A stretch of 64,000 nt of DNA. Source: Psychrilyobacter piezotolerans (GTDB taxonomy: Bacteria; Fusobacteriota; Fusobacteriia; Fusobacteriales; Fusobacteriaceae). The position numbers were made by a program, and so were the translations under genes. Location: NCBI RefSeq assembly GCF_003391055.1, contig NZ_QUAJ01000006.1:62001-126000 (forward strand), in the 5' to 3' direction. The notes under the pieces were generated by a model. It did not search any database. It saw nothing but the letters and a program-made list of their open reading frames with translations, and was not told where the DNA came from. Position 1 is the stretch's first letter. Each line of letters begins with the position of its first letter. This document shows positions 1-64,000 of this stretch, piece by piece.

Positions 1-1994
1 AGTGGAATAATACCGGCATTTTTTGAATCTACCAAGATATCCATCCCGCTGGTAAACTCCTCATCTTTTAATTTTAAAGTTTCAAAGGAAGCATTGTGTA
101 TAACTAAAAATTTACTGTATGGAATTCTCTCTACCCCGGCCCCATAGTTATATTCTATGGTATTATCCAGGGTATAGGCTATTACCCTGTAGGCATTAAA
201 ATCATCTACCAGGATAAATTTCAGCCCTTTTTTTATATTTTCCGAACTTGAATATCTAAAGGCATTGGCACATCTTCTTAATTTTATTAAACCTCCGCAA
301 TAATTATTCAGCCCCTTAAACAGAATATTCTCCTTCCTCCCCCACCTAATTTTATTCACAAAATCAGAGGAGGAGTAACTATTTTCATGATAGTGGGTTA
401 TATCCCCGATATCATCATCAAAATTTATGAATTCCGATGTATAAGCTCTGCCTGATTCCGGGTCTTTTGGCTTATGTATGGCTCCCAGTGGCTTTGTAAG
501 ACCGATCTCTGTTCCACCTTGGATTATTACCTTTCCCTGGGAGGTAAGGAGCATTCCCAGACTGAACTTGGCCAGATGGATCCTTTCCTTCATGGTTCCA
601 TTATAGGATAAATTAATCTTATCCCAAAGGGTAAAACCGTCATGGATCGACAGATATTGCAAAGTTTCATCGGGGGAATAAGCAAACCTGTGATAGAGAT
701 TTATGCTCACTGATTTATCATAATAATCTATTATATTTCCTATAATTCCAGCTCTGCATATATCTGTAAAATCATAGTTTCCCTGGACAAAACCAGGTTC
801 ATGAATCTTTCCTAAATAGGAGTCCCTGGTACTATCATTGAAGACAGCCAAATTTATCCCGTGGGGATAGTTGGCTATATGCCCCTTTACAGGAGCTTCA
901 TTGACAGGGAGATCTGTAAAATTCCAAGCTTCTCCCTGCAATATTATATTATCTCCCACAGCTTTTCTAATCTCTATCATGGTATCTATATCCATAAAGC
1001 CCATAAGATCAAATCTAAACCCATCTATCCCATATTCATCTATAAAAAATCTTATTGAATCAATAATTAATTTTCTTACCATAAGGTTTCGGCTCTCCAA
1101 AGTCGGTCCTGCCCCTGTTCCCCCGGAGATACTCCCATCAAACATACGATAATAAGATCCCGGCGTTAAGTTTTCAAATATATCCCACTTATAGGTGTGG
1201 TTGTACACCACATCCATGATAACTCCAATTCCATTTTCATGGAGTTTATTCACCAGATTTCGTAATTCTTTTATTCGGCCATATGGATTTTCTGCGTCTG
1301 CAGCTAACCATCCCTCCAATGTAAAGTAGTTATGCGGGTCGTATCCCCAATTATACGAAGACCCCAGCTCACTATATTTTTTTTCTCCCTCGTTTACAGT
1401 AAAATAATTTTGTATAGGTAAAAATTGGACATGGGTGACTCCTAATTCCTTTAAGTGATTTATTCCTTTTTCATATTCATAAAACCCTTTAAAAGTTCCT
1501 GCATCTTCCATCTCTACACCTATGGTAAAATCCCTTATATGGATCTCATAGGCAACCATGTCTGTAGGGGACCCCAAATTAGACATCCCTATACTGGTCG
1601 GCTTGACTCCTGCTTCCTCTGAGTCCATAGATATGATAGCACCCTTTCCTATATTGTTTACATCACCATCAGGTACAAAGCTTGCCATAGACTTAGCATA
1701 AGGGTCCAGAGCATATTTTACAGTTCCGTCCAGATGCTCTACTTTAAAATCATAAAAAAATTTATCCAGATTTGTATAGCCCGTTTCCCTCTCTTTTAAA
1801 ATAATACTCCAAACATCATCCTCTAATTTAACCATATTTTTAGAAAAAATAAGCCTCTGTGAATCATGTTTAAAATATAAATTCAAGAAAATATTTTTTA
1901 TATTAGGAGCCCAAACTTTTATTTTTGTAGTCCCGTCTTCTTTGAAGGTAACTCCCAGATCATCGCCTTTATATAGAAATTTTCTTAGATCCAT
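1..1994 (-). CDS. pulA: Type I pullulanase, 5' part, runs off left edge
   Basis: Debranching enzyme of the GH13 alpha-amylase family that hydrolyses alpha-1,6 bonds in glycogen or limit dextrins. I read it by translating the minus strand from an ATG at 1994, which has an AGGAGG ribosome site five bases upstream. The N-terminal 100 or so residues look like a CBM48 sandwich (ITKIKVWAP-like start). Then come the pullulanase signature YNWGYDP, region I DVVYNHT, region II GFRFDLMG with the nucleophile Asp, region III LQGEAW with the acid Glu, and region IV around HDGFTLWD. The C-terminal domain is cut by the window edge. No signal peptide is visible, so it is probably cytoplasmic and acts on stored glycogen. 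The family call is firm; the physiological substrate is inferred. Confidence 0.9.
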   Translation of the reverse strand, partial: MDLRKFLYKGDDLGVTFKEDGTTKIKVWAPNIKNIFLNLYFKHDSQRLIFSKNMVKLEDDVWSIILKERETGYTNLDKFFYDFKVEHLDGTVKYALDPYAKSMASFVPDGDVNNIGKGAIISMDSEEAGVKPTSIGMSNLGSPTDMVAYEIHIRDFTIGVEMEDAGTFKGFYEYEKGINHLKELGVTHVQFLPIQNYFTVNEGEKKYSELGSSYNWGYDPHNYFTLEGWLAADAENPYGRIKELRNLVNKLHENGIGVIMDVVYNHTYKWDIFENLTPGSYYRMFDGSISGGTGAGPTLESRNLMVRKLIIDSIRFFIDEYGIDGFRFDLMGFMDIDTMIEIRKAVGDNIILQGEAWNFTDLPVNEAPVKGHIANYPHGINLAVFNDSTRDSYLGKIHEPGFVQGNYDFTDICRAGIIGNIIDYYDKSVSINLYHRFAYSPDETLQYLSIHDGFTLWDKINLSYNGTMKERIHLAKFSLGMLLTSQGKVIIQGGTEIGLTKPLGAIHKPKDPESGRAYTSEFINFDDDIGDITHYHENSYSSSDFVNKIRWGRKENILFKGLNNYCGGLIKLRRCANAFRYSSSENIKKGLKFILVDDFNAYRVIAYTLDNTIEYNYGAGVERIPYSKFLVIHNASFETLKLKDEEFTSGMDILVDSKNAGIIP

Positions 1995-2024
1995 ATTTCC
2001 CTCCTAATTTTTTAACAGTTTATA

Positions 2025-2061
2025 CAAAAGAAGCCAGTTTATACAACCGGCTTCTTTTTTG
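2025..2061 (-). terminator. Terminator after the flavoprotein fusion gene
   Basis: Inverted repeat AAAAGAAGCC / GGCTTCTTTT with a 13-base loop, flanked by T-runs on both strands. It lies between the stop of the gltA-like gene and the ribosome site of pulA. Confidence 0.7.
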
Positions 2062-2083
2062 TACTATAATTTATTCTAAAAAA

Positions 2084-4324
2084 TTAATTTTTTCCTTTAA
2101 TGTATTCATCAATTTCGTGGGCAGCATCTTTTCCTGCTCCCATAGCCAAGATTACTGTAGCAGCTCCTGTTACAATATCTCCTCCTGCAAAAACTCCTTC
2201 TCTGGAAGTTGCTGTTTCTTTGTTTTCTATAGTTTGGATTGTGTTCCATCTAGTTAACTCAAGATCCTTAGTAGTTCCTGTCACTAAATCATTTGGCATA
2301 GTTCCAATTGACATGATAACTGTGTCTGCCTCAATGATAAATTCAGAGCCTTCTACTGCTTGTGGTCTTCTTCTTCCACTTTCATCAGCTTCTCCCAATT
2401 CCATCTTAACACATTTTAATCCTGTTACTTGTCCTGTTTCATCAGCTATTACTTCAACAGGGTTAGTTAATAAGTTGAACTCTATTCCCTCTTCCATTGC
2501 ATGTTCTACTTCTTCATGTCTGGCAGGAATCTCTTCTTCACTTCTTCTATAAACTATGTGAGCTTCTGCTCCTAATCTTTTAGCAACTCTAGCAGCATCC
2601 ATAGATACGTTTCCTGCTCCTACTACAGCTACTTTTTTACCGATAGTTGTAGGAGTATGGTAATCTGCCTTGTTTCCACCCATTAAGTTTACCCTAGTTA
2701 AAAATTCGTTAGCTGATAATACTCCTACTGAGTTTTCTCCCGGGATTCCCATGAATCTAGGTAATCCTGCTCCACTTCCGATAAATACAGCATCATATCC
2801 TTCATCTAATAACTCATCTACAGTAGTTGTTTTTCCAACTACTATGTTAGTGTGAAAATTAACTCCTAATTTCTGGATTCTTCCAATTTCACTATTTACA
2901 ACATCTTTTGGTAATCTAAATCCTGGAATACCGTATGTTAATACCCCACCTAATTTATGCAGTGATTCAAATACATCTACTTCATACCCTAAAGTAGCTA
3001 ACTCTGCTGATGCTGCTAATCCTGCTGGTCCACTTCCTATTACTCCTACTTTTTTTCCATTTTTAGGAGTAGAACTTACTTCTAAATGATTTAAACTCCA
3101 GTCTCCAACAAATCTTTCCAAAAGTCCTATTGCTACCGGTTCGTTCTTTATCCCTACTATACAAGCACCTTCACATTGTTTTTCTTGAGGACAAACTCTT
3201 CCGCATACAGATGCTAACTTTGTATATTTAGCTAAAACTTCTGCTGATTTTCCAACTTCTACATCTTTTAATTCCCCGATAAATCCTGGGATATCAATTC
3301 CTACAGGACATGCCGACACACATCTAGGGTTTTTACATTCTAAACATCTTTTAGCTTCTCTCACTGCTTCATCTAAAGTAAGTCCTAAGTTAACTTCGTC
3401 AAAACACTTACTTCTAGATGTTGCCTCTAACATCCTTGGGTTTGCTCTTTTCTTAGGGTCTGTTACTTCTTCATGTTCAATAGGACAATTTTTATTTTCA
3501 CCATGTTCTAATTTATTTTCTTTTTTTAATCTAAGTCTGTTTTGTGCTTCATCGAAGTCTACCTTATGACCGTCAAATTCAGGACCATCTACACAGGCAA
3601 ATTTTACTTCATTGTCGATAACAACTCTACATGCTCCACACATTCCTGTCCCATCTACCATCAATGGATTTAAACTTACTGTAGTTGGTATATTTAATTC
3701 TTTAGTTAATAAAGCTACAAATTTCATCATAATCATAGGTCCGATTGCTACCACATGATCATATTTTTTATTTTCAGCTACTAATTTAGAAAGCATATCT
3801 GTTACTCTACCATGAAGCCCTTGAGAACCGTCATCTGTACATATATATACATTTGGTGTTAAAGCTCTGAATTCATCTTCTAAGATAACGTAGTCTTTAC
3901 TTCTTGCCCCTATTATTACATCTACTTCTATCCCTTGCTCTGCAAACCATTTAACCTGCGGGTATACCGGTGCTGTTCCTACTCCTCCAGCTATAAAAAC
4001 AAGCTTTTGTTTTTTTAACTCTTCTATATCTTCGTGGATAAATTCACTCATCTGTCCCAAAGGTCCAACTACATCTTGGAAATGATCCCCCACTTCAAGA
4101 GCTGCCATATCTTCTGTACTCTTTCCAACGATTTGATAGATTATAGTTATAGTTTCATATTTTCTATCATAATCACATACAGTCAAGGGAATTCTTTCAG
4201 CAAATTCATCTACCTTTACTATTAAAAATTGTCCCGGCATAGCTTTTTTAGCTAATTTAGGAGCTTTAATATCCATAAGCACAATATTTTCTGACAAATA
4301 CTCTTTTTTCATTATTTCAAACAT
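2084..4324 (-). CDS. gltA: Fused NfnA-NfnB-like flavoprotein (ferredoxin:NADP reductase alpha / GltD-like)
   Basis: A 746-residue fusion of two proteins usually encoded separately. Residues 1 to about 280 resemble the PyrK/SudB/NfnA electron-transfer subunit: FAD-binding barrel, NAD-binding fold (FIAGGVGTAPVYPQ) and a 2Fe-2S cysteine cluster (GMCGACR, then FACVDGPEFDG). The rest resembles the glutamate synthase small chain/NfnB: two cysteine clusters (RCLECKNPRCVSACP, CGRVCPQEKQCEGAC), a Rossmann FAD motif VIGSGPAG and a second NADPH site VVGAGNVSMDA. Databases often label such fusions as DHOD subunit/NADPH glutamate synthase. No GltB large subunit is adjacent, so a role in bifurcating electrons between NADH, ferredoxin and NADPH is more likely than glutamate synthesis. 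That functional choice is inference. Confidence 0.85.
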   Translation of the reverse strand: MFEIMKKEYLSENIVLMDIKAPKLAKKAMPGQFLIVKVDEFAERIPLTVCDYDRKYETITIIYQIVGKSTEDMAALEVGDHFQDVVGPLGQMSEFIHEDIEELKKQKLVFIAGGVGTAPVYPQVKWFAEQGIEVDVIIGARSKDYVILEDEFRALTPNVYICTDDGSQGLHGRVTDMLSKLVAENKKYDHVVAIGPMIMMKFVALLTKELNIPTTVSLNPLMVDGTGMCGACRVVIDNEVKFACVDGPEFDGHKVDFDEAQNRLRLKKENKLEHGENKNCPIEHEEVTDPKKRANPRMLEATSRSKCFDEVNLGLTLDEAVREAKRCLECKNPRCVSACPVGIDIPGFIGELKDVEVGKSAEVLAKYTKLASVCGRVCPQEKQCEGACIVGIKNEPVAIGLLERFVGDWSLNHLEVSSTPKNGKKVGVIGSGPAGLAASAELATLGYEVDVFESLHKLGGVLTYGIPGFRLPKDVVNSEIGRIQKLGVNFHTNIVVGKTTTVDELLDEGYDAVFIGSGAGLPRFMGIPGENSVGVLSANEFLTRVNLMGGNKADYHTPTTIGKKVAVVGAGNVSMDAARVAKRLGAEAHIVYRRSEEEIPARHEEVEHAMEEGIEFNLLTNPVEVIADETGQVTGLKCVKMELGEADESGRRRPQAVEGSEFIIEADTVIMSIGTMPNDLVTGTTKDLELTRWNTIQTIENKETATSREGVFAGGDIVTGAATVILAMGAGKDAAHEIDEYIKGKN

Positions 4325-4764
4325 GATTTACCTCCAAATTTATTATTAAAAAATACCACTATTTTATTCTTTTAATTTGTTCTTAAGTTGTTTTTAAGCT
4401 TGATTTTGCTGGCTTCTCCCTATATTTTCACATATTCCACAATTTTAATTACGAGAGTAAAAAAATATTGCACAATTTGATAATAGCACACTTACCCGTT
4501 AAATCCAAACATTTTTTTCTGAAACAGTGCTATTTTTTTTAAATTTTCATAATTTTGTTTAGTTATTTCAGTTTTTTGAAAAAAACAACTGTATTTTTTT
4601 CTTCTTCACATTATACTCATAAAGTTCTTAATCTCAAAGTAATTTATTTTTTCCTGTGTATTTTCTTTCCAACTTTCTGTTAAATATGTTACTATATTAT
4701 TAATACTTTTAAGGTTTTTTACCTTATTGTATTTTAAATTTAAAAATAAAAGTGGGTGTTATAT
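4325..4764. other. AT-rich intergenic region without a recognised gene
   Basis: About 440 bases of T-rich DNA between two divergent genes, so it should hold both promoters. I see no confident gene, RNA or repeat here. Confidence 0.4.
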
Positions 4765-4956
4765 ATGAAAACTCAAGAACAATACGAAGAACAGATTATC
4801 AGATCACTAAACAAGGTTCCATTTGAGATGAAAAAAATTAAGTTTATCCTTTTTTTAGCTAAACATATAAATAAATTAAAAAAAAGTAAATCAACAATAT
4901 TAAAAATATCTTTCTTATTTTACAGTATTATAATATCTTTTCTTTATTTTTTTTAA
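4765..4956 (+). CDS. Small putative membrane protein, unrecognised
   Basis: A 63-residue protein if it starts at the ATG at 4765 (MKTQEQYEEQ). An ATG three codons earlier is also in frame. The first two thirds are hydrophilic and lysine-rich. The last 18 residues (ISFLFYSIIISFLYFF region) form one hydrophobic helix, so it could be a tail-anchored small protein. The ribosome site is weak (GTGGGTG). A strong terminator lies about 55 bases after the stop, which supports a real transcription unit. I do not recognise the family. Confidence 0.45.
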   Translation: MKTQEQYEEQIIRSLNKVPFEMKKIKFILFLAKHINKLKKSKSTILKISFLFYSIIISFLYFF

Positions 4957-5009
4957 TAGATCTATAAAGCTATTTCTATTTCCTGGATTATCAAATTAAA
5001 TGCAATGTA

Positions 5010-5047
5010 TAAAAACTCCCCAGAAGAATTCTGGGGAGTTTTTATAA
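5010..5047 (+). terminator. Strong terminator
   Basis: Perfect hairpin AAAACTCCCCAGAA / TTCTGGGGAGTTTT followed by T residues, just after the small membrane protein gene. Its symmetry lets it work in either direction. Confidence 0.8.
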
Positions 5048-5116
5048 TTTAAACATTTCCACGATCTGTTATGAATTTTTGTACCGCTACGTTTGATTTT
5101 TCATTTATTAATTTAT

Positions 5117-5292
5117 GTTTCGCGCTTAGAAAACCCATTAATGATATTAAGATGTAATTTTTATTTTCTTTAAAATTCTATTTAAAATAAAATATTTTGA
5201 TGATTTTAAAGAAAAATTACAACTGTTTGCCCGCCGGAGGCGGGCAAACTCTATGGTTTTTAATGTGTGCACCATGGCGAAAGTTCAGTTAT
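5117..5292 (+). repeat. Interspersed intergenic repeat, copy A
   Basis: About 175 bases, from GTTTCGCGCTT to AAAGTTCAGTTAT, shared with copies at 13097, 21561 (inverted) and 32189 (inverted), with fragments at 7003 and 32373. Inside are two dyads: TTTCTTTAAAAT / ATTTTAAAGAAA, and a GC-rich palindrome with arms GTTTGCCCGCC / GGCGGGCAAAC at about 5224-5248. One end carries GCACCATGGCGAAAGTTCAG. No terminal inverted repeats or coding capacity are visible. Confidence 0.75.
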
Positions 5293-5296
5293 CAAT

Positions 5297-6043
5297 TTAT
5301 TTCTTAAATATATATTTAAGGTGTTTCCCCCCTAATCCAATAATAGAATATAGTTTCTTTGCTCCCTCTATAATCTTTAACTCTTCAAAAACTTCATTAG
5401 TTTCAAGTTTTGCATAGGATTTCATATCAAATCTGGTATGTGCATCACTTCCAAAGGTAGCTTTTAAATCGTATTTTTCCCTTAGATCTCTGGCCCTTAA
5501 ATTTCTAACTTTATCTAAACTATGATTATATGTCTCTATAGAGTCCACAACTTTTATTATTTCTTCTAAATATTTTTTATTTTTTATATAGTTTTTTTGT
5601 GCATATCCATTTAGATGGGGGAGAGAAGTGTGAGTTTTAAACTTTCCCAGGGCTTCTATATAATATTCCCATGATTTATAGGATTTTGCCATCCTATACC
5701 TATTTTTATAAGGTTCCAGATAAACTTTATAAAATTCCTCCAATTCCCTGGGATCTTCAAAATAAGCTAATATCTCCATCCCATCTTCACAGCCTATCTC
5801 TATTCCAGGGATAGAATTTATGCCTTCCACTTCAAAGGATTTAATACTCTTTCTAATCTCATTATGATCCGTTATAGATATCAAATGATTTTTCTCTTTT
5901 AAAAAACTCTTCAAAAATTTTATATTTAAAAAACCATCTGAAGCTATCGTATGTAAATGCAGGTCATAGTAGACCCCGCTATATTCTCCCTCCAATATAA
6001 TTTTTCTTTTAAAAAATTCATCTAATTTATCAAATTCAATCAT
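5297..6043 (-). CDS. PHP-domain phosphoesterase
   Basis: A 248-residue protein with a complete-looking PHP metal-binding core: YDLHLHTIASDG at about residues 26-37, the ITDHNEI motif near 77-83, PGIEIGCEDG near 97-106 and GSDAHT near the C-terminus. PHP proteins are metal-dependent phosphoesterases such as histidinol phosphatase, nucleoside-phosphate phosphatases or DNA-repair nucleases. The substrate cannot be told from the sequence. It starts at an ATG with an AGGAGGGGGC ribosome site and appears to be a single-gene unit. Confidence 0.8.
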   Translation of the reverse strand: MIEFDKLDEFFKRKIILEGEYSGVYYDLHLHTIASDGFLNIKFLKSFLKEKNHLISITDHNEIRKSIKSFEVEGINSIPGIEIGCEDGMEILAYFEDPRELEEFYKVYLEPYKNRYRMAKSYKSWEYYIEALGKFKTHTSLPHLNGYAQKNYIKNKKYLEEIIKVVDSIETYNHSLDKVRNLRARDLREKYDLKATFGSDAHTRFDMKSYAKLETNEVFEELKIIEGAKKLYSIIGLGGKHLKYIFKK

Positions 6044-6121
6044 GGATGCCCCCTCCTTTTTTCATAGTATACTCTGTAAAAATATAAAATTCAAAATCAT
6101 TTGATTTTAAAAAAAAGCCAG

Positions 6122-6172
6122 TATAACAAATAAGGGATGATAAGTTTATTTTATCATCCCTTATTTGTTATA
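6122..6172. repeat. 22-bp perfect inverted repeat containing iteron-like arms
   Basis: Arms 6122-6143 and 6151-6172 are perfectly complementary with a 7-base loop (GTTTATT). The right arm reads ATCCCTTATTTGTTATA, close to the iterons of the nearby origin. The dyad overlaps the stop codon of trmN6, so it may also act as its terminator, although no classical T-tract follows. Confidence 0.75.
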
Positions 6173-6947
6173 TTTTACCAAACATCTTCAGAACTTCTTC
6201 TGTGTAGGAACCGTCATCATTATTAATATAAAGAGGAGGCTGAATCACTAAACCTGCTTCGGCACCCTTTAACCCTTCAACTAATATGATTTTAGCCGCC
6301 TTATTCCTTGTTGTATGGCAAAACCTTATTCTTTTGGGCTCTATCTTATATTTCTTCATAAGTTCTAAGATATCTATCAATCTATCTGCTCTATGCACCA
6401 TGGTAAAGTTCCCTCTGAATTTCAGCAGATAACTCCCAGCTCTTATTATATCTTCTAAATTAATTAAAATTTCATGCCTTGCATAGGTCAGCTGATCTAA
6501 GTTGTTCAACTGATTTTTATCTCCAGTAAATTTAAAAAACGGCGGGTTGGTTACCACAGCATCAAAACTCTGGTCTGTAAATTGTGATTGTATATTTTTT
6601 ATATCACCTTTGACTACTTCTACCTGAGATTCTAATTTATTGAGGATGATATTCCTACAGGCCAGATCTACTGAGGTATCCTGTATTTCTATCCCCACTA
6701 TCTTAGCCTTAGTCCTCTTTGACAGGAGCATTGGAATTACACCATTCCCTGTCCCTAAATCCATTATATTTTTCCTTCCTTTATTTATAGTCAAAAAGTT
6801 AGATATTAATACTGAATCTATAGAAAAATTAAGATAATCATTTCTTTGAATTATTTTCATATCACTATAATTTAAGAAATCTATAATAACTTCATTCTCA
6901 TGATTTTTACTTATTTTTTTATTTTTTTCCCCATCTTTTGTTATCAT
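6168..6947 (-). CDS. trmN6: tRNA1(Val) adenine-37 N6-methyltransferase
   Basis: A 259-residue class I SAM methyltransferase of the YfiC/TrmN6 family. The SAM-binding glycine motif MDLGTGNGVIPMLLS is followed by an acidic IVGIEIQ strand, and the catalytic motif is VTNPPFFK (NPP-aromatic, typical of N6-adenine methylation). The N-terminal 30 residues are charged and may be optional; a later start is possible. It stands alone between the inverted repeat downstream and an iteron-like 18-mer upstream at 6956. In the family the target is A37 of valine tRNA. The fold is sure; the exact RNA target is taken from family knowledge. Confidence 0.8.
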   Translation of the reverse strand: MITKDGEKNKKISKNHENEVIIDFLNYSDMKIIQRNDYLNFSIDSVLISNFLTINKGRKNIMDLGTGNGVIPMLLSKRTKAKIVGIEIQDTSVDLACRNIILNKLESQVEVVKGDIKNIQSQFTDQSFDAVVTNPPFFKFTGDKNQLNNLDQLTYARHEILINLEDIIRAGSYLLKFRGNFTMVHRADRLIDILELMKKYKIEPKRIRFCHTTRNKAAKIILVEGLKGAEAGLVIQPPLYINNDDGSYTEEVLKMFGKI

Positions 6948-6955
6948 CCTTTATC

Positions 6956-6973
6956 ATCACCTATTTATTATAA
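6956..6973 (+). repeat. Iteron-like 18-mer upstream of trmN6
   Basis: ATCACCTATTTATTATAA, one base different from the origin copy ATCATCTATTTATTATAA at 11100. It lies just upstream of the trmN6 start. Confidence 0.6.
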
Positions 6974-7002
6974 TTATTGTTTTGTGCTAATTAAGCCCTG
7001 TA

Positions 7003-7038
7003 AATATTGAAGGCATGCACCATCGCAAAAGTTCAGTT
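7003..7038 (+). repeat. Fragment of the interspersed intergenic repeat
   Basis: Only the GCATGCACCATCGCAAAAGTTCAG end of the repeat is present, between trmN6 and the next terminator. Confidence 0.6.
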
Positions 7039-7046
7039 TTAATTTA

Positions 7047-7086
7047 TTAAAAAAAACAAGTCTAGGAGATCCCAGACTTTATTTCT
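7047..7086 (-). terminator. Terminator of the udk-xth-STAS unit
   Basis: On the minus strand AAGTCTGGGA / TCCTAGACTT with a two-base loop is followed by a run of eight T. The stem begins inside the stop region of the STAS-like gene. Confidence 0.8.
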
Positions 7087-7345
7087 TATTCATATCTTTA
7101 ATTAATTTAGATAACATCTCTTTTATTCCTGTATCCACATTTCTAAACCTGATGTTATTTTGGATCGATTCAAATCCTTTTTCTTCAATTACTTTTCCCA
7201 CTGTATTTTCTAAAAAATCATAAGTAGTCTTTTCAATTCCTTTAAAATCTAATGTTATTTTTACATCTCTTTTCAAGTTGTTCATAATATTTAAGTAAAG
7301 TACCTCTGCATCTTGGTCTATAAAATTTTTAACGACTATTACCAT
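7079..7345 (-). CDS. STAS-like (DUF4325-type) small protein
   Basis: An 88-residue protein with alternating strands and helices, including KITLDFKGIEKTTYDFLENTVGKVIEEKG. This resembles the STAS-like domains named DUF4325, which have a beta-strand LDF, a loop with a conserved aromatic or Phe, and then a helix. Such domains usually serve in regulation or binding rather than catalysis. It is the last gene of a tight minus-strand run (udk, xth, this gene), starts 12 bases after the xth stop with an AGGAG site, and ends in a terminator. The family assignment rests on pattern only. Confidence 0.5.
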   Translation of the reverse strand: MVIVVKNFIDQDAEVLYLNIMNNLKRDVKITLDFKGIEKTTYDFLENTVGKVIEEKGFESIQNNIRFRNVDTGIKEMLSKLIKDMNKK

Positions 7346-7357
7346 CTCACATCACTC

Positions 7358-8122
7358 CTATTCTACTGATACCCTTAATACAACAGGGCAATGATCAGAT
7401 CCCATTACATCATTTAATATGACGGCATCCTCTATATTATTTACAAATGATTCATTAACAATATGATAATCTATTCTCCAGCCAATATTTTTTTCCCTGC
7501 TTTTAAATCTATAAGACCACCACGAATATTTAGTTTCTTCAGGCTGAAGATATCTAAAAGTATCTATATAACCACATTCTAAAAATTTGGTCATCCAATC
7601 CCTTTCTTCAGGCAGGTATCCTGGATTTTTTTCATTTTTTTTAGGATTAGTCAGGTCAATCTCCCTATGTGCTACATTTAAATCACCACATAAAATTATA
7701 TTTTTTCCCAGATCAACCAGTTCATTGCACCTTTTCATTATAGCAGTGTTAAATCTTAATTTATAATCCAATCTTTTCCCTTCAGACTGACTGTTGGGAA
7801 AATAACAGTTGATCAGATTAAAATCTTTATATTCTAATTCCATATATCTACCTTCAAAATCAAATTCTTTAATATCCATATTCCTGATATTTAAAGGTTC
7901 TATTTTTGTATATACCGCAACTCCTGAATATCCTTTTTTTTCAGCTGAAAAAAAATAAGATTTATACCCATCTATCTGGGTTAGTTTTTCCTCTAATTGC
8001 TCTATTTGTGCCTTTGTTTCCTGAACACACAGAATATCAGGATCTTCTTTTAAGACCCACTCCACAAAACCTTTTTTTTGAATTGCTCTTATCCCGTTAA
8101 CATTCCAGGAATAGATATTCAT
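7358..8122 (-). CDS. xth: Exodeoxyribonuclease III
   Basis: A 254-residue AP endonuclease/3'-5' exonuclease of base-excision repair. All ExoIII/APE1 landmarks are visible: SWNVNGIRA at the start, the metal ligand Glu in CVQETKAQ, YSGVAVYTK, NCYFPNS, the catalytic CGDLNVAH with Asp and Asn, and the C-terminal GSDHCPVVL with the Asp-His pair. Length is typical. Its ATG overlaps the udk stop codon (TAATG), so the two are translationally coupled. Confidence 0.95.
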   Translation of the reverse strand: MNIYSWNVNGIRAIQKKGFVEWVLKEDPDILCVQETKAQIEQLEEKLTQIDGYKSYFFSAEKKGYSGVAVYTKIEPLNIRNMDIKEFDFEGRYMELEYKDFNLINCYFPNSQSEGKRLDYKLRFNTAIMKRCNELVDLGKNIILCGDLNVAHREIDLTNPKKNEKNPGYLPEERDWMTKFLECGYIDTFRYLQPEETKYSWWSYRFKSREKNIGWRIDYHIVNESFVNNIEDAVILNDVMGSDHCPVVLRVSVE

Positions 8123-8754
8123 TAACTTAGGCTCCCTTTTTGAAGATACCTCTTTAATTTAGCTATAATCATGTTTATAGCTATTTTATTCTCTCCACCT
8201 CTAGGTATTATCACATCGGCATATCTCTTGGATGGTTCACAAAACTCTAAATACATTGGTTTTACAGTTTCTAAATATTGTTTTTTTACCGAATCAAAGG
8301 TTCTCCCTCTTTCATTGATATCTCTTTCGATTCTTCTTAAAAGCATCTCATCTGCATCGGTATCAACAAATATTTTTACATCCAGCATATCTCTTATCTC
8401 TGGAATAGACAGGATTAAAATCCCCTCTATAACAATTATTCTAGATGGATTTATTTTTACCATCTTTTCTTTTCTTGAATGAGTTTTAAAGTCATATATA
8501 GGTCTCTCTATAGCTTTTCCATCTTTTAAATCCATCAAATGTTTCTTTATAAGGTCAAATTCTATAGATTCAGGGTGATCAAAATTGACTTTTGCCCTCT
8601 CCTCTATGGATAATTCCTTCAATTCTTTATAATATGCATCTTGTTCAACTAGTACTGCGTCTTCTGATTTAAATGCCTTTATCAGGTTATGAGCAACTGT
8701 TGTTTTTCCAGATCCACTTCCCCCTGCTACTCCTACAAATATACAGTTATTCAT
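8122..8754 (-). CDS. udk: Uridine kinase
   Basis: A 210-residue kinase of pyrimidine salvage that phosphorylates uridine and cytidine to UMP and CMP. The Walker A motif GVAGGSGSGKTT is at residues 8-19. The NFDHPESIEFDL motif, IYDFKTHSR, the IVIEGILIL strand and the ERDINERGRTFDSV segment are standard for Udk. It leads the udk-xth-STAS run and has a good ribosome site (AGGAGGGTACC). Confidence 0.93.
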   Translation of the reverse strand: MNNCIFVGVAGGSGSGKTTVAHNLIKAFKSEDAVLVEQDAYYKELKELSIEERAKVNFDHPESIEFDLIKKHLMDLKDGKAIERPIYDFKTHSRKEKMVKINPSRIIVIEGILILSIPEIRDMLDVKIFVDTDADEMLLRRIERDINERGRTFDSVKKQYLETVKPMYLEFCEPSKRYADVIIPRGGENKIAINMIIAKLKRYLQKGSLS

Positions 8755-8826
8755 GGTACCCTCCTTTAAATATAGCTTTGATAATTATACCCTATCTCTT
8801 ATAAAATATCAATGATGGTTATTTTA

Positions 8827-8844
8827 ATCATTTATAAATTATAA
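8827..8844 (+). repeat. Iteron-like 18-mer downstream of the initiator gene
   Basis: ATCATTTATAAATTATAA lies in the gap between the udk ribosome site and the rep stop codon. It matches the 12949 copy (ATCACTTATAAATTATAA) except at one base. Confidence 0.6.
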
Positions 8845-10569
8845 TCCTTTTTCTTTCTTTAATATCTTCAATATATAAATTTTTTCTATTGATTTGAAAA
8901 TTTTCTGGTGAATCGGCATAAATTTTTCTATATTTGAATCTACTTCAAACATTTTCTTTGCCTTTACTAATAATTCTTCTTTTTCCTTTTCTTCCATCTT
9001 TTCATATAGTTCCAACAAAACTTTATAGATTGGATTATTCAAGTCAACCTCTTCATCCACCTTTGGTTTAGGAGGTTCCACTATCTCAGCCTCTATTATC
9101 TCCAGATGCGATTGTTTCTCCTTGACTATCTTAGGTCTTTTGATTTTGTCTTCCCTCTTAGATGTTTTTATATCCTCCAAAAGATCTTTATCACCTTTTA
9201 CGTTTTTTAAGATCCCATTGATATAAGCCACCAGAGTTTTAGATATATCAGTTTTTAAGTTTGAATATAGAATATCTAAAATATGTATTGCTACCTTTTC
9301 TCCCTCTTCATTATATAACTTTATAATCTTATTCTCTGCTCTTTTATTCCAATTTTTAGAAACAAATATATTCCTTTTTGCCTTGGTTATAGCTTTTAGA
9401 GCAGCTTCCGACATCTCGTTGATATCTTTAATAATTGTTTTATATACCTCATTGGGTACCTCTAATCTGATCTGTTTTAGTGCTGAATTTTTCAGGGCTT
9501 TTTTCTTTTTCCCCTTCAAAATATAATCGGAAATATGACATTCTCCATCTTTATCCACGTTGTACTTAAATCTATAGGCATAACTTTTTTCTGCCTTCAA
9601 AGGGTAGACTTCATAGGTTAAAAGATAACCTTTTTCCACTAAAGCATCAAAAGATTTATTTATTCTTTTCATCACCTGTTTCATCTTACTTACTTCATAT
9701 TCCTTGATTTCCCCAGTCTTTAACACCTTTCTTATCCTGCTCTTTAGAGTTAATGGAATTATAGTTGCTAAAGTTTCTATCCTAAATTCACCTTCAGTAT
9801 TGGCAAATCTTTTCATACTTAAAAACTGATATATTTTTTCTGCAGCTCTATCAGATTTTCTCAAGACATTCAGTTGATGTCTATCAAAAATAGAGTAATG
9901 TTTTATCCTCAATTCCTCTATTATTCTATGATCTAATCTGACCTTATAGTAAACTTTCATCTTATTTGTTTTTATATTTTTTTCCTTAAATTTTTCATAT
10001 TTCACCAAATTAAGAGGTTCTTTATAAACCTCTCTGATTATATTCCCTGCAGCTTTTTTATTTCTGATCAATATTTTATATGTAGTTGCCTGTAAATTAT
10101 ATAGAGTTTCTTCCATCTTTCTATAATATTTCATAGAAAACTTTAATCCCAGGTAATCTATAACTTCCTCGATATTAAAGGTGATATACTCCTTTGTAGG
10201 ATCATCAGCCAAAATTTCTTGAAATTTATATAAAATAAAATAAAACACATTCTTTTCAAAATCTGAAGGCTGCTGATTTCTTATCCCTTCAAAATTATCC
10301 GTACTCAAAGAAGATCCGAATTTAATCCCTGCATTGGCTATTTCATATACCAAGTTTACATTTCTCTGCCTTTTAGATGTAAAAAATGGTAAAATTATGA
10401 ATAAAAAAGGTTGATTAATCGTATCTCTTATATCCATGTCTTCCAAATATAAAGACACTGTTTTAGTCGGGATAGTTTTAGGTTTATAACTTTTGATATC
10501 TATACTAAGGTCATTTTTGTTCCCTATCTCTAATATTTCTAATAGAGATCCTTGTTTTTTTTCAGACAT
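8839..10569 (-). CDS. Plasmid-type replication initiator (winged-helix Rep/RPA-like)
   Basis: A 576-residue protein with the layout of iteron-binding initiators. Residues about 90-340 contain two winged-helix-like regions: FEKNVFYFILYKFQEI..., then KMEETLYNLQATTYKI, DRAAEKIYQFLSMKRF and KMKQVMKRINKSFDALVEKGYLLTYEV. A long basic and acidic C-terminal half follows that I cannot assign, making it longer than common Rep_3 proteins. It is followed upstream (to 11.35 kb) by iteron repeats in AT-rich DNA, the expected arrangement for an initiator and its origin. The likely role is to bind these iterons and open the origin. The exact family (Rep_3 or RPA) is uncertain. Confidence 0.8.
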   Translation of the reverse strand: MSEKKQGSLLEILEIGNKNDLSIDIKSYKPKTIPTKTVSLYLEDMDIRDTINQPFLFIILPFFTSKRQRNVNLVYEIANAGIKFGSSLSTDNFEGIRNQQPSDFEKNVFYFILYKFQEILADDPTKEYITFNIEEVIDYLGLKFSMKYYRKMEETLYNLQATTYKILIRNKKAAGNIIREVYKEPLNLVKYEKFKEKNIKTNKMKVYYKVRLDHRIIEELRIKHYSIFDRHQLNVLRKSDRAAEKIYQFLSMKRFANTEGEFRIETLATIIPLTLKSRIRKVLKTGEIKEYEVSKMKQVMKRINKSFDALVEKGYLLTYEVYPLKAEKSYAYRFKYNVDKDGECHISDYILKGKKKKALKNSALKQIRLEVPNEVYKTIIKDINEMSEAALKAITKAKRNIFVSKNWNKRAENKIIKLYNEEGEKVAIHILDILYSNLKTDISKTLVAYINGILKNVKGDKDLLEDIKTSKREDKIKRPKIVKEKQSHLEIIEAEIVEPPKPKVDEEVDLNNPIYKVLLELYEKMEEKEKEELLVKAKKMFEVDSNIEKFMPIHQKIFKSIEKIYILKILKKEKGL

Positions 10570-11777
10570 TCCTTCCCCACCTTATCATCATTTTCAATTT
10601 ATAATTTTATCATCCTTTACAGGTTATAACATTTTTTCAACGTTTTTTCAAGTTTTATTTTTATTATCACGTATTATTTATAATCTGGTTTTTCTTAAAA
10701 AACCAGCTCAACCGATCTTTTACTGGCCTTTATTATAATCCTTTATTTACTATAATTTATTAACCATAGTATCTTTAGGAGTTTATTATTCATCCCTTAT
10801 TATTTATAATTAATATCTAAACTTACTATCAGCTATTTCCTTGATAATTCAAGGGTGCTTTATCATCACTGTATTATCAACTTAATTTAAACCCAATAAA
10901 TAAAAGGTTAATAATATAATCCTTTATTTATTATATTTTATTTTATTATTCTCTTTAGTAGAATTAGGCTTATATTTATAATCCTTCATTTATTATATTT
11001 CATTATCTTTTCATTTTATTTTATAAAGTTTCTTTATACCCTTTATTTTATTGATTCCGTTTATAATCACTAATAAAATATATTTATAATTATTTTAACA
11101 TCATCTATTTATTATAATTTTATTTTTTAACTATCCTTTATTTTTAAAGGGCTTTAATCAGCCTAAAATAATTAAAGTCAGGAAAATATAGTTTAGATAT
11201 ACAATCCTTTATTTATTATAAATCTATTTTATTTTCATTTTTATTTAGCCGAATAAAAATAAGCTTTCTTTATAATCCTTTATTACACATAAAAAAATAT
11301 CCGTTAATTAATAGGCTTAGTTATACAATCCTCTATTTATTATAAAAATAAAAAATGATTTCCTTTTTCCAGCCTGTATTTGCTGCTCTAGAGATAATAT
11401 ATCTTTTTTTATAAAAAGCTCTACATAATACATAAAACAATAATACATAAAACAACTATAAATTATTAAAGATAGTTCTGTCTGTTATTTAAGATTATTT
11501 TTTAAATTCAAAATCAAACAAGATTTATCTACACTATATAAAACTAATCACCAATAAACAGCAATTAAAAAATTATTAACTAGCAACTGATAAGGTTTAC
11601 TCACTAATTATACAAATTAATATCCAGAAAATAAAATACCAATACTATACATAGATAAAATGTATAAGATTTTAAATGTATTTAATTTTAACATTAGTAT
11701 ATCAATATAAATAAATTTACAGATTAGATAACTAAAAAAAAAGGATAAGACAACACTCGTCTTACCCTTAAAAATAA
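10570..11777. other. Iteron-type replication origin
   Basis: About 1.2 kb without genes. Near-identical 18-mers lie in direct orientation: ATCCTTTATTTACTATAA at 10738, ATCCCTTATTATTTATAA at 10792, ATCCTTTATTTATTATA at 10919, ATCCTTCATTTATTATA at 10981, ATCATCTATTTATTATAA at 11100, ATCCTTTATTTATTATAA at 11204 and ATCCTCTATTTATTATAA at 11328. Weaker copies are near 10611 and 11275. The last full copies share a longer block beginning TATACAATCC. Beyond 11.38 kb the DNA is almost pure A/T, with a 15-bp tandem repeat TAATACATAAAACAA near 11427-11456, a candidate unwinding region. No DnaA box TTATCCACA was found. Confidence 0.75.
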
Positions 11778-12929
11778 TTAATTTTTTTCTAATCTAGGTG
11801 GTCTTTGACCATAGTATTGGTAATATCTACACTTTAAATTACCATTATATAATTTTCTATTTTTATCGGCTTTTCTATCAAATAATTTTTCAAAGCCATC
11901 ATGGGATGTAATTATATAATAAGACCATTTTTTACATCTCATCCTGCAAATATCTCCCAATGTTCTGTATAACTTTTCTACCTGGTCTAAATCAGATAAA
12001 CGTTCTCCATATGGTGGATTGGTAATAAGAGATCCGTATTCAGCCATAGATTCAAATTCTAATAGATGTTTTTGTTCAAATAATATATCATTTTCCACAC
12101 CAGCTAATTTAGCATTTTCTATAGCAGTTTCAATAGTTTCACCATTTAGATCCGATCCATAGATCCTAACTTCTTTTTCATAATCTTCATGGGTAAAAGC
12201 TTCATCTCTGGCATCTAACCAAAGTTGTTCGTCGATAATATGCCAATCTTCAGAAGCAAACCTCCTATTTACGCCAGGAGCGATATTTCTAGCAATCATG
12301 GCAGCTTCTATCAAGATAGTTCCTGTACCACACATAGGATCCACAAGAGGACGTTCTCCGCCATTCCATTTAGATAATTTAACAAGTGCTGCAGCTAAAG
12401 TTTCTTTCATAGGAGCTTCGTTTAAATGAGCTCTATATCCCCTTTTGTGTAAAGGTACACCAGAAGTATCGATCATCACTACAAAATTATCTTTGTTTCC
12501 AATAATTTTTATCCTATAAAGACCTCCGTCTTCACTGAAATAATCATGTTTATACTGAATTTTTAATTTTTCAACAATAGCTTTTTTAGCCATCCTCTGC
12601 ATATCAGATTTTGAAAAAAGTTTACATTTAACAGAACTAACCCATGAAACCGGAAATTCTGCATTGATTGGTAAGATACTAATCCAGTCCATTTTTTTTA
12701 CTTTCTCAAAATACTCATCCCAGGTAAAAGCCTTAAATTCTCCCATCTTTAGGTAAACTCTATCGGCAGTTCTAAGCCAGATATTGGCCTTGATTATATC
12801 TTCTATCCCACCATCAAATTCAACCCTTCCATTGTGGGTAACGACATTTTTAAATCCTAAATCTTTTATCTCTTGAGCTAATATACTTTCTACTCCCATT
12901 GTGGCAGTAGCTATCAGTGTATATGTCAT
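11778..12929 (-). CDS. rlmL: THUMP-domain 23S rRNA guanine methyltransferase (RlmL-like)
   Basis: A 383-residue protein with an N-terminal THUMP RNA-binding domain (about 1-160) and a C-terminal N2-guanine SAM methyltransferase. PLVDPMCGTGTILIEAAMIARNIAPG is the SAM site and SLITNPPYGERLSD is the catalytic NPPY motif. The conserved HKRGYRAHLNEAPMKETLAAALV segment joins the domains. It corresponds to the RlmL half of E. coli RlmKL and to stand-alone homologues in Firmicutes. It is a single gene whose upstream region carries an iteron-like 18-mer. Confidence 0.88.
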   Translation of the reverse strand: MTYTLIATATMGVESILAQEIKDLGFKNVVTHNGRVEFDGGIEDIIKANIWLRTADRVYLKMGEFKAFTWDEYFEKVKKMDWISILPINAEFPVSWVSSVKCKLFSKSDMQRMAKKAIVEKLKIQYKHDYFSEDGGLYRIKIIGNKDNFVVMIDTSGVPLHKRGYRAHLNEAPMKETLAAALVKLSKWNGGERPLVDPMCGTGTILIEAAMIARNIAPGVNRRFASEDWHIIDEQLWLDARDEAFTHEDYEKEVRIYGSDLNGETIETAIENAKLAGVENDILFEQKHLLEFESMAEYGSLITNPPYGERLSDLDQVEKLYRTLGDICRMRCKKWSYYIITSHDGFEKLFDRKADKNRKLYNGNLKCRYYQYYGQRPPRLEKN

Positions 12930-12948
12930 AATATCTTCCTCCTAATTC

Positions 12949-12966
12949 ATCACTTATAAATTATAA
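12949..12966 (+). repeat. Iteron-like 18-mer upstream of rlmL
   Basis: ATCACTTATAAATTATAA, nearly identical to the copy at 8827. Confidence 0.6.
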
Positions 12967-13050
12967 TACTGTATATTTTAACATTATAATTAGGTTCATG
13001 CAAAGTATATTTTTTATTGCGAAAGATTAAATTGATAATCCAGGATAAAA

Positions 13051-13070
13051 TATAATTAATAAGGGATTAT
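13051..13070 (-). repeat. Iteron-like motif, inverted
   Basis: On the minus strand ATCCCTTATTAATTATA, matching the origin iterons at most positions. Confidence 0.5.
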
Positions 13071-13096
13071 AAGTTTAACAACTAATCACTACTGAT

Positions 13097-13180
13097 GTTT
13101 CGCGTTTATAAAACCCGCAATAATATTAAGATGTAATTCTTATGGTTTTTGATGCGTGCACCATGATGAAAGTTCAGTTA
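13097..13180 (+). repeat. Interspersed intergenic repeat, copy B (internally deleted)
   Basis: It keeps both ends of copy A (GTTTCGCG... and GTGCACCATGATGAAAGTTCAG) but lacks about 90 bases holding both internal dyads. This shows the element varies by loss of its core. Confidence 0.7.
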
Positions 13181-13238
13181 TTATATAAATTATAATAATA
13201 CAGTGATGATATTTTCATAAAAATCTTTAATTCTTATC

Positions 13239-13256
13239 ATCACTTAATAAATATAA
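13239..13256 (+). repeat. Iteron-like 18-mer
   Basis: ATCACTTAATAAATATAA in the gap between the BMP-protein terminator and the repeat copy B. Confidence 0.5.
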
Positions 13257-13266
13257 TTTTTGAAAA

Positions 13267-13306
13267 TAAAAAAACAACTTAATTAATATAATTAAGTTGT
13301 TTTTTA
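13267..13306 (-). terminator. Terminator of the BMP-protein gene
   Basis: ACAACTTAAT / ATTAAGTTGT hairpin with a 7-base loop, with A/T runs on both flanks so that a T-run follows on the minus strand. Confidence 0.75.
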
Positions 13307-13336
13307 AGGTTAAATCAACATCATTGTTTTGGAATC

Positions 13337-14302
13337 TTATTCTGAAACTATGATTTTTCCAGAGATAATATCTTTAGTCATCTTATCTAATTTAGCTAAC
13401 TTATTAGAACCAATAAGTTTCTTAGTATGGTTAAAATCAGTCAGGGAAACTCCATTTTCAGCCAGCCCGGATTGTCTGTATCCTTCTTTAAATCTACCTT
13501 CTCTAACTTCTTTAGTCAGGTTATAAACGGCATTATCAATTCTTACTCTAACAGAAGTTAAAATAGTACCTGGAACTTCTCCATCCTGGTCTATATCAGA
13601 CCCGATAGCGTAGATTTTCTCCTCTTTAGCCGCTTCGAAAACTCCCTGTCCGGTACCTTCAGCAACTTGTAAAATAACATCAGTTCCTCTGGATATCATA
13701 AGATTAGAGATATTTTTTCCTGTAACAGGATCGTTAAAAGGATTGCTGCTGGTTGTAGGCATATAAGATGTAATAACCATAACATCTGAATTTACATATT
13801 TTGCACCTTGGGTAAATCCATGTTTAAATCTGTTGAAAGATCTGTTGTCCATTCCTAATAGTACACCGATTTTATTGCTGTCACTCATCATAGTAGCCAG
13901 TGCACCTGCTAAAAAACTCATCTCTTGTTCAGCAAAATCAATGGTAACAGTATTAGGTACGGTAATTGTACCGCCTACAATGGCATATTTTTGATCTGGA
14001 AATTCAGTGGCCACTTTTTTTATAGATTCAGCTACGACACTTCCCATTCCAATGACAAGATCATAGTTGCCTTCCCTTGAAAAATCTCTTAAAAAAACTA
14101 AATCTTCTGTTATATTAGAAGGTTCTACATATTTAAAAGTAATAAGTCCCTCACCTTCCGCTTTTTTCAATCCATCATAAGCCATTTGATTAAACCCTGT
14201 ACCTAATCCTCCACTAGAAAGGACTACTCCTACATTGATTTTATCCTTACTATAAGCTGCTAAACTTAATAATAAGAAAATTAACATAAATAATTTTTTC
14301 AT
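13337..14302 (-). CDS. BMP-family (PnrA-like) substrate-binding protein
   Basis: A 321-residue secreted binding protein of the BMP/PnrA family, whose members bind nucleosides for ABC import. A signal peptide is clear: KK, then FMLIFLLLSLAAYS. The mature part begins INVGVVLSSGGLGTGFNQMAYDGLKKAE, and family blocks such as FPDQKYAIVGG, EQEMSFLAGALA, KIGVLLGMD and YAIGSDIDQDG follow. The usual lipobox cysteine is missing, so it may be a soluble periplasmic protein, fitting a diderm cell. No permease or ATPase gene is next to it. A promoter (TTGAAC, 18 bases, TATCAT) is likely just upstream at about 14340-14375. Confidence 0.85.
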   Translation of the reverse strand: MKKLFMLIFLLLSLAAYSKDKINVGVVLSSGGLGTGFNQMAYDGLKKAEGEGLITFKYVEPSNITEDLVFLRDFSREGNYDLVIGMGSVVAESIKKVATEFPDQKYAIVGGTITVPNTVTIDFAEQEMSFLAGALATMMSDSNKIGVLLGMDNRSFNRFKHGFTQGAKYVNSDVMVITSYMPTTSSNPFNDPVTGKNISNLMISRGTDVILQVAEGTGQGVFEAAKEEKIYAIGSDIDQDGEVPGTILTSVRVRIDNAVYNLTKEVREGRFKEGYRQSGLAENGVSLTDFNHTKKLIGSNKLAKLDKMTKDIISGKIIVSE

Positions 14303-14389
14303 TTTCTTCCCCCGTTTTTATTTTATAATATTTTCATAACTCTAATTCTATGATACCCATATTATAGAACTTAGTTCAATTTAAAAAAT

Positions 14390-14422
14390 GGAAAGTGTAC
14401 CCATACACTTTCCATTTTTTTT
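14390..14422. terminator. Bidirectional-looking terminator between kinase and BMP genes
   Basis: Perfect stem GGAAAGTGTA / TACACTTTCC with a 4-base loop, with T-runs on both strands. Confidence 0.8.
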
Positions 14423-14450
14423 ATAGTCTAAAAATTAAACTTGTCTGGAT

Positions 14451-14465
14451 GCAACGTCACGTTGC
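14451..14465. promoter_or_regulatory. 15-bp palindrome GCAACGTCACGTTGC
   Basis: Seven-base arms around one central base, just after the kinase stop. A related site follows parB (30496-30506) and another lies in the ilv promoter (24723-24732). Candidate protein-binding site. Confidence 0.45.
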
Positions 14466-14468
14466 TAT

Positions 14469-16142
14469 TTATTTTATCATAGTAAAGGTAAATAAAGTCC
14501 CCTTTTTATTTGATTTGACATCTATATCCCCGCCGCATAGATGAACTAATTCATAAACTATAGATAAGCCCAAACCTGTGCCGGCTACATTGCTGGTCCT
14601 TGCCTTATCTACCCTATAAAATCTGTCGAATATCTTATAGGTATCGGATTTATTCATCCCGATTCCGTTATCCTTTACAGAAATTTTATATTTATCAAAT
14701 TTTTCTTCCATGGTAATTTTTATTCTAGGAGTATTAACATTGTAAATAATAGCATTCTCAATAAGATTTTTTAAAATCATGGTAGTTTTTTCAAAATCTA
14801 TCCTAATGTAGTCGGATTGCAGATCCAGCTTGTAGGATAGATCAACTTTTTTTAATTCAATTTGATTTTCAAGGGATCTATTGATCTCATCTATGAGAAG
14901 GTTCACATGAATAGGAGCTAAATTTACGACTTTACTGCTCTCTATCTTGGATAAGTTTAAAAAATCCATTAAAATATTATCCAGTTTTAGTGCATTTCTC
15001 TCTATGGTATTAATAAACTTATCTCTTTTATGGGAATCCTCCTCCTCTCGGAGTGCAACTAAATATCCCGTAATATTAGTTAGAGGAGTTTTTAATTCAT
15101 GTCCTACATTGGTAATAAAATTCTTTTGTATTTCCAATGTTTCCCTATCTCTAGTGATATCTTTTATGGTAAAAAGGTACTCTTCCCGGGATTTCATATA
15201 TTTTCCCCTGAGCAGTATATATTTTTGAATATCCTCTAAATAGACTTCAGAGATATTATTTTCTTTTTTTGAGATCAACCGGTCTATAAATTTAATAATT
15301 TCGGGATATTTGATGTCTTTTTTATAATTTTTAATATCTTCCTTTATATAGATAAAATTAATGGCATCATTTTTTAATTTAATTTTTTTTTCGGAATCGA
15401 CTAAGATGATTCCCATATCTACAGATGAGATAATATTATTTAATTTAACTTTTTCTAACTTTAATTTTTCTATATTTTTAAGGTTGTTATCCTGCCATTC
15501 CTTAATAACTTCCCAAAATTTAAACAGCCACCTATCATCTTTTGAGACCACTTCTTTGATCTCATTGCCGTCTTCTAACATCTTTTTTATTTGGTCGATC
15601 CTTTCAAAGAGATAGCGCTTTAAATAAAATCTATAACTTATAAGTGCAAAGAGATTTAAAAGTGAGAATAAGATAATATGTATATAAGTGCTGAGTTTTA
15701 CGTGTCTAAGAGCATTATTAGATATAACAGAAACACGAATAATTTGAGATGGATTTAATTTAAGAGCGAAATATATCATCTCTTTTTTAGTAGTTTCACT
15801 CTTTCGTGTGGATATGCCTTCGTTATTTTTTAGTGCACTTAAAATTTCAGGCCGATTATGGTGATTTTCCATAGAGTCGATAGACTTCTCTTCCATACTA
15901 TCAAATAAAACTTCTCCATCTAAACCTATGATAGTAAATCTTTTTTGTGTTTTTTTAAAGAGGTCACCATAATTTCCAGATGGATTTTGTAAAATAATAT
16001 TTTTGATTAAATAAGCATCATTTCTAAGGGAATTTTCCACATTTTTAATGCTGAGTTCCGATAATTTATCGGTATTCCATCTTACATAAAGGACCTCTAT
16101 TAGGAGGATAAAAATTATTATTATAAAATCTTTTCTTCTAAT
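14469..16142 (-). CDS. PhoR-type sensor histidine kinase, probable AUU start
   Basis: Membrane sensor kinase paired with the response regulator just upstream. The HisKA/HATPase core is complete: FITNVGHELKTPLTNI (H-box), NLIENAIIYN (N-box), KDNGIGM (G1), IFDRFYRVD (F-box) and GTGLGLSIV (G2). A second membrane helix near IHIILFSLLNLFALISYRFYL follows an extracytoplasmic loop. The first ordinary start codon in frame is a GTG at 16040, which would omit helix 1. In frame upstream lies RRKDFIIIIFILLIEVLYVRW, a good first helix, and the only plausible start before it is ATT at 16140-16142, about nine bases after a GGGGG ribosome-site-like run inside the regulator gene. I therefore annotate from the ATT. 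A sequence error is the alternative. Confidence 0.8.
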   Translation of the reverse strand: MRRKDFIIIIFILLIEVLYVRWNTDKLSELSIKNVENSLRNDAYLIKNIILQNPSGNYGDLFKKTQKRFTIIGLDGEVLFDSMEEKSIDSMENHHNRPEILSALKNNEGISTRKSETTKKEMIYFALKLNPSQIIRVSVISNNALRHVKLSTYIHIILFSLLNLFALISYRFYLKRYLFERIDQIKKMLEDGNEIKEVVSKDDRWLFKFWEVIKEWQDNNLKNIEKLKLEKVKLNNIISSVDMGIILVDSEKKIKLKNDAINFIYIKEDIKNYKKDIKYPEIIKFIDRLISKKENNISEVYLEDIQKYILLRGKYMKSREEYLFTIKDITRDRETLEIQKNFITNVGHELKTPLTNITGYLVALREEEDSHKRDKFINTIERNALKLDNILMDFLNLSKIESSKVVNLAPIHVNLLIDEINRSLENQIELKKVDLSYKLDLQSDYIRIDFEKTTMILKNLIENAIIYNVNTPRIKITMEEKFDKYKISVKDNGIGMNKSDTYKIFDRFYRVDKARTSNVAGTGLGLSIVYELVHLCGGDIDVKSNKKGTLFTFTMIK

Positions 16143-16801
16143 TTGTACCCAACCCCCTTGATCGTTTTAATATCTTTTGAGATACTCTTCACCTTATCTC
16201 TGATTTTTGAAATATACATATCTACAGTACGATCACCTGTATAATAGTTACTCTGCCATACCTTGTCTAAGATCTTATCCCGGGTTAATACTAATCCCTT
16301 ATTTTTTATAAGAAGAAGTAAAAGGTCATATTCTTTTTTAGACATAGGAATTTCATTTTGATCTTCTAAAATCAAGTGTTTATCGGTGTCTATAGTTATA
16401 TTTTTAAACATATATTTCTTGGTGCTGATTTTAGTTTCACGGTTTAAAAGCTTTTTTACCCGTAAAACCAACTCTCTGGGGTCAAATGGTTTTTTCATAT
16501 AATCATCTGCTCCTACCTCGAGACCTGATAATACATCCTCTATATCAGTTTTGGCTGTAAGCATGATTATCTTGGGGTTACCATATTTTTCTTCTGATTT
16601 TTTTATCATTTGAGCCAGACTCTTTCCGTCTAAATTAGGAAGCATAAGATCCAATATAATAATATGAGGATGATAAGTTTTAGCTAACTTTAATCCTGTC
16701 ATCCCGTCACCGGCTTCAAGGACTTCATATCCCTCTTTCTCCATAAAAAAACTAATTAATTCTCTGATATCTATGTCATCTTCTACAATTAATACTTTCA
16801 A
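16121..16801 (-). CDS. OmpR/PhoB-family response regulator
   Basis: A 226-residue regulator. The receiver domain has the acidic pair VEDDIDI near 7-9, the phosphorylated Asp in IIILDLMLPNLDG near residue 52, T/S in IIMLTAK and Lys in DDYMKKPF. The C-terminal winged helix has MSKKEYDLLLLLIKNKG, DRTVDMYISKIRDKV and GVGYKLE. It is encoded directly upstream of and overlapping the kinase, so the two form one unit. Targets are unknown; the resemblance to PhoB is by architecture only. An iteron-like 18-mer (16816-16833) lies 15 bases upstream of the start codon. Confidence 0.92.
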   Translation of the reverse strand: MKVLIVEDDIDIRELISFFMEKEGYEVLEAGDGMTGLKLAKTYHPHIIILDLMLPNLDGKSLAQMIKKSEEKYGNPKIIMLTAKTDIEDVLSGLEVGADDYMKKPFDPRELVLRVKKLLNRETKISTKKYMFKNITIDTDKHLILEDQNEIPMSKKEYDLLLLLIKNKGLVLTRDKILDKVWQSNYYTGDRTVDMYISKIRDKVKSISKDIKTIKGVGYKLEEKIL

Positions 16802-16815
16802 TTAATAACCACCTC

Positions 16816-16833
16816 ATCCCTTATTATTTATAA
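16816..16833 (+). repeat. Iteron-like 18-mer upstream of the response regulator
   Basis: ATCCCTTATTATTTATAA is identical to the origin copy at 10792-10809. It lies immediately before the response-regulator start. Confidence 0.7.
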
Positions 16834-16944
16834 AATAATATTTTATAACTTAGAATACAATGTTTCTTACTCTATTTCAAACTTTTTCTTATTTGTTTAC
16901 ATTAGATTGACATATAGGACAGATAAAAAGGGGTAGATAATAAT

Positions 16945-16996
16945 TTATATTTTATAAGTGATGATAACTTTTTATATAATCACTTATAAGGCATAA
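16945..16996. repeat. Inverted pair of iteron-like motifs
   Basis: ATCACTTATAAAATATAA on the minus strand (16962-16945) and ATCACTTATAAGGCATAA on the plus strand (16979-16996) form a dyad in the gap upstream of the two-component genes. Confidence 0.5.
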
Positions 16997-17010
16997 TTTT
17001 TTACAACATA

Positions 17011-17044
17011 AAAAAAGGAAAAGCAGAGAAATTTTTCTCTGCTT
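17011..17044 (-). terminator. Terminator of the hydroxyacid dehydrogenase gene
   Basis: AAGCAGAGAAA / TTTCTCTGCTT hairpin followed on the minus strand by a T-rich run. Confidence 0.75.
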
Positions 17045-17085
17045 CTATAAATTCATATATTTTCATAAGTCCATTTTTTTAAATT

Positions 17086-18108
17086 TTAATTCACAGAATT
17101 ACCTGCATCTCCTGTAGAAGAAAATTCCAGTAAATTTTTCAGGGAAACTTCTACCATATCCGATACAGCCTGATGTGTAAAGAAGGCCTGATGGGGAGTT
17201 ATCTGAACATTGGGCATATTCTTTAAAATCACCAAACTATCGTTATCAATCTGCCTCCTGGAACAATCTCTAAATATAATTCCATCCTCTCCCTCCAGAA
17301 CATCTAGAGCCGCTCCTCCGACTTTTCCTGATTTTAATCCTGCCACAAGATCTTTAGTATGAATAAGTTCTCCCCTGGCAGTATTAATTATCAATACTCC
17401 GTCTTTTGCAGAAGATAAAAACTTTGAATCGATCATATGCCTGTTTTCCCCGGTCATTGGAATATGCAGGGTTATTATATCCGACCGTTTTTTTAATTCC
17501 TCTAAACTAACATATTCTATATTCTCTAAATGAGAAGGAAAAGGGTCGTAGGCAATAACCTTACATCCAAAACCACTCAGACATTTAATCACTGTTTTAC
17601 CGATCTTACCTGTTCCGATCACACCTATAATTTGATTTTGCAATTCTCTTCCCTTTAGACCCTTCAGAGAAAAATCGTTGATTCCTACCTTTTTTATCGC
17701 AAGAGGAAGATATCTGAGCAAGTTCATCATAGACATCACTGTGAACTCAGCAACGGAATAGGGAGAATAGGAAGAATTACTTACTTTAATTTTAAGTTTT
17801 GTAGCTATATCTAAATCTACGTTATCGTAACCTATACTTCTGCTGGCAATAAATTTAATTCCATTTTTTTTAAGAACTTCCAGATTTTCTTTTCCTAAAT
17901 CACAGCTTCCTACAAAAGAAAGGTATTCGTACCCTAAAGATTCATCTAGATTTGAGCTGGACACTCCTTTTTTTACGATTTTTAACTCTATGTTATATAA
18001 ATCAGCAAATCTATTAAAAGCTTCTAATTCGTCCTCCCTCACACTGTAAGCTACTACTTTTATTTTATCTAAAGTATTTAATTCTTTAAAATTTAATATT
18101 TTTTCCAA
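17086..18108 (-). CDS. D-2-hydroxyacid dehydrogenase (D-lactate dehydrogenase-like)
   Basis: A 340-residue NAD-dependent dehydrogenase of the D-isomer family, probably reducing pyruvate to D-lactate. Visible are the catalytic Arg region FIASRSIGYDNVDLD, the Rossmann motif GVIGTGKIGKTVI, the acidic YDPFPS strand, LHIPMTGENRHMI, NTARGELI, and the catalytic His in ITPHQAFFT. The active-site Glu should lie in the GAALDVLEGEDG segment. Length and the YDPFPS and TPHQAF forms point to the LdhA/VanH branch. It lies directly downstream of ilvC but a terminator intervenes, so it is probably a separate unit. Confidence 0.85.
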   Translation of the reverse strand: MEKILNFKELNTLDKIKVVAYSVREDELEAFNRFADLYNIELKIVKKGVSSSNLDESLGYEYLSFVGSCDLGKENLEVLKKNGIKFIASRSIGYDNVDLDIATKLKIKVSNSSYSPYSVAEFTVMSMMNLLRYLPLAIKKVGINDFSLKGLKGRELQNQIIGVIGTGKIGKTVIKCLSGFGCKVIAYDPFPSHLENIEYVSLEELKKRSDIITLHIPMTGENRHMIDSKFLSSAKDGVLIINTARGELIHTKDLVAGLKSGKVGGAALDVLEGEDGIIFRDCSRRQIDNDSLVILKNMPNVQITPHQAFFTHQAVSDMVEVSLKNLLEFSSTGDAGNSVN

Positions 18109-18285
18109 TCCTCTATCCTCCGAAATTATTTAATATATAAGAACTCTAGTGCCTCCTATTTTGTCTAATACAGGTTCCGATGTGTCTCTTCTTGTTTTTG
18201 GTAATTAATATTATTATACTCTCTGATAAAATTATTAGCAATAGTATATGAAGATCGGGTGACAGGACATTTAGAAAATGAATAT

Positions 18286-18311
18286 TAAAAAAAGGAGAAA
18301 TGAATTCCTCC
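18286..18311 (-). terminator. Terminator after ilvC
   Basis: On the minus strand GGAGGAAT / ATTTCTCC (one G-U pair) followed by seven T. It closes the ilv operon. Confidence 0.7.
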
Positions 18312-18329
18312 TCTATCTGAGATTGCAGT

Positions 18330-19307
18330 TTACATATGATTTTTGGCAGATCCTTTAAAGACCATCTGTCTCATCTTTGATCCAACTTCTTCGATTTTAG
18401 AATCGGAATATTTAGATCTTTCACCTTTCATAAATTTATATCCAGTTTCTGTCTCATCTATAAATTCCTTTGCAAACTGACCATTTTGAATATCTCCTAA
18501 AACCTGCTTCATAGTTTCACGGGTTTTATCTGTAATAATCTTCTTTCCGGTAACATAATCACCATATTCAGCAGTATTTGATATAGAATCTCTCATCTTG
18601 GCAAATCCTTTTTCATATACCATGTCGATGATTAATTTCATCTCATGTACACATTCAAAATATGCCACTTCAGGGTTGTATCCGGCTTCTACCAGGGTAT
18701 CGAATCCGGCCTGCATAAGTTCAGTAACTCCTCCGCAGAGTACAGCCTGCTCCCCAAATAGATCTGTTTCGGTTTCCTCTTTAAAGGTAGTTTCAATGAT
18801 ACCGACCTTTCTTCCTACCCCGTTAGCCCATGCATCAGCAACCTCTTTGGTATCTCCGCTGATATCCTGATATACCGCTGTTAAACAGGGAACTCCGTGT
18901 CCTTTTTCAAATATTTCTCTGACCATATGCCCGGGTCCTTTAGGAGCTACCATAAATACATTAACTTTCCCAGCGGGAACGATTTTTTTATAATGAATAT
19001 TAAATCCATGGGCAAATCCTAAATATGCTCCTTCTTTTAAATTGTCCTTTACATGGTTTTCATATACAGCAGGCTGGGCTTCATCTGGAGTTAAAAACAT
19101 AACTACATCGGCATCTTTTACAGCCTCTGATATTTTTTTTACCTTCACTCCTGCTTTTTCTGCCTCTTCCCAAGACTTAGATCCCTCCCTTAACCCCACA
19201 GTCAGGTCCATTCCCAGATCTTTTAAGTTAAGTGTATGTGCATGCCCCTGGCTTCCATATCCTATTACGGTTAATTTTTTTCCCTCTAAAACTTTTAATT
19301 CTGTCAT
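18330..19307 (-). CDS. ilvC: Ketol-acid reductoisomerase
   Basis: A 325-residue class I enzyme that isomerises and reduces acetolactate or acetohydroxybutyrate with NADPH in valine and isoleucine synthesis. The NADPH site is VIGYGSQGHAHTLNLKDLG (residues 14-32). VAPKGPGHMVR, the metal-binding DLFGEQAVLCGG and the C-terminal YFECVHEMKLIIDMVYEKG are standard. The N-terminus is about ten residues shorter than in many homologues (no VYYD-type start). The start at 19307 has an AGGAGGAGC site. It is the last gene of the ilv operon. Confidence 0.95.
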   Translation of the reverse strand: MTELKVLEGKKLTVIGYGSQGHAHTLNLKDLGMDLTVGLREGSKSWEEAEKAGVKVKKISEAVKDADVVMFLTPDEAQPAVYENHVKDNLKEGAYLGFAHGFNIHYKKIVPAGKVNVFMVAPKGPGHMVREIFEKGHGVPCLTAVYQDISGDTKEVADAWANGVGRKVGIIETTFKEETETDLFGEQAVLCGGVTELMQAGFDTLVEAGYNPEVAYFECVHEMKLIIDMVYEKGFAKMRDSISNTAEYGDYVTGKKIITDKTRETMKQVLGDIQNGQFAKEFIDETETGYKFMKGERSKYSDSKIEEVGSKMRQMVFKGSAKNHM

Positions 19308-19334
19308 AATAGCTCCTCCTGATTCAATAGTTAT

Positions 19335-19820
19335 TTATTGTTTTTCTCCCCTGTGCATAGCGGTTATTCCCGTTCTTGAGATCTCTAAAACCTCAAATTT
19401 CTGGACCAGCCTTAAAAAACCGTCGATTTTATCTAAATCTCCAATTAACTCTATAATCAATGATTCGTGGGAAATATCGATGATTTTCCCTTTAAATATC
19501 TCAGCAACTTCAATAAGTTCAGTACGGGTTTTAAAGTCGGTTTTTATTTTGACTAAAATCAGCTCTCTTTTGATGGTTCTTTCCTTGTCAAAAATCTGTA
19601 CTTCCACTACATCCACAAGTTTTGCAACCTGTTTTTTAATTTGTTCTATAATTTTTTTATTTCCTATAACAGAGATAGTCATTCTGAAAAAACCATCTCT
19701 TTCACTGACTCCAGAAGTAATTCCATTGATATTAAAACCTCTTTTAGAAAATAATCCAGAAATTTTAGACAATACCCCTGGAATGTCTTTCATAATAACT
19801 AAAACTTGGTATTCTCTCAT
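19335..19820 (-). CDS. ilvN: Acetolactate synthase regulatory subunit
   Basis: A 161-residue small subunit with an N-terminal ACT domain (residues about 3-75, beginning [30 protein letters not shown]) and the ALS_ss C-terminal domain ([12 protein letters not shown]...). It binds valine and feedback-controls the large subunit. The start codon overlaps the ilvB stop by four bases, giving coupled translation and a matched ratio of subunits. Confidence 0.93.
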
Positions 19821-21526
19821 CTGTCCTCCTTTGATAAAATCATCTCATGTACTGATTTCCCAGGTGGTATCATAGGAAAAATATTTTCTTCCCTTGTAAC
19901 AACACAGTCTATCAATACCGGTTTGTTGACTTCAAATGCTTTTTTTAGAAGATCGTCCAGGAGGGGGGTATTCTCTGCCCTATATGAATCGATGCTGTAG
20001 GCTTTTCCTAAAGTTACAAAATCAGGATTCATTTCCAGATCAACAAAGGAATATCTTTTGTCATGAAACATCTCCTGCCACTGTCTGACCATCCCAAGGA
20101 AAGAATTATTTACAATGATGATCTTAATATCTAAATTATATTGTGAGATGGTCATAAGTTCCTGGGAGTTCATCTGAAATCCCCCATCTCCTACAATGGC
20201 AACAACCTCCCTGTCTGGATTAGCAAGTTTAGCTCCTATGGCAGCTGGTAATCCAAATCCCATGGTTCCTGCCCCTCCAGAAGTTACAATACTATCAGGT
20301 CTGTTAAATTCATAATACTGGGCTGTCCACATCTGATGCTGCCCGACATCTGTACAGACGATAGCGTTACCTTTAGTTACCTGGCTTATTTTGGAGATCA
20401 GATCCTGGGGACTGATTTTACCTGCAGAAAATTCTCTGGAAAGGGGAAATTTATTTTTCAACTCTAAAATCCTGTCGATCCATTGAGGGTGTTGTTTTTC
20501 ATAGGGAGATTCTAAAAGTTTTTTTAAAATACAATTTAAATCTCCAACAATATGCAGATCTGCTTCCTTTATCTTGTTTATTTCAGCTTCATCGATGTCT
20601 ATATGTATAATTTTTGCATTTTTACAAAATCTTTGGACATCTCCAGTGACTCTGTCATCGAATCTCATCCCCAGAGCTATCACCAGATCAGCTTCATCTA
20701 CAGCATAGTTGGCATATGGTGTACCATGCATTCCCAGCATATGAAGGTTATGAATATCATGGTGGGGGAGGGTTCCTAATCCCAAAAGGGTAGATGTCAT
20801 GGGAATATCAAATTTTTTAATAACTTTTTTTAATGTTTCCTGGGCTTTTGATTTAACAATACCATTTCCTGAAAGGATAATAGGTCTTTTGCTCTCTCTG
20901 ATCATATCTGTCATAAGTTCTATGGATTTAGTCTCCGGACTCTCATATAAGTGATGGTATGTAGAAGTCGGGTTATTTTCAGCCCTGTAAAGTTGTTCAA
21001 ACTTTTCATAGGAGATCTCCTCCAACTGAATATTTTTTGGAATATCCACAAGGACTGGTCCGGGTCTTCCTATATTTGTAAGGTAGATAGCTTCCTTTAA
21101 GATCCTAGGCAGATCTTCAATGGTTCTCACAAGATAACTATGCTTAGTTATAGGAAGAGAAATTCCTGTAATATCAGATTCTTGAAAAGCATCACTGCCT
21201 AAATTTGTACTTGGAACCTGTCCTGTAATTACCAGCAGGGGAGTCGAATCCATATAAGCAGTCATTATTCCGGTAACTGTATTGGTAGCACCAGGTCCCG
21301 AAGTAGCTATTGAAACTCCTGTTTTTCTACTGACTCTGGCATATCCGTCTGCTGCATGGGTAGCACCCTGCTCATGCCTTGTAAAAATATGTTTTATCTT
21401 ATCTTTGTAATCGTAGAGAGCATCATAGAGAGGTATTACTGCTCCACCAGGATAACCAAAGACTGTATTTAAATCATGTCTATATAAAATTTCTAAAATT
21501 ATTCTAGCTCCATTAATATTTTTCAT
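19817..21526 (-). CDS. ilvB: Acetolactate synthase catalytic subunit
   Basis: A 569-residue thiamine-diphosphate enzyme catalysing the first common step of valine and leucine synthesis and the second step of isoleucine synthesis. The N-terminal catalytic Glu lies in [29 protein letters not shown], the FAD-region [14 protein letters not shown] and the ThDP/Mg motif [16 protein letters not shown]...IIIVNN are all present. Length is normal. It is preceded by the 250-base gap holding repeat copy C, which separates it from ilvD. Confidence 0.95.
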
Positions 21527-21560
21527 TTGAATACTCCCTTCTTAACAATATTTATTTTTA

Positions 21561-21760
21561 TAACTGAACTTTTGCCATGGTGCATGCCTTTAAAACCGTA
21601 GTTATTAATTTTAAATGAAATTAATAATCGTTTGCTCCGGCGGGCAAACAGCCATAATTTTTCTTTAAAATCATCAAAATACTTTATTTTAAATAGAATT
21701 TTAAAGAAAATAAGAATTATACCTTAATATTATGATGGACTTTGTAAGCTTGAAATATCA
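21561..21760 (-). repeat. Interspersed intergenic repeat, copy C (inverted), inside the ilv operon
   Basis: It begins TAACTGAACTTTTGCCATGG and contains the GCCCGCCGGAG-type dyad, here degraded on one arm, and the TTTAAAAT dyad. It fills nearly the whole ilvD-ilvB gap. Confidence 0.75.
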
Positions 21761-21773
21761 ATCATAAATAAAA

Positions 21774-23438
21774 TTAATAATTTTTTAAAAGGACAGCTCC
21801 CTTACTGGCTGAACTGACAACCTGCTGGTATCTTCTGAGGTAGCTGCTTTCTACCTGTTTTACCAGGGGCTTAAAGGTGGCTTTTCTTTTTTCTATCTCA
21901 CTGTCACTGACTTTTAAAGAGATAGATCTATTGGGAATATCGATCTCTATAAGATCTCCCTCTTTTACAAGACCGATAAGTCCGCCGGTGGCTGCTTCTG
22001 GAGATATATGACCAATTGCTGCTCCACGACTGGCTCCGGAAAATCTGCCGTCTGTGATAAGAGCACAATATTTATCCAGTCCCATTCCAGCTAACGTGGC
22101 AGTAGGAGCTAACATCTCCCTCATCCCCGGTCCTCCCTTTGGACCTTCATATCTTATGACAATTACATCGCCTTTTTTTATCTGACCTCCTAAGATAGCT
22201 TTTACCGAGTCCTCTTCGTTTTCAAAGACTCTGGCAGGTCCAGAATGTTTAGTCATTGTTTTATCTACTGCCCCGGCTTTAACAATGGCTCCATCTGCCG
22301 CTAAATTCCCGTATAGAGTGGCTAATCCGCCATTTTTATAATAGGCATTTTCAAAACTTCGAATGACATCGTTGTCTAATACCCTGCTCATCTTAGCAAC
22401 TTCCAGCTGGGGTTTTAACATTACAGTAGGAGCTTCCTTCAAACAGTTATTTTCATGTAAAACATTCATAACTGCTGAAACTCCTCCTGCCATCTGCAGG
22501 TCCTCTATAAAATGTTCCCCTGAGGGAGATAATTTACATATCTGTAAAACTTCCTTTGAAACATCATCAAATTCTTTTAAAGTTAGTTCTATTCCACATT
22601 CATTGGCAATAGCAGGAAGGTGTAAACTTGAGTTTGTAGACCCCCCCAATGCCATATCAACAGCTATAGCGTTATAAAAAGCATCCTTTGTCATGATATC
22701 TTTAGGTTTTAAATCTGCTTCTAATAATTTTAAAACCTGCATCCCGGCAGTTTTGGCCAGTCTGATTCTTTCTGAAAATACAGCCGGGATGGTTCCGTTA
22801 CCAGATAACGCCATTCCAAGAGCTTCTGTAAGACAATTCATGGTGTTAGCAGTATACATCCCGGAACAAGAACCACATGTTGGACAGGCGGCATTTTCAG
22901 CTTCTGCCAGGTCATCGCAGGTCATAGTCCCATTTTCATATCCACCGACATATTCAAAGACGTTGCTTAAGCCGATTTTTTTACCTTTAAATACACCGGC
23001 CAGCATAGGTCCTCCACTGATAAAAATAGATGGAATATTTAATCTTGCCGCCGCCATGAGCATTCCAGGGACCACTTTGTCACAGTTTGGAATGAATACC
23101 ATAGCATCAAAGGGCATTGCAGTAGCACTTATTTCGGCAGAGTCGGCTATGATTTCCCTGCTGGGAAGGGAAAAACTCATCCCATTATGGTTCATAGCCA
23201 GGCCGTCACAAACAGCAATGGTGCTGAACTCCAGAGGAACCCCGCCGGCTAATCTAACACCGGTTTTGACAGCATCGATAATTTTATCCAGATGCATATG
23301 TCCTGGAACTATTTCATTATAGGAACCGGCTATTCCTATAATTGGTCTTTTAATTTCCTCATCTATAAGCCCTAAAGCTTTTAAAAGAGATCTATGGGGA
23401 GCTCTCTGGCTCCCTTTTTTTAATTCATCACTTCTCAT
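21774..23438 (-). CDS. ilvD: Dihydroxy-acid dehydratase
   Basis: A 554-residue iron-sulphur dehydratase that makes the 2-oxoacid precursors of valine and isoleucine. The Cys ligands are in [12 protein letters not shown] and [19 protein letters not shown]. The [14 protein letters not shown] block, [14 protein letters not shown] and the C-terminal [20 protein letters not shown] are all diagnostic. Length is typical. It follows ilvE after a short gap. Confidence 0.95.
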
Positions 23439-23474
23439 AATGGTCTCCTAATTTCTAATTTTTTTATCAAATAT

Positions 23475-24443
23475 CTATCTTGCATAAGTTGACCAAGAGT
23501 TATACTTGGGATTTTTCTCTTCGGTCATCTTTACATAAGTTAACCAAGAATTATACTTGGGATTTTTCCCTTCAGTCATCTCAAAGAAGGCTTTTTGTAT
23601 TTTCTCTGTAATGGGACCTCTTTTACCGCTTCCAATTTTAATCTTGTCAACAGTGGCTATTGGTGTGATCTCAGCAGCAGTTCCGGAAAAAAACATCTCG
23701 TCGGCCGTATATAGGGATTCCCTGGAAATTGTTTCTTCAACAACTTCATAACCCAGGTCACGGGCTATTGTAATTACCGAATCCCGGGTAATACCAATAA
23801 GGGCTGAGGATCCTGATTGGGGAGAATAGATCTTCCCACCCGAAACTAAAAATAAATTTTCTCCGCTCCCCTCACTGACATTTCCGGAATAGTCCAGGGC
23901 AATACCTTCATCATAGCCATTTTCAAGTGCCTCCATCTTGATAAGCTGGGAACTCAAGTAGTTTCCCCCGGCCTTGGCAGCTGTAGGCATTGTATTTGGT
24001 GCTAACCGTCTCCAGGAAGAGACACAGACGTCAACTCCTTTAGTTAAAGCTTCTTCCCCCAGATATGCTCCCCATTCCCAGGCGGCTATCATAGTTTCAA
24101 CCGGACAATTAGATGGATTTACTCCTAAAGATTCATATCCCCTGTATACAAGGGGTCTGATATAGGCAGTTTTGATACCATTGATCAGGATAGTATCGAA
24201 TATGGCTTGTTTTACCTCCTCTTTAGAATATGGGATCTCAGTTCTATATATTTTACAAGAGTTATATAATCTGTCGATATGTTCGTCTAACCTGAATACA
24301 GCTGTTCCTTCCTCTGTTTTATAAGCTCTGATCCCTTCAAAAAAGCTGGATCCATAATGCATTACATGGGATAAAACGTGAACCTTAGCATTGTCATGAT
24401 CGATCATCTCACCATTCATCCATATTTTTTTAGTATTTATCAT
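23475..24443 (-). CDS. ilvE: Branched-chain amino acid aminotransferase
   Basis: A 322-residue PLP class IV aminotransferase that makes the last step of valine, leucine and isoleucine synthesis. The PLP lysine is in [37 protein letters not shown] and [12 protein letters not shown] are typical. I prefer the ATG at 24443 ([11 protein letters not shown]) to the one at 24464, because AGGAGG lies six bases before it. The C-terminus is odd: [17 protein letters not shown] is followed at once by [17 protein letters not shown], an in-frame duplication of about 51 bases. It is the first structural gene after the attenuator. Confidence 0.93.
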
Positions 24444-24473
24444 CTCTATACCTCCTAAATTCATTATTTTTTT

Positions 24474-24507
24474 ATAAAAAAAGAAGCAGCTAATAATATT
24501 AGCTGCT
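24474..24507 (-). terminator. ilv attenuator terminator
   Basis: On the minus strand AGCAGCTAAT / ATTAGCTGCT with a 3-base loop, then a T-rich run of seven or more. It lies between the isoleucine-rich leader and ilvE. Confidence 0.85.
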
Positions 24508-24555
24508 CCTATACTACTTTCCCCAAATAATTAATCTTGTTAAAAAACTATTGTT

Positions 24556-24666
24556 TTAAAAAAAATTATCGGAATTTGTACTATAAAGATCACAACTAAT
24601 ATTATTGATTATGGTTATAATTATTATTATTATTATAGCTATAGAAATATTAATTATTGATCTCAT
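24556..24666 (-). CDS. Isoleucine-rich leader peptide of the ilv operon
   Basis: A 36-codon reading frame with a perfect GGAGG site seven bases before its ATG. Fourteen of its residues are isoleucine, including a run of seven (codons ATA x5, ATT, ATA), in the stretch MRSIINISIAI... It ends about 50 bases before the terminator hairpin. This is the layout of classical transcription attenuation: when charged isoleucine tRNA is scarce, ribosomes stall on the Ile codons and the downstream terminator does not form. Valine and leucine are barely represented (one Leu, no Val), so isoleucine would be the main signal. The pairing that would form the antiterminator was not worked out. Confidence 0.85.
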   Translation of the reverse strand: MRSIINISIAIIIIIIITIINNISCDLYSTNSDNFF

Positions 24667-24708
24667 AGTTTTACCTCCGTTTTTTTGTTTGTTTTTTTTA
24701 TTGATACA

Positions 24709-24737
24709 ACAATAACATTTTTACGTGACGCTGTCAA
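24709..24737 (-). promoter_or_regulatory. Promoter of the ilv operon with a palindrome in its spacer
   Basis: Minus strand TTGACA (24737-24732), 17-base spacer, TATTGT (24714-24709). The spacer begins with GCGTCACGT, part of the AGCGTCACGT dyad at 24723-24732, so a protein binding there would block or alter initiation. Confidence 0.7.
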
Positions 24738-24883
24738 AAAAATAATTAAATTTTTTTTTATTATTTTAGTTTTTTTTTATAAAACTACTGATTTTATTGG
24801 GAAAGATGAACAAAATTAAATATATATAATTTTTAGAAAAATTTATGATAGAATAAGAAAAAGAATAAATTATGGAGGGAAAG

Positions 24884-25279
24884 ATGGAAAAAAATAACTA
24901 TGAAAATTTAAAGGAAGAACTGACAAAACTTTGGAACAGGGAAAGAGCTGATAATTTTTTAGAGGAGATAGTTGATAAGATAGATGAGGATCAATTGGAG
25001 TGTCTGTCAAAGATGATTATCTATATAGCTGATAAGACACCTGATCTGGATGAAATTAAATTAACAGAGATAGCTAATAGCCTTGATACCTTCGACGGAT
25101 CATTGGAATTTTTAGAGTATTTCTTTAAAATGACCCAGCCGGATCTGGTGGATAGTATGATGGAAAATTTAAAAGCAGATCCCGAAGAGGTGATAGACCT
25201 TTTGGAATCTATGGAAGACCAGGGGATCATAGAATATCTGGCAGAATTCGGATCATTTTATGTGTGGTTTAAGGGGTAA
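24884..25279 (+). CDS. Acidic hypothetical protein
   Basis: A 131-residue protein from the ATG at 24884, which is preceded by GGAGGG at a five-base spacing; the ATG at 24872 overlaps that site and is less likely. It is very acidic and predicted largely helical (for example LTKLWNRERADNFLEEIVDKIDEDQLECL). No membrane segment or catalytic motif is visible. It is a lone plus-strand gene between the divergent ilv promoter and convergent guaB, sharing a bidirectional terminator with guaB. I do not recognise the family. Confidence 0.65.
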   Translation: MEKNNYENLKEELTKLWNRERADNFLEEIVDKIDEDQLECLSKMIIYIADKTPDLDEIKLTEIANSLDTFDGSLEFLEYFFKMTQPDLVDSMMENLKADPEEVIDLLESMEDQGIIEYLAEFGSFYVWFKG

Positions 25280-25306
25280 GAAGTTGTTTAGTCGGTTATT
25301 AATATT

Positions 25307-25340
25307 AAAGAGGATACCTATTGGTATCCTCTTTATTTTA
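25307..25340. terminator. Bidirectional terminator between the acidic protein gene and guaB
   Basis: AAAGAGGATACC / GGTATCCTCTTT with a 4-base loop, T-rich on both sides. It serves two convergent genes. Confidence 0.8.
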
Positions 25341-25356
25341 TTCTTACACTATCATC

Positions 25357-26856
<1,500 letters not shown>

Positions 26857-26909
26857 CTAATTTTTTTATGATCGAACTGTGTTTTTAATTACATCTTAGA
26901 AAAAAGTAT

Positions 26910-27047
26910 AAAAAAAAAGACCGTAGTCCACCCTCTACAAAAACTATGTGTGAAGAGTATAGACTCCTGCCTTTACTTTTCACCCATAGAGGTTAATTTT
27001 AGGTTAACCGTAGAGACACCAGACCATATTTCTAGCTTATATGAGTT
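26910..27047 (-). promoter_or_regulatory. Guanine (purine) riboswitch upstream of guaB
   Basis: Read on the minus strand: P1 strand ACTCAT (27046-27041), L2 with ATATGG, J2/3 GTGTCTCTAC, P3 GGTTAA / TTAACC with loop CCTAAAA, and J3/1 TCTATGGGTG whose ATGGGT closes P1. These match the purine aptamer consensus, and the specificity base before TATGG is C, as in guanine sensors. Downstream, GTAGAGGGTGGACTACGGTC precedes a T9 run (to about 26910), an imperfect terminator stem. Expected effect: guanine excess stops guaB transcription. Confidence 0.85.
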
Positions 27048-27074
27048 ATTGATTATTGTTATAAATTTCAATAA

Positions 27075-27103
27075 TGATAACATAAATATGATATTGTTGT
27101 CAA
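27075..27103 (-). promoter_or_regulatory. guaB promoter
   Basis: TTGACA (27103-27098), 17-base spacer, TTATCA (27080-27075) on the minus strand, about 30 bases before the riboswitch. Confidence 0.75.
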
Positions 27104-27192
27104 TAACAAAAATATGATAAAAAAATAATAAAAAACAAATTTTTTTAACACTTTAGTACTGTTTTAAAAGTGTTTTTATGATTGAGTTAAAT

Positions 27193-27235
27193 AAAAAAAT
27201 CCTCTGTATTTTTATTTTACAGAGGATTTTAATTT
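27193..27235 (-). terminator. Terminator of the YfcC-type carrier gene
   Basis: AAAATCCTCTGTA / TACAGAGGATTTT hairpin flanked by A/T runs. Confidence 0.8.
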
Positions 27236-27255
27236 TAAAATTTGTTTTTAAATTT

Positions 27256-28767
27256 TTAGAAATAAACTCCTACAAGAAGTAATCCGGAAGTAAATACTAA
27301 TAAAATTCCTAATAGAGGCATAATAAATTTAAACCACTTATCTAAAGTTACATTTACCATCATCAAAGAGGCTAAAACAAGACCTGTAGGAGTGATAAAT
27401 GCCATCATTCCCATACCGTATTGGTAAGCACTGACAATTGACTCACGAGGAATACCAACAACGTCTGCAAGGGGAGCCATGATAGGCATAGATAATACAG
27501 CCAACCCAGAAGATGATGGAACAAAGAATGAAAGTCCGGCAAACAAGATCATCATAACATTGATAAATAAACCCTTATCCATACCTGCAACTATATTTGA
27601 AGTGTAATAGAGCATAGTGTCACTGATTAATCCGTTATCCATAATCATTGTAACTCCTCTGGCAATACCAACGATCAGAGCCACTCCTAAAAGATCTCTG
27701 GCACCATTTAAAAATTCAGCGACATAAATTTTTTCATCTATTTTTTCTATGACAGCTACAACTATAGAAGCTACAAAGAACAAAGTAGTCATCTCTAAGA
27801 ACCACCAGTCAAGTTTTGAAACACCGTAGATCATAACTATAAATGAGAGTGCAAATATAGATAGGATTAATTTAGTTCTGACATCAAAAGCTTTAGCTTC
27901 TTTATCTGTATCGGAGTGTAAAAATCTTTCCTCTATCTCAGTTTTTTGTGAAAAAATAAGAGATTTACTGGGGTCTTTTTTTACTTTTTCGGCATATCTG
28001 ATGATGTACATTATGCAAATAGTTGTTCCGGCTACAAGCATAACTCCTCTTCCAATTATTCCAGATGTCCAGTTAATACCGGCAGCATTAGAAGCCATAA
28101 TAGTAGCAAATGGGTTTACGGTAGAAGCCATAGTACCGATAGATGATCCGACATAGATTGCAGCTACTGCTACCATAGCATCATAACCTACTGCCAAAAA
28201 TACAGGTACCAGAATGGGATAAAATGCAATAGTTTCTTCAGCTAACCCAAAAGATGTTCCACCTAAAGCAATGAGTGAAGTGATGATTATGATAAGCCAT
28301 TTTTCCTTCCCGTTTAACGTCTTGGCAAGGTGGGAAATTCCTGAATCAAATGCACCAGTATGATTAACTACACCTATGAATCCACCGATTATTAGGATAA
28401 AGAAGATGATATCTACTCCTCCATACATCCCGTTTATAGGAGATTGGAATAACTGTTTTATTCCCTGTGGATTAGATTTTAATTTAGTATAAGTTCCCGG
28501 GATTCCTATAGGTTTCCAAATGTCACCTCCTATAAATTTATCAAGTTTAGCTTTGATATCAAAATTATCCAGAGTTTCTTGAGTTGGTGGATAGTTAGTT
28601 GTCTCACCAGTGGCTGTGGTAACTGCAAATACATTTTCATGGCTGTTGTAAGCCAGTGAATCATATTTACCTGCCGGCATGATCCAAGTTAGGATAGCTA
28701 CTAAGGCAGCCACAATAAAAAGTATGGTATAAGCTGTTGGAAATTGAAGTTTTTTCTTTGTTGTCAT
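27256..28767 (-). CDS. YfcC-family membrane carrier
   Basis: A 503-residue inner-membrane protein with about twelve hydrophobic segments. It begins FPTAYTILFIVAALVAILTWIMPAGKYD, the typical start of the YfcC/DcuC-like carriers of the ion-transporter superfamily. GGVDIIFFILIIGGFIGVVNHTGAFD, GTSFGLAEETIAFYPILVP and FFVPSSSGLAVLSMPIMAPLAD are the family loops. Members are annotated as C4-dicarboxylate, short-chain fatty acid or basic amino acid carriers; the substrate here cannot be told. It is transcribed alone with an AAGGAG site. Confidence 0.85.
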   Translation of the reverse strand: MTTKKKLQFPTAYTILFIVAALVAILTWIMPAGKYDSLAYNSHENVFAVTTATGETTNYPPTQETLDNFDIKAKLDKFIGGDIWKPIGIPGTYTKLKSNPQGIKQLFQSPINGMYGGVDIIFFILIIGGFIGVVNHTGAFDSGISHLAKTLNGKEKWLIIIITSLIALGGTSFGLAEETIAFYPILVPVFLAVGYDAMVAVAAIYVGSSIGTMASTVNPFATIMASNAAGINWTSGIIGRGVMLVAGTTICIMYIIRYAEKVKKDPSKSLIFSQKTEIEERFLHSDTDKEAKAFDVRTKLILSIFALSFIVMIYGVSKLDWWFLEMTTLFFVASIVVAVIEKIDEKIYVAEFLNGARDLLGVALIVGIARGVTMIMDNGLISDTMLYYTSNIVAGMDKGLFINVMMILFAGLSFFVPSSSGLAVLSMPIMAPLADVVGIPRESIVSAYQYGMGMMAFITPTGLVLASLMMVNVTLDKWFKFIMPLLGILLVFTSGLLLVGVYF

Positions 28768-28901
28768 AATATTCTCCTTTTTGAATGTGATTATAATGTA
28801 ATTCTAGTACAATTTTAAGCAAAACGCAACAAAAAGAACTATTTTCAAACTTTATTTTAATATTTATATGGAAAATCATATAAAGTTAGTATTTTTGAAC
28901 T

Positions 28902-28950
28902 AAAAAAAAGAGTATCCATCTAAGATACTCTTTCAGAAATAATTTTTTTT
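28902..28950 (-). terminator. Terminator, copy 1 of a duplicated hairpin
   Basis: Minus strand AAGAGTATC TTAGATG GATACTCTT then T8. The same module, with paired changes, follows the gene ending at 30121. Confidence 0.8.
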
Positions 28951-29986
28951 AAAAACGACCTTTAATAACATCTTTTTCATCAAGAATACCAGCTTCTACC
29001 AAAGCAGCCATATAAGAAGTATTTTCCCGTGACATCCGCACTGTAGCCCCTGCTATTCCTTCAAATGAATTTTGAACAGTTTTGGTTGCTCCCGCAGTGA
29101 GATCTATTCCAAAATAATTGTTTTTATTTATACTTTCTGAATATCTGTTGGAAGACCAATCGATCAATGACTTGACTTCATTGGCATTTTTACCGATAAG
29201 GTAATTTTCAATGGCATCATAGTTTCCTTTCCATCCTCCGTTGGAATGGAAGCCGTATTTCACATCCATCTTCTCAGGGACTCCGGTTTTGAACTCTACA
29301 CCTAAAGCAGTTAGAAATTCAAGGAGAGTTGAATTTCCATCCGTTCCCTTTAAAATACCCCGATTTTTAATTACATTGTTATAGGGATGAATCGCGTATA
29401 GATGTTTCCCTTCTAGTTCCGACCAGTCTTTAGGTTTTAAAAGCCCGCTTTTTGAAGCTCTTACTGTAGGAACTAAACCTCTGTTGATAGTTAGGTCTCT
29501 AAACTTGGAATTGAAATCAAAGCCAGGCTCAAACTTAGCTTCCAGCTGGTAACGAATAACGGCGTCTAATATTACGAGAGCCACAGTTCCGTCATCATCT
29601 ACTGCTACAGCATAAAATCCCATCATATCATTGGTTTTTATATTGAACATAGATATCCCATTTTTATAGTCAGAGCCTGGAGCAGCCGCCACGGGATCTA
29701 CGGAGAAATCCACCGATACATCAGCTTCAGGGTCATTTCTAGCTATCCACTTTCCGTTTTTTAAGACCAAAAAGTCGATCTTTGCATTTGAAATTGTTCC
29801 ATTCTTCTCCAATGTTAAGACTGTTTCTATTTTCTGTTTAGCGTCCTTTAGAGAGACTCCCTTAGAATGATCCTTCCAGTATACACCTTTGTATGTTCCG
29901 CTATAATCCTTTTCCTTAAAAAAAACATATGCTGCCAAAGAAAGAATTATGGCTATTATCCCTAATAATATTAATTTTTTTTTCAA
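28949..29986 (-). CDS. Membrane-anchored protein, possible FMN-binding domain
   Basis: A 345-residue protein with an N-terminal anchor (KKKLILLGIIAIILSLAAYVFF) and an extracytoplasmic body. The C-terminal segment EGIAGATVRMSRENTSYMAALVEAGI resembles the flavinylation motif of FMN-binding domains (consensus near D-G-x-S/T-GAT-x-x-S/T), and the protein ends with the VEAGILDEK form common to that family. The consensus Asp is Glu here, and the residue order after GAT is not exact, so covalent FMN is uncertain. Its neighbour upstream is the gene next to parB; downstream is the duplicated terminator. The role is unknown. Confidence 0.55.
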   Translation of the reverse strand: MKKKLILLGIIAIILSLAAYVFFKEKDYSGTYKGVYWKDHSKGVSLKDAKQKIETVLTLEKNGTISNAKIDFLVLKNGKWIARNDPEADVSVDFSVDPVAAAPGSDYKNGISMFNIKTNDMMGFYAVAVDDDGTVALVILDAVIRYQLEAKFEPGFDFNSKFRDLTINRGLVPTVRASKSGLLKPKDWSELEGKHLYAIHPYNNVIKNRGILKGTDGNSTLLEFLTALGVEFKTGVPEKMDVKYGFHSNGGWKGNYDAIENYLIGKNANEVKSLIDWSSNRYSESINKNNYFGIDLTAGATKTVQNSFEGIAGATVRMSRENTSYMAALVEAGILDEKDVIKGRF

Positions 29987-30073
29987 AATAACACCTCCTA
30001 CGATTTATTTCTTTTATTATTCTAATTTAAAAAAAATTTCCTTTTATAACTTAGACTGCATAATCAAATACGA

Positions 30074-30123
30074 CAAAAAAAGAGCATTCATCTAAGAATA
30101 CTCTTTCAGAAATAATTTTTTTA
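30074..30123 (-). terminator. Terminator, copy 2 of a duplicated hairpin
   Basis: Minus strand AAGAGTATTC TTAGAT GAATGCTCTT then T7. It ends the parA-parB-hypothetical unit. Confidence 0.8.
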
Positions 30124-30465
30124 TTTTTTCAGCAGATCTTCAATGTTGATATCTGTATTAAAATCCATATCATAGATCTTAAATTTAAAAAAACCGTTGT
30201 CATCACAGGGGATATCATATTTCGGCATAATCTTTTCGTAGATATAATCATAGATTATAACGATAGTTCCATTATTTTTATTTTCATCTAAGACATTTTT
30301 TAATCCCACAACTCTTTTGGGATCTATCCCCAATACAGTTTTTATAAGACACAGTCTCTTTCCCTCATCGGGAAGGGTATCCAAAACCCTGCCCAGTGTA
30401 GGGGAGATTTTTATTGCAAAGATGGGTTTAATTGGATCTCTAGGGATAAATTTTATTTTACTCAT
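30121..30465 (-). CDS. Hypothetical protein downstream of parB
   Basis: A 114-residue protein, not recognised. It begins MSKIKFIPRDPIKPIFAIK and has an ISPTLGRVLDTLPDEGKRLCLIKTVLGIDPKR stretch that looks helical. No membrane segment is visible. It is the third gene after parA and parB, 43 bases after parB, with an AGGTG site, and the next element is a terminator. A part in partition or replicon maintenance is possible by position only. Confidence 0.6.
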   Translation of the reverse strand: MSKIKFIPRDPIKPIFAIKISPTLGRVLDTLPDEGKRLCLIKTVLGIDPKRVVGLKNVLDENKNNGTIVIIYDYIYEKIMPKYDIPCDDNGFFKFKIYDMDFNTDINIEDLLKK

Positions 30466-30495
30466 CTAATCACCTGTTTTTATTTAATTGGATGC

Positions 30496-30506
30496 AGCGT
30501 CACGCT
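30496..30506. promoter_or_regulatory. Palindrome AGCGTCACGCT after parB
   Basis: Five-base arms around one base, inside TGGATGCAGCGTCACGCTTC, closely matching the flank of the site at 14451 (TGGATGCAACGTCACGTTGC). Candidate ParB or regulator site. Confidence 0.45.
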
Positions 30507-30508
30507 TC

Positions 30509-31378
30509 TTATTTTATAAATGTATAGTCTTCTTTTTCCATCATCTCTTTAATTTTTTCAAAATAATCCTTAACTTCTGAAGGAACTTTTTTCTTTACAG
30601 AAAAATTAAATCCTTTGGCAGTGTATTTTATAGATATTTTTTTGGGTTTTTCCGATAAATTTAGGTTTTTTAATAGATCCCTCAATTCATCCCTGTTAAA
30701 ATCCTTATATTCTTTTACAATATCAGATGTAGTCTTTTCAGATCTCAGCTTATTGACAACTTTATTTAATAGTTCAGCCTTATCTGCTCCTAAAATTTCT
30801 ATGATTTCCCTGATTTCTATGGGATAGTTGATAGCATTTTTTATCCTGTAATATGTTTTTTTACTGATATTATATCCGGTGATTATATCTTCAATAGATT
30901 TATCTTTTCTGGCAGCTTCCTTGTTAAATTTATAGGATTGCTCCAGTAAAGTTAAATTTTTTCTCTTTAAATTTTCATCGATAGAGATAGTGTCTAAAAG
31001 GCTGTATGGAGTATTTTTATCAAATATTACTACCCTGTCCTTGGCTTTAACTTCTACTTCTTCTGTGTAGAGTTCCTTTATGGCACTGGATCTTCGAAGA
31101 CCACTGATGATTCTAAATGTTCCCTCTTCCTTCTCCTGAAGATATATTATATTTAAGAGTCCTATAGCACTAATACTTTCTTTGAGTTCATTTAATTCCG
31201 AATCATCCATGGAAAGTCTGTTTATAAAGGTTAGGTCTTCAAAATCAACCTGGTCCAGGAGTTCAGGACGCATATGAACCATCCTTCCATATTGTTTTAC
31301 TATTTTTTCCTTTGGAAGGTCTATTGTTTCTTTTTTCGGCCCCCTGTTAAGTAAAGGATTATTTCCTAATCTACTCAT
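30509..31378 (-). CDS. parB: ParB-family partition protein
   Basis: A 289-residue DNA-binding protein. The ParB/Srx-like domain has box-like DSELNELKESISAIGLLNIIYLQ and FRIISGLRRSSAIKEL; the second replaces the usual GERRxRA with GLRRSSA, so CTP handling may differ. A helix-turn-helix follows (KSIEDIITGYNISKKTYYRIKNAI), then a basic C-terminus. It is translationally coupled to parA (TAATG overlap). It should bind a centromere site on this replicon. The divergence from chromosomal Spo0J proteins fits a plasmid or chromid type. Confidence 0.88.
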   Translation of the reverse strand: MSRLGNNPLLNRGPKKETIDLPKEKIVKQYGRMVHMRPELLDQVDFEDLTFINRLSMDDSELNELKESISAIGLLNIIYLQEKEEGTFRIISGLRRSSAIKELYTEEVEVKAKDRVVIFDKNTPYSLLDTISIDENLKRKNLTLLEQSYKFNKEAARKDKSIEDIITGYNISKKTYYRIKNAINYPIEIREIIEILGADKAELLNKVVNKLRSEKTTSDIVKEYKDFNRDELRDLLKNLNLSEKPKKISIKYTAKGFNFSVKKKVPSEVKDYFEKIKEMMEKEDYTFIK

Positions 31379-32151
31379 TAACTCTCCTCCCTTTCAATTA
31401 TTTCAACACAAAGACCCTTATAATCTTTGGCTCCATTACTTCTGGGAGCATAATCAAAGATACTGAGTCCATGGGAAGATGCTTCTGCTACTTTTATATT
31501 TCTTCTGATTAAAGTTTTAAACATATTCTCTCCGAAGAATTCCTTTAACTGCCCGATAACTTCTACATGAAGTTTAGATCTGGAATCTACCATGGTAGCA
31601 AAGATCCCGCCGATCCTAAGGTCATCGTTCATCCTATGAGTAACGATATCTATAGTATCCATGAGTTCTACAATTCCTTCTAAGGCATAAAATTCTGTCT
31701 GAACCGGGATATATACCTCGTGGGAAGCCATAAGGGCGTTGAATGTAAGGGTATCTAAACTAGGAGGACAGTCAATGAGGACATAGTCATATCCATATAC
31801 ATCTTTTAAAATCTCCTTTAGCAGACTCTCCTTCCCTGGAACTCCCCCTAATTCTAAATTAACCTTGGACATCTTTATATTAGTTGGAAGGATATCGGCA
31901 AATGAAGTTTCTACAACTATATCACCAAAATTTAATTTACTTGTTCCAAAAGACTTGGCCTTTAGGAGGTCATATACTGTATAGTCTAGATTTCTTTTGT
32001 CCAGACCAAAACCAGAGGTTAGATTTCCCTGGGGGTCAAAGTCGATAGCTAAAACTTTTTTTCCCAGACCATGCAAACCTGCGGCTATGTTTTGAGTAGA
32101 CGTAGTCTTAGCTACCCCACCTTTTTGATTTAAAATTGAAATTATCTTCAT
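31378..32151 (-). CDS. parA: ParA/Soj-family partition ATPase
   Basis: A 257-residue Walker-type ATPase. The deviant Walker A is NQKGGVAKTTS (residues 8-18, Ala in place of the usual Gly), DFDPQGNLTSGFG gives the switch I region, and DYVLIDCPPSLDTLTFNAL is Walker B. VPVQTEFYALEGIVELMDTI is typical. There is no N-terminal HTH, so it is the short type Ib/Soj form. It is first in parA-parB-hypothetical and, with ParB, should move replicon copies over the nucleoid. Confidence 0.93.
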   Translation of the reverse strand: MKIISILNQKGGVAKTTSTQNIAAGLHGLGKKVLAIDFDPQGNLTSGFGLDKRNLDYTVYDLLKAKSFGTSKLNFGDIVVETSFADILPTNIKMSKVNLELGGVPGKESLLKEILKDVYGYDYVLIDCPPSLDTLTFNALMASHEVYIPVQTEFYALEGIVELMDTIDIVTHRMNDDLRIGGIFATMVDSRSKLHVEVIGQLKEFFGENMFKTLIRRNIKVAEASSHGLSIFDYAPRSNGAKDYKGLCVEIIEREES

Positions 32152-32188
32152 TTACCCACCTTCCATATATTGTATTTATTTTAATTAT

Positions 32189-32363
32189 TAACTGAACTTT
32201 CGCCATGGTGCACGCATTAAAAACCGTAGAGTTTGCCAGCCTCCGGCGGGCAAACAGCCGTATTTTTCCTTTAAAATCATCAAAATACTTTATTTCAAAT
32301 AGAATTTTAAAGAAAATAAGAATTACATCTTAATATTTATTGCGGGCTTTATAAGCACAAAAC
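32189..32363 (-). repeat. Interspersed intergenic repeat, copy D (inverted)
   Basis: It begins TAACTGAACTTTCGCCATGG, has the GCCTCCGGCGGGCAAAC half of the GC dyad and the TTTAAAAT dyad, and ends ATTGCGGGCTTTATAAGCAC. A truncated start of another copy (ATTGAACTTTTACCTGAGCA) follows at 32375. Confidence 0.75.
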
Positions 32364-32411
32364 ACCGATTATTAATTGAACTTTTACCTGAGCAGATGCC
32401 TTTAAAATAAC

Positions 32412-32698
32412 AGACTTGTCCACTCTAAACTACCATTAATATTAGCATATAATTGATCATTTTACAAACCAATCCCCTATTTCAACCTGATATTTTATTG
32501 ACAATTTTTTAAAAGGAGATCTTTTTAGAATGCTCCAAAACAAATAAAAAAAATTGAAAATTAGATAAATGACTATCCTAAAAAATTATTTAATAGTTTA
32601 ACCGGTATAGATCTGGAAAATATGTGTATGTCTGGTTAATTTTAAAGTGGGAGAATAAAAGTTGCAATTTACCACGAGACTTTAATTCTTTTAATATA
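32412..32698. other. Intergenic region without a recognised gene
   Basis: About 290 bases between the repeat and the guaA promoter. There is an AAAAGGAG stretch near 32510 but no convincing reading frame. Nothing else is seen. Confidence 0.3.
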
Positions 32699-32727
32699 TT
32701 GACATCTAAGAAAATACGTGGTAATAT
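32699..32727 (+). promoter_or_regulatory. guaA promoter
   Basis: TTGACA (32699-32704), exactly 17 bases, TAATAT (32722-32727), about 23 bases before the riboswitch. Confidence 0.85.
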
Positions 32728-32749
32728 TCTTTAAATTTATTATTAATAT

Positions 32750-32915
32750 AACTCATATAAATCGGAAATAGGGTCCGATGTATCTACGACTAACCTTAAA
32801 TTAGTATCTATGAGTGAATTCTAACCCAAAGTCTAGGCTCTAAAAAGTATAGACTCCATTTGGATAGGTTCACTGTAGATACAGAGAGCTTATTTATATG
32901 GAGTTTTTTTTATTA
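32750..32915 (+). promoter_or_regulatory. Guanine (purine) riboswitch upstream of guaA
   Basis: P1 ACTCAT (32751-32756) pairs with ATGAGT (32810-32815). P2 is TCGG / CCGA, J2/3 is TGTATCTAC, P3 is ACTAA / TTAGT with loop CCTTAAA, and J3/1 TCTATGAGTG has the C expected of guanine sensors. Downstream, ACTCCAT (about 32853) can pair with ATGGAGT (about 32898) followed by T8, giving a terminator. It is the plus-strand counterpart of the guaB riboswitch. Confidence 0.85.
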
Positions 32916-32927
32916 TAGGAGGATGAA

Positions 32928-34466
32928 ATGAAACAGAATAGTATAGTTATTTTAGATTTTGGTTCTCAATATAACCAATTGATTGCAAGAAGAGTAAGGG
33001 AAATGGGTGTTTATGCCGAGGTCGTTCCTTATTTTGAAGACTTAGAGAAGATAAAAGCTAGAAATCCAAAGGGAATAATCCTGTCTGGAGGACCTGCATC
33101 TGTATATTTAGAGGGAGCTCCTACAGTAGATAAAGCCATGTTTGACTTAGATATACCGATCCTTGGAATTTGTTATGGAATGCAGCTTACCCAGCATCTA
33201 CTTGGCGGGGAAGTAGCCAAGGCCGATAAGCAGGAATTTGGAAAAGCTGAAGTTATAATAGATGATGAAAATTCTCCTTTTTTCTACGGAATAGAAGACA
33301 ATACCCAGGTATGGATGTCCCATGGAGATCACGTTACCAAGATAGCTCCGGGATTTGAAAAAATAGCTCATACTGCTTCATCTATAGCTACACTGTATAA
33401 TGCTGAAAGAAATATCTATAATGTGCAGTTTCATCCTGAGGTAACTCATTCGGTAGATGGACATCAAATGCTTAGAAACTTCGTATTCGATGTATGTAAA
33501 TGTGAAGAAAACTGGTCTATGGGAAATTATATAGAACAGACTGTAAAAGAGATAAAGGAAACTGTAGGAGATAAGAAAGTAATCTTAGCTCTATCTGGCG
33601 GGGTAGACTCATCGGTAGCTGCAGTACTTATCCATAAAGCCATTGGAGACCAGCTTAGCTGTTTCTTCGTAGATACAGGTCTTATGAGAAAAAATGAAGC
33701 TGAAAAAGTAATGAAAACTTATGGGGAACACTACCATATGAATATAGAGTGTGTAGATGCTGAAGACAGATTCTTAAATAAATTAAAGGGTGTTTCAGAT
33801 CCTGAAACTAAGAGAAAGATAATCGGACATGAATTTATTGCAATCTTCGATGAACAAAAACAAAAGATGAAAGATGCAGAATTCCTGGCTCAAGGTACTA
33901 TCTACCCGGATGTTATCGAATCTCAATCTGTAAAGGGACCATCTGCTACTATCAAATCTCATCACAATGTAGGTGGATTACCAGAAGAGATGGATTTCAA
34001 ATTATTGGAACCGTTAAGAGAATTATTCAAAGATGAGGTAAGAAAAGTTGGAAGAGAATTGGGTATCCCTGATCATATGATCGACAGACATCCATTCCCG
34101 GGACCTGGTTTAGGAATCAGAATCATAGGGGAAGTGGATAAGGAAAAGGCTGATATCTTAAGGGAAGCAGATGATATCTTTATCTCGGAATTAAGAGCTG
34201 CCAACCTATATCAAGAGGTAAGTCAGGCATTCGTAGTATTATTACCTGTAAAATCTGTAGGAGTAATGGGAGACGAAAGAACCTATGAATATACCGCAGT
34301 ATTAAGATCAGCAGATACAATAGACTTTATGACTGCTACATGGTCACACCTTCCGTATGAATTCTTAGGAAGAGTATCCAACAGAATCATAAATGAAGTT
34401 AAGGGAATCAACAGATTAGCCTATGATATTTCTTCTAAACCACCTGCAACTATAGAGTGGGAGTGA
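32928..34466 (+). CDS. guaA: GMP synthase (glutamine-hydrolysing)
   Basis: A 512-residue two-domain enzyme converting XMP to GMP. The N-terminal class I glutaminase has [12 protein letters not shown], the nucleophile Cys in [10 protein letters not shown] (near residue 83) and the His/Glu pair in [10 protein letters not shown]. The ATP pyrophosphatase has the P-loop [13 protein letters not shown]. The C-terminal dimerisation domain ends KPPATIEWE, the normal end of the family. The reading frame is intact although the prophage begins right after it. Expression runs from a TTGACA promoter through the riboswitch. Confidence 0.97.
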
Positions 34467-34591
34467 TTTTTCGTTAATTTATTCCAATCTAATCAAATCT
34501 AAAAACTTGAAAAACCTTGATTTTTAAAGGTTTAAAGCTTAAAACAACATCTTAACAGTTCTAATTAAATCTAATAAATGTGACTAAATGT

Positions 34592-34622
34592 GTGACTATA
34601 AAAAATATAGTCACATTTTTTT
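34592..34622 (+). terminator. Terminator after guaA
   Basis: GTGACTATA / TATAGTCAC with an AAAAA loop, followed by A and seven T. Confidence 0.85.
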
Positions 34623-34637
34623 ATCTTGTACTCCGTA

Positions 34638-34669
34638 GAAAAAGTCTACCAATTAAGGTAGACTTTTTT
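34638..34669. terminator. Second hairpin after guaA, bidirectional
   Basis: GAAAAAGTCTACC / GGTAGACTTTTTTC with loop AATTAA. It may insulate guaA from the prophage. Confidence 0.75.
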
Positions 34670-34797
34670 CGTAAAAATAAATTTATTTTAAGAGTTTTTA
34701 AAGAAAAAAAGATTACTAATAAATTTGTAATGTTAAAATCTATTTACTTATGTTAAGATAAATCAGGCAATAAAACTTATAAAGGGGGATAACACTC

Positions 34798-36039
34798 GTG
34801 GAAATTACATTTTTAGAAAATGGAATTGATTCTTTACAAAAGGGGTTTAAATCATTAAATGAATACGAACAAATAAGAGAAGGTGAAAATAAAAATAAAT
34901 TTTTTCTCTTAAAGGATACGATTATTAATATTCATCATGGAATTGAAATATTAATGAAGCATATTTTAAAAGATGAAAGTCCTTATCTGATATATTCTCA
35001 AATTGATAGGAATGTAAAAAGTGGTTATCAAGAGATGAGACAAAAAAAATTAAATAGTATATTTAAAACAAATTTAAAAAATAAAATTCATACTGTGACA
35101 TATGAAGAAGCTTTTGAAAGATTAAAATTTATTTGCGGTCATGATTTTTCTGAGAAAGTAGAAACAAAAATATTAAAATTAAGTGAGTATAGAAATCAAA
35201 TTACCCATTCAGAAATTTTTTTCAAAGAAACTGATATAATAAATTTATTTGAAGGATTTTTAGACGAAATAGATCATTATTTTTTTGAATCTATTGGAAA
35301 AGATTATAAAACTTTAAATGGTTATAGTGAGTTAGTAATAAATATGGAGAAATATCAAGAAATTCTAGAAGAGAAAAATTTAATTTTAAAAAAAGAAATT
35401 TTAGATTGTCTTGGTACTGCATTTAAAAAGTTAAAATTTGGTATGGGAGCTGACGAAGTAAAAAGAATTACTGATTTAAATACCGCAATGGGGATAGTTG
35501 AAGAAATTTTAAAAAAAGATTTTACTTTAGGTACAGATTTGTATAATGGTTTCTGCTCTGGAAGAATAAAAAAAATAAGAAGGATTAGCAAAGATCATAT
35601 TTCTATTTTTACAGAAGATAATGGTTCTGAATATATTTTTAAGTTTAAAAGTATGATTTTATATTTTCCAGATTTATTGTCAAACTTTTCACCAATTTTA
35701 ATATTTGAAGCTGATGAAGATGAAAGCGATATTGAAAAGTATAAAGATTTTTATTCAGTAGATATGTACGGAAGAAAAGAATTAACAGGACTTTATTTTT
35801 TAAAAGAGAATCGTTTAACTTTTGATCCGAAAGAAGTTAATGATTTCTATTATAGATTAGACTATGATGAAGATTTTGTTGCTCCATCTAATTATCCAAC
35901 ATATAAATTTTTAACAAAAACAATTTTCTGCCAATTAAATGTACAAGGATTAGATTATGTTGGTTTTGAACAAATCATAAGAAAATATAAAGATTTAGAC
36001 GGTAGTGAATTAGAAAAACTTTTGAAAAATTCTTTATAG
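34798..36039 (+). CDS. HEPN-like protein at the prophage edge
   Basis: A 413-residue protein starting at a GTG after GGGGG (AAAGGGGGATAACACTC). The N-terminal 160 residues are helical and look like a HEPN domain: a first helix TIINIHHGIEILMKHIL and the RX4H motif in YRNQITH (R132, H137), the catalytic signature of HEPN ribonucleases. The C-terminal half is strand-rich and unrecognised. It is the only plus-strand gene between guaA and the phage lysis genes, so it is probably a phage-borne accessory gene expressed independently of the late genes. An RNase or antiphage role is inferred from the HEPN motif and the position; no partner antitoxin gene is adjacent. Confidence 0.6.
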   Translation: MEITFLENGIDSLQKGFKSLNEYEQIREGENKNKFFLLKDTIINIHHGIEILMKHILKDESPYLIYSQIDRNVKSGYQEMRQKKLNSIFKTNLKNKIHTVTYEEAFERLKFICGHDFSEKVETKILKLSEYRNQITHSEIFFKETDIINLFEGFLDEIDHYFFESIGKDYKTLNGYSELVINMEKYQEILEEKNLILKKEILDCLGTAFKKLKFGMGADEVKRITDLNTAMGIVEEILKKDFTLGTDLYNGFCSGRIKKIRRISKDHISIFTEDNGSEYIFKFKSMILYFPDLLSNFSPILIFEADEDESDIEKYKDFYSVDMYGRKELTGLYFLKENRLTFDPKEVNDFYYRLDYDEDFVAPSNYPTYKFLTKTIFCQLNVQGLDYVGFEQIIRKYKDLDGSELEKLLKNSL

Positions 36040-36107
36040 AAAGAGTAGAAAATTTGGTGATTTATTGTTGCTAAATACTTTAGTTTTATCATGAAATTTA
36101 AAATATG

Positions 36108-36134
36108 AAAGGGATATTTTTTAAATATCCCTTT
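36108..36134. terminator. Bidirectional terminator between the HEPN gene and phage lysis genes
   Basis: AAAGGGATATTT / AAATATCCCTTT with a 3-base loop between two convergent units. Confidence 0.85.
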
Positions 36135-36192
36135 TAATCTATTTTTATATCTCCAAAACAACTCCTTTATAGAGTCAGCTCTCCTAAAAATC

Positions 36193-36654
36193 TTATCTTT
36201 TCTTAATCTCAGAACTTCCGAAATAGAATCCTATTATCAGCATGGTAATATTGGTTATAGATCCAACTACCATACTATTCATTTGTTTGTCACTGCCTAC
36301 TTCTCCCTTTAAGCTTATCCAATACAGATAAATACAAAATGATACCCATACAAGGGCAATTAGGGCACTGATATTCTTTTGAAGCCAAGATGAATTATTA
36401 GAGTCATTTATTTTAAAATTCATCTCTCTAGCATCTTTTTTATCATCTAAAATAAACCTAACATATTCATTTTCCTTTTCTTTTAATTTCAGAAGTAGTT
36501 GAGGATCTCCCTGAAAGGCTTTTAAAATTCCTGTCTCAGTAGATGATCCTGTTAACCCTGTAAGAGTTGTTAATGCCCCTACAGGATTCCCCATGACTGC
36601 CTGAGCTAATGCAGGGAGTCCTTTATCTTTTAAAAAATTTATAATTTTATTCAT
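36193..36654 (-). CDS. Holin-like phage membrane protein
   Basis: A 153-residue protein of the three-TM holin type: an amphipathic N-terminus with MGNPVGALTTLTGLTG, a charged middle (KLKEKENEYVRFILDDKKDAREMN), then two strong membrane helices (ISALIALVWVSFCIYLYWI and VVGSITNITMLIIGFYFGSSEIKKR). Similar proteins sit beside endolysins in many phages, where they hold or release the lysin. It is the last gene of the late operon, directly after the endolysin. A holin role is inferred from family look and place. Confidence 0.7.
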   Translation of the reverse strand: MNKIINFLKDKGLPALAQAVMGNPVGALTTLTGLTGSSTETGILKAFQGDPQLLLKLKEKENEYVRFILDDKKDAREMNFKINDSNNSSWLQKNISALIALVWVSFCIYLYWISLKGEVGSDKQMNSMVVGSITNITMLIIGFYFGSSEIKKR

Positions 36655-36662
36655 AATACCTC

Positions 36663-37040
36663 CTAATCTAATTGGAAATGTGGATAATCTTTAAAAGATG
36701 TCCAATCTCCTCCATAACTATATTTAAATCCTAGATGTTTAGCTGTTATTTTTAATTCTTCTCCAATTTGTTTAAATTGTTTTATATTATTCCAGTCATT
36801 GTCAAAAGGGTAGGGGATAAAATCTATTGCTTTCCCCAGTTGATGTTTACTTTTTCGATTTACACCATCACATTTAGAGTATCCACCTTTAAACGCTTTT
36901 TGTTGATCTTCTAAAGTTCTTAAACCAGATGTAAGGGTAAAATCTACATTACCCCTAGCTAAAACCATTCCAACAACAAGAGACAATCTAGGATCTATCC
37001 CTTGGATATTTTTTATACTTCTACTTGATATTTTATTCAT
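36663..37040 (-). CDS. Phage endolysin, M15-type peptidase
   Basis: A 125-residue zinc peptidase resembling the T5 and A500 type endolysins that cut the peptide stems of peptidoglycan. Metal ligands are seen in SKHQLGKAIDFIP (His and Asp) and in the C-terminal DYPHFQLD (His). The SGLRTLEDQQKAFKGG segment is typical. There is no signal peptide, so it needs the neighbouring holin to reach the wall. Confidence 0.88.
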   Translation of the reverse strand: MNKISSRSIKNIQGIDPRLSLVVGMVLARGNVDFTLTSGLRTLEDQQKAFKGGYSKCDGVNRKSKHQLGKAIDFIPYPFDNDWNNIKQFKQIGEELKITAKHLGFKYSYGGDWTSFKDYPHFQLD

Positions 37041-37295
37041 TTATTTCCCTCCTTTTAAAAAATCTACCGCCATTTTAAGTTGATCTATAAAACTATCATG
37101 AAGCTTTTCGTGAGTGTCATTATATGTTTTAAAATCATCTCTATCTAATTTTTTACCATCTAAAAATCTTTCTAAAGATTTTATTTCTATTTTTATTTTA
37201 GCTTGTTCTCTCCAAAGGTATAAACTAAATAAAATTATTAAAATAAATAGCCCCCTTATAGGATCTTTTAAAATCAAATTTATTAATTCAATCAT
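37041..37295 (-). CDS. Small phage membrane protein, XhlA/holin-like
   Basis: An 84-residue protein with one N-terminal membrane helix (GLFILIILFSLYLWRE) and a charged coiled-coil tail. This layout fits BhlA/XhlA-type holin partners or a spanin-like protein. It lies directly ahead of the endolysin with no gap, within the lysis cassette. Which of these roles it has cannot be told. Confidence 0.6.
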   Translation of the reverse strand: MIELINLILKDPIRGLFILIILFSLYLWREQAKIKIEIKSLERFLDGKKLDRDDFKTYNDTHEKLHDSFIDQLKMAVDFLKGGK

Positions 37296-37332
37296 TTTTC
37301 CCTCCTAATTTTTTCGATCAACCAAAACAAAT

Positions 37333-37623
37333 TTAGATTTGTTTAGCTTCCGCTAACAACTCGTCAAAATGCTCTGTAATATAATCTTGTTTAATAACCT
37401 CACCGTATTCATCATATTCTGCACCCTGTTCAAATTCTATTCTCCAAGGCAAATTATGTTGTTCGTACCACCAAGCAACCGCCACTTGTTCTGTAGTTCC
37501 ATCTTTTTTTGTTATAGTTTTGTATTCCGTCATACCCTCTATAAGTATATAAAACTGCAATTGCACCCCTTTATATTTATAAGGTTTAGATGGTTTTCTA
37601 GAGTCAAATCTAATCTTTGCCAT
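37333..37623 (-). CDS. Small phage protein after the fibre gene
   Basis: A 96-residue protein, unrecognised, beginning MAKIRFDSRKPSKPYKYKGVQLQFYILIEG. It is strand-rich and soluble, and ends in a helix DYITEHFDELLAEAKQI. It starts the base after the preceding gene ends. By place it could be a fibre chaperone or a small tail-tip protein. Confidence 0.6.
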   Translation of the reverse strand: MAKIRFDSRKPSKPYKYKGVQLQFYILIEGMTEYKTITKKDGTTEQVAVAWWYEQHNLPWRIEFEQGAEYDEYGEVIKQDYITEHFDELLAEAKQI

Positions 37624-39222
37624 TTATCTCACCTTCCTAATTTGTCCTTCTTCTGTTACTCTTAATACCCCACTCACGTTAGTGAAAAATGAAGGTATAG
37701 CCCAAACGTCATTAATTTCTTCTACGTATCCATACACAGGGATTCCTGTATTTTTTGGTATAAATTCATAGAATCCATATCTGTTCGCTAAGAAGGTATC
37801 TCTGTTTTCATCCACTTTTGTAGTAGTATAAGTTACACCATTATCATCTGCTTTCTTTTGGAAATAAGGAACATTGTGCGGTGTTCCTATTAATTTTTGA
37901 GGTATTATGTATTTCCCTAATTTTATTTTTGCGTATTCATTTCTAAGCCCTTCCTCTCCTAAGTCTCCTTTATATGTCAACCAAATCGTGAAGTTGACGT
38001 GAAAGGCTTCTCTAACAGAGTTATTATCAAAGCCGATCGTGAATTTCCCATCGGATAAACCTCTGTTTCTAACTTCGATACTATATTCATTGCCGTCTTC
38101 TCTTATATATTTATCAAATGTATTTGAAATTATTAAATCTCCAGTATATCCTACTGAACTAATTGCTCGGTAGTTTTCAACTGATCCAGTATTTAAGTCA
38201 TTTCCTGCTCTTGCGAAAATTCCCGTTGTTTGTGCACCACTAAATCCAATTCCTATAAAACTGTGTGTTTCGGTCGTCCAAGGTTCGTCCATAACCAACC
38301 TACCGTTAGGGGCGGTGTTTGGGACGAAAGGGAGAATGTTTGAAGTTTTGGTTTGTACTATCTCTTTTGCTCTCCATTTGTATAGAACATCTTGACCTTG
38401 AGCTTGATATACTATTGGCAATTGTATAGGGAAATGTCTAGCAGTAGAGTCTCTATATAGTTCTATTTTATTACCTTCGTAGTTAATTACATCATACATA
38501 TCCCCAACTCCTGTTAAATCAAAAAGATTTTCATAACCAGGGTATGGTTCACAAATGTAACTTCCGCTTAATTTTGTTGTTTCAAACATGGTGGCGGAGT
38601 AAAATGGTGCTGAGCTTGTATCTCCAACTGGTTGATTTATATTTTTCATTGTATATTCAAATACGTTCCATCCATCTTCTATATATACATTTCTAGAAAC
38701 AATAGCAAAAATACTACTTTGGTTACTGTTCATATTCTCTCCAAATTTATAAATATTCTCATACCCTTCCCCGATATAAATACTCTCATCCTCATAATCA
38801 ATAACTCCTTGCATCCCATTAGGGTCGAAAATCGTTCCGTTTCCTTGTGATATTGGAGCATCGATTTGTATTTTGTGCATCATTCCATCTTTTACAGAAA
38901 ATCCACCTACTAATGGATGTTCAGGAGTTCCTAACTCCACGAAACAATTCTGTATTTGTTCTTGTTGTGCTACTGCTTTTGCAGAATTCGAATTTATAGC
39001 ATCTACCACATCCTGAGGCACTATTCCATCAACTATGCCAAGTATGCTGCTCAAAGTTGCAATACTCCCGTCTGGATTTAAATACTTATTCGCCTGTGGC
39101 AAATATCTTTTATATTTTTCATGAACTGTAGCCATGTCAACTGCAATCCCACTGAAAGTTTGTAATGACCCATCAGGGTTTACAAGCAGATTGGCTGCTC
39201 CTGTATAGTTTTCATAATCCAT
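37624..39222 (-). CDS. Large tail-fibre or receptor-binding protein
   Basis: A 532-residue protein between the fibre genes and the lysis cassette. It starts MDYENYTGAANLLVNPDGSLQTFSG and soon repeats the form YLNPDGSIATLSSILG. The bulk is strand-rich with no membrane segment. I do not recognise a named domain. Position and length suggest a host-recognition or baseplate-distal protein. Confidence 0.6.
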   Translation of the reverse strand: MDYENYTGAANLLVNPDGSLQTFSGIAVDMATVHEKYKRYLPQANKYLNPDGSIATLSSILGIVDGIVPQDVVDAINSNSAKAVAQQEQIQNCFVELGTPEHPLVGGFSVKDGMMHKIQIDAPISQGNGTIFDPNGMQGVIDYEDESIYIGEGYENIYKFGENMNSNQSSIFAIVSRNVYIEDGWNVFEYTMKNINQPVGDTSSAPFYSATMFETTKLSGSYICEPYPGYENLFDLTGVGDMYDVINYEGNKIELYRDSTARHFPIQLPIVYQAQGQDVLYKWRAKEIVQTKTSNILPFVPNTAPNGRLVMDEPWTTETHSFIGIGFSGAQTTGIFARAGNDLNTGSVENYRAISSVGYTGDLIISNTFDKYIREDGNEYSIEVRNRGLSDGKFTIGFDNNSVREAFHVNFTIWLTYKGDLGEEGLRNEYAKIKLGKYIIPQKLIGTPHNVPYFQKKADDNGVTYTTTKVDENRDTFLANRYGFYEFIPKNTGIPVYGYVEEINDVWAIPSFFTNVSGVLRVTEEGQIRKVR

Positions 39223-39236
39223 TTTTACCTCCTTGT

Positions 39237-39839
39237 TTATGGTAATTTATATCCTGTTATTGTAAGTGTTCCTGTTACATAAGTTGTTGGAGATACAGTC
39301 ACAGTACGCTCATTATCATCATTACCTACAGTGTACTGGTGAATATCTACACCCTTCAAGTTGATTCTCTGACTTACATTAGCTAAAGTCGCTGAGTCTG
39401 ATTTAAGAGTACCACCTCCACTTACTGACTTATGTCCTGTATCATGTTCGTGTGGATGTCCAATGTTATATATCTGAGCACCACCCTCTGCTTTAACATC
39501 CCCATGATTCCAACTATGCTCTACCCAATCACTTTCATTCTGCCAAGCTGCTCCTGAGAAACTCCAAGTTGCACTATATACATTCAATTGTGATAGAAAT
39601 GCAGAATATGCGAGTGACCCATTTGTACCTGCACTAAGGGATACTGCCAAGGTAATCGTGAAAGGCACTCTAGGTTGATTTAAGTAATAGTTTCCTACCT
39701 TCAATGTTTTTGTTGCTGGTTTTACTGTTGTTAGAAAACCATACCTAGTAACTCCGCCACCAATTAACTTCAAAGCTGGACTGGATACCTTTCCTGAAGT
39801 TAGAGTGTAGTCAGTTGAACCAATTCGTAATTTCGCCAT
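39237..39839 (-). CDS. Tail fibre tip-like protein with a His cluster
   Basis: A 200-residue strand-rich protein beginning MAKLRIGSTDYTL. A histidine-rich segment IGHPHEHDTGH near residue 130 resembles the metal-binding HxH repeats found in trimeric phage fibre tips. No enzyme motif is seen. It lies two bases before the start of the next fibre gene region, within the fibre block. A receptor-binding role is inferred. Confidence 0.6.
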   Translation of the reverse strand: MAKLRIGSTDYTLTSGKVSSPALKLIGGGVTRYGFLTTVKPATKTLKVGNYYLNQPRVPFTITLAVSLSAGTNGSLAYSAFLSQLNVYSATWSFSGAAWQNESDWVEHSWNHGDVKAEGGAQIYNIGHPHEHDTGHKSVSGGGTLKSDSATLANVSQRINLKGVDIHQYTVGNDDNERTVTVSPTTYVTGTLTITGYKLP

Positions 39840-39840
39840 A

Positions 39841-40395
39841 TTACACCACCGTTATCGTGTAGCCGTTCAACACTACATAGTTCGTATATATAGCATTTAC
39901 TGTAGTATTTCCTAAAGCATCTCTTCCCACCACCGTATTTCCTACAAGACCTGAAGTTCGTGATTGCCCACCTAACTTGGCAGAGTCAACCGCTTGAGCA
40001 TTAGCATTTAGTTTAGTTGCTATTAGATTTGTTATTGTAGTAGCAAAGTTAGGGTCATCTCCAAGAGCTCTAGCCAATTCATTTAATGTATCTAAAGTTG
40101 CTGGAGCAGCATCAAGTATTCCAGCTGTATTGGCATCAGAATACTGTTTAAGGAATAGCATTAAAGCATTTATTACATCCATAGATGCGAGTTCTTCTTC
40201 AGAAAAAGATGTATAATCAGTAGCTTTATCCAGGTTAAATGCTGTTTTTTTGGAGATTTTAGGTTCTTTATTTTGATCTAGACCATTTAATTCATTATCT
40301 ATTTTTTTCATGTCATTATTATAATCGTCTCTTTTAAGTCTGTCGTTTCCCATAAATTGAGAAAGACCACGACTTGTTTTATTTGTACTAGCCAT
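39841..40395 (-). CDS. Phage tail fibre protein
   Basis: A 184-residue protein. Residues about 95-130 contain the classic fibre repeat (APATLDTLNELARALGDDPNF followed by ATTITN), seen in many Mu, P2 and lambda side fibres. After it comes a LGGQ...RDALGNTTVNAIYTNYVVLNGYTITVV tail. The N-terminal part (RGLSQFMGNDRLKRDDYNNDMKKIDNEL) probably attaches to the baseplate. It is shorter than typical fibres, the distal parts perhaps being supplied by the next two genes. Confidence 0.8.
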   Translation of the reverse strand: MASTNKTSRGLSQFMGNDRLKRDDYNNDMKKIDNELNGLDQNKEPKISKKTAFNLDKATDYTSFSEEELASMDVINALMLFLKQYSDANTAGILDAAPATLDTLNELARALGDDPNFATTITNLIATKLNANAQAVDSAKLGGQSRTSGLVGNTVVGRDALGNTTVNAIYTNYVVLNGYTITVV

Positions 40396-40405
40396 TTAAT
40401 CCCTC

Positions 40406-40966
40406 CTACGGCTTAAATATAGTTATTTCTAATTCATCCCAAGATAGATCTTTACTTTCGAACTCATCCCAAGTTAGATCCCAGCTATCCCATAAATCCC
40501 AATATAAATAATGAAAAATATAATTAACTAATAAATATGCTGGTTTAGTCTTGTTTATTTCTGCTTTTAAACTTTCTAAATCAGAAGGAATACCCGCAAC
40601 TCCTACAAAATTAAGTGTTAAATTATCATCGATAAAATCAACATCTATTATTCCATTTTTCCAACTATCACAAACAGTTTGTAATAATTTTTCTGTACAA
40701 TTACCTTTTGCTTTCCATTTAGCTTGGATAGCTTGTTGTTTTTCTTCTAGTGTTAAATTTTCATTTAATGTTACTCTCAATAAATTCAACATTAATGGAA
40801 CTCCAAAATCTTCATCCATAGAAGTAAAAAAAAGATTCTTATATATTTTTTCAATTAAAAGACTTACTTTGTCTAATTCAATTCCTATACTATTACACAA
40901 ACCAATTATATATTTATCCTCTTTTATTAGTTTATTCAAATTATCAAGTAATTTATCATTTATCAT
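40406..40966 (-). CDS. Baseplate protein, XkdU/YmfQ-like
   Basis: A 186-residue protein of the DUF2313 type, located directly after the J-like baseplate gene as in PBSX and P2/Mu-like phages. NLTLEEKQQAIQAKWKAKGNCTEKLLQTVCDSWKNGIIDVDF is the recognisable core. The C-terminus carries tandem tryptophan-aspartate units (WDLWDSWDLTWDEF, then DLSWDEL), which are unusual and may be a docking element for the fibre. It overlaps the upstream gene by four bases. Confidence 0.8.
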   Translation of the reverse strand: MINDKLLDNLNKLIKEDKYIIGLCNSIGIELDKVSLLIEKIYKNLFFTSMDEDFGVPLMLNLLRVTLNENLTLEEKQQAIQAKWKAKGNCTEKLLQTVCDSWKNGIIDVDFIDDNLTLNFVGVAGIPSDLESLKAEINKTKPAYLLVNYIFHYLYWDLWDSWDLTWDEFESKDLSWDELEITIFKP

Positions 40967-42027
40967 ACTGAAACACTTCCTAATACTGCTATTTCTTCAT
41001 CTGATAGCATTATATTAGATGATAGGTTACCATTTACAGTAACATTAGCAACATCAAGTACCCCTTCGGTACTTATAATAAGTGATACTATTTTAGAATG
41101 TGATATATAATTTAGTTGTTCATCAAATGCAACTGTTTTAAGATATTTAGTTATAGAATTTTCTATTTCTAGTTTGATATTATTTAAAATATAATTACTT
41201 GATTTTGTTATTGTAGCTGAGATATTAATTAATTTTTGCGTAGCTGATACAACTGTACAATAGCTTCCAAGTGCTGATTTACCATATCCTTTACCCCATT
41301 TTGGGGGTTCTATGGGATCAATATATTCTTGTGTTTTGGCTACTAACTCTGATGAAGCAGGTAGCATATTATCATCAATAATTATTACTTTAACTGAATT
41401 ATTACCCTTCCAAGTTGGAAAGATTTTTGCTTTTCCAACTCCTGCAACTTCCCTTGCCCACTTTTCAAAATGATACACATTATTTGAGGTCACAGGATTT
41501 TGAACATCATCTAGGTATCTTTCTAATAGCGATCCATGACTTTCTGAATTAAAACCATCATAACTAGGTTCATTATTTACAACTATATTTATTCCTTGTA
41601 AGGTTATAGGAAATTGAGTAATGCTTCCTGTATCTACCATCCCAATACTCCCTATTTGCGTACATTCAGCTTCAGTTTGACCATTCCCATCTATAAGTTT
41701 TGTTTCCAATGATTGAAATTGAATATTTGACTTTGTACTAAATAAATCCCCTATATTTATAGTTCCTTGACCTGTAAGATCTAAAATTACTTTTGCATTT
41801 GTAGCTTTTTTTCTGATTATCCCTCTTCTAGTTTTAGCTTCTACTTCTAATTCTTCAATAGTCATATTCCTAGGATCTATTTTCTTTTCTACTCCCTCTA
41901 CTTTACTAATTAATTCATCAATCTCTAATGAAACAGATTTTAAAAGGTCATATGTAAGAAAACCAGGGGTTTTATTTTCATATTCTTTTGGCATATTCTT
42001 TTGCATATTTTTTAAACTTTCATTCAT
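40963..42027 (-). CDS. Baseplate J-like protein (XkdT-like)
   Basis: A 354-residue wedge component of the contractile tail baseplate. The family core MTIEELEVEAKTRRGIIRKKATNAK...ILDLTGQGTINIGDLFST is present, followed by the GSLLERYLDDVQNPVTSNNVYHFEKWAREVAGVGKAKIFP segment characteristic of baseplate J/gp47 proteins. Length is typical for the Xkd type. It lies between the XkdS-like and XkdU-like genes in the standard order. Confidence 0.88.
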   Translation of the reverse strand: MNESLKNMQKNMPKEYENKTPGFLTYDLLKSVSLEIDELISKVEGVEKKIDPRNMTIEELEVEAKTRRGIIRKKATNAKVILDLTGQGTINIGDLFSTKSNIQFQSLETKLIDGNGQTEAECTQIGSIGMVDTGSITQFPITLQGINIVVNNEPSYDGFNSESHGSLLERYLDDVQNPVTSNNVYHFEKWAREVAGVGKAKIFPTWKGNNSVKVIIIDDNMLPASSELVAKTQEYIDPIEPPKWGKGYGKSALGSYCTVVSATQKLINISATITKSSNYILNNIKLEIENSITKYLKTVAFDEQLNYISHSKIVSLIISTEGVLDVANVTVNGNLSSNIMLSDEEIAVLGSVSV

Positions 42028-42028
42028 T

Positions 42029-42484
42029 TTATCCCCCTTCTATTCTTACAGTCTGACCATCTTTTAGTATTATTTCAAAGTTACACTTAAACTCAACACT
42101 AGTTAATTTAGCACTAAAATCTTGGATTCTTTCAACTACATTTAATTTTAATAAACTCTTTTCAATTTCTCTTTTTATTTCACTTTCCATAAAACCTTGT
42201 GGTAAATTTCTCTGACCTCTGTAATTAAAGTAGGTCATTCCAAACTCAGTATCTTTATAGATCTTAAATTTTTCATATGCAGTTCTTAATAATACTTGTA
42301 CATACATTTTTACTTTCTCTTCAATTATTTTACACTCTTTCGGTCTTCCATTTTCCATTATGATAGTAGCTTTATTTTCTATAAAATTTATCATAAAAAT
42401 CCTTCCAAGTGTTGTTTTATTCAGTTCATTTTCTTCTTCATTGATTTGATTGGCTATACCATCTAAATCCATTGTAGGAAACAT
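42029..42484 (-). CDS. Baseplate protein, XkdS-like (DUF2634)
   Basis: A 151-residue protein matching the gp25/XkdS lysozyme-like baseplate wedge family in size, order and segment YVQVLLRTAYEKFKIYKDTEFGMTYFNYRGQ. It is one base from the next gene and overlaps the previous one by a base. A structural part of the baseplate; no catalytic role expected. Confidence 0.78.
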   Translation of the reverse strand: MFPTMDLDGIANQINEEENELNKTTLGRIFMINFIENKATIIMENGRPKECKIIEEKVKMYVQVLLRTAYEKFKIYKDTEFGMTYFNYRGQRNLPQGFMESEIKREIEKSLLKLNVVERIQDFSAKLTSVEFKCNFEIILKDGQTVRIEGG

Positions 42485-42915
42485 TATTTCACCTTCCTTA
42501 CTTTATCCACTATAAACCATGTTTGTTCATCTATAGTTGGAACTAACATCACTAAATCATTTTTTTTTAATGTATCAGTGAACCAAAAATCCCCTTGTGC
42601 TTTATAATCTCCAGTTGATTCATCTGAACCTTTTCCTGCTAATGTTTTGATAGGGTGTGTGTGTAAACTGGCTATTTCAGTAGCTGTTGTATTTTGAAAA
42701 CTATAATTTTCTATATCCCTAGTCATTTCTGTTATTTCAGACTCGATTTTATAAGTACGATAATAATCATTCCATAAATTATCTGTCATATATAATTGAT
42801 CGGGGTATAGTGTTATTTGTCCTTCTAAAATAGAAATTTTTAACTCTGGTGGTGGATTAATAACTTTTCCTAGAACATTTCCAATTGGTTTTTCATTTCG
42901 TAACTTCCGAAACAT
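42484..42915 (-). CDS. Baseplate protein, XkdR-like (DUF2577)
   Basis: A 143-residue protein. GNVLGKVINPPPELKISILEGQITLYPDQLYMTD and the later DYKAQGDFWFTDTLKKNDLVMLVPTIDEQTWFIVDKV are the marks of DUF2577, found between the hub and XkdS in PBSX-type tails. Probably a hub-associated baseplate component. Confidence 0.78.
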   Translation of the reverse strand: MFRKLRNEKPIGNVLGKVINPPPELKISILEGQITLYPDQLYMTDNLWNDYYRTYKIESEITEMTRDIENYSFQNTTATEIASLHTHPIKTLAGKGSDESTGDYKAQGDFWFTDTLKKNDLVMLVPTIDEQTWFIVDKVRKVK

Positions 42916-42945
42916 TTTAGCTACTTTAACTTGGTAATTATCTAT

Positions 42946-43935
42946 TTACTCCACCCCCTGAATTGTAATATTGGTTTTGTGAATATTATTGTTACAACTA
43001 TGATTACTTGATTTTATGAGATATTTCCCTTTAAGGTCAAAATCATCATTATTTAATGGGATGATTCTTCCAGCTCTTAAAAGGTCACTGCCTAAGAGGT
43101 TAAGGCTAATATCTTCATGTACTCTGTTTAATTCTTTCAACTTATTTTTAGCTATATTATTAGTTTGCGACTCATCTTTATCTTGTGCAGATAATACCTC
43201 TTGTAATAGCCCATATTTAGCGATATTAGTTTCATCTTTTACACTTTCTACCACTCTAACGTCTTCTTCATCTTTGGAGCTTACAAGCACACTATTTTTC
43301 ATTTCTTGTATGCTCTGAGATTTGTTGATATTTCCTATCACATTTAGAATTTTAAACTGTTGAGATTTAGTTTTAAAAATTGGATCTACTTCTAAATCTA
43401 TATATTCTTTAATGTATATTTTACCCTCTCTCATTTCTAATCTATATTTTATATCGAGTTCATTTTCTGCCTGAAATAACATATCTTTTATAATTTCTGC
43501 TATAGTCTTATCTTTATAGATTTTGGTTATTGGTGTAGTTATTGTATCTACGTTACCAATAGGAATATTGAACACACCGCATAATTGTCTTATAGCCTCA
43601 CTAGCTTGAATATTTTTAAATTGCTTTATAGTCTTAGATTTATTTAAATAGATAGCGTAATCAAAGGCTGTAATGCCCTTGCTGTATCTATTCCATACTA
43701 CATCTGTAATGACTCCCCTAAAGATCTCTTTAGAATTATTTTTTAAGATTAATTTATCTCCAATTTCAACTAAATCATAATTTTTAAGATAAAGATCATC
43801 TCTATTTCTAGCCATATCAAAAGTTAATTGAGTTCCTAATGTATCTATATTGTCCGACCAACTCAAATTTCCAATCAATTGTGTTATATTAAATTTTCTA
43901 TCGGTTTTTAATAAAAAAAGAGTGTAATTATCCAT
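42946..43935 (-). CDS. Baseplate hub protein, XkdQ/gpD-like
   Basis: A 329-residue protein that corresponds to the tail hub (gp27/gpD-like) of Xkd-type myophages: LIGNLSWSDNIDTLGTQLTFDMARN, EIGDKLILKNNSKEIFRGVITDV and IKQFKNIQASEAIRQLCGVFNIPIG. I start it at the ATG at 43935 because GAGGTG precedes it; an ATG three codons upstream overlaps the previous stop. Confidence 0.82.
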   Translation of the reverse strand: MDNYTLFLLKTDRKFNITQLIGNLSWSDNIDTLGTQLTFDMARNRDDLYLKNYDLVEIGDKLILKNNSKEIFRGVITDVVWNRYSKGITAFDYAIYLNKSKTIKQFKNIQASEAIRQLCGVFNIPIGNVDTITTPITKIYKDKTIAEIIKDMLFQAENELDIKYRLEMREGKIYIKEYIDLEVDPIFKTKSQQFKILNVIGNINKSQSIQEMKNSVLVSSKDEEDVRVVESVKDETNIAKYGLLQEVLSAQDKDESQTNNIAKNKLKELNRVHEDISLNLLGSDLLRAGRIIPLNNDDFDLKGKYLIKSSNHSCNNNIHKTNITIQGVE

Positions 43936-43936
43936 A

Positions 43937-44353
43937 TTACACACCTCTTATAAATCTATATTCTTTTAAATTAAGTGAATACTTAATATTTTCTACTCTG
44001 TCATAACAATAATCAAAATTTTCAATACCACAAGCCATATTTAAAACCTCTCTACCATCTTTGGTAGATAAAATTAATCTTATTGGAACTCCTTTACCTC
44101 TCCATTTATTGAAAAAATCAACATATTTTTGCCCTTCTACACTTCCAGCTTTTGCCCACCGTTCTTTTTTTTTCAGAAATATTGATTCTATACTAAGGCT
44201 TTTAAGTCCTAAATCTCCAATAATATTAAGAGTTCCATTATTGATAGTTTTAAACTCTTCATTATTTGAACTTGATTGAGGTTTTAAATCACGAGGTATT
44301 ACAGGAAATACAAGTATTTCTCTATTGTTATCTGCACTAACTACTAAATTCAT
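43937..44353 (-). CDS. Tail tip/baseplate protein, XkdP-like without LysM
   Basis: A 138-residue protein. REILVFPVIPRDLKPQSSSNNEEFKTINNGTLNIIGDLGLKSLSIESIF matches the N-terminal domain of XkdP, which joins the tape measure to the hub. The LysM repeat found at the end of Bacillus XkdP is missing, as in many related phages. Confidence 0.78.
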   Translation of the reverse strand: MNLVVSADNNREILVFPVIPRDLKPQSSSNNEEFKTINNGTLNIIGDLGLKSLSIESIFLKKKERWAKAGSVEGQKYVDFFNKWRGKGVPIRLILSTKDGREVLNMACGIENFDYCYDRVENIKYSLNLKEYRFIRGV

Positions 44354-46206
44354 TAAACCACCGCCACATTAGAGCCAGTAATATTTGCTATTTCATAGAT
44401 AGCCTTAGCTGTCTTTTCTTTAAAATCTTCAAATCCGTATACATCACCATGAAAATGAAATTCCATTTTTTTCTCTTCTTTAGTTGTTTTATTGTGAATG
44501 TTAGAATTATTAACATTACTATTTTTAGTATCCTGAGAATTAGAGTTATTGATATTGGTAATATTTTGTGTACTTTTATTATTCAAATTTCTAGTTTCAT
44601 TGTTAAGATTAGTAAGTGAAGTCTTAGAGGGAATTCTAGAACTTTGAGTGAATAACTCTTTAGAAGCAATCTTATTTTTCGTTACTGGTATTACAGTCTT
44701 TACTACTGCATCCCGAGATGGTTTAGTAGCTAATACACCATCTGGATTATTTTTAATTTCTTTATTCTTTTTTTTCTCTTCATTACTACCGAAAAAACCT
44801 TTAACTATTCCCCATGCTTTTTTCCCAACATTAATAATCTTATCAAAATGTTGTATCAAAAGTTTTAGGGGTTTAAGTGGTAATAAGAAATTTGATGCCA
44901 TATCAAACATAGAAAATCCAAATTCTTTTATGCTACCCCACAGCTCTACAGCTTTAGCTTTTATCTTATCAAAATTTTTCCAGAGTAATATACCAGCTAC
45001 AACAATAGCTGTTATACCTGCTATAACCATTCCAATAGGATTAGCTGTCATAGCTGCATTCCAAGCCCACTGGGCTATTGTAATAGCATTTAAAGTACTA
45101 GATCCAGTAGCTAACACAGCAGTTTTTACTCCTTCAGCTATTGCAAAAGCCTTTGTATATGCTATTTGAGCTATCATTATACCTTTGTATAAGAGCATAG
45201 CTCCATAGATTGTCAGAATTATAGGTGCTATCGTTCCAAAGTTCTCAGTGATAAATTTTACAGTTGGGGCTACTACTCTAGCTATTTCTTTTATACTGTC
45301 TATCATGAAAGATACAGCTACTACTGTATTATCAGCTATTTTTTCAATAGTCCCGTCTGTTTGCCATTTTAATAGTGTATCGCCTACGATTTTCATCTTA
45401 CCTTTTAAGAGTTCAAATACTGACCCTTGTTTTATAGCTCCATCTTTTTGCATCCCTACAATGTTTGCTAAAGATATTTTTGTAATTCCTGTAACAGTAG
45501 ACCACATACCTTTAAACGTTTTTGCTTGAGTAGCAGCACCCCCTTTAAATTTACTTTCCATTAGCTGGAATAAAACTTTATTAAATTGATTTTGATCTTT
45601 GATCTGACCTTTTTTATTAACTAAATCTTTCATATTCATTTTTTGAGCACCAAAATCAATTATGCTTTGTTTAGTGATCCCAAACTCTTTTAGTCTTTCT
45701 AGCTCTCCAGCCTGTGCATCTATAATAGCTTCATTAGCTTGATCCAATGATTTATTTGTTGCACCTGCCATATCTGCAATAGATGGTAAATAAGCCCTTG
45801 CACTCACTCCCATAGCTTCTAATTTTGCACTGGCTTCAACCATTGAACCAGTTTCAAAAGGGGTACTATTTGCTAAATCAACTGAAAATTTCATAATTTC
45901 CCCAGCCTTTTTAGCATCTTTTGTAGCTGTCATTAGTTGAGTTTTGTACCCTTCTAAATTCATAGCTTCTCCAAATCCAATTTTAGTTGCCATTGCACCC
46001 GCTATACCTCCAAATGCTACTGTCATTTTAGTTACATCTTTTACAGCATCTCTAGCAGTTTCTTTAATTTGTCTACCCATTTTTTTAATTGAGTTAATAG
46101 TTCGTTTATTTTCTCTGTTGATATTTTTTGTGCTTTTAGCTATTTTTTGTGCTGGTGCTGTGAATTCGTTTTTTAAAGTTAATATAGTTGCTATAGTTCT
46201 ACTCAT
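44353..46206 (-). CDS. Tail tape measure protein
   Basis: A 617-residue protein that sets tail length. I start it at the ATG at 46206 (MSRTIATILTLKNEF), preceded by GGGAGGTG; starts further upstream overlap that ribosome site. The N-terminal half is helical with FGGIAGAMATKIGFGEAMNLEGYKTQLMTATKDAKKAGEIMKFSV and ANSTPFETGSMVEASAKLEAMG, the usual tape-measure block. Several hydrophobic segments lie near 340-430. The C-terminus has an asparagine-rich linker. It is short for the family, suggesting a short tail. Confidence 0.88.
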   Translation of the reverse strand: MSRTIATILTLKNEFTAPAQKIAKSTKNINRENKRTINSIKKMGRQIKETARDAVKDVTKMTVAFGGIAGAMATKIGFGEAMNLEGYKTQLMTATKDAKKAGEIMKFSVDLANSTPFETGSMVEASAKLEAMGVSARAYLPSIADMAGATNKSLDQANEAIIDAQAGELERLKEFGITKQSIIDFGAQKMNMKDLVNKKGQIKDQNQFNKVLFQLMESKFKGGAATQAKTFKGMWSTVTGITKISLANIVGMQKDGAIKQGSVFELLKGKMKIVGDTLLKWQTDGTIEKIADNTVVAVSFMIDSIKEIARVVAPTVKFITENFGTIAPIILTIYGAMLLYKGIMIAQIAYTKAFAIAEGVKTAVLATGSSTLNAITIAQWAWNAAMTANPIGMVIAGITAIVVAGILLWKNFDKIKAKAVELWGSIKEFGFSMFDMASNFLLPLKPLKLLIQHFDKIINVGKKAWGIVKGFFGSNEEKKKNKEIKNNPDGVLATKPSRDAVVKTVIPVTKNKIASKELFTQSSRIPSKTSLTNLNNETRNLNNKSTQNITNINNSNSQDTKNSNVNNSNIHNKTTKEEKKMEFHFHGDVYGFEDFKEKTAKAIYEIANITGSNVAVV

Positions 46207-46800
46207 TATTTTCATCACCTCCCTGCCTTCTATTTTCTTCCTCAATATATTTATTTTTGGCTTCTATGTAGAAAACTTTTTCTAAATAACTGGCATTGAG
46301 TAAATCATCTAATTTATGTCCTCTAACTACCAAGAAGGCTATCGTGTTAAACCAGCCATCTTGGTCAATTAGTTTTTTATTTCTTCAGTTGCTTTTTTAA
46401 TTGAATTATTACCATTTACTTTTCCCATTATCTTCCTAGCAATTTCATTTGTTTTATTGATCCCAAAAATCTTAACTGGTGTATCTAATGGATTTTCAAT
46501 ATCAAAACTTTCTCTTAGTTCGGTTGACTGCATATAAGAACAGCATTGATAAACTAATTCCTTACTCGCGTCTAAAATTCCTTCAGTATCCTGAGAAATT
46601 ACATTGTCTTCACCATCAGTTTGAACTGAGTTTGAAGTTCCATCTATATAATTCAACATTTCTTTAGTTGTTGGTCTTTTAAATTCTAATTCCCCAAAAT
46701 CTCCTGTATCAATTAAAAATAATTTTTCTCTTTTAGATTCAATTTCCATAGCTTTTTTTATAAAATGTTCTAAACTTAATCTTTCTAATTTCTTTTTCAT
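46199..46800 (-). CDS. Tail assembly chaperone, -1 frameshift product
   Basis: The long form of the chaperone, analogous to lambda gpGT. The slippery heptamer A AAA AAC (46378-46372) lies in the correct phase at the very end of the short frame (codons ATA AAA AAC TAA). After a -1 slip reading continues as LIDQDGWFNTIAFLVVRGHK and on to a TAG at 46201-46199, adding about 57 residues just before the tape measure. Gene order (tube, chaperone, tape measure), heptamer phase and the extension joining exactly to the tape-measure start support it strongly. Confidence 0.85.
46369..46800 (-). CDS. Tail assembly chaperone, short form
   Basis: A 143-residue protein (XkdN-like in place) between the tube protein and the tape measure. 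It begins MKKKLERLSLEHFIKKAMEIESKREKLFLI and is mostly helical. The frame stops directly after the slippery heptamer. It should bind the tape measure during tail assembly. Confidence 0.8.
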   Translation of the reverse strand: MKKKLERLSLEHFIKKAMEIESKREKLFLIDTGDFGELEFKRPTTKEMLNYIDGTSNSVQTDGEDNVISQDTEGILDASKELVYQCCSYMQSTELRESFDIENPLDTPVKIFGINKTNEIARKIMGKVNGNNSIKKATEEIKN

Positions 46801-46816
46801 AATTTCCCTCCATTTA

Positions 46817-46857
46817 TAAAAAAAATGAAGCTCTCAGATCATTTCTAAGAGCTTTCA
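46817..46857 (-). terminator. Hairpin between tail tube and chaperone genes
   Basis: GAAAGCTCTTAGA...TCTGAGAGCTTC followed by T8 on the minus strand. It may lower transcription into the chaperone and tape measure, giving a high tube to chaperone ratio. Confidence 0.7.
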
Positions 46858-46862
46858 ATTTT

Positions 46863-47267
46863 TTAAACGATTACTTTATAAGCCCTTGCACTTACTGAAA
46901 GTTCCACTTGTGTAATTTTTTTATTCTCAAAATCTGAAAGAGGTATTTTATCAACTGTACAATCAATATACCTCACAGTTTCAAAATCTCCAGTTTCAAG
47001 ATTTTCTTCTGTAACTATTGCATCAAATTCGAACCCTAATTGTTCACGTCTTAATCTGTGCATAAAAAGTTCTGAATCTCTTTTTAAAAATGTTACTGAT
47101 CCAGCAATTTTGTTTCCCATAGGAACTCTAATTTTCCCATATCCGTTAGGATCATCTATCTCTTCATATTCAATCTCATTATCAAATTTAGATTTAGTTA
47201 CTGTTCCTATGAGCATTCCACCTAACCAAAGTTTTCCTTTACCCTTTTTTAATTCCCTTTTCTTCAA
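46863..47267 (-). CDS. Tail tube protein (XkdM-like)
   Basis: A 134-residue tube protein: a GKGKLWLGGMLIGTVTKSKFDNEIEYEEI start, MGNKIAGSVTFLKRDSELFMHRL, and a strand-rich end. Size and its place directly after the sheath are as in PBSX. Confidence 0.82.
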   Translation of the reverse strand: MKKRELKKGKGKLWLGGMLIGTVTKSKFDNEIEYEEIDDPNGYGKIRVPMGNKIAGSVTFLKRDSELFMHRLRREQLGFEFDAIVTEENLETGDFETVRYIDCTVDKIPLSDFENKKITQVELSVSARAYKVIV

Positions 47268-47279
47268 TTTCTAACCTCC

Positions 47280-48380
47280 TTACATAGCTATTTTAAACTT
47301 AAAGTCCTCCATAGCATTTAAGATTTTTGTATCAGCAGTAAAAACTACATTAGTTCCATATGTCATAGACATAGCTTTTTTATCGTCCCAACTATCAACG
47401 ATTTCTTTTCCATATTTTGGGTAGTTAAGAAGCCTTTGAGCTTCTACATCTATCTCTGTTTTATTATCATAATTTTCATCTAAAATACTGTCTGATTCTA
47501 ACCCTTCAAAATAAGCAGTAATAGCACTTATTAAAAGTAATTGATTTTGGAGCTTATTTTTATATTTGCCTTTATAAAATTTATTCCAAGTATCATGAAT
47601 ATCTGTGAACATTAAGTCCATAGATTCAACTATAATTGCAAATTTCATATCATCTGTAACGTCTTGTCCTGTTGTAACTAATGAGTTTATAGATCTAGCT
47701 ATTTTTACTATACCCTCATCATTGGTCAATACAAGTTCTCCCTTATTTATTGCAGCACCCAAGTCATCAACTTCTGATACACTTTCTAATAACTGCAATG
47801 GAATAGCAATAGCACTCATATCAAGAGTTAATCCTGCATAGACTCCTAACAAATAAGATATAGCCTGATTTCCGTTTTGTTCCCCTCTGTCATCTTTAAA
47901 AAATACTTTATCAGTAGTTAAATTAAAGATATGTATATTGTCTGTAACAGTCCCTTTATACGCTAATACTTTATATCTTTTTCTATTGTTTTTAACTTCT
48001 GATTTTACAAAGCTTACAAGTTCGTCTTGCTCTGCGGTTGTCCCATCTGCAATAGATATCCAGCAATTTCTGGGGATTTTTCCCTTTATCTTACTCAATA
48101 AATCTGCTAAAACTCCATCTGTACTATCCATCCTAGCTATAATGATTTTTAATGGTGTTCCCATAAAGCAGTCTTTTATATACTGGATATTTTCATCAGT
48201 ATATAAAGCCAGTTGCTCACTTGTTAAATCTGCTGCACTTCTATATTCTTTAAAATCAAAAGTCTTATCTGTATCATCTTTAATTATTAATACAGCTGTT
48301 CCTTTTATACCTCTTTTGATAGCTGAAGTTCCCAACCCCTTAAAGATTATCTCTAAATTAGGTAAACCAATGTCTGCCAT
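47280..48380 (-). CDS. Contractile tail sheath protein (XkdK-like)
   Basis: A 366-residue sheath subunit. It starts MADIGLPNLEIIFKGLGTSAIKRGIKGTAVLIIKDD, the typical sheath N-terminus, and has PLKIIIARM, YKVLAYKGTVTDN and the C-terminal TAYFEGLESDSILDENYDNKTEIDVEAQRLL block with a final strand for the sheath meshwork. It shows that the phage is a myovirus. Confidence 0.85.
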   Translation of the reverse strand: MADIGLPNLEIIFKGLGTSAIKRGIKGTAVLIIKDDTDKTFDFKEYRSAADLTSEQLALYTDENIQYIKDCFMGTPLKIIIARMDSTDGVLADLLSKIKGKIPRNCWISIADGTTAEQDELVSFVKSEVKNNRKRYKVLAYKGTVTDNIHIFNLTTDKVFFKDDRGEQNGNQAISYLLGVYAGLTLDMSAIAIPLQLLESVSEVDDLGAAINKGELVLTNDEGIVKIARSINSLVTTGQDVTDDMKFAIIVESMDLMFTDIHDTWNKFYKGKYKNKLQNQLLLISAITAYFEGLESDSILDENYDNKTEIDVEAQRLLNYPKYGKEIVDSWDDKKAMSMTYGTNVVFTADTKILNAMEDFKFKIAM

Positions 48381-48821
48381 CTAATCCACTCCTTTTATAT
48401 TTAATTCGCCCATCATTTCTACATTATCAACTTTGTTATATAGTTGTGAGAACTCTATATCAAAGCTATACTGTAACACTTTGTCTACTATATCAATGTC
48501 TATATCACTATCAATATCTAAATTAAACCCTTCTTCTACTTTTAATATGCTATCTTCTACAAATAACTCATCTAGTGAGTCAATCATATTAAGATTTTCA
48601 ATCTTATTTTTATCTTTCTTAGAACTAAAATAATGAATTCTAACACTCATTTCTTTGTCCTGAGATACAGACATAAAGTCACTAGATCCCATATTATCTA
48701 ATTCAACCATAAATGATGGTCGAATTATTTTTTCTTCCACATCTCCAGAGCTTAAAATAGGGAGATCAAACTTAGTTTTTAACTTTTTATTTACTGCGTT
48801 TAATATTTTTATATAACTCAT
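48381..48821 (-). CDS. Tail terminator-like phage protein
   Basis: A 146-residue acidic protein preceding the sheath gene. YIKILNAVNKKLKTKFDLPILSS...EKIIRPSFMVELD resembles the DUF6838/tail terminator group. Role inferred from gene order. Confidence 0.65.
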   Translation of the reverse strand: MSYIKILNAVNKKLKTKFDLPILSSGDVEEKIIRPSFMVELDNMGSSDFMSVSQDKEMSVRIHYFSSKKDKNKIENLNMIDSLDELFVEDSILKVEEGFNLDIDSDIDIDIVDKVLQYSFDIEFSQLYNKVDNVEMMGELNIKGVD

Positions 48822-48831
48822 ACATCACCCC

Positions 48832-49257
48832 TTATAAGTTATGGTTATCGAGCATATCATCTATAAAATTTTGAGTATCTGCAAGGTAATCATCTGCAAA
48901 ATCTTTTTCTGCTTTTTCCAAAAAATGAACTCCAGTTTTAAAGCCTTTTTCCACTCCATTTTTACCAACTATCCTATGCCCTTTGTCAATTAAATGACCA
49001 TGAGGGGAAGAGTTATATGCTCTTACTGTCCATTCACCTTTATTCTTATAAACTTTCCCCCTTTTAGCCCCTTTTAAAAGGTTACCAGTTTTCTTTTTAA
49101 CTAATTTTTTTATCTGTGATTTTTGTCTCCTAGAAAGTTTAGATCCTTCTTTTCTCAAATGTTTTTTTACTTCTTTTCCATTATCAAGATTAGAAGCTAA
49201 ATCTAAAAGATCTTTAGTGAAATCGTCAAAATCATTTCTACTCATAGGTAACCTCAC
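48832..49257 (-). CDS. HK97 gp10-like head-tail protein
   Basis: A 141-residue basic protein: LPMSRNDFDDFTKDLLDLASNLDNGKEV, then KLVKKKTGNLLKG and YNSSPHGHLIDKGHRIVGKNG, which is the conserved gp10 signature. It overlaps the upstream adaptor gene by 20 bases. It acts at the head-tail joint. Confidence 0.82.
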   Translation of the reverse strand: MRLPMSRNDFDDFTKDLLDLASNLDNGKEVKKHLRKEGSKLSRRQKSQIKKLVKKKTGNLLKGAKRGKVYKNKGEWTVRAYNSSPHGHLIDKGHRIVGKNGVEKGFKTGVHFLEKAEKDFADDYLADTQNFIDDMLDNHNL

Positions 49258-49567
49258 AACTAAAGTCTAAAAAACTATTATTTTTAAAGTCTGGTATCCA
49301 GTCAATTACTTGATACTTTTGATTTTCTTTTTTAAAAAACATATCAATACTAGGATTCTTAACAGATAACTTTCTACATCTGATTATCAAGGATAGATTC
49401 ACTTCCTCAAGATCTGTACTACCAATTTTAGATATTTTTCCATGCTTGGGTAATATCTTACACCAAATGTCTTTTATTTTTTTCTCTACCCTGTCTACTT
49501 CTTCAAGTTCGTTTTCAACATCGGTCATTCCCCATAGTTCCACTCTTTGATTTAATTCATTTGTCAT
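49238..49567 (-). CDS. Head-tail adaptor (head closure) protein
   Basis: A 109-residue protein with LNQRVELWGMTDVENELEEVDRVEKKIKDIWCKILP, typical of the SPP1 gp16/HK97 adaptor family, and a C-terminal DWIPDFKNNSFLDFSCEVTYE. Its place after the capsid fits. Confidence 0.75.
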   Translation of the reverse strand: MTNELNQRVELWGMTDVENELEEVDRVEKKIKDIWCKILPKHGKISKIGSTDLEEVNLSLIIRCRKLSVKNPSIDMFFKKENQKYQVIDWIPDFKNNSFLDFSCEVTYE

Positions 49568-49580
49568 AAATCACCTCATT

Positions 49581-49608
49581 AAAAAAAGGCAGGTTTCCCC
49601 TACCTTTT
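49581..49608 (-). terminator. Terminator after the major capsid gene
   Basis: Minus strand AGGTAGG GGAAA CCTGCCT then T-run. It may favour high capsid expression relative to downstream tail genes. Confidence 0.75.
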
Positions 49609-49610
49609 CT

Positions 49611-50693
49611 CTAAAATTCAATTTTCTTGATACTTCTAACAATACCTTTTTGAACTCCTACTCTTTCTAATACTCTTAATTTCACCGTATCATTTGAAAA
49701 CCCTGCCTCTGTAGATTTTGCAACTGTAGCTTCTTTCCTAGGTGTTATCTTTACAGCTTCTTTCATGCTTAAACTATAAAATATTTGTGTTTTCCCTTCT
49801 CCTGCTACTACTAAAGAATCATCTGCTACTACTAATTCTTTTCCATTAAAGTAATATTTACCATTCATTTCAGTTACAAGTCCTAGTTTCCTACCATTTG
49901 CATCTTTTTTATTTTTTAAATGTGCATACCCTTTTGCATTTGTTAAAGTAATAAGACCAGATTTAATTTGTGGAATTGCCGTGTCCATCGCAGTTTCTAG
50001 GTCTTCATAACCATCATTACCACTAGCATCTGTAGCATTAGCCTTAATAATATCAATTATTTTAGTATTTTCAACCCTTGTAACTATTTCTACAAAGTTT
50101 TTCTTACAGATATTTTCTATTTCTATTTCAGCATCTTCAACTAATTCTGATGTTAATGTTTGAAGTAAACCGTGTTTAGCACACTTAAATGCCATCTCAG
50201 TAGTTACTAACGAACCTTCTACAATGTTATCCCCTTCTGCAACTTTAGGCATATCATTTTGATCTAAATCTACTACAGGAATAGTTCCCTCATTTTTAGT
50301 TACAGGGATAACATCACAATAACCTCTCAATGATCCATAACCTTTTTTTATTTCTTGTAATTCATTAATGAATTGTTTAGGCAGGACTGCTGAATTATCA
50401 ACTGTTTTTACTACTGCTCTTTCTTCTGTTGATAATTCCTTCCCCATGACCGATTTAACAATAGATCTCATTTCTGAAATTGTTTCGCTAGGGTTTGGTT
50501 TATTTTTTTTAGTTTTCATTACTTGTAGTTCTCTCTCCTCCTGTTCTTCAGCTAATTTTAAAAGTTCTCTACTCTCTTCAATTTCTGCTTTGATTTGTTT
50601 TGCACCTGCTACATCTCTAGCTTCAATTTTTTTATCTAATTCACCTGTTTTTGTTGTTATTTCTTGTCTTAGTTCTAAAACTTTTTTTCCCAT
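49611..50693 (-). CDS. Major capsid protein, HK97 fold
   Basis: A 360-residue capsid subunit. The first about 85 residues are a helical delta domain (LRQEITTKTGELDKKIEARDVAGAKQIKAEI...), normally removed by the prohead protease. The mature part begins near VKTVDNSAVLPKQFINELQEIKKGYGSLRGYCDVIP. GLITLTNAKGYAHLKNKKDANGRK is the usual late block. The protease gene lies just upstream, which fits. Confidence 0.88.
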   Translation of the reverse strand: MGKKVLELRQEITTKTGELDKKIEARDVAGAKQIKAEIEESRELLKLAEEQEERELQVMKTKKNKPNPSETISEMRSIVKSVMGKELSTEERAVVKTVDNSAVLPKQFINELQEIKKGYGSLRGYCDVIPVTKNEGTIPVVDLDQNDMPKVAEGDNIVEGSLVTTEMAFKCAKHGLLQTLTSELVEDAEIEIENICKKNFVEIVTRVENTKIIDIIKANATDASGNDGYEDLETAMDTAIPQIKSGLITLTNAKGYAHLKNKKDANGRKLGLVTEMNGKYYFNGKELVVADDSLVVAGEGKTQIFYSLSMKEAVKITPRKEATVAKSTEAGFSNDTVKLRVLERVGVQKGIVRSIKKIEF

Positions 50694-50705
50694 TTTTTCA
50701 CTCTC

Positions 50706-51314
50706 CTAAATTAATTTATATAATTCTAAATCTACTTTTAACTCTTCTAACTCTCTTTCTTCTTGAAGCTTATTTTTTTCACCTGCTAAAATTTGTTTAG
50801 CTCTTGTAAAAACTGTTGTATCATCATATGCTGGGATACATAATACAGAGCCTTCAAATAAATTTACTTTTCTTAGTGTTCTAGTATTAACATCTGTTCC
50901 CCTGTCGTAAATATTATCTTCATCTAAACATTCAAAACCAAAACTACACCCTTGAATTAGCCCATCATTTACTAGTTCAATCACATCTTTAGCATATGAT
51001 AGGTTACTGTTTATAGTAGCTTTAAACTTTAATCCAACATTATCCACTTCTAGTTCTAATAGACCAGTTTTAGTTGAAGCCAGTGGCTTGTGCCAGTCAT
51101 GATGATATAACATAAAAATATTATGTCCATCTGCAATGGTGTCATCAAAAGCTCCAGAAGCAATAATTTCAATGAACCCATCCCAAAGCTCAGTGGGATT
51201 ATTAAATTTTGCAAAATAACCCTCAATTACTACTTTTTTTTTATCTTCTGTGTTTATTTCTCGGATTTCATATTGATTAGCTGTCCTAATCTCTCTTTTG
51301 GCATCTTTTTTCAT
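50706..51314 (-). CDS. HK97-type prohead protease
   Basis: A 202-residue serine protease that matures the capsid. KKVVIEGYFAKFNNPTEL...EIIASGAFDDTI, the catalytic His in MLYHHDWHKPLAST and Ser in IQGCSFGFECL are visible. The C-terminal helical tail (QKI...EERELEELKVDLELYKLI) resembles a scaffold segment. Confidence 0.88.
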   Translation of the reverse strand: MKKDAKREIRTANQYEIREINTEDKKKVVIEGYFAKFNNPTELWDGFIEIIASGAFDDTIADGHNIFMLYHHDWHKPLASTKTGLLELEVDNVGLKFKATINSNLSYAKDVIELVNDGLIQGCSFGFECLDEDNIYDRGTDVNTRTLRKVNLFEGSVLCIPAYDDTTVFTRAKQILAGEKNKLQEERELEELKVDLELYKLI

Positions 51315-51350
51315 ATTTCACCTCCTTTCAAACTATCTAATAATTTTGGA

Positions 51351-51367
51351 TTTCGGAACTTCCGAAA
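51351..51367. promoter_or_regulatory. 17-bp palindrome TTTCGGAACTTCCGAAA
   Basis: Perfect 8-base arms around one base in the gap between the connector and protease genes. A weaker relative (TTTCGGAAGTCCCGAAA) lies inside the cI gene at 63231-63247. Possible repressor site; function unknown. Confidence 0.35.
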
Positions 51368-51375
51368 TAGGAATA

Positions 51376-51651
51376 TTAGCTGTAATTAGATAATTTATCC
51401 AAAATACTAGTTGTGATTATATCTGTTTTAAGGTTTGAACTAATTTCAGATCCCCTATTGGTAAACATATCGTTGATTAGTTTTAACTGAAGTAAATCCG
51501 CTAGTTTAACTGCTTTTTCATCTTCTTTATACAATTCACCAGCCATTGAATCAATATATATTTCACTTGTCTCTATCAAAGTTTGAATATATGGATCTTC
51601 ATCATCATAATCAATCCTCATATGCTGTTTAACTATTGTTAATGTTGTCAT
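51376..51651 (-). CDS. Head-tail connector, gp6-like
   Basis: A 91-residue helical protein starting MTTLTIVKQHMRIDYDDEDPYIQTLIETSEIYIDSM, the characteristic start of the HK97 gp6/YqbG-like adaptors that ring the portal. It overlaps the portal gene by four bases. Confidence 0.85.
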   Translation of the reverse strand: MTTLTIVKQHMRIDYDDEDPYIQTLIETSEIYIDSMAGELYKEDEKAVKLADLLQLKLINDMFTNRGSEISSNLKTDIITTSILDKLSNYS

Positions 51652-52868
51652 TTTTTATCCCCCTTTTGATAACTTGTTTTACCTGCTATTAAATCACTAA
51701 GCAAAACTTGTCCAGAAGGTAATGTAATGATTGGATCTCCACCTAATTTTTCAATTCCGAGGATCTCCCTAGCTTTATCTAAATCATAAACACCATTTTG
51801 AACATAACTATTGATTATATCTGCTTGGTTTTTAGCTGATAACCTGAGCATGACATTAGTATTAAACCTTATTTTATAGCCTTGAGATCTCTCTTTTTCA
51901 CTTAATAATTTCCAGTCCATTTCTTGCTCAATAGCTTGGAATATTACCTGTAAACAATCCTGTAAAAACTGTAAATTATCTTGCTCTTCACTTTTGGCAT
52001 TTTCTTTAACCCATCCTAATTTTGATAAGGGAACATTAAAAGTCATTGCTATCTCTTCCTTAGATAACTTTCTCAGTTCTGCAAACTGAGCATCTGCCAA
52101 TGTTAGATTAAGAGGTTGGACTTGATATCCAGCAGGAACAGTAAATATTTTTCCATTACTTGAATAAATACGATCAAATTTACTTTGAATTTTTTTTAGT
52201 TCTTTTTCATCTTTAACTTGAGATGTTACTTGAACTGCAATTTTATTTGTAAGTCCATTACTAAATAATTTATTCAAATAATTTTGTGATTTAAGGCTAC
52301 TGTCTAAGCTCTCACGAGTTATAGACCTAATCGCCTTAGCTTGTATTCCATCTAGGGTAAAATCTCTTAATATAATCAAATCACGATCAAAACAATCATT
52401 TTGAATATTAGTACCTGCAAGGGTATAGCTATATAAAATGCTAGTTACTCTATCATTTTCTAAAAAACCAATATCATCTATGGTAACTTGATTTATTTTT
52501 ACTGGATACAAACCTTCAATTTTTCCATTTATAAGTCTATTGATATAAAGACCTGCCATCCCATAATGTTTTGCTATCCCTACAAAAGCCTTGTAACAAT
52601 CAATAGCAGACATATAAGGGTTTGGTCTGAGTCTTAATTTATCAAATAAATAATGTTTTTTTTCTATAAATACTCCTTTATCGGTTGTTTTTTTCAGCTG
52701 TAAACTACATTTAGCTATTGATTCAGATATTATCTTAATGCAACTAAAATAGGTTGATTCTTTCATTTCACCATAGGGAGTAATATCAAAACCTTTTTCA
52801 AAACTAAAGTTTTCCTTCCAATCATTGACTGATACTTCTTCTCTTTTTTCTAAACGATCAAATATCAC
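51648..52868 (-). CDS. Portal protein, HK97 family
   Basis: A 406-residue portal. STYFSCIKIISESIAKCSLQL, LRPNPYMSAIDCYKAFV, ELRKLSKEEIAMTFNVPLSKLGW and the NLQFLQDCLQVIFQAIEQEMDWKLL block all match the family. It forms the dodecameric DNA gate at one capsid vertex and docks the terminase encoded just upstream. Confidence 0.92.
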   Translation of the reverse strand: MIFDRLEKREEVSVNDWKENFSFEKGFDITPYGEMKESTYFSCIKIISESIAKCSLQLKKTTDKGVFIEKKHYLFDKLRLRPNPYMSAIDCYKAFVGIAKHYGMAGLYINRLINGKIEGLYPVKINQVTIDDIGFLENDRVTSILYSYTLAGTNIQNDCFDRDLIILRDFTLDGIQAKAIRSITRESLDSSLKSQNYLNKLFSNGLTNKIAVQVTSQVKDEKELKKIQSKFDRIYSSNGKIFTVPAGYQVQPLNLTLADAQFAELRKLSKEEIAMTFNVPLSKLGWVKENAKSEEQDNLQFLQDCLQVIFQAIEQEMDWKLLSEKERSQGYKIRFNTNVMLRLSAKNQADIINSYVQNGVYDLDKAREILGIEKLGGDPIITLPSGQVLLSDLIAGKTSYQKGDKK

Positions 52869-53092
52869 TTTTTATCACCTCGCTTTCTAAATAGAAATAG
52901 AAATATGCTTAAACTTATAAAAAATAAGGCTATTGTGTATAATCCTAAATATTTATTAATCCAAAAATTAGTGGCAATTATGATAAAAATTCCAATAAAA
53001 AAAAGACTTTCAATTATGAATAATTCATTTAAGATAATCTTTTCTAATATTACTTTTATTTTATTTTTTATTTTTTTAAAAATTATCATCAC
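52865..53092 (-). CDS. Small two-helix membrane protein in the head block
   Basis: A 75-residue protein with two hydrophobic helices (ELFIIESLFFIGIFIIIATNFWI and LYTIALFFISLSIFLFLF) bounded by lysine-rich ends. It overlaps the portal start by four bases and begins just after the terminase. I do not know its function; such small membrane proteins between terminase and portal occur in other phages. Confidence 0.6.
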   Translation of the reverse strand: MMIIFKKIKNKIKVILEKIILNELFIIESLFFIGIFIIIATNFWINKYLGLYTIALFFISLSIFLFLFRKRGDKK

Positions 53093-54775
53093 CTACCAAT
53101 CTTGACTATCTAATGCTTCGATAGCATCATATTCGTCTTCATTTATGTATAGCTGACTATAACCAAATATGGTTGCAACCGCTAAATCTATTCTTGTTTT
53201 ATTTTTATTTACTTTTTCTAACATTATATCCCCTGTCATATGTCTTGCTTTTGCTTTGGCATTACTCATACACCAGTCCAAAAGTTTATTCCTTTGATAA
53301 ATTACTTTTCCACCATAGACATCATTTCTAAATGCTTTTGTAGGGGCTGATAACTCAGTATAGGTCTGTTTGACTACCTCTACCTCATAATCATTGCTTA
53401 AATTCTGTAAATTCTGTATGAAGTTGTAAGGATCACTACAAATAAGAAGTATATTACATCCATACTTATCTTCTATTTTTCTTATTTCATTTTCTAATAA
53501 ATTATAGTCGATATAATTACCTTCTACAATTGTACAATAACCTAACCTTGCCATTTCTCTATAATCTATTTTTTCCATCCTGTTTGGTAAGCTACCTTCA
53601 GGTAAAAAAGCATGAGCCTTTAAATAGTATTTATCATCTTCTTTATAGATGATATTCATGGCTGTTAGGTCAGTAGTTAGTGAGCAATCAATAGCCACAA
53701 CTACATTTTTACCTTCTAACTCTATTTTTTCCACTTCACCTTTTTTCCATAATTTAATATCAAGGTAATTTTCAGAACTACTATTTTGTAAAAAATTATT
53801 CATATCTTTAGTGATATATTCATTTCTTACAGTTGGCTTCAAACTAGCTGTTTTCCTGTTTTTTCTTATAATCTCATAGTTTTCCTCAATCCTTAATGGA
53901 TTTGATTGATACATTCCTATATCATCCCACAGATGTTTTTCTTCTGCATAATATAGCAACGCAAATTGGTTATCATCTTCGATACCACCATTAAAAACCC
54001 CTCTGATATAGTCAATATCTGTTTCCATTATAGAAGCAAATATTTCATATGCAGTTGTAGTTCTAAATACCAATGGATTTAAAACGTTTTTTTGTCCACC
54101 TTTCATGGCATTGAAGTTACTAGCTTCTTGAAAGTTCCCATGTTCATCAGAAACAAAGGCACAGGGTCGAATTGAGTTGTTTTTTCCACTTTCAGCAGTT
54201 CTAGGTTGAAAGAAATTTTTAGTGATCTTACACTCTATTTTTCCTGTAAAAGTTTTACTGATTGAAAAATATTTATTGATGTATGGGCTGGCTTCTAATA
54301 GCTGTACCATTCCTTTTCTTAACTCAGATGCTAACTCTTTAGTTAGGCATATACTATAAAATTCAGAATGTTGTTGCTCTGTGAGCATTAGCAGTATAAA
54401 TATTATTGCTACTAAGTTAGTCTTGGCATTTTTACGACTTATAAAAAGTGTTATATCATTATTTTTAAACTTATAGGGCTTATCTTTATACCTAAATAAA
54501 AATACTCCACATAGTAAAAAACATTGAAAATTTACTAGATGTTCAAGTACCTGTTTTCCTGCAACAAAACCAGTTGCATAATTAAAAAGTTTCAGCAGGT
54601 TATTTATTTTTTTCAGTTTATTTTCATCAGCATAATATTTAAAATCTTTTTTATGTTGGTTGATTCTATAATCTTCTAAAAATATTTCACACTGTCTTTT
54701 TACTTCCCAAGTAGTAACTTCTTCACCACTGATAACATCATCACAATATTTTAATGCTCTATCCAGTAAGATCAT
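53093..54775 (-). CDS. Terminase large subunit
   Basis: A 560-residue DNA-packaging motor. The ATPase has a deviant Walker A ISRKNAKTNLVA, Walker B CAFVSDEHG and a coupling motif near RTTTAYE. The nuclease domain starts with VVVAIDCSLTTDLTAM (acidic ligand), with LLICSDPYNF and a final DLAVATIFGY. It is of the HK97/YmfN group that pairs with an HNH endonuclease. It overlaps terS by one base. Confidence 0.92.
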   Translation of the reverse strand: MILLDRALKYCDDVISGEEVTTWEVKRQCEIFLEDYRINQHKKDFKYYADENKLKKINNLLKLFNYATGFVAGKQVLEHLVNFQCFLLCGVFLFRYKDKPYKFKNNDITLFISRKNAKTNLVAIIFILLMLTEQQHSEFYSICLTKELASELRKGMVQLLEASPYINKYFSISKTFTGKIECKITKNFFQPRTAESGKNNSIRPCAFVSDEHGNFQEASNFNAMKGGQKNVLNPLVFRTTTAYEIFASIMETDIDYIRGVFNGGIEDDNQFALLYYAEEKHLWDDIGMYQSNPLRIEENYEIIRKNRKTASLKPTVRNEYITKDMNNFLQNSSSENYLDIKLWKKGEVEKIELEGKNVVVAIDCSLTTDLTAMNIIYKEDDKYYLKAHAFLPEGSLPNRMEKIDYREMARLGYCTIVEGNYIDYNLLENEIRKIEDKYGCNILLICSDPYNFIQNLQNLSNDYEVEVVKQTYTELSAPTKAFRNDVYGGKVIYQRNKLLDWCMSNAKAKARHMTGDIMLEKVNKNKTRIDLAVATIFGYSQLYINEDEYDAIEALDSQDW

Positions 54776-55227
54776 CAGTCATCACCTCGTAATGCCTCCA
54801 ATACAGGGTCATTATCTTCTTGCATTGACTGGTATGCTGCATTAGCTAATTTACTCCTACTCTGTGGACTCAGGCATAATTCATTGCATAATCTAAAGAA
54901 CTGCCTCATATATGTATCTTGAACTATTCTAGCCTCTTTATTTAAAATATTTTCTTCTAATAGTTCTTCTGCTGATTGGATTCTATCCAGAGCAACTGCA
55001 CAACTAGATAAGATATAGATATCTAAATTACAGAGTATGTCACTCTCTTTTAATTCAGTTACTATAGTCTTAAATATTTTCTTGGCATTTTTATTTAAAT
55101 ATTTTAGAGGTTTTATTTTATCATTTCTACCCTTTAATTTTTCCTCTGCATCTTTCCTTGCCCTGTATTCTTCTGTACTTATATTGGAACTTAATAAGCC
55201 AACACTCTTGGCTGGTCTTCCTCCCAT
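54775..55227 (-). CDS. Terminase small subunit (P27-like)
   Basis: A 150-residue protein starting MGGRPAKSVGLLSSNISTEEYRARKDAEEKLKGRNDK, the usual start of P27-family small terminases, with a helical body and the C-terminal RSKLANAAYQSMQEDNDPVLEALRGDD. It recognises the packaging site, which should lie just upstream. Confidence 0.87.
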   Translation of the reverse strand: MGGRPAKSVGLLSSNISTEEYRARKDAEEKLKGRNDKIKPLKYLNKNAKKIFKTIVTELKESDILCNLDIYILSSCAVALDRIQSAEELLEENILNKEARIVQDTYMRQFFRLCNELCLSPQSRSKLANAAYQSMQEDNDPVLEALRGDD

Positions 55228-55289
55228 TTTATCACCTCATTTCTGATTTAGCTTTTTAAAACATTTCATTTTCGGGGATTTTTTAAATT

Positions 55290-55345
55290 AAGACTTAGGT
55301 AGCGATGACGAGCCCCTATCCCAATATTTTCAGGGGGTAGGGGGG
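55290..55345. other. Candidate packaging (cos) site
   Basis: An unusually GC-rich island in AT-rich DNA between the HNH gene and terS, with CCCCTATCCC (55313-55322) facing GGGGGTAGGGGG (55333-55345), an imperfect dyad. In HK97-like phages the cos site occupies this place and HNH aids the cut. Confidence 0.5.
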
Positions 55346-55777
55346 TTAATGATTTTCTTCAAATCTCTTCATGATACTAAAAAGAAAATCTTGCATCTTT
55401 TTTTTAGTCTTTAGACTCTCATTGTAAGCACTATGTACCTCATTATGGTTAGATTCGCTTAAATATAGGAGGTTATCAATATCATATATTCTTTCGGGAT
55501 CTTCTGTGATCTCTATGATATGGTGCGACAGTGATCCATGAGATATATTCCCATACTTGTATAACTCATATAGATCTAATCCATAGTATCTTAATTTACA
55601 TTGTTCTCTAGTCTTTCGCCATCTGGTTGAAGAATAAAATTTCTCACTATTTTTATTCCTAATATTTTTATTATAGTATTTCTGTTGTTTTGCCCTTGCT
55701 TCCTTCTTCCCATCACAGGAACATTCTTCTCCATATCCATTTTTCTTCCCACAATAATCACATTTAACTTTAATCAT
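55346..55777 (-). CDS. Phage HNH endonuclease
   Basis: A 143-residue protein. N-terminal zinc-ribbon-like cysteines (CDYCGKK, CSCDGKK) precede the HNH core: SLSHHIIEITEDPERIYDIDNLLYLSESNHNEVHS with the metal His pair, the central Asn and the final His. Together with TerL it is expected to cut at cos. Its ATG overlaps the integrase stop (TAATG). Confidence 0.87.
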   Translation of the reverse strand: MIKVKCDYCGKKNGYGEECSCDGKKEARAKQQKYYNKNIRNKNSEKFYSSTRWRKTREQCKLRYYGLDLYELYKYGNISHGSLSHHIIEITEDPERIYDIDNLLYLSESNHNEVHSAYNESLKTKKKMQDFLFSIMKRFEENH

Positions 55778-56331
55778 TACCGTCTCCTAAAGTCCATATT
55801 GTTAATTGCTTTATCTTTTAAATCCTGACTGGTTCCAATATACCTAAGTGTAATAGCAGGGCTTGAGTGGTTATATAACTCCTGTAAAAATACAACATCT
55901 TTTGTTTTATTGTAATAGTGATAACCAAATGTTTTCCTAAGAGTATGACAACCTATACTATCTAGTCCTATCTCTAGTGATACTTTCTTTAACACTTGCC
56001 ATATTCTCTGTCTTGATAGAGGTTTGTTTTGTCCCTCTCTACTCTGAACTAAAAAATTATTACTACTCTTACCAATAATATATTTTTTTAACTCTGTCTT
56101 TAAGTACCTATTGATAAATACTTTTTTTAGTTTTTTAGTTTTCTGTTCTTTTAAAACAAAATGACTTCTATTTTTTACATCTGAAACTTTTAACTTTAAG
56201 AGATCTGATATTCTCAATCCAGTATAAATACCAAGTAAAAATAAAATATGCTCTCTTTCTCCTATCATTCTCATTTTCTCTTCAAACTCGTTTATTTTTT
56301 CATAATCTCTTATTGGATCTACTGCATTCAT
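55777..56331 (-). CDS. Short tyrosine recombinase in the late operon
   Basis: A 184-residue catalytic domain without the N-terminal arm-binding part. Active-site residues are visible: Arg in YTGLRISDLLKL, Lys in QKTKKLKK, His-x-x-Arg in CHTLRKTFGYH, His in LYNHSSPAITLRYIG and the nucleophile Tyr in that same segment. Being at the head of the late operon and lacking the arm-binding domain, it is more likely a phage resolvase-type recombinase than the lysogeny integrase, which may lie past the window. Confidence 0.82.
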   Translation of the reverse strand: MNAVDPIRDYEKINEFEEKMRMIGEREHILFLLGIYTGLRISDLLKLKVSDVKNRSHFVLKEQKTKKLKKVFINRYLKTELKKYIIGKSSNNFLVQSREGQNKPLSRQRIWQVLKKVSLEIGLDSIGCHTLRKTFGYHYYNKTKDVVFLQELYNHSSPAITLRYIGTSQDLKDKAINNMDFRRR

Positions 56332-56524
56332 TTCATCACCTCTTTTCTCCTCCCTTTTCCTCTTTGAGTTTTACATATCTCATAGTCTGTATAACTCGCC
56401 ACTCTCTTAAATCCATTTATTTTAAAGGGCTATACTTAATCCTAAACACCAGTTTAACATCTGCTTAAAAATGTAAAATTGATAGTTAAAATAAAATATA
56501 TTCCAGTATAAATTAAAGGAAATA

Positions 56525-56545
56525 AAAAAAGCCCCTAAGGGCTAG
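56525..56545 (-). terminator. Terminator downstream of the ArpU-like gene
   Basis: AGCCCTTAGGGGCT hairpin followed by T7 on the minus strand. Confidence 0.7.
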
Positions 56546-56646
56546 ATGCTGGATCGAGTCCAAGCATCAAATATTATTTTATGTGAGGTCTAAATAAGTG
56601 TACCTATTTAACCCACTATAATTATAACATATAATTTTAGCCCTTT

Positions 56647-56679
56647 TACTATCAATTTACTGTCAATTTACTGTCAATT
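56647..56679 (-). repeat. Three tandem 11-bp repeats, candidate late-regulator site
   Basis: AATTGACAGTA, AATTGACAGTA, AATTGATAGTA on the minus strand, starting 12 bases beyond the ArpU-like stop codon. Helical-phase spacing suggests a binding array. Confidence 0.6.
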
Positions 56680-56691
56680 TTATTTGTAGCT

Positions 56692-57132
56692 TTATATCGC
56701 CATATAGACTGACAATAGGTACATATCCTCAAGTATCCTTAGAGCTTGTTTTCTTCTACGGTAAATGGTAGACATTTCTATCTCTGGCATTGCTGTTTTT
56801 ATTTCCTCAAACTTCTTATTTTGAAAATATCTGAGATCAATAACATTGAATAACTCTTCTCCATTTTTCTCATTCTTTAATTCAAGGACGGTGTTATATA
56901 TATTATCTGCAATTTCCTCAGCCCTCTTTGCCTTTATAAGTAGTTCTTCTTTCTTGAGGGTTACAAGCTCGATTGCTTCATTCCCTTGTATAAATTTAGC
57001 AGAACTCTTTCCAGCTATGATAGGATCATATTTAATCCCTTTCATTGTTTCGGGATCAAGGGAAGCACACCTTTTTAATGCAGTGGCTTGGTTTTTTAAT
57101 TTAATATATTTTTTTAAGATACTCTCAGTCAT
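56692..57132 (-). CDS. ArpU-like late transcription regulator
   Basis: A 146-residue protein. The C-terminal segment (residues about 95-140) FNVIDLRYFQNKKFEEIKTAMPEIEMSTIYRRRKQALRILEDM looks like the sigma-70 region 4 helix-turn-helix found in ArpU-type late regulators. It lies just before the late operon and the three direct repeats, as ArpU genes do in Firmicute phages. A GGGAGG site precedes the ATG. Confidence 0.75.
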   Translation of the reverse strand: MTESILKKYIKLKNQATALKRCASLDPETMKGIKYDPIIAGKSSAKFIQGNEAIELVTLKKEELLIKAKRAEEIADNIYNTVLELKNEKNGEELFNVIDLRYFQNKKFEEIKTAMPEIEMSTIYRRRKQALRILEDMYLLSVYMAI

Positions 57133-57152
57133 AATTCCTCCCTTATTTTTTC

Positions 57153-57363
57153 AAAAAAAAAGAAGCATAAAAACAGGCTAATATAGCCTATTCTTATGCT
57201 TCAGTCTTACTGATGGCATAGTCAAAAGATGTCTCTATGTGTAAGCTGCTCTTTCTCAGTAGCAAATAATTGCTCTTTCCAGTGGCAGGTCTTACAGATC
57301 TATCTTTCCAAAATTTCAAATTGTACGAATCTCACAATTTGCATTATTTAATTGTTATAACTT
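57153..57363 (-). ncRNA. Possible small RNA or leader ending in a terminator
   Basis: About 160 bases with no reading frame, then a strong hairpin (GAAGCATAA / TTATGCTTC at about 57162-57202) and T9 at 57153-57161, just before the ArpU-like gene. The spacer repeats the form CTG-two bases-AAAGAGCA twice. It may be an independent RNA or a 3' trailer of the small gene upstream. Confidence 0.4.
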
Positions 57364-57510
57364 TTATATTTTATTATCTGTGAATGTTTTTGTTCTTATT
57401 GGATAACCATCCTTAAGAACTACGGTCATTTCTCCATGTAGATTATTATTCATGTGATTTTTTAATTCTGAAATAACTTTTTCTAATTTTTCATTTTTTT
57501 TCTTATCCAT
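57364..57510 (-). CDS. Small protein, DUF2292/YezD-like
   Basis: A 48-residue frame with an excellent GGAGG site. It begins MDKKKNEKLEKVISELKNHM and continues NNNLHGEMTVVLKDGYPIRT, resembling the DUF2292 group of about 50-residue proteins (helix, then G-x-VTIxxxDG-x). The function of the group is unknown. It follows the terminator of the PIN-domain gene. Confidence 0.6.
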   Translation of the reverse strand: MDKKKNEKLEKVISELKNHMNNNLHGEMTVVLKDGYPIRTKTFTDNKI

Positions 57511-57593
57511 AATTTCCTCCAGTGTGATAATTTTCTAATTCTTCAGTCAATTATATTATACACATGGAGTTAGGGAAAAGTTAAGAAGTAAAT

Positions 57594-57623
57594 AAAAAAA
57601 GGTAGTGGAAACTACCTTTTTTT
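57594..57623 (-). terminator. Terminator after the PIN-domain gene
   Basis: AAAGGTAGT TTCC ACTACCTTT then T7 on the minus strand. Confidence 0.85.
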
Positions 57624-57632
57624 ATTTACTTG

Positions 57633-59120
57633 CTACATTTCATCAGCACATGCCCTGCAAAATCCGCCTGTATCTTCTTCATGAGGAAACTTCAGACCAC
57701 AGCCAGCACAACAAAATCCAGTAGTTGTATCATCCATACATCTCTGACAAATAGGTTCTCCTGAGCTATTCTGATAACCTCCAACTTCTTGTTGACATTC
57801 CACACATAACTCAGATTGATCATAGCTATATTCTTCTTGGAAAATCTCAAATTCTACATTTATTGTAGAATTTGAATGATCATATAAATTTTCTTCGTTA
57901 AAATTCTCTATTGTTTGTGTAAGTTTAGCTTCTCCTTTGCTCTTCAGAATATAGGATCTATAATCCCCTCTATCAAAACTTTCACCAATACTTTCTATAA
58001 AAACAATATCTTCCGAAATTCCTTTAGCAATAATTTCAAATTCAAATAAGTATATAATTTCATTTTCTAAACATTCTTCTATTTTTTTATTTAAAATAAT
58101 TACTTCGGGATCTTCATCTGAAAAATTAAAATACTCTCCACTATCTCTAAAAAATATTTCATTGTTAACTGAGGCAATTCCACTATAAACGATGTCCTCA
58201 TGATAAGCATCTATTATTCCGTCTTCTATTATTTTATCTTCTGTTAAACAATTTAAATATTTTTTAGAAGTAAATTCAAGAATTTTTTCTATTGCTTCTG
58301 GTTTTCTTATACCATAATTTTGCATAACTGCATCTATAAATGACCTAAAATTTGTACCTATAATATTTTTATTTGCTTTTCTCTTAAATTCTTTTTCCAT
58401 TTCTTTAGGAAAAACACTTGTGTCGCTAACTTGATTCCATTCTTTAAAATCACTTGTAACAAAAATAATGTCTTTATTTTGTTCTTTTGCTAACTCTATT
58501 ATTTCAAACCAGATAATTAAATCACTGTATAACGCAATTCCTTCTTTTCCCTTTGTATCCCCATATCCTGGAGCTATTTTATTTTTATACCGATTCTTTC
58601 CTTCGGCACATATTTGATATATTTTTTCAATAGGAAAACCATTTAATACTTTTCCTTGTGCCTTCAAAGAATTTATTAATTGAATAACTTTATCATTTTC
58701 ATTTGAATCTTCTTTGATTGTTTCAATGATTTCATGATCTTCTTGATAATCTTCCAATATTTTTTCCATCTGCTCAATTTTGTCATTTATTTCTTCTATT
58801 GTTTTTTCTATATTAGGAAATTCAAAATCTTTTAAAACTTTTAATTTTTTTATAATATTTTCAGAATATTTGTCGTTTATTTTTTCTAGCTCTTTAAAAA
58901 TAAATGTTGGTTTAAAATCCTTCATAACATCTTTATAATTTTTAAAAAATTCATATTCTACGACCTTAGGAATGGAAACTTTATCTTTAATTTTTTCAAT
59001 TGCATCTAGAAAAGTGTCTTTAACTATCGGGGAATATCTATATAAATCTAGATATGAACTAGTGTCAATTACAATAATATAATCATTTGTAGAAAGTGTA
59101 GTTTTAATTTTTTCAATCAT
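57633..59120 (-). CDS. PIN-domain (DUF4935-like) protein with zinc ribbons
   Basis: A 495-residue protein. Residues 1-235 look like a PIN_8/DUF4935 nuclease: IIVIDTSSYLDLYRY with acidic D19, Glu in VVEYEFFKNY, APGYGDTKGKEG...YSDLIIW and IIFVTSDFKEW near 218-228. A long coiled-coil insertion lies at about 75-150. After a strand-rich middle, the last 60 residues carry four Cys pairs (CVEC, CQRC, CCAGC, CRAC), a double zinc ribbon. PIN domains with these acids are metal-dependent RNases. It lies in the lysogeny-side block and has its own terminator, while another terminator separates it from the genes upstream. A defence or toxin role is inference. Confidence 0.7.
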   Translation of the reverse strand: MIEKIKTTLSTNDYIIVIDTSSYLDLYRYSPIVKDTFLDAIEKIKDKVSIPKVVEYEFFKNYKDVMKDFKPTFIFKELEKINDKYSENIIKKLKVLKDFEFPNIEKTIEEINDKIEQMEKILEDYQEDHEIIETIKEDSNENDKVIQLINSLKAQGKVLNGFPIEKIYQICAEGKNRYKNKIAPGYGDTKGKEGIALYSDLIIWFEIIELAKEQNKDIIFVTSDFKEWNQVSDTSVFPKEMEKEFKRKANKNIIGTNFRSFIDAVMQNYGIRKPEAIEKILEFTSKKYLNCLTEDKIIEDGIIDAYHEDIVYSGIASVNNEIFFRDSGEYFNFSDEDPEVIILNKKIEECLENEIIYLFEFEIIAKGISEDIVFIESIGESFDRGDYRSYILKSKGEAKLTQTIENFNEENLYDHSNSTINVEFEIFQEEYSYDQSELCVECQQEVGGYQNSSGEPICQRCMDDTTTGFCCAGCGLKFPHEEDTGGFCRACADEM

Positions 59121-59235
59121 TATTTTTGTTTCCTCCTATTTTTTCACTCGTTTTATATTTATCTTTAATTCCCTTACTATTTACTAGTTGTTCTTTAATT
59201 ATATTAACCTTTTTTTAAGAAAAATTCAACTTGTA

Positions 59236-59268
59236 AAAAAAAGAGCCAAAATAATTTTTGACTCTTGA
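59236..59268 (-). terminator. Terminator of the lysogeny-side gene run
   Basis: AAGAGTCAAAAAT / ATTTTGGCTCTT then T8 on the minus strand. Confidence 0.8.
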
Positions 59269-59295
59269 TTCCTACAACATTGTATCTAGATATAA

Positions 59296-60045
59296 TTATT
59301 TATCATTCTTATTATTATCTTCTAGATTTGTGTTAATTGTTTCGAACCCAATACTTAAATCTTCGAAAGTAATACCATCAGTTCCTAGGTCATAGTTTTC
59401 CATAAGAGAGACAGTACTTGATGGAATTGGTTTTGGTGGAATTGGTTTTGGTTTATTCTCTTTATCGCTCATTTCTCCTCCTTCGTATTTAATAAAAATT
59501 ATTACAATTAACAGAATTAGCCCTGAAATTGTTAGGTTTTTGATGCTTTTATATATATTAGTTACTCTTCTATCATTTTCCTTTGTATTAATATCTCCAA
59601 TAAATATTGCATTTTTAATATGAAGATTATCAATGTCTTCGTATATATTTATTTTTATTTTATTTTTTTCCCAATCTTTATAATGTTCATGGTCATAGTA
59701 GTTTACAGCATTATCTATATCTTTTATATGATTTGATGGCAATGGCAGATACTCATATTTATAGCCAAATAGAGATTTTATTAAATAAAATGCCCCTAAT
59801 GCGACAAGTAAAATTGAAACAAAAATTAAAATAAAAACTAGAAAAAAAAGTACATTTTTTTTTGAAATTAAAATATGAGAAATCCTATATAAATTATTAA
59901 AAACATAACCAAAACCTCCTAAAATTAGAGTAGATAAAGTTATCGGAAGGGTTAGCCTAGTGTATAGATTGTTTCTTCTATTTTCTTCATAATTTAATCT
60001 TTTTTCAAGCAATTGAAGCTTATGCTCTCTAATTTTTTTATTCAT
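59296..60045 (-). CDS. Three-helix membrane protein of the lysogeny-side block
   Basis: A 249-residue protein, unrecognised. A basic N-terminal coil (REHKLQLLEKRLNYEENRRNN) is followed by two membrane helices (LPITLSTLILGGFGYVF and FFLVFILIFVSILLVALGAFYLI), a cytoplasmic-looking middle and a third helix (LTISGLILLIVIIFI). Then comes a proline tract (KPKPIPPKPIPSS) and an acidic tail. It ends the run that begins with the repressor. The order suggests work with the neighbouring PH-like and membrane proteins. Confidence 0.6.
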   Translation of the reverse strand: MNKKIREHKLQLLEKRLNYEENRRNNLYTRLTLPITLSTLILGGFGYVFNNLYRISHILISKKNVLFFLVFILIFVSILLVALGAFYLIKSLFGYKYEYLPLPSNHIKDIDNAVNYYDHEHYKDWEKNKIKINIYEDIDNLHIKNAIFIGDINTKENDRRVTNIYKSIKNLTISGLILLIVIIFIKYEGGEMSDKENKPKPIPPKPIPSSTVSLMENYDLGTDGITFEDLSIGFETINTNLEDNNKNDK

Positions 60046-60080
60046 TTTATCTCCTAAAATATTTTCTTTGAATAATTTTT

Positions 60081-60461
60081 TTAAACTGTTACTCTACTAA
60101 TTGCCTTTACAAAGTCAATAACAGTAGAATCTTCCTTCCCAAAACGCATAGAGTTACTAGATCCTTTGCATTTGATTACTACTGAATGAGGTGCAATAAT
60201 TCCCGAAGTTTTAACAATTGAAATAGAGTCGATATTTTTAATCGGTATAAAGACCATTTCTTCTAATGTCTTATCTGAGAAAGATAAATTTTTATCTTTG
60301 AAGATGACTCTTTTATTTGTAAGATATGCTTTATCTATTATTCCAAATGTTTTTTCTATTGTCTCCCCATCTAATAAATATTTCCCTACTTCTTCATAAA
60401 GTTTTTTTTCTTCTTTTTTATTTTTTTCCTCTTCTGTTTTAGGTTTTCCAAAAAATGCCAT
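60081..60461 (-). CDS. PH-like domain protein
   Basis: A 126-residue soluble protein. After a charged helix comes a fold of strands and a last helix: TFGIIDKAYLTNKRVIFKDKN, EMVFIPIKNIDSISIVKTSG and VIDFVKAISRV. This is the pattern of bacterial PH domains (bPH type, with LTNKRVIF as a typical strand). It could bind membrane or protein partners. It sits between two membrane-protein genes. Confidence 0.6.
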   Translation of the reverse strand: MAFFGKPKTEEEKNKKEEKKLYEEVGKYLLDGETIEKTFGIIDKAYLTNKRVIFKDKNLSFSDKTLEEMVFIPIKNIDSISIVKTSGIIAPHSVVIKCKGSSNSMRFGKEDSTVIDFVKAISRVTV

Positions 60462-60517
60462 TGTATTTTCTCCCCCTTTATTAATCTATTTAAATTTTAT
60501 TTTTTATAGCTATTAAA

Positions 60518-61450
60518 TTATACAAATGTAAATGATGGAGTCTCTTCTTGATCCTCTGTTTGATCCTTTGCTTTATTCTCAATTTGAGGTATTTTCGATT
60601 GAATAAAACTTAATTTTTTAAAATCAGGATATTCTGTTTTGATTTCTTTAGCAACCTCTAATGCTGGATGAACTTCGGTACCTTTTTCAATAAGAGTACT
60701 AAATTCTTTGATCGAGTTTTTTATTCTTTCTAAATGTTCAGAATCATTTGAAGTAAAATGTTTATCTTGGATTGCTTTAGCTTCCATTTCTATATATTGC
60801 TTAATTAACTTCTTATGAGCATCTTTAACTATTTTTAAATGGTCGTTAGAAAGTTGAATTCTTTCGACCTCTTGTTCGTGTAGTTTCAGCTTTATTTTTT
60901 GATTATTTATAAAACCTGATGCCCAAACAACACTTCCGACCACATGAACTGCTACCATGCAACCCAAACTAATATCTGTCCAAAATGATCCATTGTCAAA
61001 ATTTTTAATTTCAATCTTACTTCCTACAATTTCATCATGGAAAATCACTTGAGATATTGCAGTATCTAAAGATTTATATACTTTTGATAAATCATCAAAA
61101 GAACTTGGAGTTGGTAATTTTATTGAGATGGTATGTTCATCAGATTTAGGGTATAATTCACCAAAATTTTCTGCATACATTCTAGAACTTAATGCTATTT
61201 GGTTGAGAATACTTGATGCTTTTTGTATTTTTGAGTCGTATTTATATGTCACAAAATTATCATTAAAAAAAGCATCTTTTAATATTTTTTCATGTTTTTT
61301 AAAAGATTCTATTTCTAGGATTCTTTTAACAGTTCTTCTAAACTCTTCTGATATAGTTACAATCTGTATTCCTTGTTGACTAGTTACTGGGATAATTAAA
61401 TCATTTATATCGATATCATTAATAATATCAAAAATTTTTTTCATTTTCAT
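60518..61450 (-). CDS. Membrane protein of unknown function, block member
   Basis: A 310-residue protein. A strand and helix N-terminal domain (to about 150) ends in SKIEIKNFDNGSFWTDISLG, directly followed by a hydrophobic segment (CMVAVHVVGSVVWASGFI) and a charged helical C-terminus. The same plan, with IIKIESGTFFSKLAG followed by a membrane segment, is seen in the protein encoded at 61713, so the two may be distant relatives or partners. No enzyme motif is visible. Confidence 0.6.
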   Translation of the reverse strand: MKMKKIFDIINDIDINDLIIPVTSQQGIQIVTISEEFRRTVKRILEIESFKKHEKILKDAFFNDNFVTYKYDSKIQKASSILNQIALSSRMYAENFGELYPKSDEHTISIKLPTPSSFDDLSKVYKSLDTAISQVIFHDEIVGSKIEIKNFDNGSFWTDISLGCMVAVHVVGSVVWASGFINNQKIKLKLHEQEVERIQLSNDHLKIVKDAHKKLIKQYIEMEAKAIQDKHFTSNDSEHLERIKNSIKEFSTLIEKGTEVHPALEVAKEIKTEYPDFKKLSFIQSKIPQIENKAKDQTEDQEETPSFTFV

Positions 61451-61497
61451 GTTTCTATTCTTCCTCCATACTAATATATATTCTATTATTAATTTTT

Positions 61498-61677
61498 TTA
61501 CTTAGTCCAACTATCAATTTCATCCATTATTAAACCCATAAACTTAAAACCCATATTAGGCATATAATATATAATTACCATGGTTATTATAAAATCGATT
61601 GAATTACCGAATACTTCCATATTTTGATAAACAGTATAATATAAAATTATTCTAAATATCCAATAAATTTTATCCAT
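61498..61677 (-). CDS. Very small membrane protein of the block
   Basis: A 59-residue protein, MDKIYWIFRIILYYTVYQNME..., with two hydrophobic stretches. I choose the ATG at 61677 because GAGGTG sits just before it. Unrecognised; the reading frame is small, so existence is moderately sure. Confidence 0.5.
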   Translation of the reverse strand: MDKIYWIFRIILYYTVYQNMEVFGNSIDFIITMVIIYYMPNMGFKFMGLIMDEIDSWTK

Positions 61678-61712
61678 ATAACTCACCTCTAAGCTTTATA
61701 CTCCAAATTTTT

Positions 61713-62789
61713 TTAAATACTTGTATATTTCTCTGTTCCTTCTTCCATATCCTCTAAGCTTGGAAGTGATAAAGTTTGAATAAAGTCTTCTTGATCTTTA
61801 AGGAATAACAATTCACTACCTTTTTCTATTTGAAAAACTTCATTATTTACTTTCATTTTAGTGCTTAATTTAGAAATTCTTTTAGTATCTTTATAAAGCT
61901 TCGCTGTATAAATTTGAACATCCTCTTTCATATTAGTTGTATCCATTCCTAGACCTTCCATTTTTTCTATTATATCTAGCTTTTCGCCAATAACTTCCAA
62001 AACTTCTTTCTCTCTTTTTACTTTAGTTGTAGGAGAATAGTGATTATATATTTCATTAGCACTAAAGGTTAGAGCAGAACTTATTAATCCTATAATCACA
62101 GGATGCCCAGCTAATTTACTAAAAAAAGTTCCTGATTCAATTTTGATGATTTCCAAAGGAAATTCCTTTTCATCTAACTGAAATAAATCAAGACCTCTCT
62201 TATATAGATCAGGAATGACAGTCAATAAATATAGAATCTCTTTATGACTATTAACACCGTTACAAAACTGTAGTTCTAAAATCTCTCCATTATTATAATT
62301 TTGATTTTCTAAAATAGTACCGTATTTCTCAATTCTTTTTATTTCATTAATGATTCCTCTATATGAATTTATAAGTTTTCTAATAGACTGTAAAAATTTT
62401 GGTATTTTTAAATGGTTCTTACTTGAATTTAGATAAATATCTAAGTCATTCATATATTCCTGAAAAACATTTATTAATTCATTTATATCATCACAAAAAT
62501 TTTCGCCTTTAGAAAAGGTGTAATTTGTCAATTTTATCAAAAAATTATAATTCTCCATTGTGTTAAATGTCATACTAGTAAAGAGTTGTACAGAAGCCAA
62601 TTTAATTTGTAGTGTTTTTTGTATACCATTCCCAGCGAAACCGCCACTAACAGGAACTTCGTTCCAACTACTATTTTGCAACTGGTTATACTCTAAGAGC
62701 ATTTTTTCTAGTATATTTATTCTATCCTTAAACGTTTCTAAAATTTTTAATTTTTCAATTGATTCTTCTACAATATCTTTATATATCAC
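61713..62789 (-). CDS. Membrane protein of unknown function, first gene after the repressor
   Basis: A 358-residue protein with a GTG start after GGGGGAGAG. The first 230 residues are helical. IIKIESGTFFSKLAG leads to a membrane segment (HPVIIGLISSALTFSANEIY), and then a helical, charged C-terminus. It begins 25 bases after the cI stop, so it should be expressed from the lysogenic promoter, like lambda rexA. No family was recognised. Its resemblance in layout to the 60518 protein is noted there. Confidence 0.6.
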   Translation of the reverse strand: MIYKDIVEESIEKLKILETFKDRINILEKMLLEYNQLQNSSWNEVPVSGGFAGNGIQKTLQIKLASVQLFTSMTFNTMENYNFLIKLTNYTFSKGENFCDDINELINVFQEYMNDLDIYLNSSKNHLKIPKFLQSIRKLINSYRGIINEIKRIEKYGTILENQNYNNGEILELQFCNGVNSHKEILYLLTVIPDLYKRGLDLFQLDEKEFPLEIIKIESGTFFSKLAGHPVIIGLISSALTFSANEIYNHYSPTTKVKREKEVLEVIGEKLDIIEKMEGLGMDTTNMKEDVQIYTAKLYKDTKRISKLSTKMKVNNEVFQIEKGSELLFLKDQEDFIQTLSLPSLEDMEEGTEKYTSI

Positions 62790-62814
62790 TGGTTCTCTCC
62801 CCCTAAAACTTTTT

Positions 62815-63495
62815 CTATGCCTTATTCAAAATCCAAACTACTTTACCGCAAACTTTGAAATCATCATCTTCTCTAATTTCTCTATCTGGATAATCTTTAT
62901 TATCGGAAATTAAATAACATCTATCTTCAATACACTTATATCTTTTTACTAATGCTTCATCACCATAGAGGAACACGCCTATATCGTTCTGCCCTACTTC
63001 TACATCTTTTTTGATAAGAACTACAGAACCATTATTTATTGTTGTTTCCATAGAATCTCCATCAACGGTGATACCTACACAACCTTTTCCCATCATTAAT
63101 GGTAAAGAAAGGTAATCGCTAGGTTCTGGATCAGGAGTTCTTCCAATTCCGGCTGAAACAGAATCATAAATCGGAACTTGTATATATTCACCTTCTATTA
63201 CTTCGATATTAGACTTTTCTTTTAAAGTAGTTTCGGAAGTCCCGAAATCATTATCATCTAAATACCCTACTATTTTGTATAACTCTTTAAAATCTATTTT
63301 TAAAGCAGATGCTAATTTTTTTATTAAAAAAGGGTTTATTTTTAATAATTGTCCTTTTTCAATTCTAGAAATAAGAGATTTGTTTATGTCTGCTTTAACA
63401 GAAAGCTGATTAACTTTTAACTCTTTTTTTTCTCTCGCATCTTTGAGTAATCTTGCTAATTTCATTCTATTTTCATAATTAACTTCATATGACAT
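62815..63495 (-). CDS. CI-type phage repressor with S24 protease domain
   Basis: A 226-residue repressor from the ATG at 63495 (MSYEVNYENR), chosen because AGGAG lies before it; a longer upstream frame adds an implausible hydrophobic start. The XRE helix-turn-helix is at about 12-65 (LKDAREKKELKVNQLSVKADINKSLISRIEKG). The LexA-like C-terminal domain has the cleavage Ala-Gly (A115-G116) in SVSAGIG, Ser148 in VDGDSMET and Lys184 in ALVKRY. RecA-triggered self-cleavage is expected, so the prophage is SOS-inducible. Operators lie just upstream. Confidence 0.9.
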   Translation of the reverse strand: MSYEVNYENRMKLARLLKDAREKKELKVNQLSVKADINKSLISRIEKGQLLKINPFLIKKLASALKIDFKELYKIVGYLDDNDFGTSETTLKEKSNIEVIEGEYIQVPIYDSVSAGIGRTPDPEPSDYLSLPLMMGKGCVGITVDGDSMETTINNGSVVLIKKDVEVGQNDIGVFLYGDEALVKRYKCIEDRCYLISDNKDYPDREIREDDDFKVCGKVVWILNKA

Positions 63496-63535
63496 AATTT
63501 TACTCCTTTTATTTACTGTCTTACTTAATATAATA

Positions 63536-63629
63536 CTATACAAAATGATACAAAAGTAACACTTTCTAAAAAAACTGTTTACAAAAGTAACGCCATGTTG
63601 TATACTTTTAAAAAGATACAAAAGTAACG
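63536..63629. promoter_or_regulatory. CI/Cro operator array and divergent promoters
   Basis: Three near-identical direct sites: GATACAAAAGTAAC (63547-63560), TTTACAAAAGTAACG (63578-63591) and GATACAAAAGTAACG (63615-63629), plus a partial inverted one TGTATACTTTTA (63599-63610). A further GAAAAGTAACGG lies after the next gene near 63808. The third touches the ribosome site of the Cro-like gene. Confidence 0.8.
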
Positions 63630-63640
63630 GAGGTGATGTG

Positions 63641-63796
63641 ATGAAACTTTTAGAAATAAAAAGCTTAGTCTACTCGAAAGGTTTAACTATGGGAGAACTA
63701 TATAACCTTTTAGGAGTAAGTAAACAAAGCTTTTATAGAAAGATAAGAAAAAATGATCAAGACTTTTTAACTCTTTTAAAAAATAAGTTAAAATGA
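63641..63796 (+). CDS. Small Cro-like DNA-binding protein
   Basis: A 51-residue frame divergent from cI, with GGAGGTG upstream. KGLTMGELYNLLGVSKQSFYRKIRKND looks like a helix-turn-helix. Its place directly across the operators from cI makes a Cro-type role likely. It is the first early gene on the plus strand. Confidence 0.7.
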   Translation: MKLLEIKSLVYSKGLTMGELYNLLGVSKQSFYRKIRKNDQDFLTLLKNKLK

Positions 63797-63885
63797 AACT
63801 TTTAGAAAAGTAACGGAAATGGAGTGGTATTTTAAATAGGTTACTATTTAAAATAGGAAATTTATTTAATTAGGAGGGGATTACG

Positions 63886-64000
63886 ATTTTTAAGAATAGT
63901 GAAGGACTTACTTTATCTATAGGTCTCTTATTAGGAGTACTAATTATGATGCCGCTGATAAGAGCGCAAGACAGGCATATAAAACATTTAGAAGAATTAG
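63886..64000 (+). CDS. Start of a possible phage membrane protein, runs off right edge
   Basis: After AGGAGG and an eight-base gap an ATT could start FKNSEGLTLSIGLLLGVLIMMPLI, a membrane helix followed by RAQDRHIKHLEEL. No ATG or GTG lies at a better distance; the first in-frame ATG is inside the helix. Partial and uncertain. Confidence 0.35.
   Translation, partial: MFKNSEGLTLSIGLLLGVLIMMPLIRAQDRHIKHLEEL

Follow-up and report, generated by a model that had tools for sequence, protein, structure and literature searches.

Copies of the origin iterons, inferred to bind the Rep initiator, flank the replication origin of a second chromosome in Psychrilyobacter

The window, which is the whole stretch of DNA analysed here, comprises 64,000 nucleotides of the marine bacterium Psychrilyobacter piezotolerans (assembly GCF_003391055.1, contig NZ_QUAJ01000006.1, positions 62,001 to 126,000) and includes the replication origin of a second chromosome, or chromid. 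At this locus, a gene encoding a predicted replicon-specific Rep initiator lies beside an array of direct 18-mer repeats, and further copies of the 18-mer are dispersed among the neighboring genes. A motif was built from the 11 copies in the array and used to score each site, which yielded the following features:

8839..10569 (-), gene for Rep, the predicted replicon-specific initiator, 576 aa
10612..11345 (+), origin array of 11 direct copies of ATCCTTTATTTATTATAA-like 18-mers, all on the + strand (10612, 10666, 10738, 10792, 10919, 10981, 11066, 11100, 11204, 11275, 11328); arrays also occur in the related genomes G006 and G007, in Ilyobacter and in Propionigenium
6121..6138 (-), dispersed site, left half of a divergent dyad with a 17-bp gap; 17.4 bits; conserved in several relatives, with a spacer that drifts
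6156..6173 (+), dispersed site, right half of that dyad, overlapping the 3' end of the TrmN-like methyltransferase gene; 19.9 bits; conserved
6956..6973 (+), dispersed site 9 bp upstream of the methyltransferase start codon; 19.4 bits; kept in genomes G003-G007
8799..8816 (-), weak dispersed site, partner of 8827; 13.2 bits; same in G006 and G007
8827..8844 (+), dispersed site overlapping the rep stop codon, upstream of udk; 18.0 bits; copies at the rep 3' end also in genome G001, Ilyobacter and Propionigenium
12949..12966 (+), dispersed site about 20 bp upstream of the RlmL-like gene; 17.8 bits; kept in G006 and G007, with a perfect copy upstream of the Ilyobacter orthologue at 54.6 kb
13050..13067 (-), dispersed site; 20.7 bits; identical in G006 and G007
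13239..13256 (+), weaker dispersed site; 14.0 bits here and 16.3 in G006 and G007
16294..16311 (+), dispersed site inside the response-regulator coding sequence; 21.0 bits; same position in G005, G006 and G007
16816..16833 (+), dispersed site about 15 bp upstream of the response-regulator start, identical to 10792; 20.5 bits; identical in G005, G006 and G007
16945..16962 (-), dispersed site, left half of a divergent dyad with a 16-bp gap; 16.1 bits; conserved
16979..16996 (+), dispersed site, right half of that dyad (ATCACTTATAAGGCATAA); weak here, 13.8 bits in G006 and G007
30509..32151 (-), ParB-like (30509-31378) and ParA (31378-32151) genes of the replicon, with no site of this motif at 11 bits or more nearby

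The observation made in a sequence-only reading, that iteron-like 18-mers are scattered between genes on both sides of the origin, is confirmed. Each of the copies it listed exists, although the inverted copy it placed at 13051 is one base off, and the copy at 16816 is letter for letter the same as that at 10792, as it had stated. However, the sites at 6121, 8799 and 16294 had been missed, and the origin array contains 11 copies scoring at least 12 bits rather than the seven that had been counted. The claim that no copies occur past about 17 kb is correct for this window, in which the next best match, at 59882, is at chance level.

To determine whether the clustering could result from chance matches of an AT-rich motif, we compared the number of sites with that obtained from 100 column-permuted motifs. 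The window's contig holds 9 sites of at least 15 bits in the 14 kb flanking the array, within about 7 kb on both sides of it, in contrast to a null mean of 0.12 and a maximum of 1. Genomes G006 and G007 hold 11 such sites each, largely in the same places, which refutes chance as an explanation. Beyond 7 kb, the replicon has one more conserved cluster, a dyad and a single site, which lies about 24 kb from the origin in G006 and G007 and in this draft assembly is found on another contig, C28, at 18478/18514/19078. The rest of the 1.15-Mb replicon and the main-chromosome sample are at background, and two-mismatch matches elsewhere in the genome are near control level. Equal density across the genome, which had been named beforehand as the outcome that would refute the observation, was clearly not found: beyond 30 kb, the 1,146-kb replicon of G007 has 9 sites where about 9 are expected by chance. 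A general promoter or terminator motif would occur genome-wide, which this motif does not, and a search of positions 5500-17500 against Rfam returned no match to an RNA element.

We next asked whether the sites have been kept by evolution. Motif columns were identical in 128/132 cases for G006 and 120/132 for G007 (91-97%), whereas neighboring intergenic columns were identical in 383/614 and 384/614 cases, respectively (62%). In addition, both halves of the dyads are kept while their spacers vary. The sites are close to the array and their spread falls with distance, which could suggest passive relics of local duplication or gene conversion from the array. However, the flanks of different copies look unrelated, which also argues against a shared mobile element or duplication around them, and together with the conservation of motif columns this makes the passive-relic explanation very unlikely.

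To determine whether the sites follow the origin or the adjacent genes, we examined other genera. Ilyobacter has its own halo of 7 sites of at least 16 bits within 20 kb of the origin (null 0.1), beside mostly different genes, and Propionigenium has a halo as well. The Ilyobacter orthologues of two site-bearing genes, those encoding the TrmN-like methyltransferase and the response regulator, lie far from the origin (at C2:264134 and C2:438420) and have no copy within 2 mismatches, which suggests that the sites follow the origin rather than the genes. One counter-example is rlmL, which keeps its perfect copy at 54.6 kb. These results bear on the possibility that Rep or another regulator binds the sites as operators to control the genes beside them (methyltransferases, uridine kinase, a two-component system) and thereby ties their expression to replication. 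Sites lie about 9, 15 and 20 bp upstream of three start codons, which would suit operators, and DnaA and Rep proteins can act as transcription factors. However, other genes carry sites in Ilyobacter, one site is inside a coding sequence, others overlap stop codons, and the main-chromosome halo described below has different genes. We therefore consider a gene-specific operator role disfavored and unlikely.

We also considered whether the sites serve segregation or chromosome organization, with the dyads bound by a partition protein, or by Rep as an anchor, to position the origin. Dyads flank the origin, as parS sites do, and in Ilyobacter two sites lie just downstream of parAB. In contrast, the motif is that of the origin iterons, no copy lies near parAB in this window, and no site within 2 mismatches of the canonical parS was found in the whole chromid. 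Furthermore, the main chromosome has a halo although a search with PF02195 found no ParB on it in these Psychrilyobacter and Ilyobacter genomes. This explanation is also unlikely.

The identity of Rep was examined through sequence and predicted structure. An orthologue with 63.5% identity opens the 961-kb replicon NC_014633 of I. polytropus. Within Pfam, only RPA was matched, at 20.1 bits against a cut-off of 27, so that neither Rep_3 nor RPA is assigned above the curated cut-off. No NCBIfam match was found, and a PDB sequence search with the Rep profile gave nothing meaningful. In a structural comparison of the predicted model (VIA-align), the top 46 of 50 rows are iteron initiators of the RctB, RepE or Pi type, aligned over about residues 69-340 of the model. 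The nearest fold is that of RctB domains 2-3 (Z 8.3), followed by RepE54 and Pi, which suggests a tandem winged-helix (WH1-WH2) initiator. Because the model is of low confidence (mean pLDDT 58.5), this is moderate evidence, although the direct iterons next to the rep gene are also as expected for an iteron-type initiator.

No DnaA was found in the genome, and all 44 Fusobacteriaceae examined lack DnaA and carry a Rep paralogue, which lies beside rpmH in the 14 loci checked. A search of a limited library for literature on dnaA in Fusobacterium found nothing, which does not prove that its absence is unreported. The main chromosome repeats the design with its own Rep paralogue and a different motif, for which we found 14 copies (up to 1 mismatch) in the 20 kb around its origin, 1 in 380 kb sampled elsewhere and 0 in the whole chromid.

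Taken together, we favor, with moderate confidence, the interpretation that the scattered 18-mers are extra binding sites for this replicon's own Rep. In this view, firing of the origin would copy the sites almost at once and roughly double the Rep-binding capacity, so that free Rep falls below the firing threshold, and paired sites may also let Rep bridge ("handcuff") them to origin iterons. Either way, they would limit initiation and prevent an immediate second round. The analysis itself establishes the sites, their origin-centered clustering, their conservation against drifting flanks, their specificity to the replicon and their recurrence in other genera. That Rep binds them is inferred from their identity to the origin repeats and from the predicted Rep fold, and titration or handcuffing as the effect is inferred from analogy with extra RctB sites and iteron plasmids and from theory, according to which near-origin placement is the arrangement in which titration alone prevents re-initiation (PMC9640692). 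The dispersed sites are few, about 15 outside compared with 11 in the array, so their titrating capacity would matter only if Rep is scarce. They also favor C at position 5 (13/15 against 3/11 in the array, P = 0.004), which suggests that they could have a different affinity or role.

The sequence-only reading had proposed initiator titration, copy-number control like that of Vibrio chromosome 2, or a regulator's operators, and this interpretation is partly supported in that the first two fit best: the sites are near-identical to the origin iterons, confined to the origin neighborhood of the replicon that encodes this Rep, under selection, and present around the same origin in two other genera. 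The Vibrio chromosome-2 replicon (PMC3937223, PMC6090056) is likewise a secondary chromosome of about 1 Mb, with a winged-helix initiator next to an iteron array and a few extra iterons near the origin on the same replicon only. In V. cholerae, extra RctB sites near ori2 titrate RctB and lower copy number (PMC3937223). The comparison holds for the logic but not for the parts. Here the sites start right at the array's edge on both sides, none of the 26 sites compared contains the GATC that marks Vibrio iterons and their Dam-dependent binding, no second site class resembling the 39-mer was recognized, and the organism has no detected DnaA, whereas the Vibrio replicon has DnaA and a DnaA box in its origin. 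No crtS-like site was seen, in that no conserved strong copy of the motif was observed on the main chromosome, although a crtS-type site need not resemble an iteron. Iteron plasmids (F/RepE, R6K/Pi, P1), which control copy number by extra iterons and handcuffing, share the Rep fold, direct iterons, extra iterons and inverted pairs. Plasmid extra iterons sit in inc loci beside the origin, whereas here they are scattered among neighboring housekeeping genes of a 1-Mb replicon. The DnaA titration sites of DnaA-type chromosomes (datA of E. coli, DnaA-box clusters of B. subtilis) are likewise initiator boxes in gene gaps near the origin, but here the initiator is a Rep-type protein rather than the AAA+ ATPase DnaA, and two replicons have two separate motifs.

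A broader and more tentative hypothesis, which we regard as possible but somewhat less likely than not, is that Fusobacteriaceae dropped DnaA and run both chromosomes with plasmid-type Rep initiators whose activity is set chiefly by counting. Each replicon would then have a private motif and a halo of near-origin sites that titrates its Rep, which would be a natural case of the near-origin, titration-only control that theory says would work and that E. coli does not use. The arrangement is significant because it offers a natural, two-replicon system for the long-debated initiator-titration model, in which about a dozen 18-mers would be open to direct test, and because it points to how a whole bacterial family may start chromosome replication without DnaA.

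The long hairpin around 6121-6173 looks terminator-like, but other dyads have non-palindromic spacers. Among distal single sites, those in G007 (559111, 865123, 977116 and others) are at background number, and G007 225652, which lies inside a gene, equals 167785 in G006, which was scanned to 460 kb, with both scoring 18.2 bits.

The region under study comprises bases 62001-126000 of contig 6 of a 3.36-Mb draft genome (G000), whose genus-mates among the searched genomes include public Psychrilyobacter assemblies. The replicon matches the third contig of the relative G007 (1,146,430 bp) and the first contig of the relative G006 (1,044,673 bp), and a paper on a Psychrilyobacter isolate describes such a replicon as a putative chromid with parA/parB and core genes (PMC10580919). 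The Rep gene is orthologous to the first gene of the 961-kb replicon of Ilyobacter polytropus. The features relevant to our analysis are as follows:

8839-10569, minus strand: the Rep gene
10612-11328: the 11 origin copies of the 18-mer motif
6121/6156: divergent dyad of dispersed sites
8799: dispersed site
16294: dispersed site
16945/16979: divergent dyad of dispersed sites
18478/18514 on contig 28: divergent dyad of dispersed sites
30509-32151: locus of the ParB-like (PF02195) protein

To determine whether the motif is enriched around the origin, we built a weight matrix from the 11 origin copies and scanned this contig, the whole G007 chromid contig, 460 kb of the G006 chromid and 400 kb of the G007 main chromosome. 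Outside the array, sites scoring at least 15 bits within 7 kb number 9 in this genome, 11 in G007 and 11 in G006, whereas column-permuted matrices yield 0.08-0.12 on average and never more than 1. At 7-30 kb there are three sites in G007 and three in G006, all of which belong to one cluster about 24 kb out. In the present draft this cluster lies on contig 28 because synteny breaks there. Synteny with G007 breaks both at about 51-58 kb of contig 6 and at about 15-16 kb of contig 28 (chromid 107 kb joined to about 1.03-1.04 Mb), which suggests a large chromid rearrangement in this genome or a misassembly. Farther out, site numbers equal the null (9 against about 9.3 in G007). The sequence-only reading had reported iteron-like 18-mers scattered between genes on both sides of the origin, and this observation is real and more general than first described: every copy it listed exists, although the sites at 6121, 8799 and 16294 were missed.

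We next asked whether the sites are conserved. In alignments of the neighbouring gene gaps from several relatives, the 18-mers stand out as kept blocks within drifting sequence. Over four gaps, G006 is identical at 128 of 132 motif columns and at 383 of 614 other columns, and G007 is identical at 120 of 132 and 384 of 614, respectively. Columns are not independent, so P values for this comparison are descriptive, and the count leaves out the gap at 16802-17085, which could not be anchored but is represented in the alignments. The dyads at 6121/6156, 16945/16979 and contig 28 18478/18514 are divergent with gaps of 16-18 bp, and both halves are kept while the spacer changes. The dispersed sites prefer C at position 5 (13/15), where origin copies mostly have T (C in 3/11; P = 0.004).

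Because such sites could follow either the origin or the genes beside them, we examined I. polytropus (G031), in which the chromid origin has 16 copies of the same consensus and a surrounding halo: 7 sites of at least 16 bits within 20 kb (null 0.1) and sites at 54.6 and 58.3 kb. Apart from the xth-udk block, most neighbouring genes differ from those found here. The Ilyobacter orthologues of the response regulator (C2:264134, C1:710641) and of the methyltransferase (C2:438420) have no copy within 2 mismatches nearby. In contrast, the RlmL-like orthologue at 54.8 kb keeps a perfect copy about 200 bp upstream. Propionigenium maris has copies spread 1.7 kb beyond rep. Taken together, these results indicate that most sites go with the origin. 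In the I. polytropus chromid (54585-58428), putative Rep sites bracket the rlmL-parA-parB block, and the same 58.3-kb pair lies about 59 kb on the other side of the origin in another searched genome (G020), as after an origin-centred inversion. The only ParB-like (PF02195) protein found in the Psychrilyobacter and I. polytropus genomes searched is on the chromid, and none was found on the main chromosome.

To assess the nature of the initiator, we searched the Rep protein (P0001) against profile libraries, which returned only a sub-threshold Pfam match (RPA) and no NCBIfam match. An AlphaFold2 model of modest confidence (mean pLDDT 58.5) matches RctB domains 2-3 best (Foldseek E 0.017; VIA-align Z 8.3), followed by RepE54 and Pi entries in the first 46 rows. 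We therefore treat this protein as an iteron-type initiator.

We also investigated whether the main chromosome shows a comparable arrangement. The G007 main chromosome carries a paralogue, Rep1, which is 34-36% identical and lies next to rpmH, the usual place of dnaA. Its upstream region has direct repeats of TTATTWTTGNNNRTATACAT about 104 bp apart. With at most one mismatch, this motif occurs 14 times in the 20 kb around that origin (C2:140001-160000), once in 380 kb sampled elsewhere on the main chromosome and never in the 1.15-Mb chromid. Whole-genome counts are 23-24 in three Psychrilyobacter genomes (G000, G006 and G007), with 0-1 for the reversed control. In G006 and G007 all copies are on the main chromosome and none is on the chromid, with satellite clusters 48-78 kb out and single sites to about 220 kb. 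Ilyobacter and two further Fusobacteriaceae (G024 and G027) show the same focus. Conversely, the chromid motif does not reach 15 bits in the 20 kb around the main origin.

We also examined the distribution of DnaA. Of 74 genomes of the phylum that are at least 95% complete, none of the 44 Fusobacteriaceae has the DnaA DNA-binding domain PF08299, whereas all 30 others do. PF00308 gives only short IstB-like hits in Fusobacteriaceae (best 47 bits), as compared with 154-252 bits elsewhere. Rep1, a plasmid-type Rep paralogue, shows the mirror image, as it is found in 44 of 44 Fusobacteriaceae at E below 1e-130 (for example, at G007 C2:149067-150935, G000 C24:38326-40194 and I. polytropus C1:42-1847), and in 14 loci with enough flank rpmH is beside it. 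Outside the family we found it only in Haliovirga (G038), which also has DnaA; there, a 42%-identical relative of the Rep proteins starts a 297-kb plasmid (C2), which hints at a plasmid origin of the family's initiators. We found no paper on this absence of DnaA in the literature searched, although it may have been noted elsewhere.

Without DnaA, the ATP-switch controls of E. coli (RIDA, datA, DARS) have no substrate, and a Rep initiator is then most simply limited by its amount. In the mechanism that we consider most likely, near-origin extra sites would double right after firing and take up free Rep. In V. cholerae, extra RctB sites near ori2 titrate RctB and lower copy number (PMC3937223), and in theory near-origin placement is the arrangement in which titration alone prevents re-initiation (PMC9640692). 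The dyads may add handcuffing. Our analysis establishes the sites themselves, their clustering, the selection on them, their replicon specificity and their recurrence, whereas binding by Rep, titration and any effect on initiation are inferred. The interpretation offered in the sequence-only reading (initiator titration, copy-number control as for Vibrio chromosome 2, or a regulator's operators) is partly supported. Initiator titration and handcuffing sites are already known, and the setting here is an unusual, DnaA-free one.

Finally, an intergenic repeat consisting of GCRTGCACCAT followed by AAAGTTCAGTT occurs four times on this contig and was not found in the G006 and G007 stretches searched, and it is possibly the end of a small mobile element:

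7013: intergenic repeat
13154: intergenic repeat
21577, reverse: intergenic repeat
32205, reverse: intergenic repeat

What the first reader, a model, noticed from the sequence alone, without database searches (positions are those of the whole stretch)
8839..11456. Iteron origin and plasmid-type initiator on a replicon carrying essential biosynthesis genes
The sequence shows at least seven near-identical 18-mers in one orientation, an adjacent winged-helix initiator gene and an almost pure A/T stretch. Housekeeping genes (guaA, guaB, ilvBCDEN, udk, xth) and ParAB lie within 25 kb on the same DNA. Together this suggests a chromid or megaplasmid in the Fusobacteriota. The initiator is longer than usual, with a C-terminal half I cannot assign.
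Basis: partly seen in the sequence, partly recalled or inferred. Interest (0 to 1): 0.8.

Follow-up and report, generated by a model that had tools for sequence, protein, structure and literature searches.

The report
Plasmid-type initiators replace DnaA in Fusobacteriaceae
The window holds the replication origin of a second chromosome, and its starter gene has a sister that sits where the near-universal starter gene dnaA should be on the main chromosome of a whole bacterial family (including Fusobacterium), none of whose 61 examined genomes has dnaA, so these bacteria appear to copy all their chromosomes with plasmid-style machinery.

Summary
A 576-aa Rep gene (8839-10569, minus strand) lies beside nine iterons in one orientation (10609-11344), better conserved in relatives than their spacers. 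Closed relatives carry this locus on a 0.87-1.15 Mb second replicon that holds the only guaA. Strand-corrected GC skew switches at Rep. The chromid reading stands.

The larger result lies outside the window. DnaA is absent from all 61 Fusobacteriaceae genomes searched (47 near-complete) but present in 36 of 37 other Fusobacteriota. In the dnaA slot of the main chromosome (mnmG-mnmE-jag-yidC-rnpA-rpmH / X / recF-dciA-gyrB-gyrA) sits a paralogue of the window's Rep. Beside it is a different, family-wide iteron (TATGTAYAYnnnYAATAATAWT), in one orientation, mostly spaced by whole helical turns. Skew switches there in both chromosomes sampled. Both Reps model as twin winged-helix initiators; the best solved match is Vibrio cholerae RctB. 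No DnaA domain was found.

Best explanation: in the Fusobacteriaceae ancestor a plasmid-type Rep/iteron module replaced DnaA/oriC in place, and a paralogous module drives the chromid. That Rep initiates replication is inferred, not shown. I found no report of this, but only open-licence papers were searchable.

The parts
8839..10569 (-). Chromid replication initiator (Rep), 576 aa: disordered N-terminus (about 1-54), twin winged helix (about 100-340), helical C-terminal module (about 388-468 and 513-573)
   Evidence: ORF; weak Pfam RPA; AlphaFold model pLDDT 65; Foldseek best matches RctB domains 2-3 (E 1e-6), then Pi and RepE54
10570..11777 (.). Origin region between rep and the RlmL-like gene; 80% AT, 85% AT in 10900-11160 (candidate unwinding region)
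   Evidence: position conserved in relatives
10609..10628 (+). Iteron 1, about 40 nt upstream of the rep start; degenerate; candidate autoregulatory operator (inferred)
   Evidence: recurs at the same offset in G007, G006, G005, G003
10735..10754 (+). Iteron 2, ATAATCCTTTATTTACTATA
10789..10808 (+). Iteron 3 (degenerate)
10916..10935 (+). Iteron 4, consensus ATAATCCTTTATTTATTATA
10978..10997 (+). Iteron 5
11097..11116 (+). Iteron 6 (degenerate)
11201..11220 (+). Iteron 7
11272..11291 (+). Iteron 8 (degenerate)
11325..11344 (+). Iteron 9
6122..6172 (.). Inverted pair of iteron-like 20-mers outside the origin; candidate titration or handcuffing site, or a terminator hairpin that resembles the iteron
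   Evidence: conserved in G007:C3:94829/94861 and G006:C1:299228/299261
30509..32151 (-). parB (30509-31378) and parA (31378-32151), partition genes of the chromid
   Evidence: Pfam ParB_N and AAA_31
32928..34466 (+). guaA, glutamine-hydrolysing GMP synthase, the only copy in the genome
   Evidence: NCBIfam E 6.5e-250; single hit in the genome

Best explanation
The window carries the origin and initiator of a chromid in a Fusobacteriaceae bacterium. Rep, a twin winged-helix protein, would bind the nine directly repeated 20-bp iterons, melt the adjacent AT-rich DNA and recruit the DnaB helicase, with DciA as likely loader; its C-terminal helical module is a candidate helicase contact. Copy number would be set by autorepression (iteron 1 lies about 40 nt upstream of rep) and by titration. 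The same kind of system drives the main chromosome: in the ancestor of the Fusobacteriaceae, dnaA and its boxes were lost and a plasmid-derived Rep with its own iterons took the exact dnaA/oriC site. Chromosome and chromid therefore run on two paralogous initiators with different iterons, with no DnaA in the cell. Shown by sequence: absence of DnaA, position of Rep, iterons, skew switch, winged-helix fold (predicted), essential gene on the chromid. Inferred: that Rep binds the iterons, opens DNA and loads helicase; that it is essential; and the direction of the replacement.
For: DnaA domain IV (PF08299): 0 of 61 Fusobacteriaceae genomes, 47 near-complete, against 36 of 37 other Fusobacteriota, the exception being an 82%-complete draft. 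The DnaA ATPase model found only weak, IstB/DnaC-like matches in the family. Rep: 59 of 61 Fusobacteriaceae and 14 of 14 genera; outside the family only on the plasmid of one genome that keeps dnaA (Haliovirga). Synteny: sister families have mnmG-mnmE-jag-yidC-rnpA-rpmH | dnaA-recF-(dciA)-gyrB-gyrA; Fusobacteriaceae have the same order with Rep in place of DnaA (F. vincentii). Strand-corrected skew switches at Rep in two main chromosomes (G027, G031:C1) and two chromids (G007:C3, G031:C2). Chromosomal iterons: 164 in one orientation against 9 in the other over 38 origins, 2 hits in five shuffled sets, spacings peaking at 104-105 bp. Four sites in the F. vincentii origin, not used to build the model, have the same orientation, spaced 93, 102 and 52. 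Whole-genome pattern search: enriched over the reversed pattern in Fusobacteriaceae, not in the two DnaA-bearing outgroups tested. DnaA boxes: none exact in 33 kb of Fusobacteriaceae origins. Fold: RctB, Pi, RepE. Single guaA on the chromid.
Against: No experiment was done. Structure models are of moderate confidence (pLDDT 64-65, pTM 0.43). Two genomes of the family (G009, 93% complete; G025, 70%) show neither Rep nor DnaA, perhaps because of assembly gaps. In the window's own genus recF-gyrB lie elsewhere, so only the rpmH side of the slot is conserved there. Iterons lie 53-127 bp apart rather than in the tight arrays usual for iteron plasmids. Skew was sampled on four replicons and does not prove which protein initiates.
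Confidence: 0.88

Rival explanations
1. The window is only an ordinary chromid or megaplasmid origin, and the main chromosome is still started by DnaA, too divergent to be detected or lost in assembly gaps.
For: Absence in drafts is always uncertain; [quoted passage not shown] nucleatum polymorphum.
Against: 0 of 61 genomes, 47 near-complete and several of one to three contigs; the dnaA slot is occupied by Rep; no exact DnaA box in 33 kb of origin DNA. An ORF with recF and gyrB downstream, as described in that paper, matches the position of Rep.
Confidence: 0.05
2. DnaA is lost, but chromosomal replication starts without a dedicated initiator at many sites or by recombination, as considered for some cyanobacteria; the Rep gene is a leftover of an integrated plasmid.
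For: DnaA-free cyanobacteria exist (PMC7198777).
Against: Skew of sampled chromosomes has a sharp single switch at Rep, whereas the cyanobacterial cases have irregular profiles. Rep and its iterons are conserved across 14 genera, which a leftover would not be.
Confidence: 0.04
3. The repeats are binding sites of a transcription regulator or low-complexity AT repeats, not replication iterons.
For: The region is AT-rich; iteron-like sites also occur in other intergenic regions within tens of kilobases.
Against: Count exceeds shuffles, conservation exceeds the spacers, orientation and position are fixed next to an initiator gene at the skew switch. The dispersed sites fit initiator titration at least as well.
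Confidence: 0.03

Closest known systems
RctB/ori2 of Vibrio cholerae chromosome 2
   Same: Second-replicon initiator of similar size; best solved-structure match of both modelled Reps (RctB domains 2-3); repeated sites beside the gene
   Different: About 11% identity. RctB drives a secondary chromosome in cells that keep DnaA; here a fold relative also drives the main chromosome and DnaA is absent. No crtS-like cross site was established
Iteron plasmid initiators: RepE (F), Pi (R6K), Rep_3 and RPA (PF10134) families
   Same: Twin winged helix, directly repeated iterons, rep next to ori; weak RPA match in 18 of 23 members
   Different: Iterons 53-127 bp apart; extra C-terminal module; runs 1-3.8 Mb chromosomes
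DnaA/oriC
   Same: Same chromosomal slot between rpmH and recF-gyrB
   Different: No AAA+ or DnaA domain IV, no DnaA boxes
DnaA-free bacteria (insect endosymbionts, some cyanobacteria; PMC7198777)
   Same: dnaA lost
   Different: Those lack a recognised replacement; here a replacement initiator and iteron origin occupy the dnaA site across a family that includes cultured, non-endosymbiotic species
Ilyobacter polytropus chromosome II / pILYOP01 (NC_014633; PMC3035301)
   Same: Orthologous chromid with the same Rep at base 15, followed by xth, udk and guaA
   Different: Its rep is annotated as hypothetical protein; the genome paper contains no mention of dnaA
Integrative suppression in E. coli (own knowledge)
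   Same: An integrated plasmid origin replicates the chromosome when DnaA fails
   Different: A laboratory suppressor there; here a natural, family-wide, in-place replacement

Membership tests
Chromid | Plasmid-type replication and partition genes | tested here: met
   Rep with iterons and ParAB; but in this family the main chromosome also has plasmid-type replication
Chromid | Carries a core gene found on the main chromosome of relatives | tested here: met
   Single guaA on the chromid in six of six genomes, on the chromosome in F. gastrosuis
Chromid | Separate replicon | tested here: inconclusive
   The window genome is a draft (contig of 137,803 bp); orthologues lie on separate 0.87-1.15 Mb contigs in G007, G006, G020, G084 and I. 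polytropus
Chromid | Vertically inherited within a lineage | tested here: met
   Chromid Reps form one clade (100/100) spanning several genera
Iteron-type replication origin | Several direct repeats next to the initiator gene | tested here: met
   Nine in one orientation; above shuffles
Iteron-type replication origin | Twin winged-helix initiator | tested here: met
   Foldseek matches RctB, Pi, RepE54 at prob 1.0, on moderate-confidence models
Iteron-type replication origin | Initiator binds the iterons and starts replication | not testable with these tools
   Needs footprinting and marker-frequency data; indirect support from the skew switch
RctB family | Sequence homology to RctB | tested here: not met
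   Only fold-level match at about 11% identity; no RctB hit in Pfam, NCBIfam or PDB sequence searches
RPA (PF10134) family | Match above Pfam's curated cut-off | tested here: inconclusive
   Window Rep 20.1 bits against 27; three chromosomal Reps pass (27.9-32.1 bits), one at 26.6 falls short
DnaA | AAA+ ATPase and domain IV | tested here: not met
   No DnaA domain in any of 23 Reps; none in 61 genomes

The most novel reading that the evidence does not exclude
An entire family of bacteria, including Fusobacterium, Cetobacterium, Propionigenium and Ilyobacter, has dispensed with DnaA. A plasmid-derived iteron initiator was substituted for dnaA in its ancestral chromosomal slot and starts replication of the main chromosome, while a paralogue with different iterons starts the chromid.
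Probability: 0.85. Interest if true: 0.95.

Novelty: new variant of a known kind. Interest (0 to 1): 0.9.

Why it matters
DnaA is treated as the near-universal bacterial initiator; a 2020 paper knew of no free-living dnaA-less species outside the cyanobacteria (PMC7198777), and a 2026 survey still names only some intracellular symbionts as lacking it (PMC13342612). A whole family with an identified replacement would show that initiators can be exchanged in nature, would explain why the origin of Fusobacterium was only tentatively placed (PMC1924603), and would offer a clean system for asking how a plasmid copy-control device becomes a once-per-cycle chromosomal one. It also offers an ori for genetic tools and a lineage-specific target in an oral pathobiont.

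Tried and rejected
Raw GC skew of the window: uninformative, follows gene orientation; replaced by third-position skew separated by strand. Promoter-like sites around rep: no more than shuffles. NCBIfam and PHROGs gave no assignment of Rep; phage collection no match. Profile search of PDB sequences returned only weak eukaryotic winged-helix hits (ETS, cullin), consistent with a winged helix and nothing more. The Rep3 hit on contig C8 is weak and was not pursued. Rayleigh test of spacings supports a period near 10.5 bp, but related species are not independent, so its p-value is not used. The tree does not firmly resolve whether chromosomal Reps are one clade (support 32/41; the chromid clade is 100/100), and it is not rooted, so the direction plasmid-to-chromosome rests on Haliovirga keeping dnaA while carrying a plasmid Rep. 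Ten literature searches found no prior report; subscription journals and preprints were not covered.

Full report
What is in the window. The window is G000:C6:62001-126000, part of a 3.36 Mb draft genome of 86 contigs, 99.8% complete. Upstream of its start lie nine copies of a 20-mer with consensus ATAATCCTTTATTTATTATA, all on the + strand. Seven 18-mers within three mismatches compare with 2-3 in 28 of 30 shuffles, 4 in one and 5 in one. Across four relatives the sites are 92% identical against 70% outside (permutation p 2e-4). Spacings are 53-127 bp. The AT content (85% in 10900-11160) is high but not the highest in the window.

Chromid. Closed relatives place the orthologue on a separate replicon: G007:C3 (1,146,430 bp), G006:C1 (1,044,673), Ilyobacter polytropus C2/pILYOP01 (961,624), G084:C2 (965,686), G020:C4 (869,888). 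guaA is single-copy and on the chromid in all six chromid-bearing genomes, but on the chromosome in F. gastrosuis. Third-position skew separated by gene strand switches at Rep on G007:C3 (plus genes about 0 before, +0.29 after; minus genes -0.24 before, +0.14 after) and at base 1 of the I. polytropus chromid; in the window's own contig minus-strand genes go from -0.25 to +0.01 across Rep. Raw skew hides this because genes on both sides point the same way.

No DnaA in the family. A DnaA search of the own genome found nothing while 13 of 14 control genomes rang. Among 60 relatives, every sister-family genome had a strong DnaA and no Fusobacteriaceae genome did; weak hits there look like IstB/DnaC-type ATPases (that identity is inferred from their size and score). 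With the specific domain IV model: 0 of 61 Fusobacteriaceae, 36 of 37 other Fusobacteriota. Rep shows the converse: 59 of 61 in the family, and outside it only the plasmid of G038 (Haliovirga), which keeps DnaA (identity by record length).

Rep sits in the dnaA slot. In sister families the order is mnmG-mnmE-jag-yidC-rnpA-rpmH, divergent, then dnaA-recF-(dciA)-gyrB-gyrA. In Fusobacteriaceae the order is the same with Rep in place of DnaA. F. vincentii SB055 shows it too; its 2.1 Mb record is labelled a plasmid but carries this chromosomal locus. In the window's genus the recF side has moved away. Skew switches at this Rep in F. gastrosuis (between 600 and 620 kb, Rep at 609 kb) and I. polytropus chromosome I.

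Chromosomal iterons. Between Rep and rpmH lies a conserved 22-mer, TATGTAYAYnnnYAATAATAWT, with the central spacer always 5 nt in the copies found by a search that allowed 4-6. Over 38 distinct origins 164 sites point one way and 9 the other; five shuffled sets gave 2 hits, and 63 kb of rep coding sequence gave 6. Spacings peak at 104-105, with minor peaks at 53, 56, 70, 84, 93 and 116-117. Since the matrix was built from these origins, two outside tests matter: F. vincentii, not in the set, has four sites of the same orientation (spaced 93, 102, 52), and a genome-wide pattern search finds 26 matches against 3 for the reversed pattern in G000 but 10 against 15 and 4 against 4 in the DnaA-bearing G038 and G042. 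DnaA boxes: none exact in 33 kb. The chromosomal matrix has no hit in the 64-kb window; in G007 all chromosomal-motif matches are on C2 and most chromid-motif matches on C3. The two systems thus look separate.

The protein. Models of the chromid Rep and a chromosomal Rep (pLDDT 65 and 64) both match RctB domains 2-3 best (E about 1e-6), then RepE and Pi. Pfam RPA is weakly matched by 18 of 23; DnaA domains by none. The C-terminal half is a module also found behind a canonical Rep3_N/Rep3_C initiator on a 50-kb plasmid of G006, so it looks like an addition shared among initiators of this phylum; a role in helicase recruitment is a guess.

Evolution. The tree puts the chromid Reps in one clade (100/100), with plasmid Reps of Haliovirga and pILYOP02 on that side; unity of the chromosomal Reps is compatible but unsupported (32/41), and the root is by midpoint only. 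The simplest history is a plasmid Rep that took over the chromosome of the family's ancestor in the dnaA slot. That order is inferred.

Literature. PMC1924603 placed the F. [quoted passage not shown] The I. polytropus paper does not mention dnaA. PMC7198777 knew of no free-living dnaA-less species outside cyanobacteria; PMC13342612 names only some symbionts. No report of this replacement was found in ten searches, limited to open-licence papers, so priority is not certain.

What is shown and what is not. Shown: gene content, position, repeats, skew, fold prediction. Not shown: binding, melting, helicase loading, essentiality. Unexplained: G009 and G025, with neither DnaA nor Rep; and why iterons are about ten helical turns apart rather than adjacent.

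Noticed in passing
window 36193-59120 (approximate): Prophage with contractile tail on the minus strand: terminase, portal, head, sheath, tape measure and baseplate genes; an S24-peptidase/HTH repressor-like gene lies at 62815-63621. It disturbs the skew right of the origin.
   Followed up: partly
window 6122-6172, 6953, 13051, 16291, 16813; G000:C28:18479-18530: Chromid iteron-like sites away from the origin, two of the places as inverted pairs conserved in relatives; candidate titration or handcuffing sites.
   Followed up: partly
G075:C1 about 1.27-1.47 Mb; G031:C1 within about 45 kb of the origin: Chromosomal iteron matches are dispersed around the origin, recalling the scatter of DnaA boxes; possible regulon or titration system of the new initiator.
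   Followed up: partly
L227 (NZ_CP084075.1): A 2.1 Mb 'plasmid pSB055A' of Fusobacterium vincentii carries the chromosomal rnpA-rpmH-Rep-recF-gyrB locus and is probably the mislabelled chromosome.
   Followed up: partly
L205:6865-8346; L204; L212; L213: Fusobacteriota plasmid initiators of Rep_3 type share the C-terminal module of the chromosomal Rep.
   Followed up: partly
L206:3918-5740 (G064:C6): Decayed second copy of the chromosomal Rep with many stops, next to an intact one.
   Followed up: no
G009, G025: Two draft genomes of the family in which neither DnaA nor Rep was found.
   Followed up: partly

Follow-up and report, generated by a model that had tools for sequence, protein, structure and literature searches.

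The leaders of the ilvGMEDA and ilvBN operons of Escherichia coli and Salmonella mix Ile, Val and Leu codons. Both operons appear among the attenuators listed in PMC1183508. In Listeria monocytogenes, the Rli60 leader was tested by mutation, and mutants of its start codon and ribosome-binding site always terminated transcription (PMC5864092). In Streptomyces coelicolor, codon changes in the ilvB leader were reported to be without effect (PMC1262725).

The locus described here lies in a 64,000-nucleotide stretch of DNA from Psychrilyobacter piezotolerans (hereafter the window) and very probably represents a classical ribosome-mediated transcription attenuator, which would gauge charged isoleucine tRNA and control ilvEDBNC. 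It would be a known class of switch in a phylum where such elements seem to have been little described. No leader-peptide attenuator of Fusobacteriota was described in the literature searched, which left most subscription papers outside, and Lopatovskaya et al. (2010) or Vitreschak et al. (2004) could contain one. Likewise, Rfam gave no description of a Fusobacteriota attenuation leader for the window locus or for two related loci, L056 and L048.

Organization of the leader locus and its operon

The ilvE-D-B-N-C genes are headed, between 24737 and approximately 24476 of the minus strand, by a sigma-70 type promoter, a GGAGG site, a leader ORF and an intrinsic terminator (Table 1). An earlier note, made from the sequence alone, had placed a promoter, the GGAGG site, a leader of 36 codons, 14 of them for Ile (seven in a row), and a terminator in this order without naming a strand, and this reading was confirmed. 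The features of the attenuator class are thereby present: a short ORF with a ribosome-binding site between the promoter and the first gene, a run of codons for an amino acid that the operon makes (14/36 Ile), and an intrinsic terminator upstream of the first gene. The leader ORF (24666-24556) reads MRSIINISIAIIIIIIITIINNISCDLYSTNSDNFF, and its Ile codons comprise nine AUA, four AUU and one AUC, with the seven consecutive ones at codons 11-17. The near absence of Val and Leu codons, also claimed before, was borne out: the sole Leu is codon 27, beyond the control stretch, and there is no codon for Val, which is a product of the same ilv genes. A control region of the multivalent E. coli ilvGMEDA type, with Ile, Val and Leu codons together, was thus not found.

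The terminator consists of 13 pairs followed by the T run, and one such element was found against 0.1 per shuffle. Since 4.7 promoter-like matches are expected per shuffled region, the case for the promoter lies in its conservation, which is described below.

Table 1. Features of the leader locus and the downstream operon (window coordinates)
Feature	Position	Strand	Remarks
Promoter	24709..24737	-	TTGACA 24737-24732, 17 nt, TATTGT 24714-24709; TG ahead of the second hexamer
Shine-Dalgarno site GGAGG of the leader	24674..24678	-	Read from the sequence
Leader ORF, 36 codons + TAA, 14 Ile codons	24556..24666	-	ORF; relatives in four further genomes of the genus
Strand 1 (protector)	24646..24669	-	Pairs with 24603-24580 if no ribosome covers it; minimum-energy fold and no-ribosome state
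Strand 2 (leader codons 21-25)	24592..24606	-	Pairs with strand 3 as antiterminator; 15 pairs, G-U among them
Strand 3 (terminator 5' arm and loop, as paired with strand 2)	24492..24506	-	
Intrinsic terminator hairpin (strands 3 + 4)	24482..24510	-	Followed by a T run to ~24476
ilvE, branched-chain aminotransferase	23475..24464	-	Start probably ATG 24443 (AGGAGG at 24456-24451, by eye), not the first in-frame ATG 24464
ilvD, dihydroxy-acid dehydratase	21774..23438	-	
ilvB, acetolactate synthase large subunit	19817..21526	-	
ilvN, acetolactate synthase small subunit	19335..19820	-	
ilvC, ketol-acid reductoisomerase	18330..19307	-	

The five structural genes were named by NCBIfam models with scores over the curated cut-offs. 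The ilvA gene lies elsewhere in the genome, and no leader before it was visible to the leader-ORF filter described below. The region downstream of ilvC (window positions 14469-18108, minus strand) encodes a PhoB/PhoR-like two-component pair and a VanH-like D-lactate dehydrogenase family protein, the latter scoring below those cut-offs. The window also holds two purine riboswitches over gathering score, at 26967-27064 (-) and 32733-32830 (+).

Conservation in the genus

The leader peptide was found in five of 41 genomes, all five within the genus, and the three genomes of the genus lacking a match were 62-76% complete. In all five genomes where the site is present, leader and promoter are both kept, the latter with the same hexamers, 17-nt spacing and TG motif. 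Four of the leaders start with RSIINISI and are dominated by Ile; the fifth, from G005, carries ten Ile and eight Leu codons, with Leu mixed into the run. Therefore, the Ile-specific control proposed earlier describes the control codons of this genome, but an Ile-only leader is not a strict property of the genus. One relative (G003) presents an A-C mismatch in the terminator stem.

Predicted alternative pairing and its dependence on simulated ribosome position

The leader region folded more stably than its shuffles (z = -5.8). The alternative pairing that the earlier note had called for was found: strand 2 is able to form 15 pairs with strand 3, in the 5' arm of the terminator, and can also pair with strand 1. 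In stall simulations, a ribosome halted up to codon 19 freed strand 2 for the terminator arm, and strand 3 was sequestered with a probability of 0.85-0.96 for A-site positions at codons 1-19, 0.65 at codon 20, 0.44 at codon 21 and at most 0.27 from codon 22 on. Of the 14 Ile codons, 12 lie within codons 1-19; codon 20 is on the slope, and codon 23 falls outside. With no ribosome, strand 3 was sequestered with a computed probability of 0.19 and the terminator stem formed with one of 0.97, favouring the terminator in an untranslated leader. In these computations, which treat folding at equilibrium and not kinetically and take the edge of the ribosome as an assumption, the antiterminator excludes the terminator in a manner dependent on ribosome position. 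Shuffling of the sequence that separates the Ile block from the terminator abolished the switch, none of 60 shuffles reaching it. Covariation among the five genus sequences comprised a single two-sided change, from A-U to C-G; 97.3% of the cells were paired, and the covariation did not exceed that of shuffles, 105 of 500 of which did as well. Sequence and computation together established the parts of the element, its mutually exclusive pairings, their dependence on the simulated ribosome position, and the conservation.

In the proposed mechanism, RNA polymerase would start downstream of the promoter (24737-24709) and a ribosome would begin translating the leader. When Ile-tRNA is plentiful, the ribosome would cross the Ile block, allowing strands 1 and 2 to pair and strands 3 and 4 to pair, so that transcription would stop before ilvE. 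When Ile-tRNA is short, the ribosome would stall in the Ile block and strand 1 would stay covered, leaving strand 2 to take strand 3, which would prevent the formation of the terminator and let the operon be read. Without translation, strand 1 would hold strand 2 and transcription would stop. We infer that the leader is translated in the cell, that termination and antitermination occur there, and that isoleucine is the signal to which they respond.

Weighing of alternative explanations

The genome is AT-rich, ATA/ATT repeats occur elsewhere in it, and six consecutive Ile codons (ATH x6) are found at six separate places in its 3.36 Mb, from which it might be argued that the leader is a chance repeat that happens to be open beside an ordinary terminator. 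Against this, a filter for a Shine-Dalgarno-like site followed by an ORF of 10-70 aa in which at least 10 of 17 residues are alike returned a single match in the real window, the ilv leader with its terminator, and none in 200 dinucleotide shuffles. A Shine-Dalgarno-preceded short ORF accompanies just one of the six Ile runs, that of the ilv leader, and the frame, the promoter and the terminator are all kept within the genus. The order of the elements is not due to chance, and this explanation deserves practically no credence. Equally remote is a T-box or another ligand-binding leader. T-boxes do exist in the genus, ahead of an asnS-like gene, but no Rfam family reached gathering score at the leader locus, where the sole match up to E = 1 scored 18.6 bits and the cut-off is 55.8, and the T-box match of this genome sits on another contig. 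A T-box (RF00230) or riboswitch at the leader was thus rejected, since no covariance model matched the locus at gathering score. No T-box match fell at any of the 58 ilv loci of the phylum when match positions were compared. T-box-like matches below gathering score were seen in G005 (L099), followed by a gene that reads by eye like asparaginyl-tRNA synthetase, and in the genome analyzed here (C28:3246-3421). A 2008 survey listed no T-boxes for Fusobacteria/Thermotogae, represented there by two genomes (PMC2494555). It is also very unlikely, if slightly less so, that the leader senses an overall slowdown of translation, or acts by coupling or re-initiation into ilvE, instead of isoleucine-dependent termination. 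A stall anywhere in codons 1-19 gives the antiterminator, non-Ile codons included, yet Ile accounts for 12 of these 19 codons; direct re-initiation is improbable because the leader ends ~110 nt before ilvE, with the terminator in between.

A more specific possibility is that the leader senses AUA selectively, reading the charging of the minor tRNA-Ile(CAU), or its lysidine modification by TilS, and not the general isoleucine supply. The AUA majority reported earlier is real (9/14), TilS is present in the genome, and PMC1183508 treats the selective charging of isoacceptors as accepted. Among pooled representatives, Ile-type leaders have 47 AUA of 74 Ile codons (35.6 expected) and mixed leaders 24 of 78 (39.8 expected), a suggestive mild excess in the former and deficit in the latter, although these leaders are related to one another and their codons are further restricted by RNA pairing. 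The special reliance on AUA that the earlier note had drawn from this majority found no support in that form. Because AUA already makes up 41.5% of the 1368 Ile codons counted in window ORFs that are 200 aa or longer, the leader excess reaches only P = 0.074; five of the 14 codons are AUU or AUC, which also occur within the Ile block, and AUA stays near half in the four relatives (6/13, 6/12, 6/10 and 6/13), so that the AUA majority is not a conserved feature of the genus. The AUA use of the leader does not go beyond the base composition of this genome, the lysidine idea is a weak one, and a selective AUA sensor appears improbable. The tRNA genes found comprised one tRNA-Ile(GAU), three initiator-like CAU and two other CAU genes, numbers that are not firm because the genome is a draft; one of the two other CAU genes presumably encodes the lysidine tRNA.

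Leaders ahead of ilv operons across Fusobacteriota

The leaders of other Fusobacteriota, to which the earlier note had pointed as a check, proved to be widespread. Matches to ilvD occur in 60 of 98 genomes of the phylum, and among the 58 loci read (57 with ilvD, and L092 with ilvE only) leaders rich in branched-chain amino acid (BCAA) codons precede the ilv operon at 50. A Shine-Dalgarno-preceded BCAA-rich ORF followed by a terminator was found at 44 loci. In five others (L041, L045, L046, L050 and L053) the ORF is present and no terminator passed the filter, and in L092 the leader is present but a stem mismatch was rejected by the terminator filter. Of the remaining loci, L037 is cut by a contig end and seven have no leader. 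The leader sequences of other genera are different, with the same layout.

Strand-3 sequestration dropped past the BCAA block in 17 of 18 phylum leaders submitted to the stall simulation. The observed drop was reached by none of 60 shuffles for nine leaders and by one to three for seven; it was weak for a leu leader (L107, 6/60), and L083 failed, with 41 of 60 shuffles reaching it. A helix scan of 50 leaders is taken as description only, since it lacked a shuffle control of its own and the best helix often fell at or past the leader stop (six of seven g4 leaders, g5, g9, the g14 ilvA leader and L110). In many Leptotrichiaceae-type leaders, GCCUUAAAAGUU within the ORF stands against the complementary AACUUUUAAGGC at the terminator. 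The former encodes the peptide motif ALKV, found in L042, L043, L048, L055-L068 and others, and because of this complementarity the conserved motif is likely an RNA constraint mimicking a peptide motif. An Rfam scan of two such loci, L056 and L048, gave no match.

Leader specificity and operon content

In P. piezotolerans, leuA-C-D-B lies on another contig (L107, C3:145000-156500), preceded by a leader with a Leu run, MILTNILSINILLLLLLLLPLDC, and two successive terminator-like hairpins; a Leu-run leader and two such hairpins also accompany leuA-C-D-B in three relatives (L108-L110). A second ilvE-like gene follows leuB in this genome and in one relative (L109). In g14, a Leu-dominated leader heads a cluster in which ilvD and ilvB follow leuACDB, and a separate ilvA has a leader with an Ile run. 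At L070 and L076, in addition to the Ile-type leader before ilvD, the cluster contains another one, of mixed Ile/Leu/Val composition, ahead of ilvB-ilvN-leuA.

The Leu fraction of the leaders was 0.32-0.62 where leu genes are clustered (eight genera) and 0.09-0.18 where they are not (five genera), with g3 as an exception at 0.50 (one-sided Mann-Whitney p = 0.008, with group labels assigned by ourselves). By these labels g8 counts as having no leu genes, though two g8 loci have a second leader before ilvB-ilvN-leuA, and g17 as having them, though leuA is cut off in many stretches, leuC being on the same contig in most. The comparison omitted g21 and g7, and some loci with identical or almost identical leaders are absent from its peptide lists. 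We tentatively suggest, as a possibility rather below even chance, that BCAA synthesis in Fusobacteriota is run by a set of leader attenuators whose specificity was rewired along with the gene content of the operons. Leaders would be of Ile type where an ilv operon lacks leu genes, Leu-only for a separate leu operon, Ile for a separate ilvA and mixed for fused clusters. The choice of AUA, favoured in Ile-type leaders and avoided in mixed ones, might then tune which Ile tRNA is read.

Comparison with described attenuators

If the proposed mechanism is true, translation-coupled attenuation of amino acid operons would be extended to Fusobacteriota, and related leaders reading Ile, Leu or mixtures would offer a natural series for the effects of codon choice and run length on the attenuator response. 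The locus resembles the actinobacterial ilvB leaders, in which short ORFs with Ile, Val and Leu runs and terminators precede ilv operons, but those have mixed codons and an ORF overlapping the terminator (PMC1262725). It also resembles Rli60 of L. monocytogenes, a ribosome-mediated attenuator placed before ilvD; that leader has 13 residues enriched in BCAA codons, and CodY acts there too (PMC5864092). In the Staphylococcus aureus ilvD leader, as here, one BCAA dominates before an ilv operon with a terminator and an antiterminator; unlike here, that leader is Leu-rich with three Ile codons, the operon has leu genes, and the Ile signal enters through CodY (PMC5794164). With ilvGMEDA and ilvBN of E. 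coli and Salmonella, the locus shares a leader rich in a product amino acid, a terminator before the first structural gene and an alternative pairing that would be set by the ribosome, and it differs from them in its Ile-only leader and in its gene order, E-D-B-N-C.
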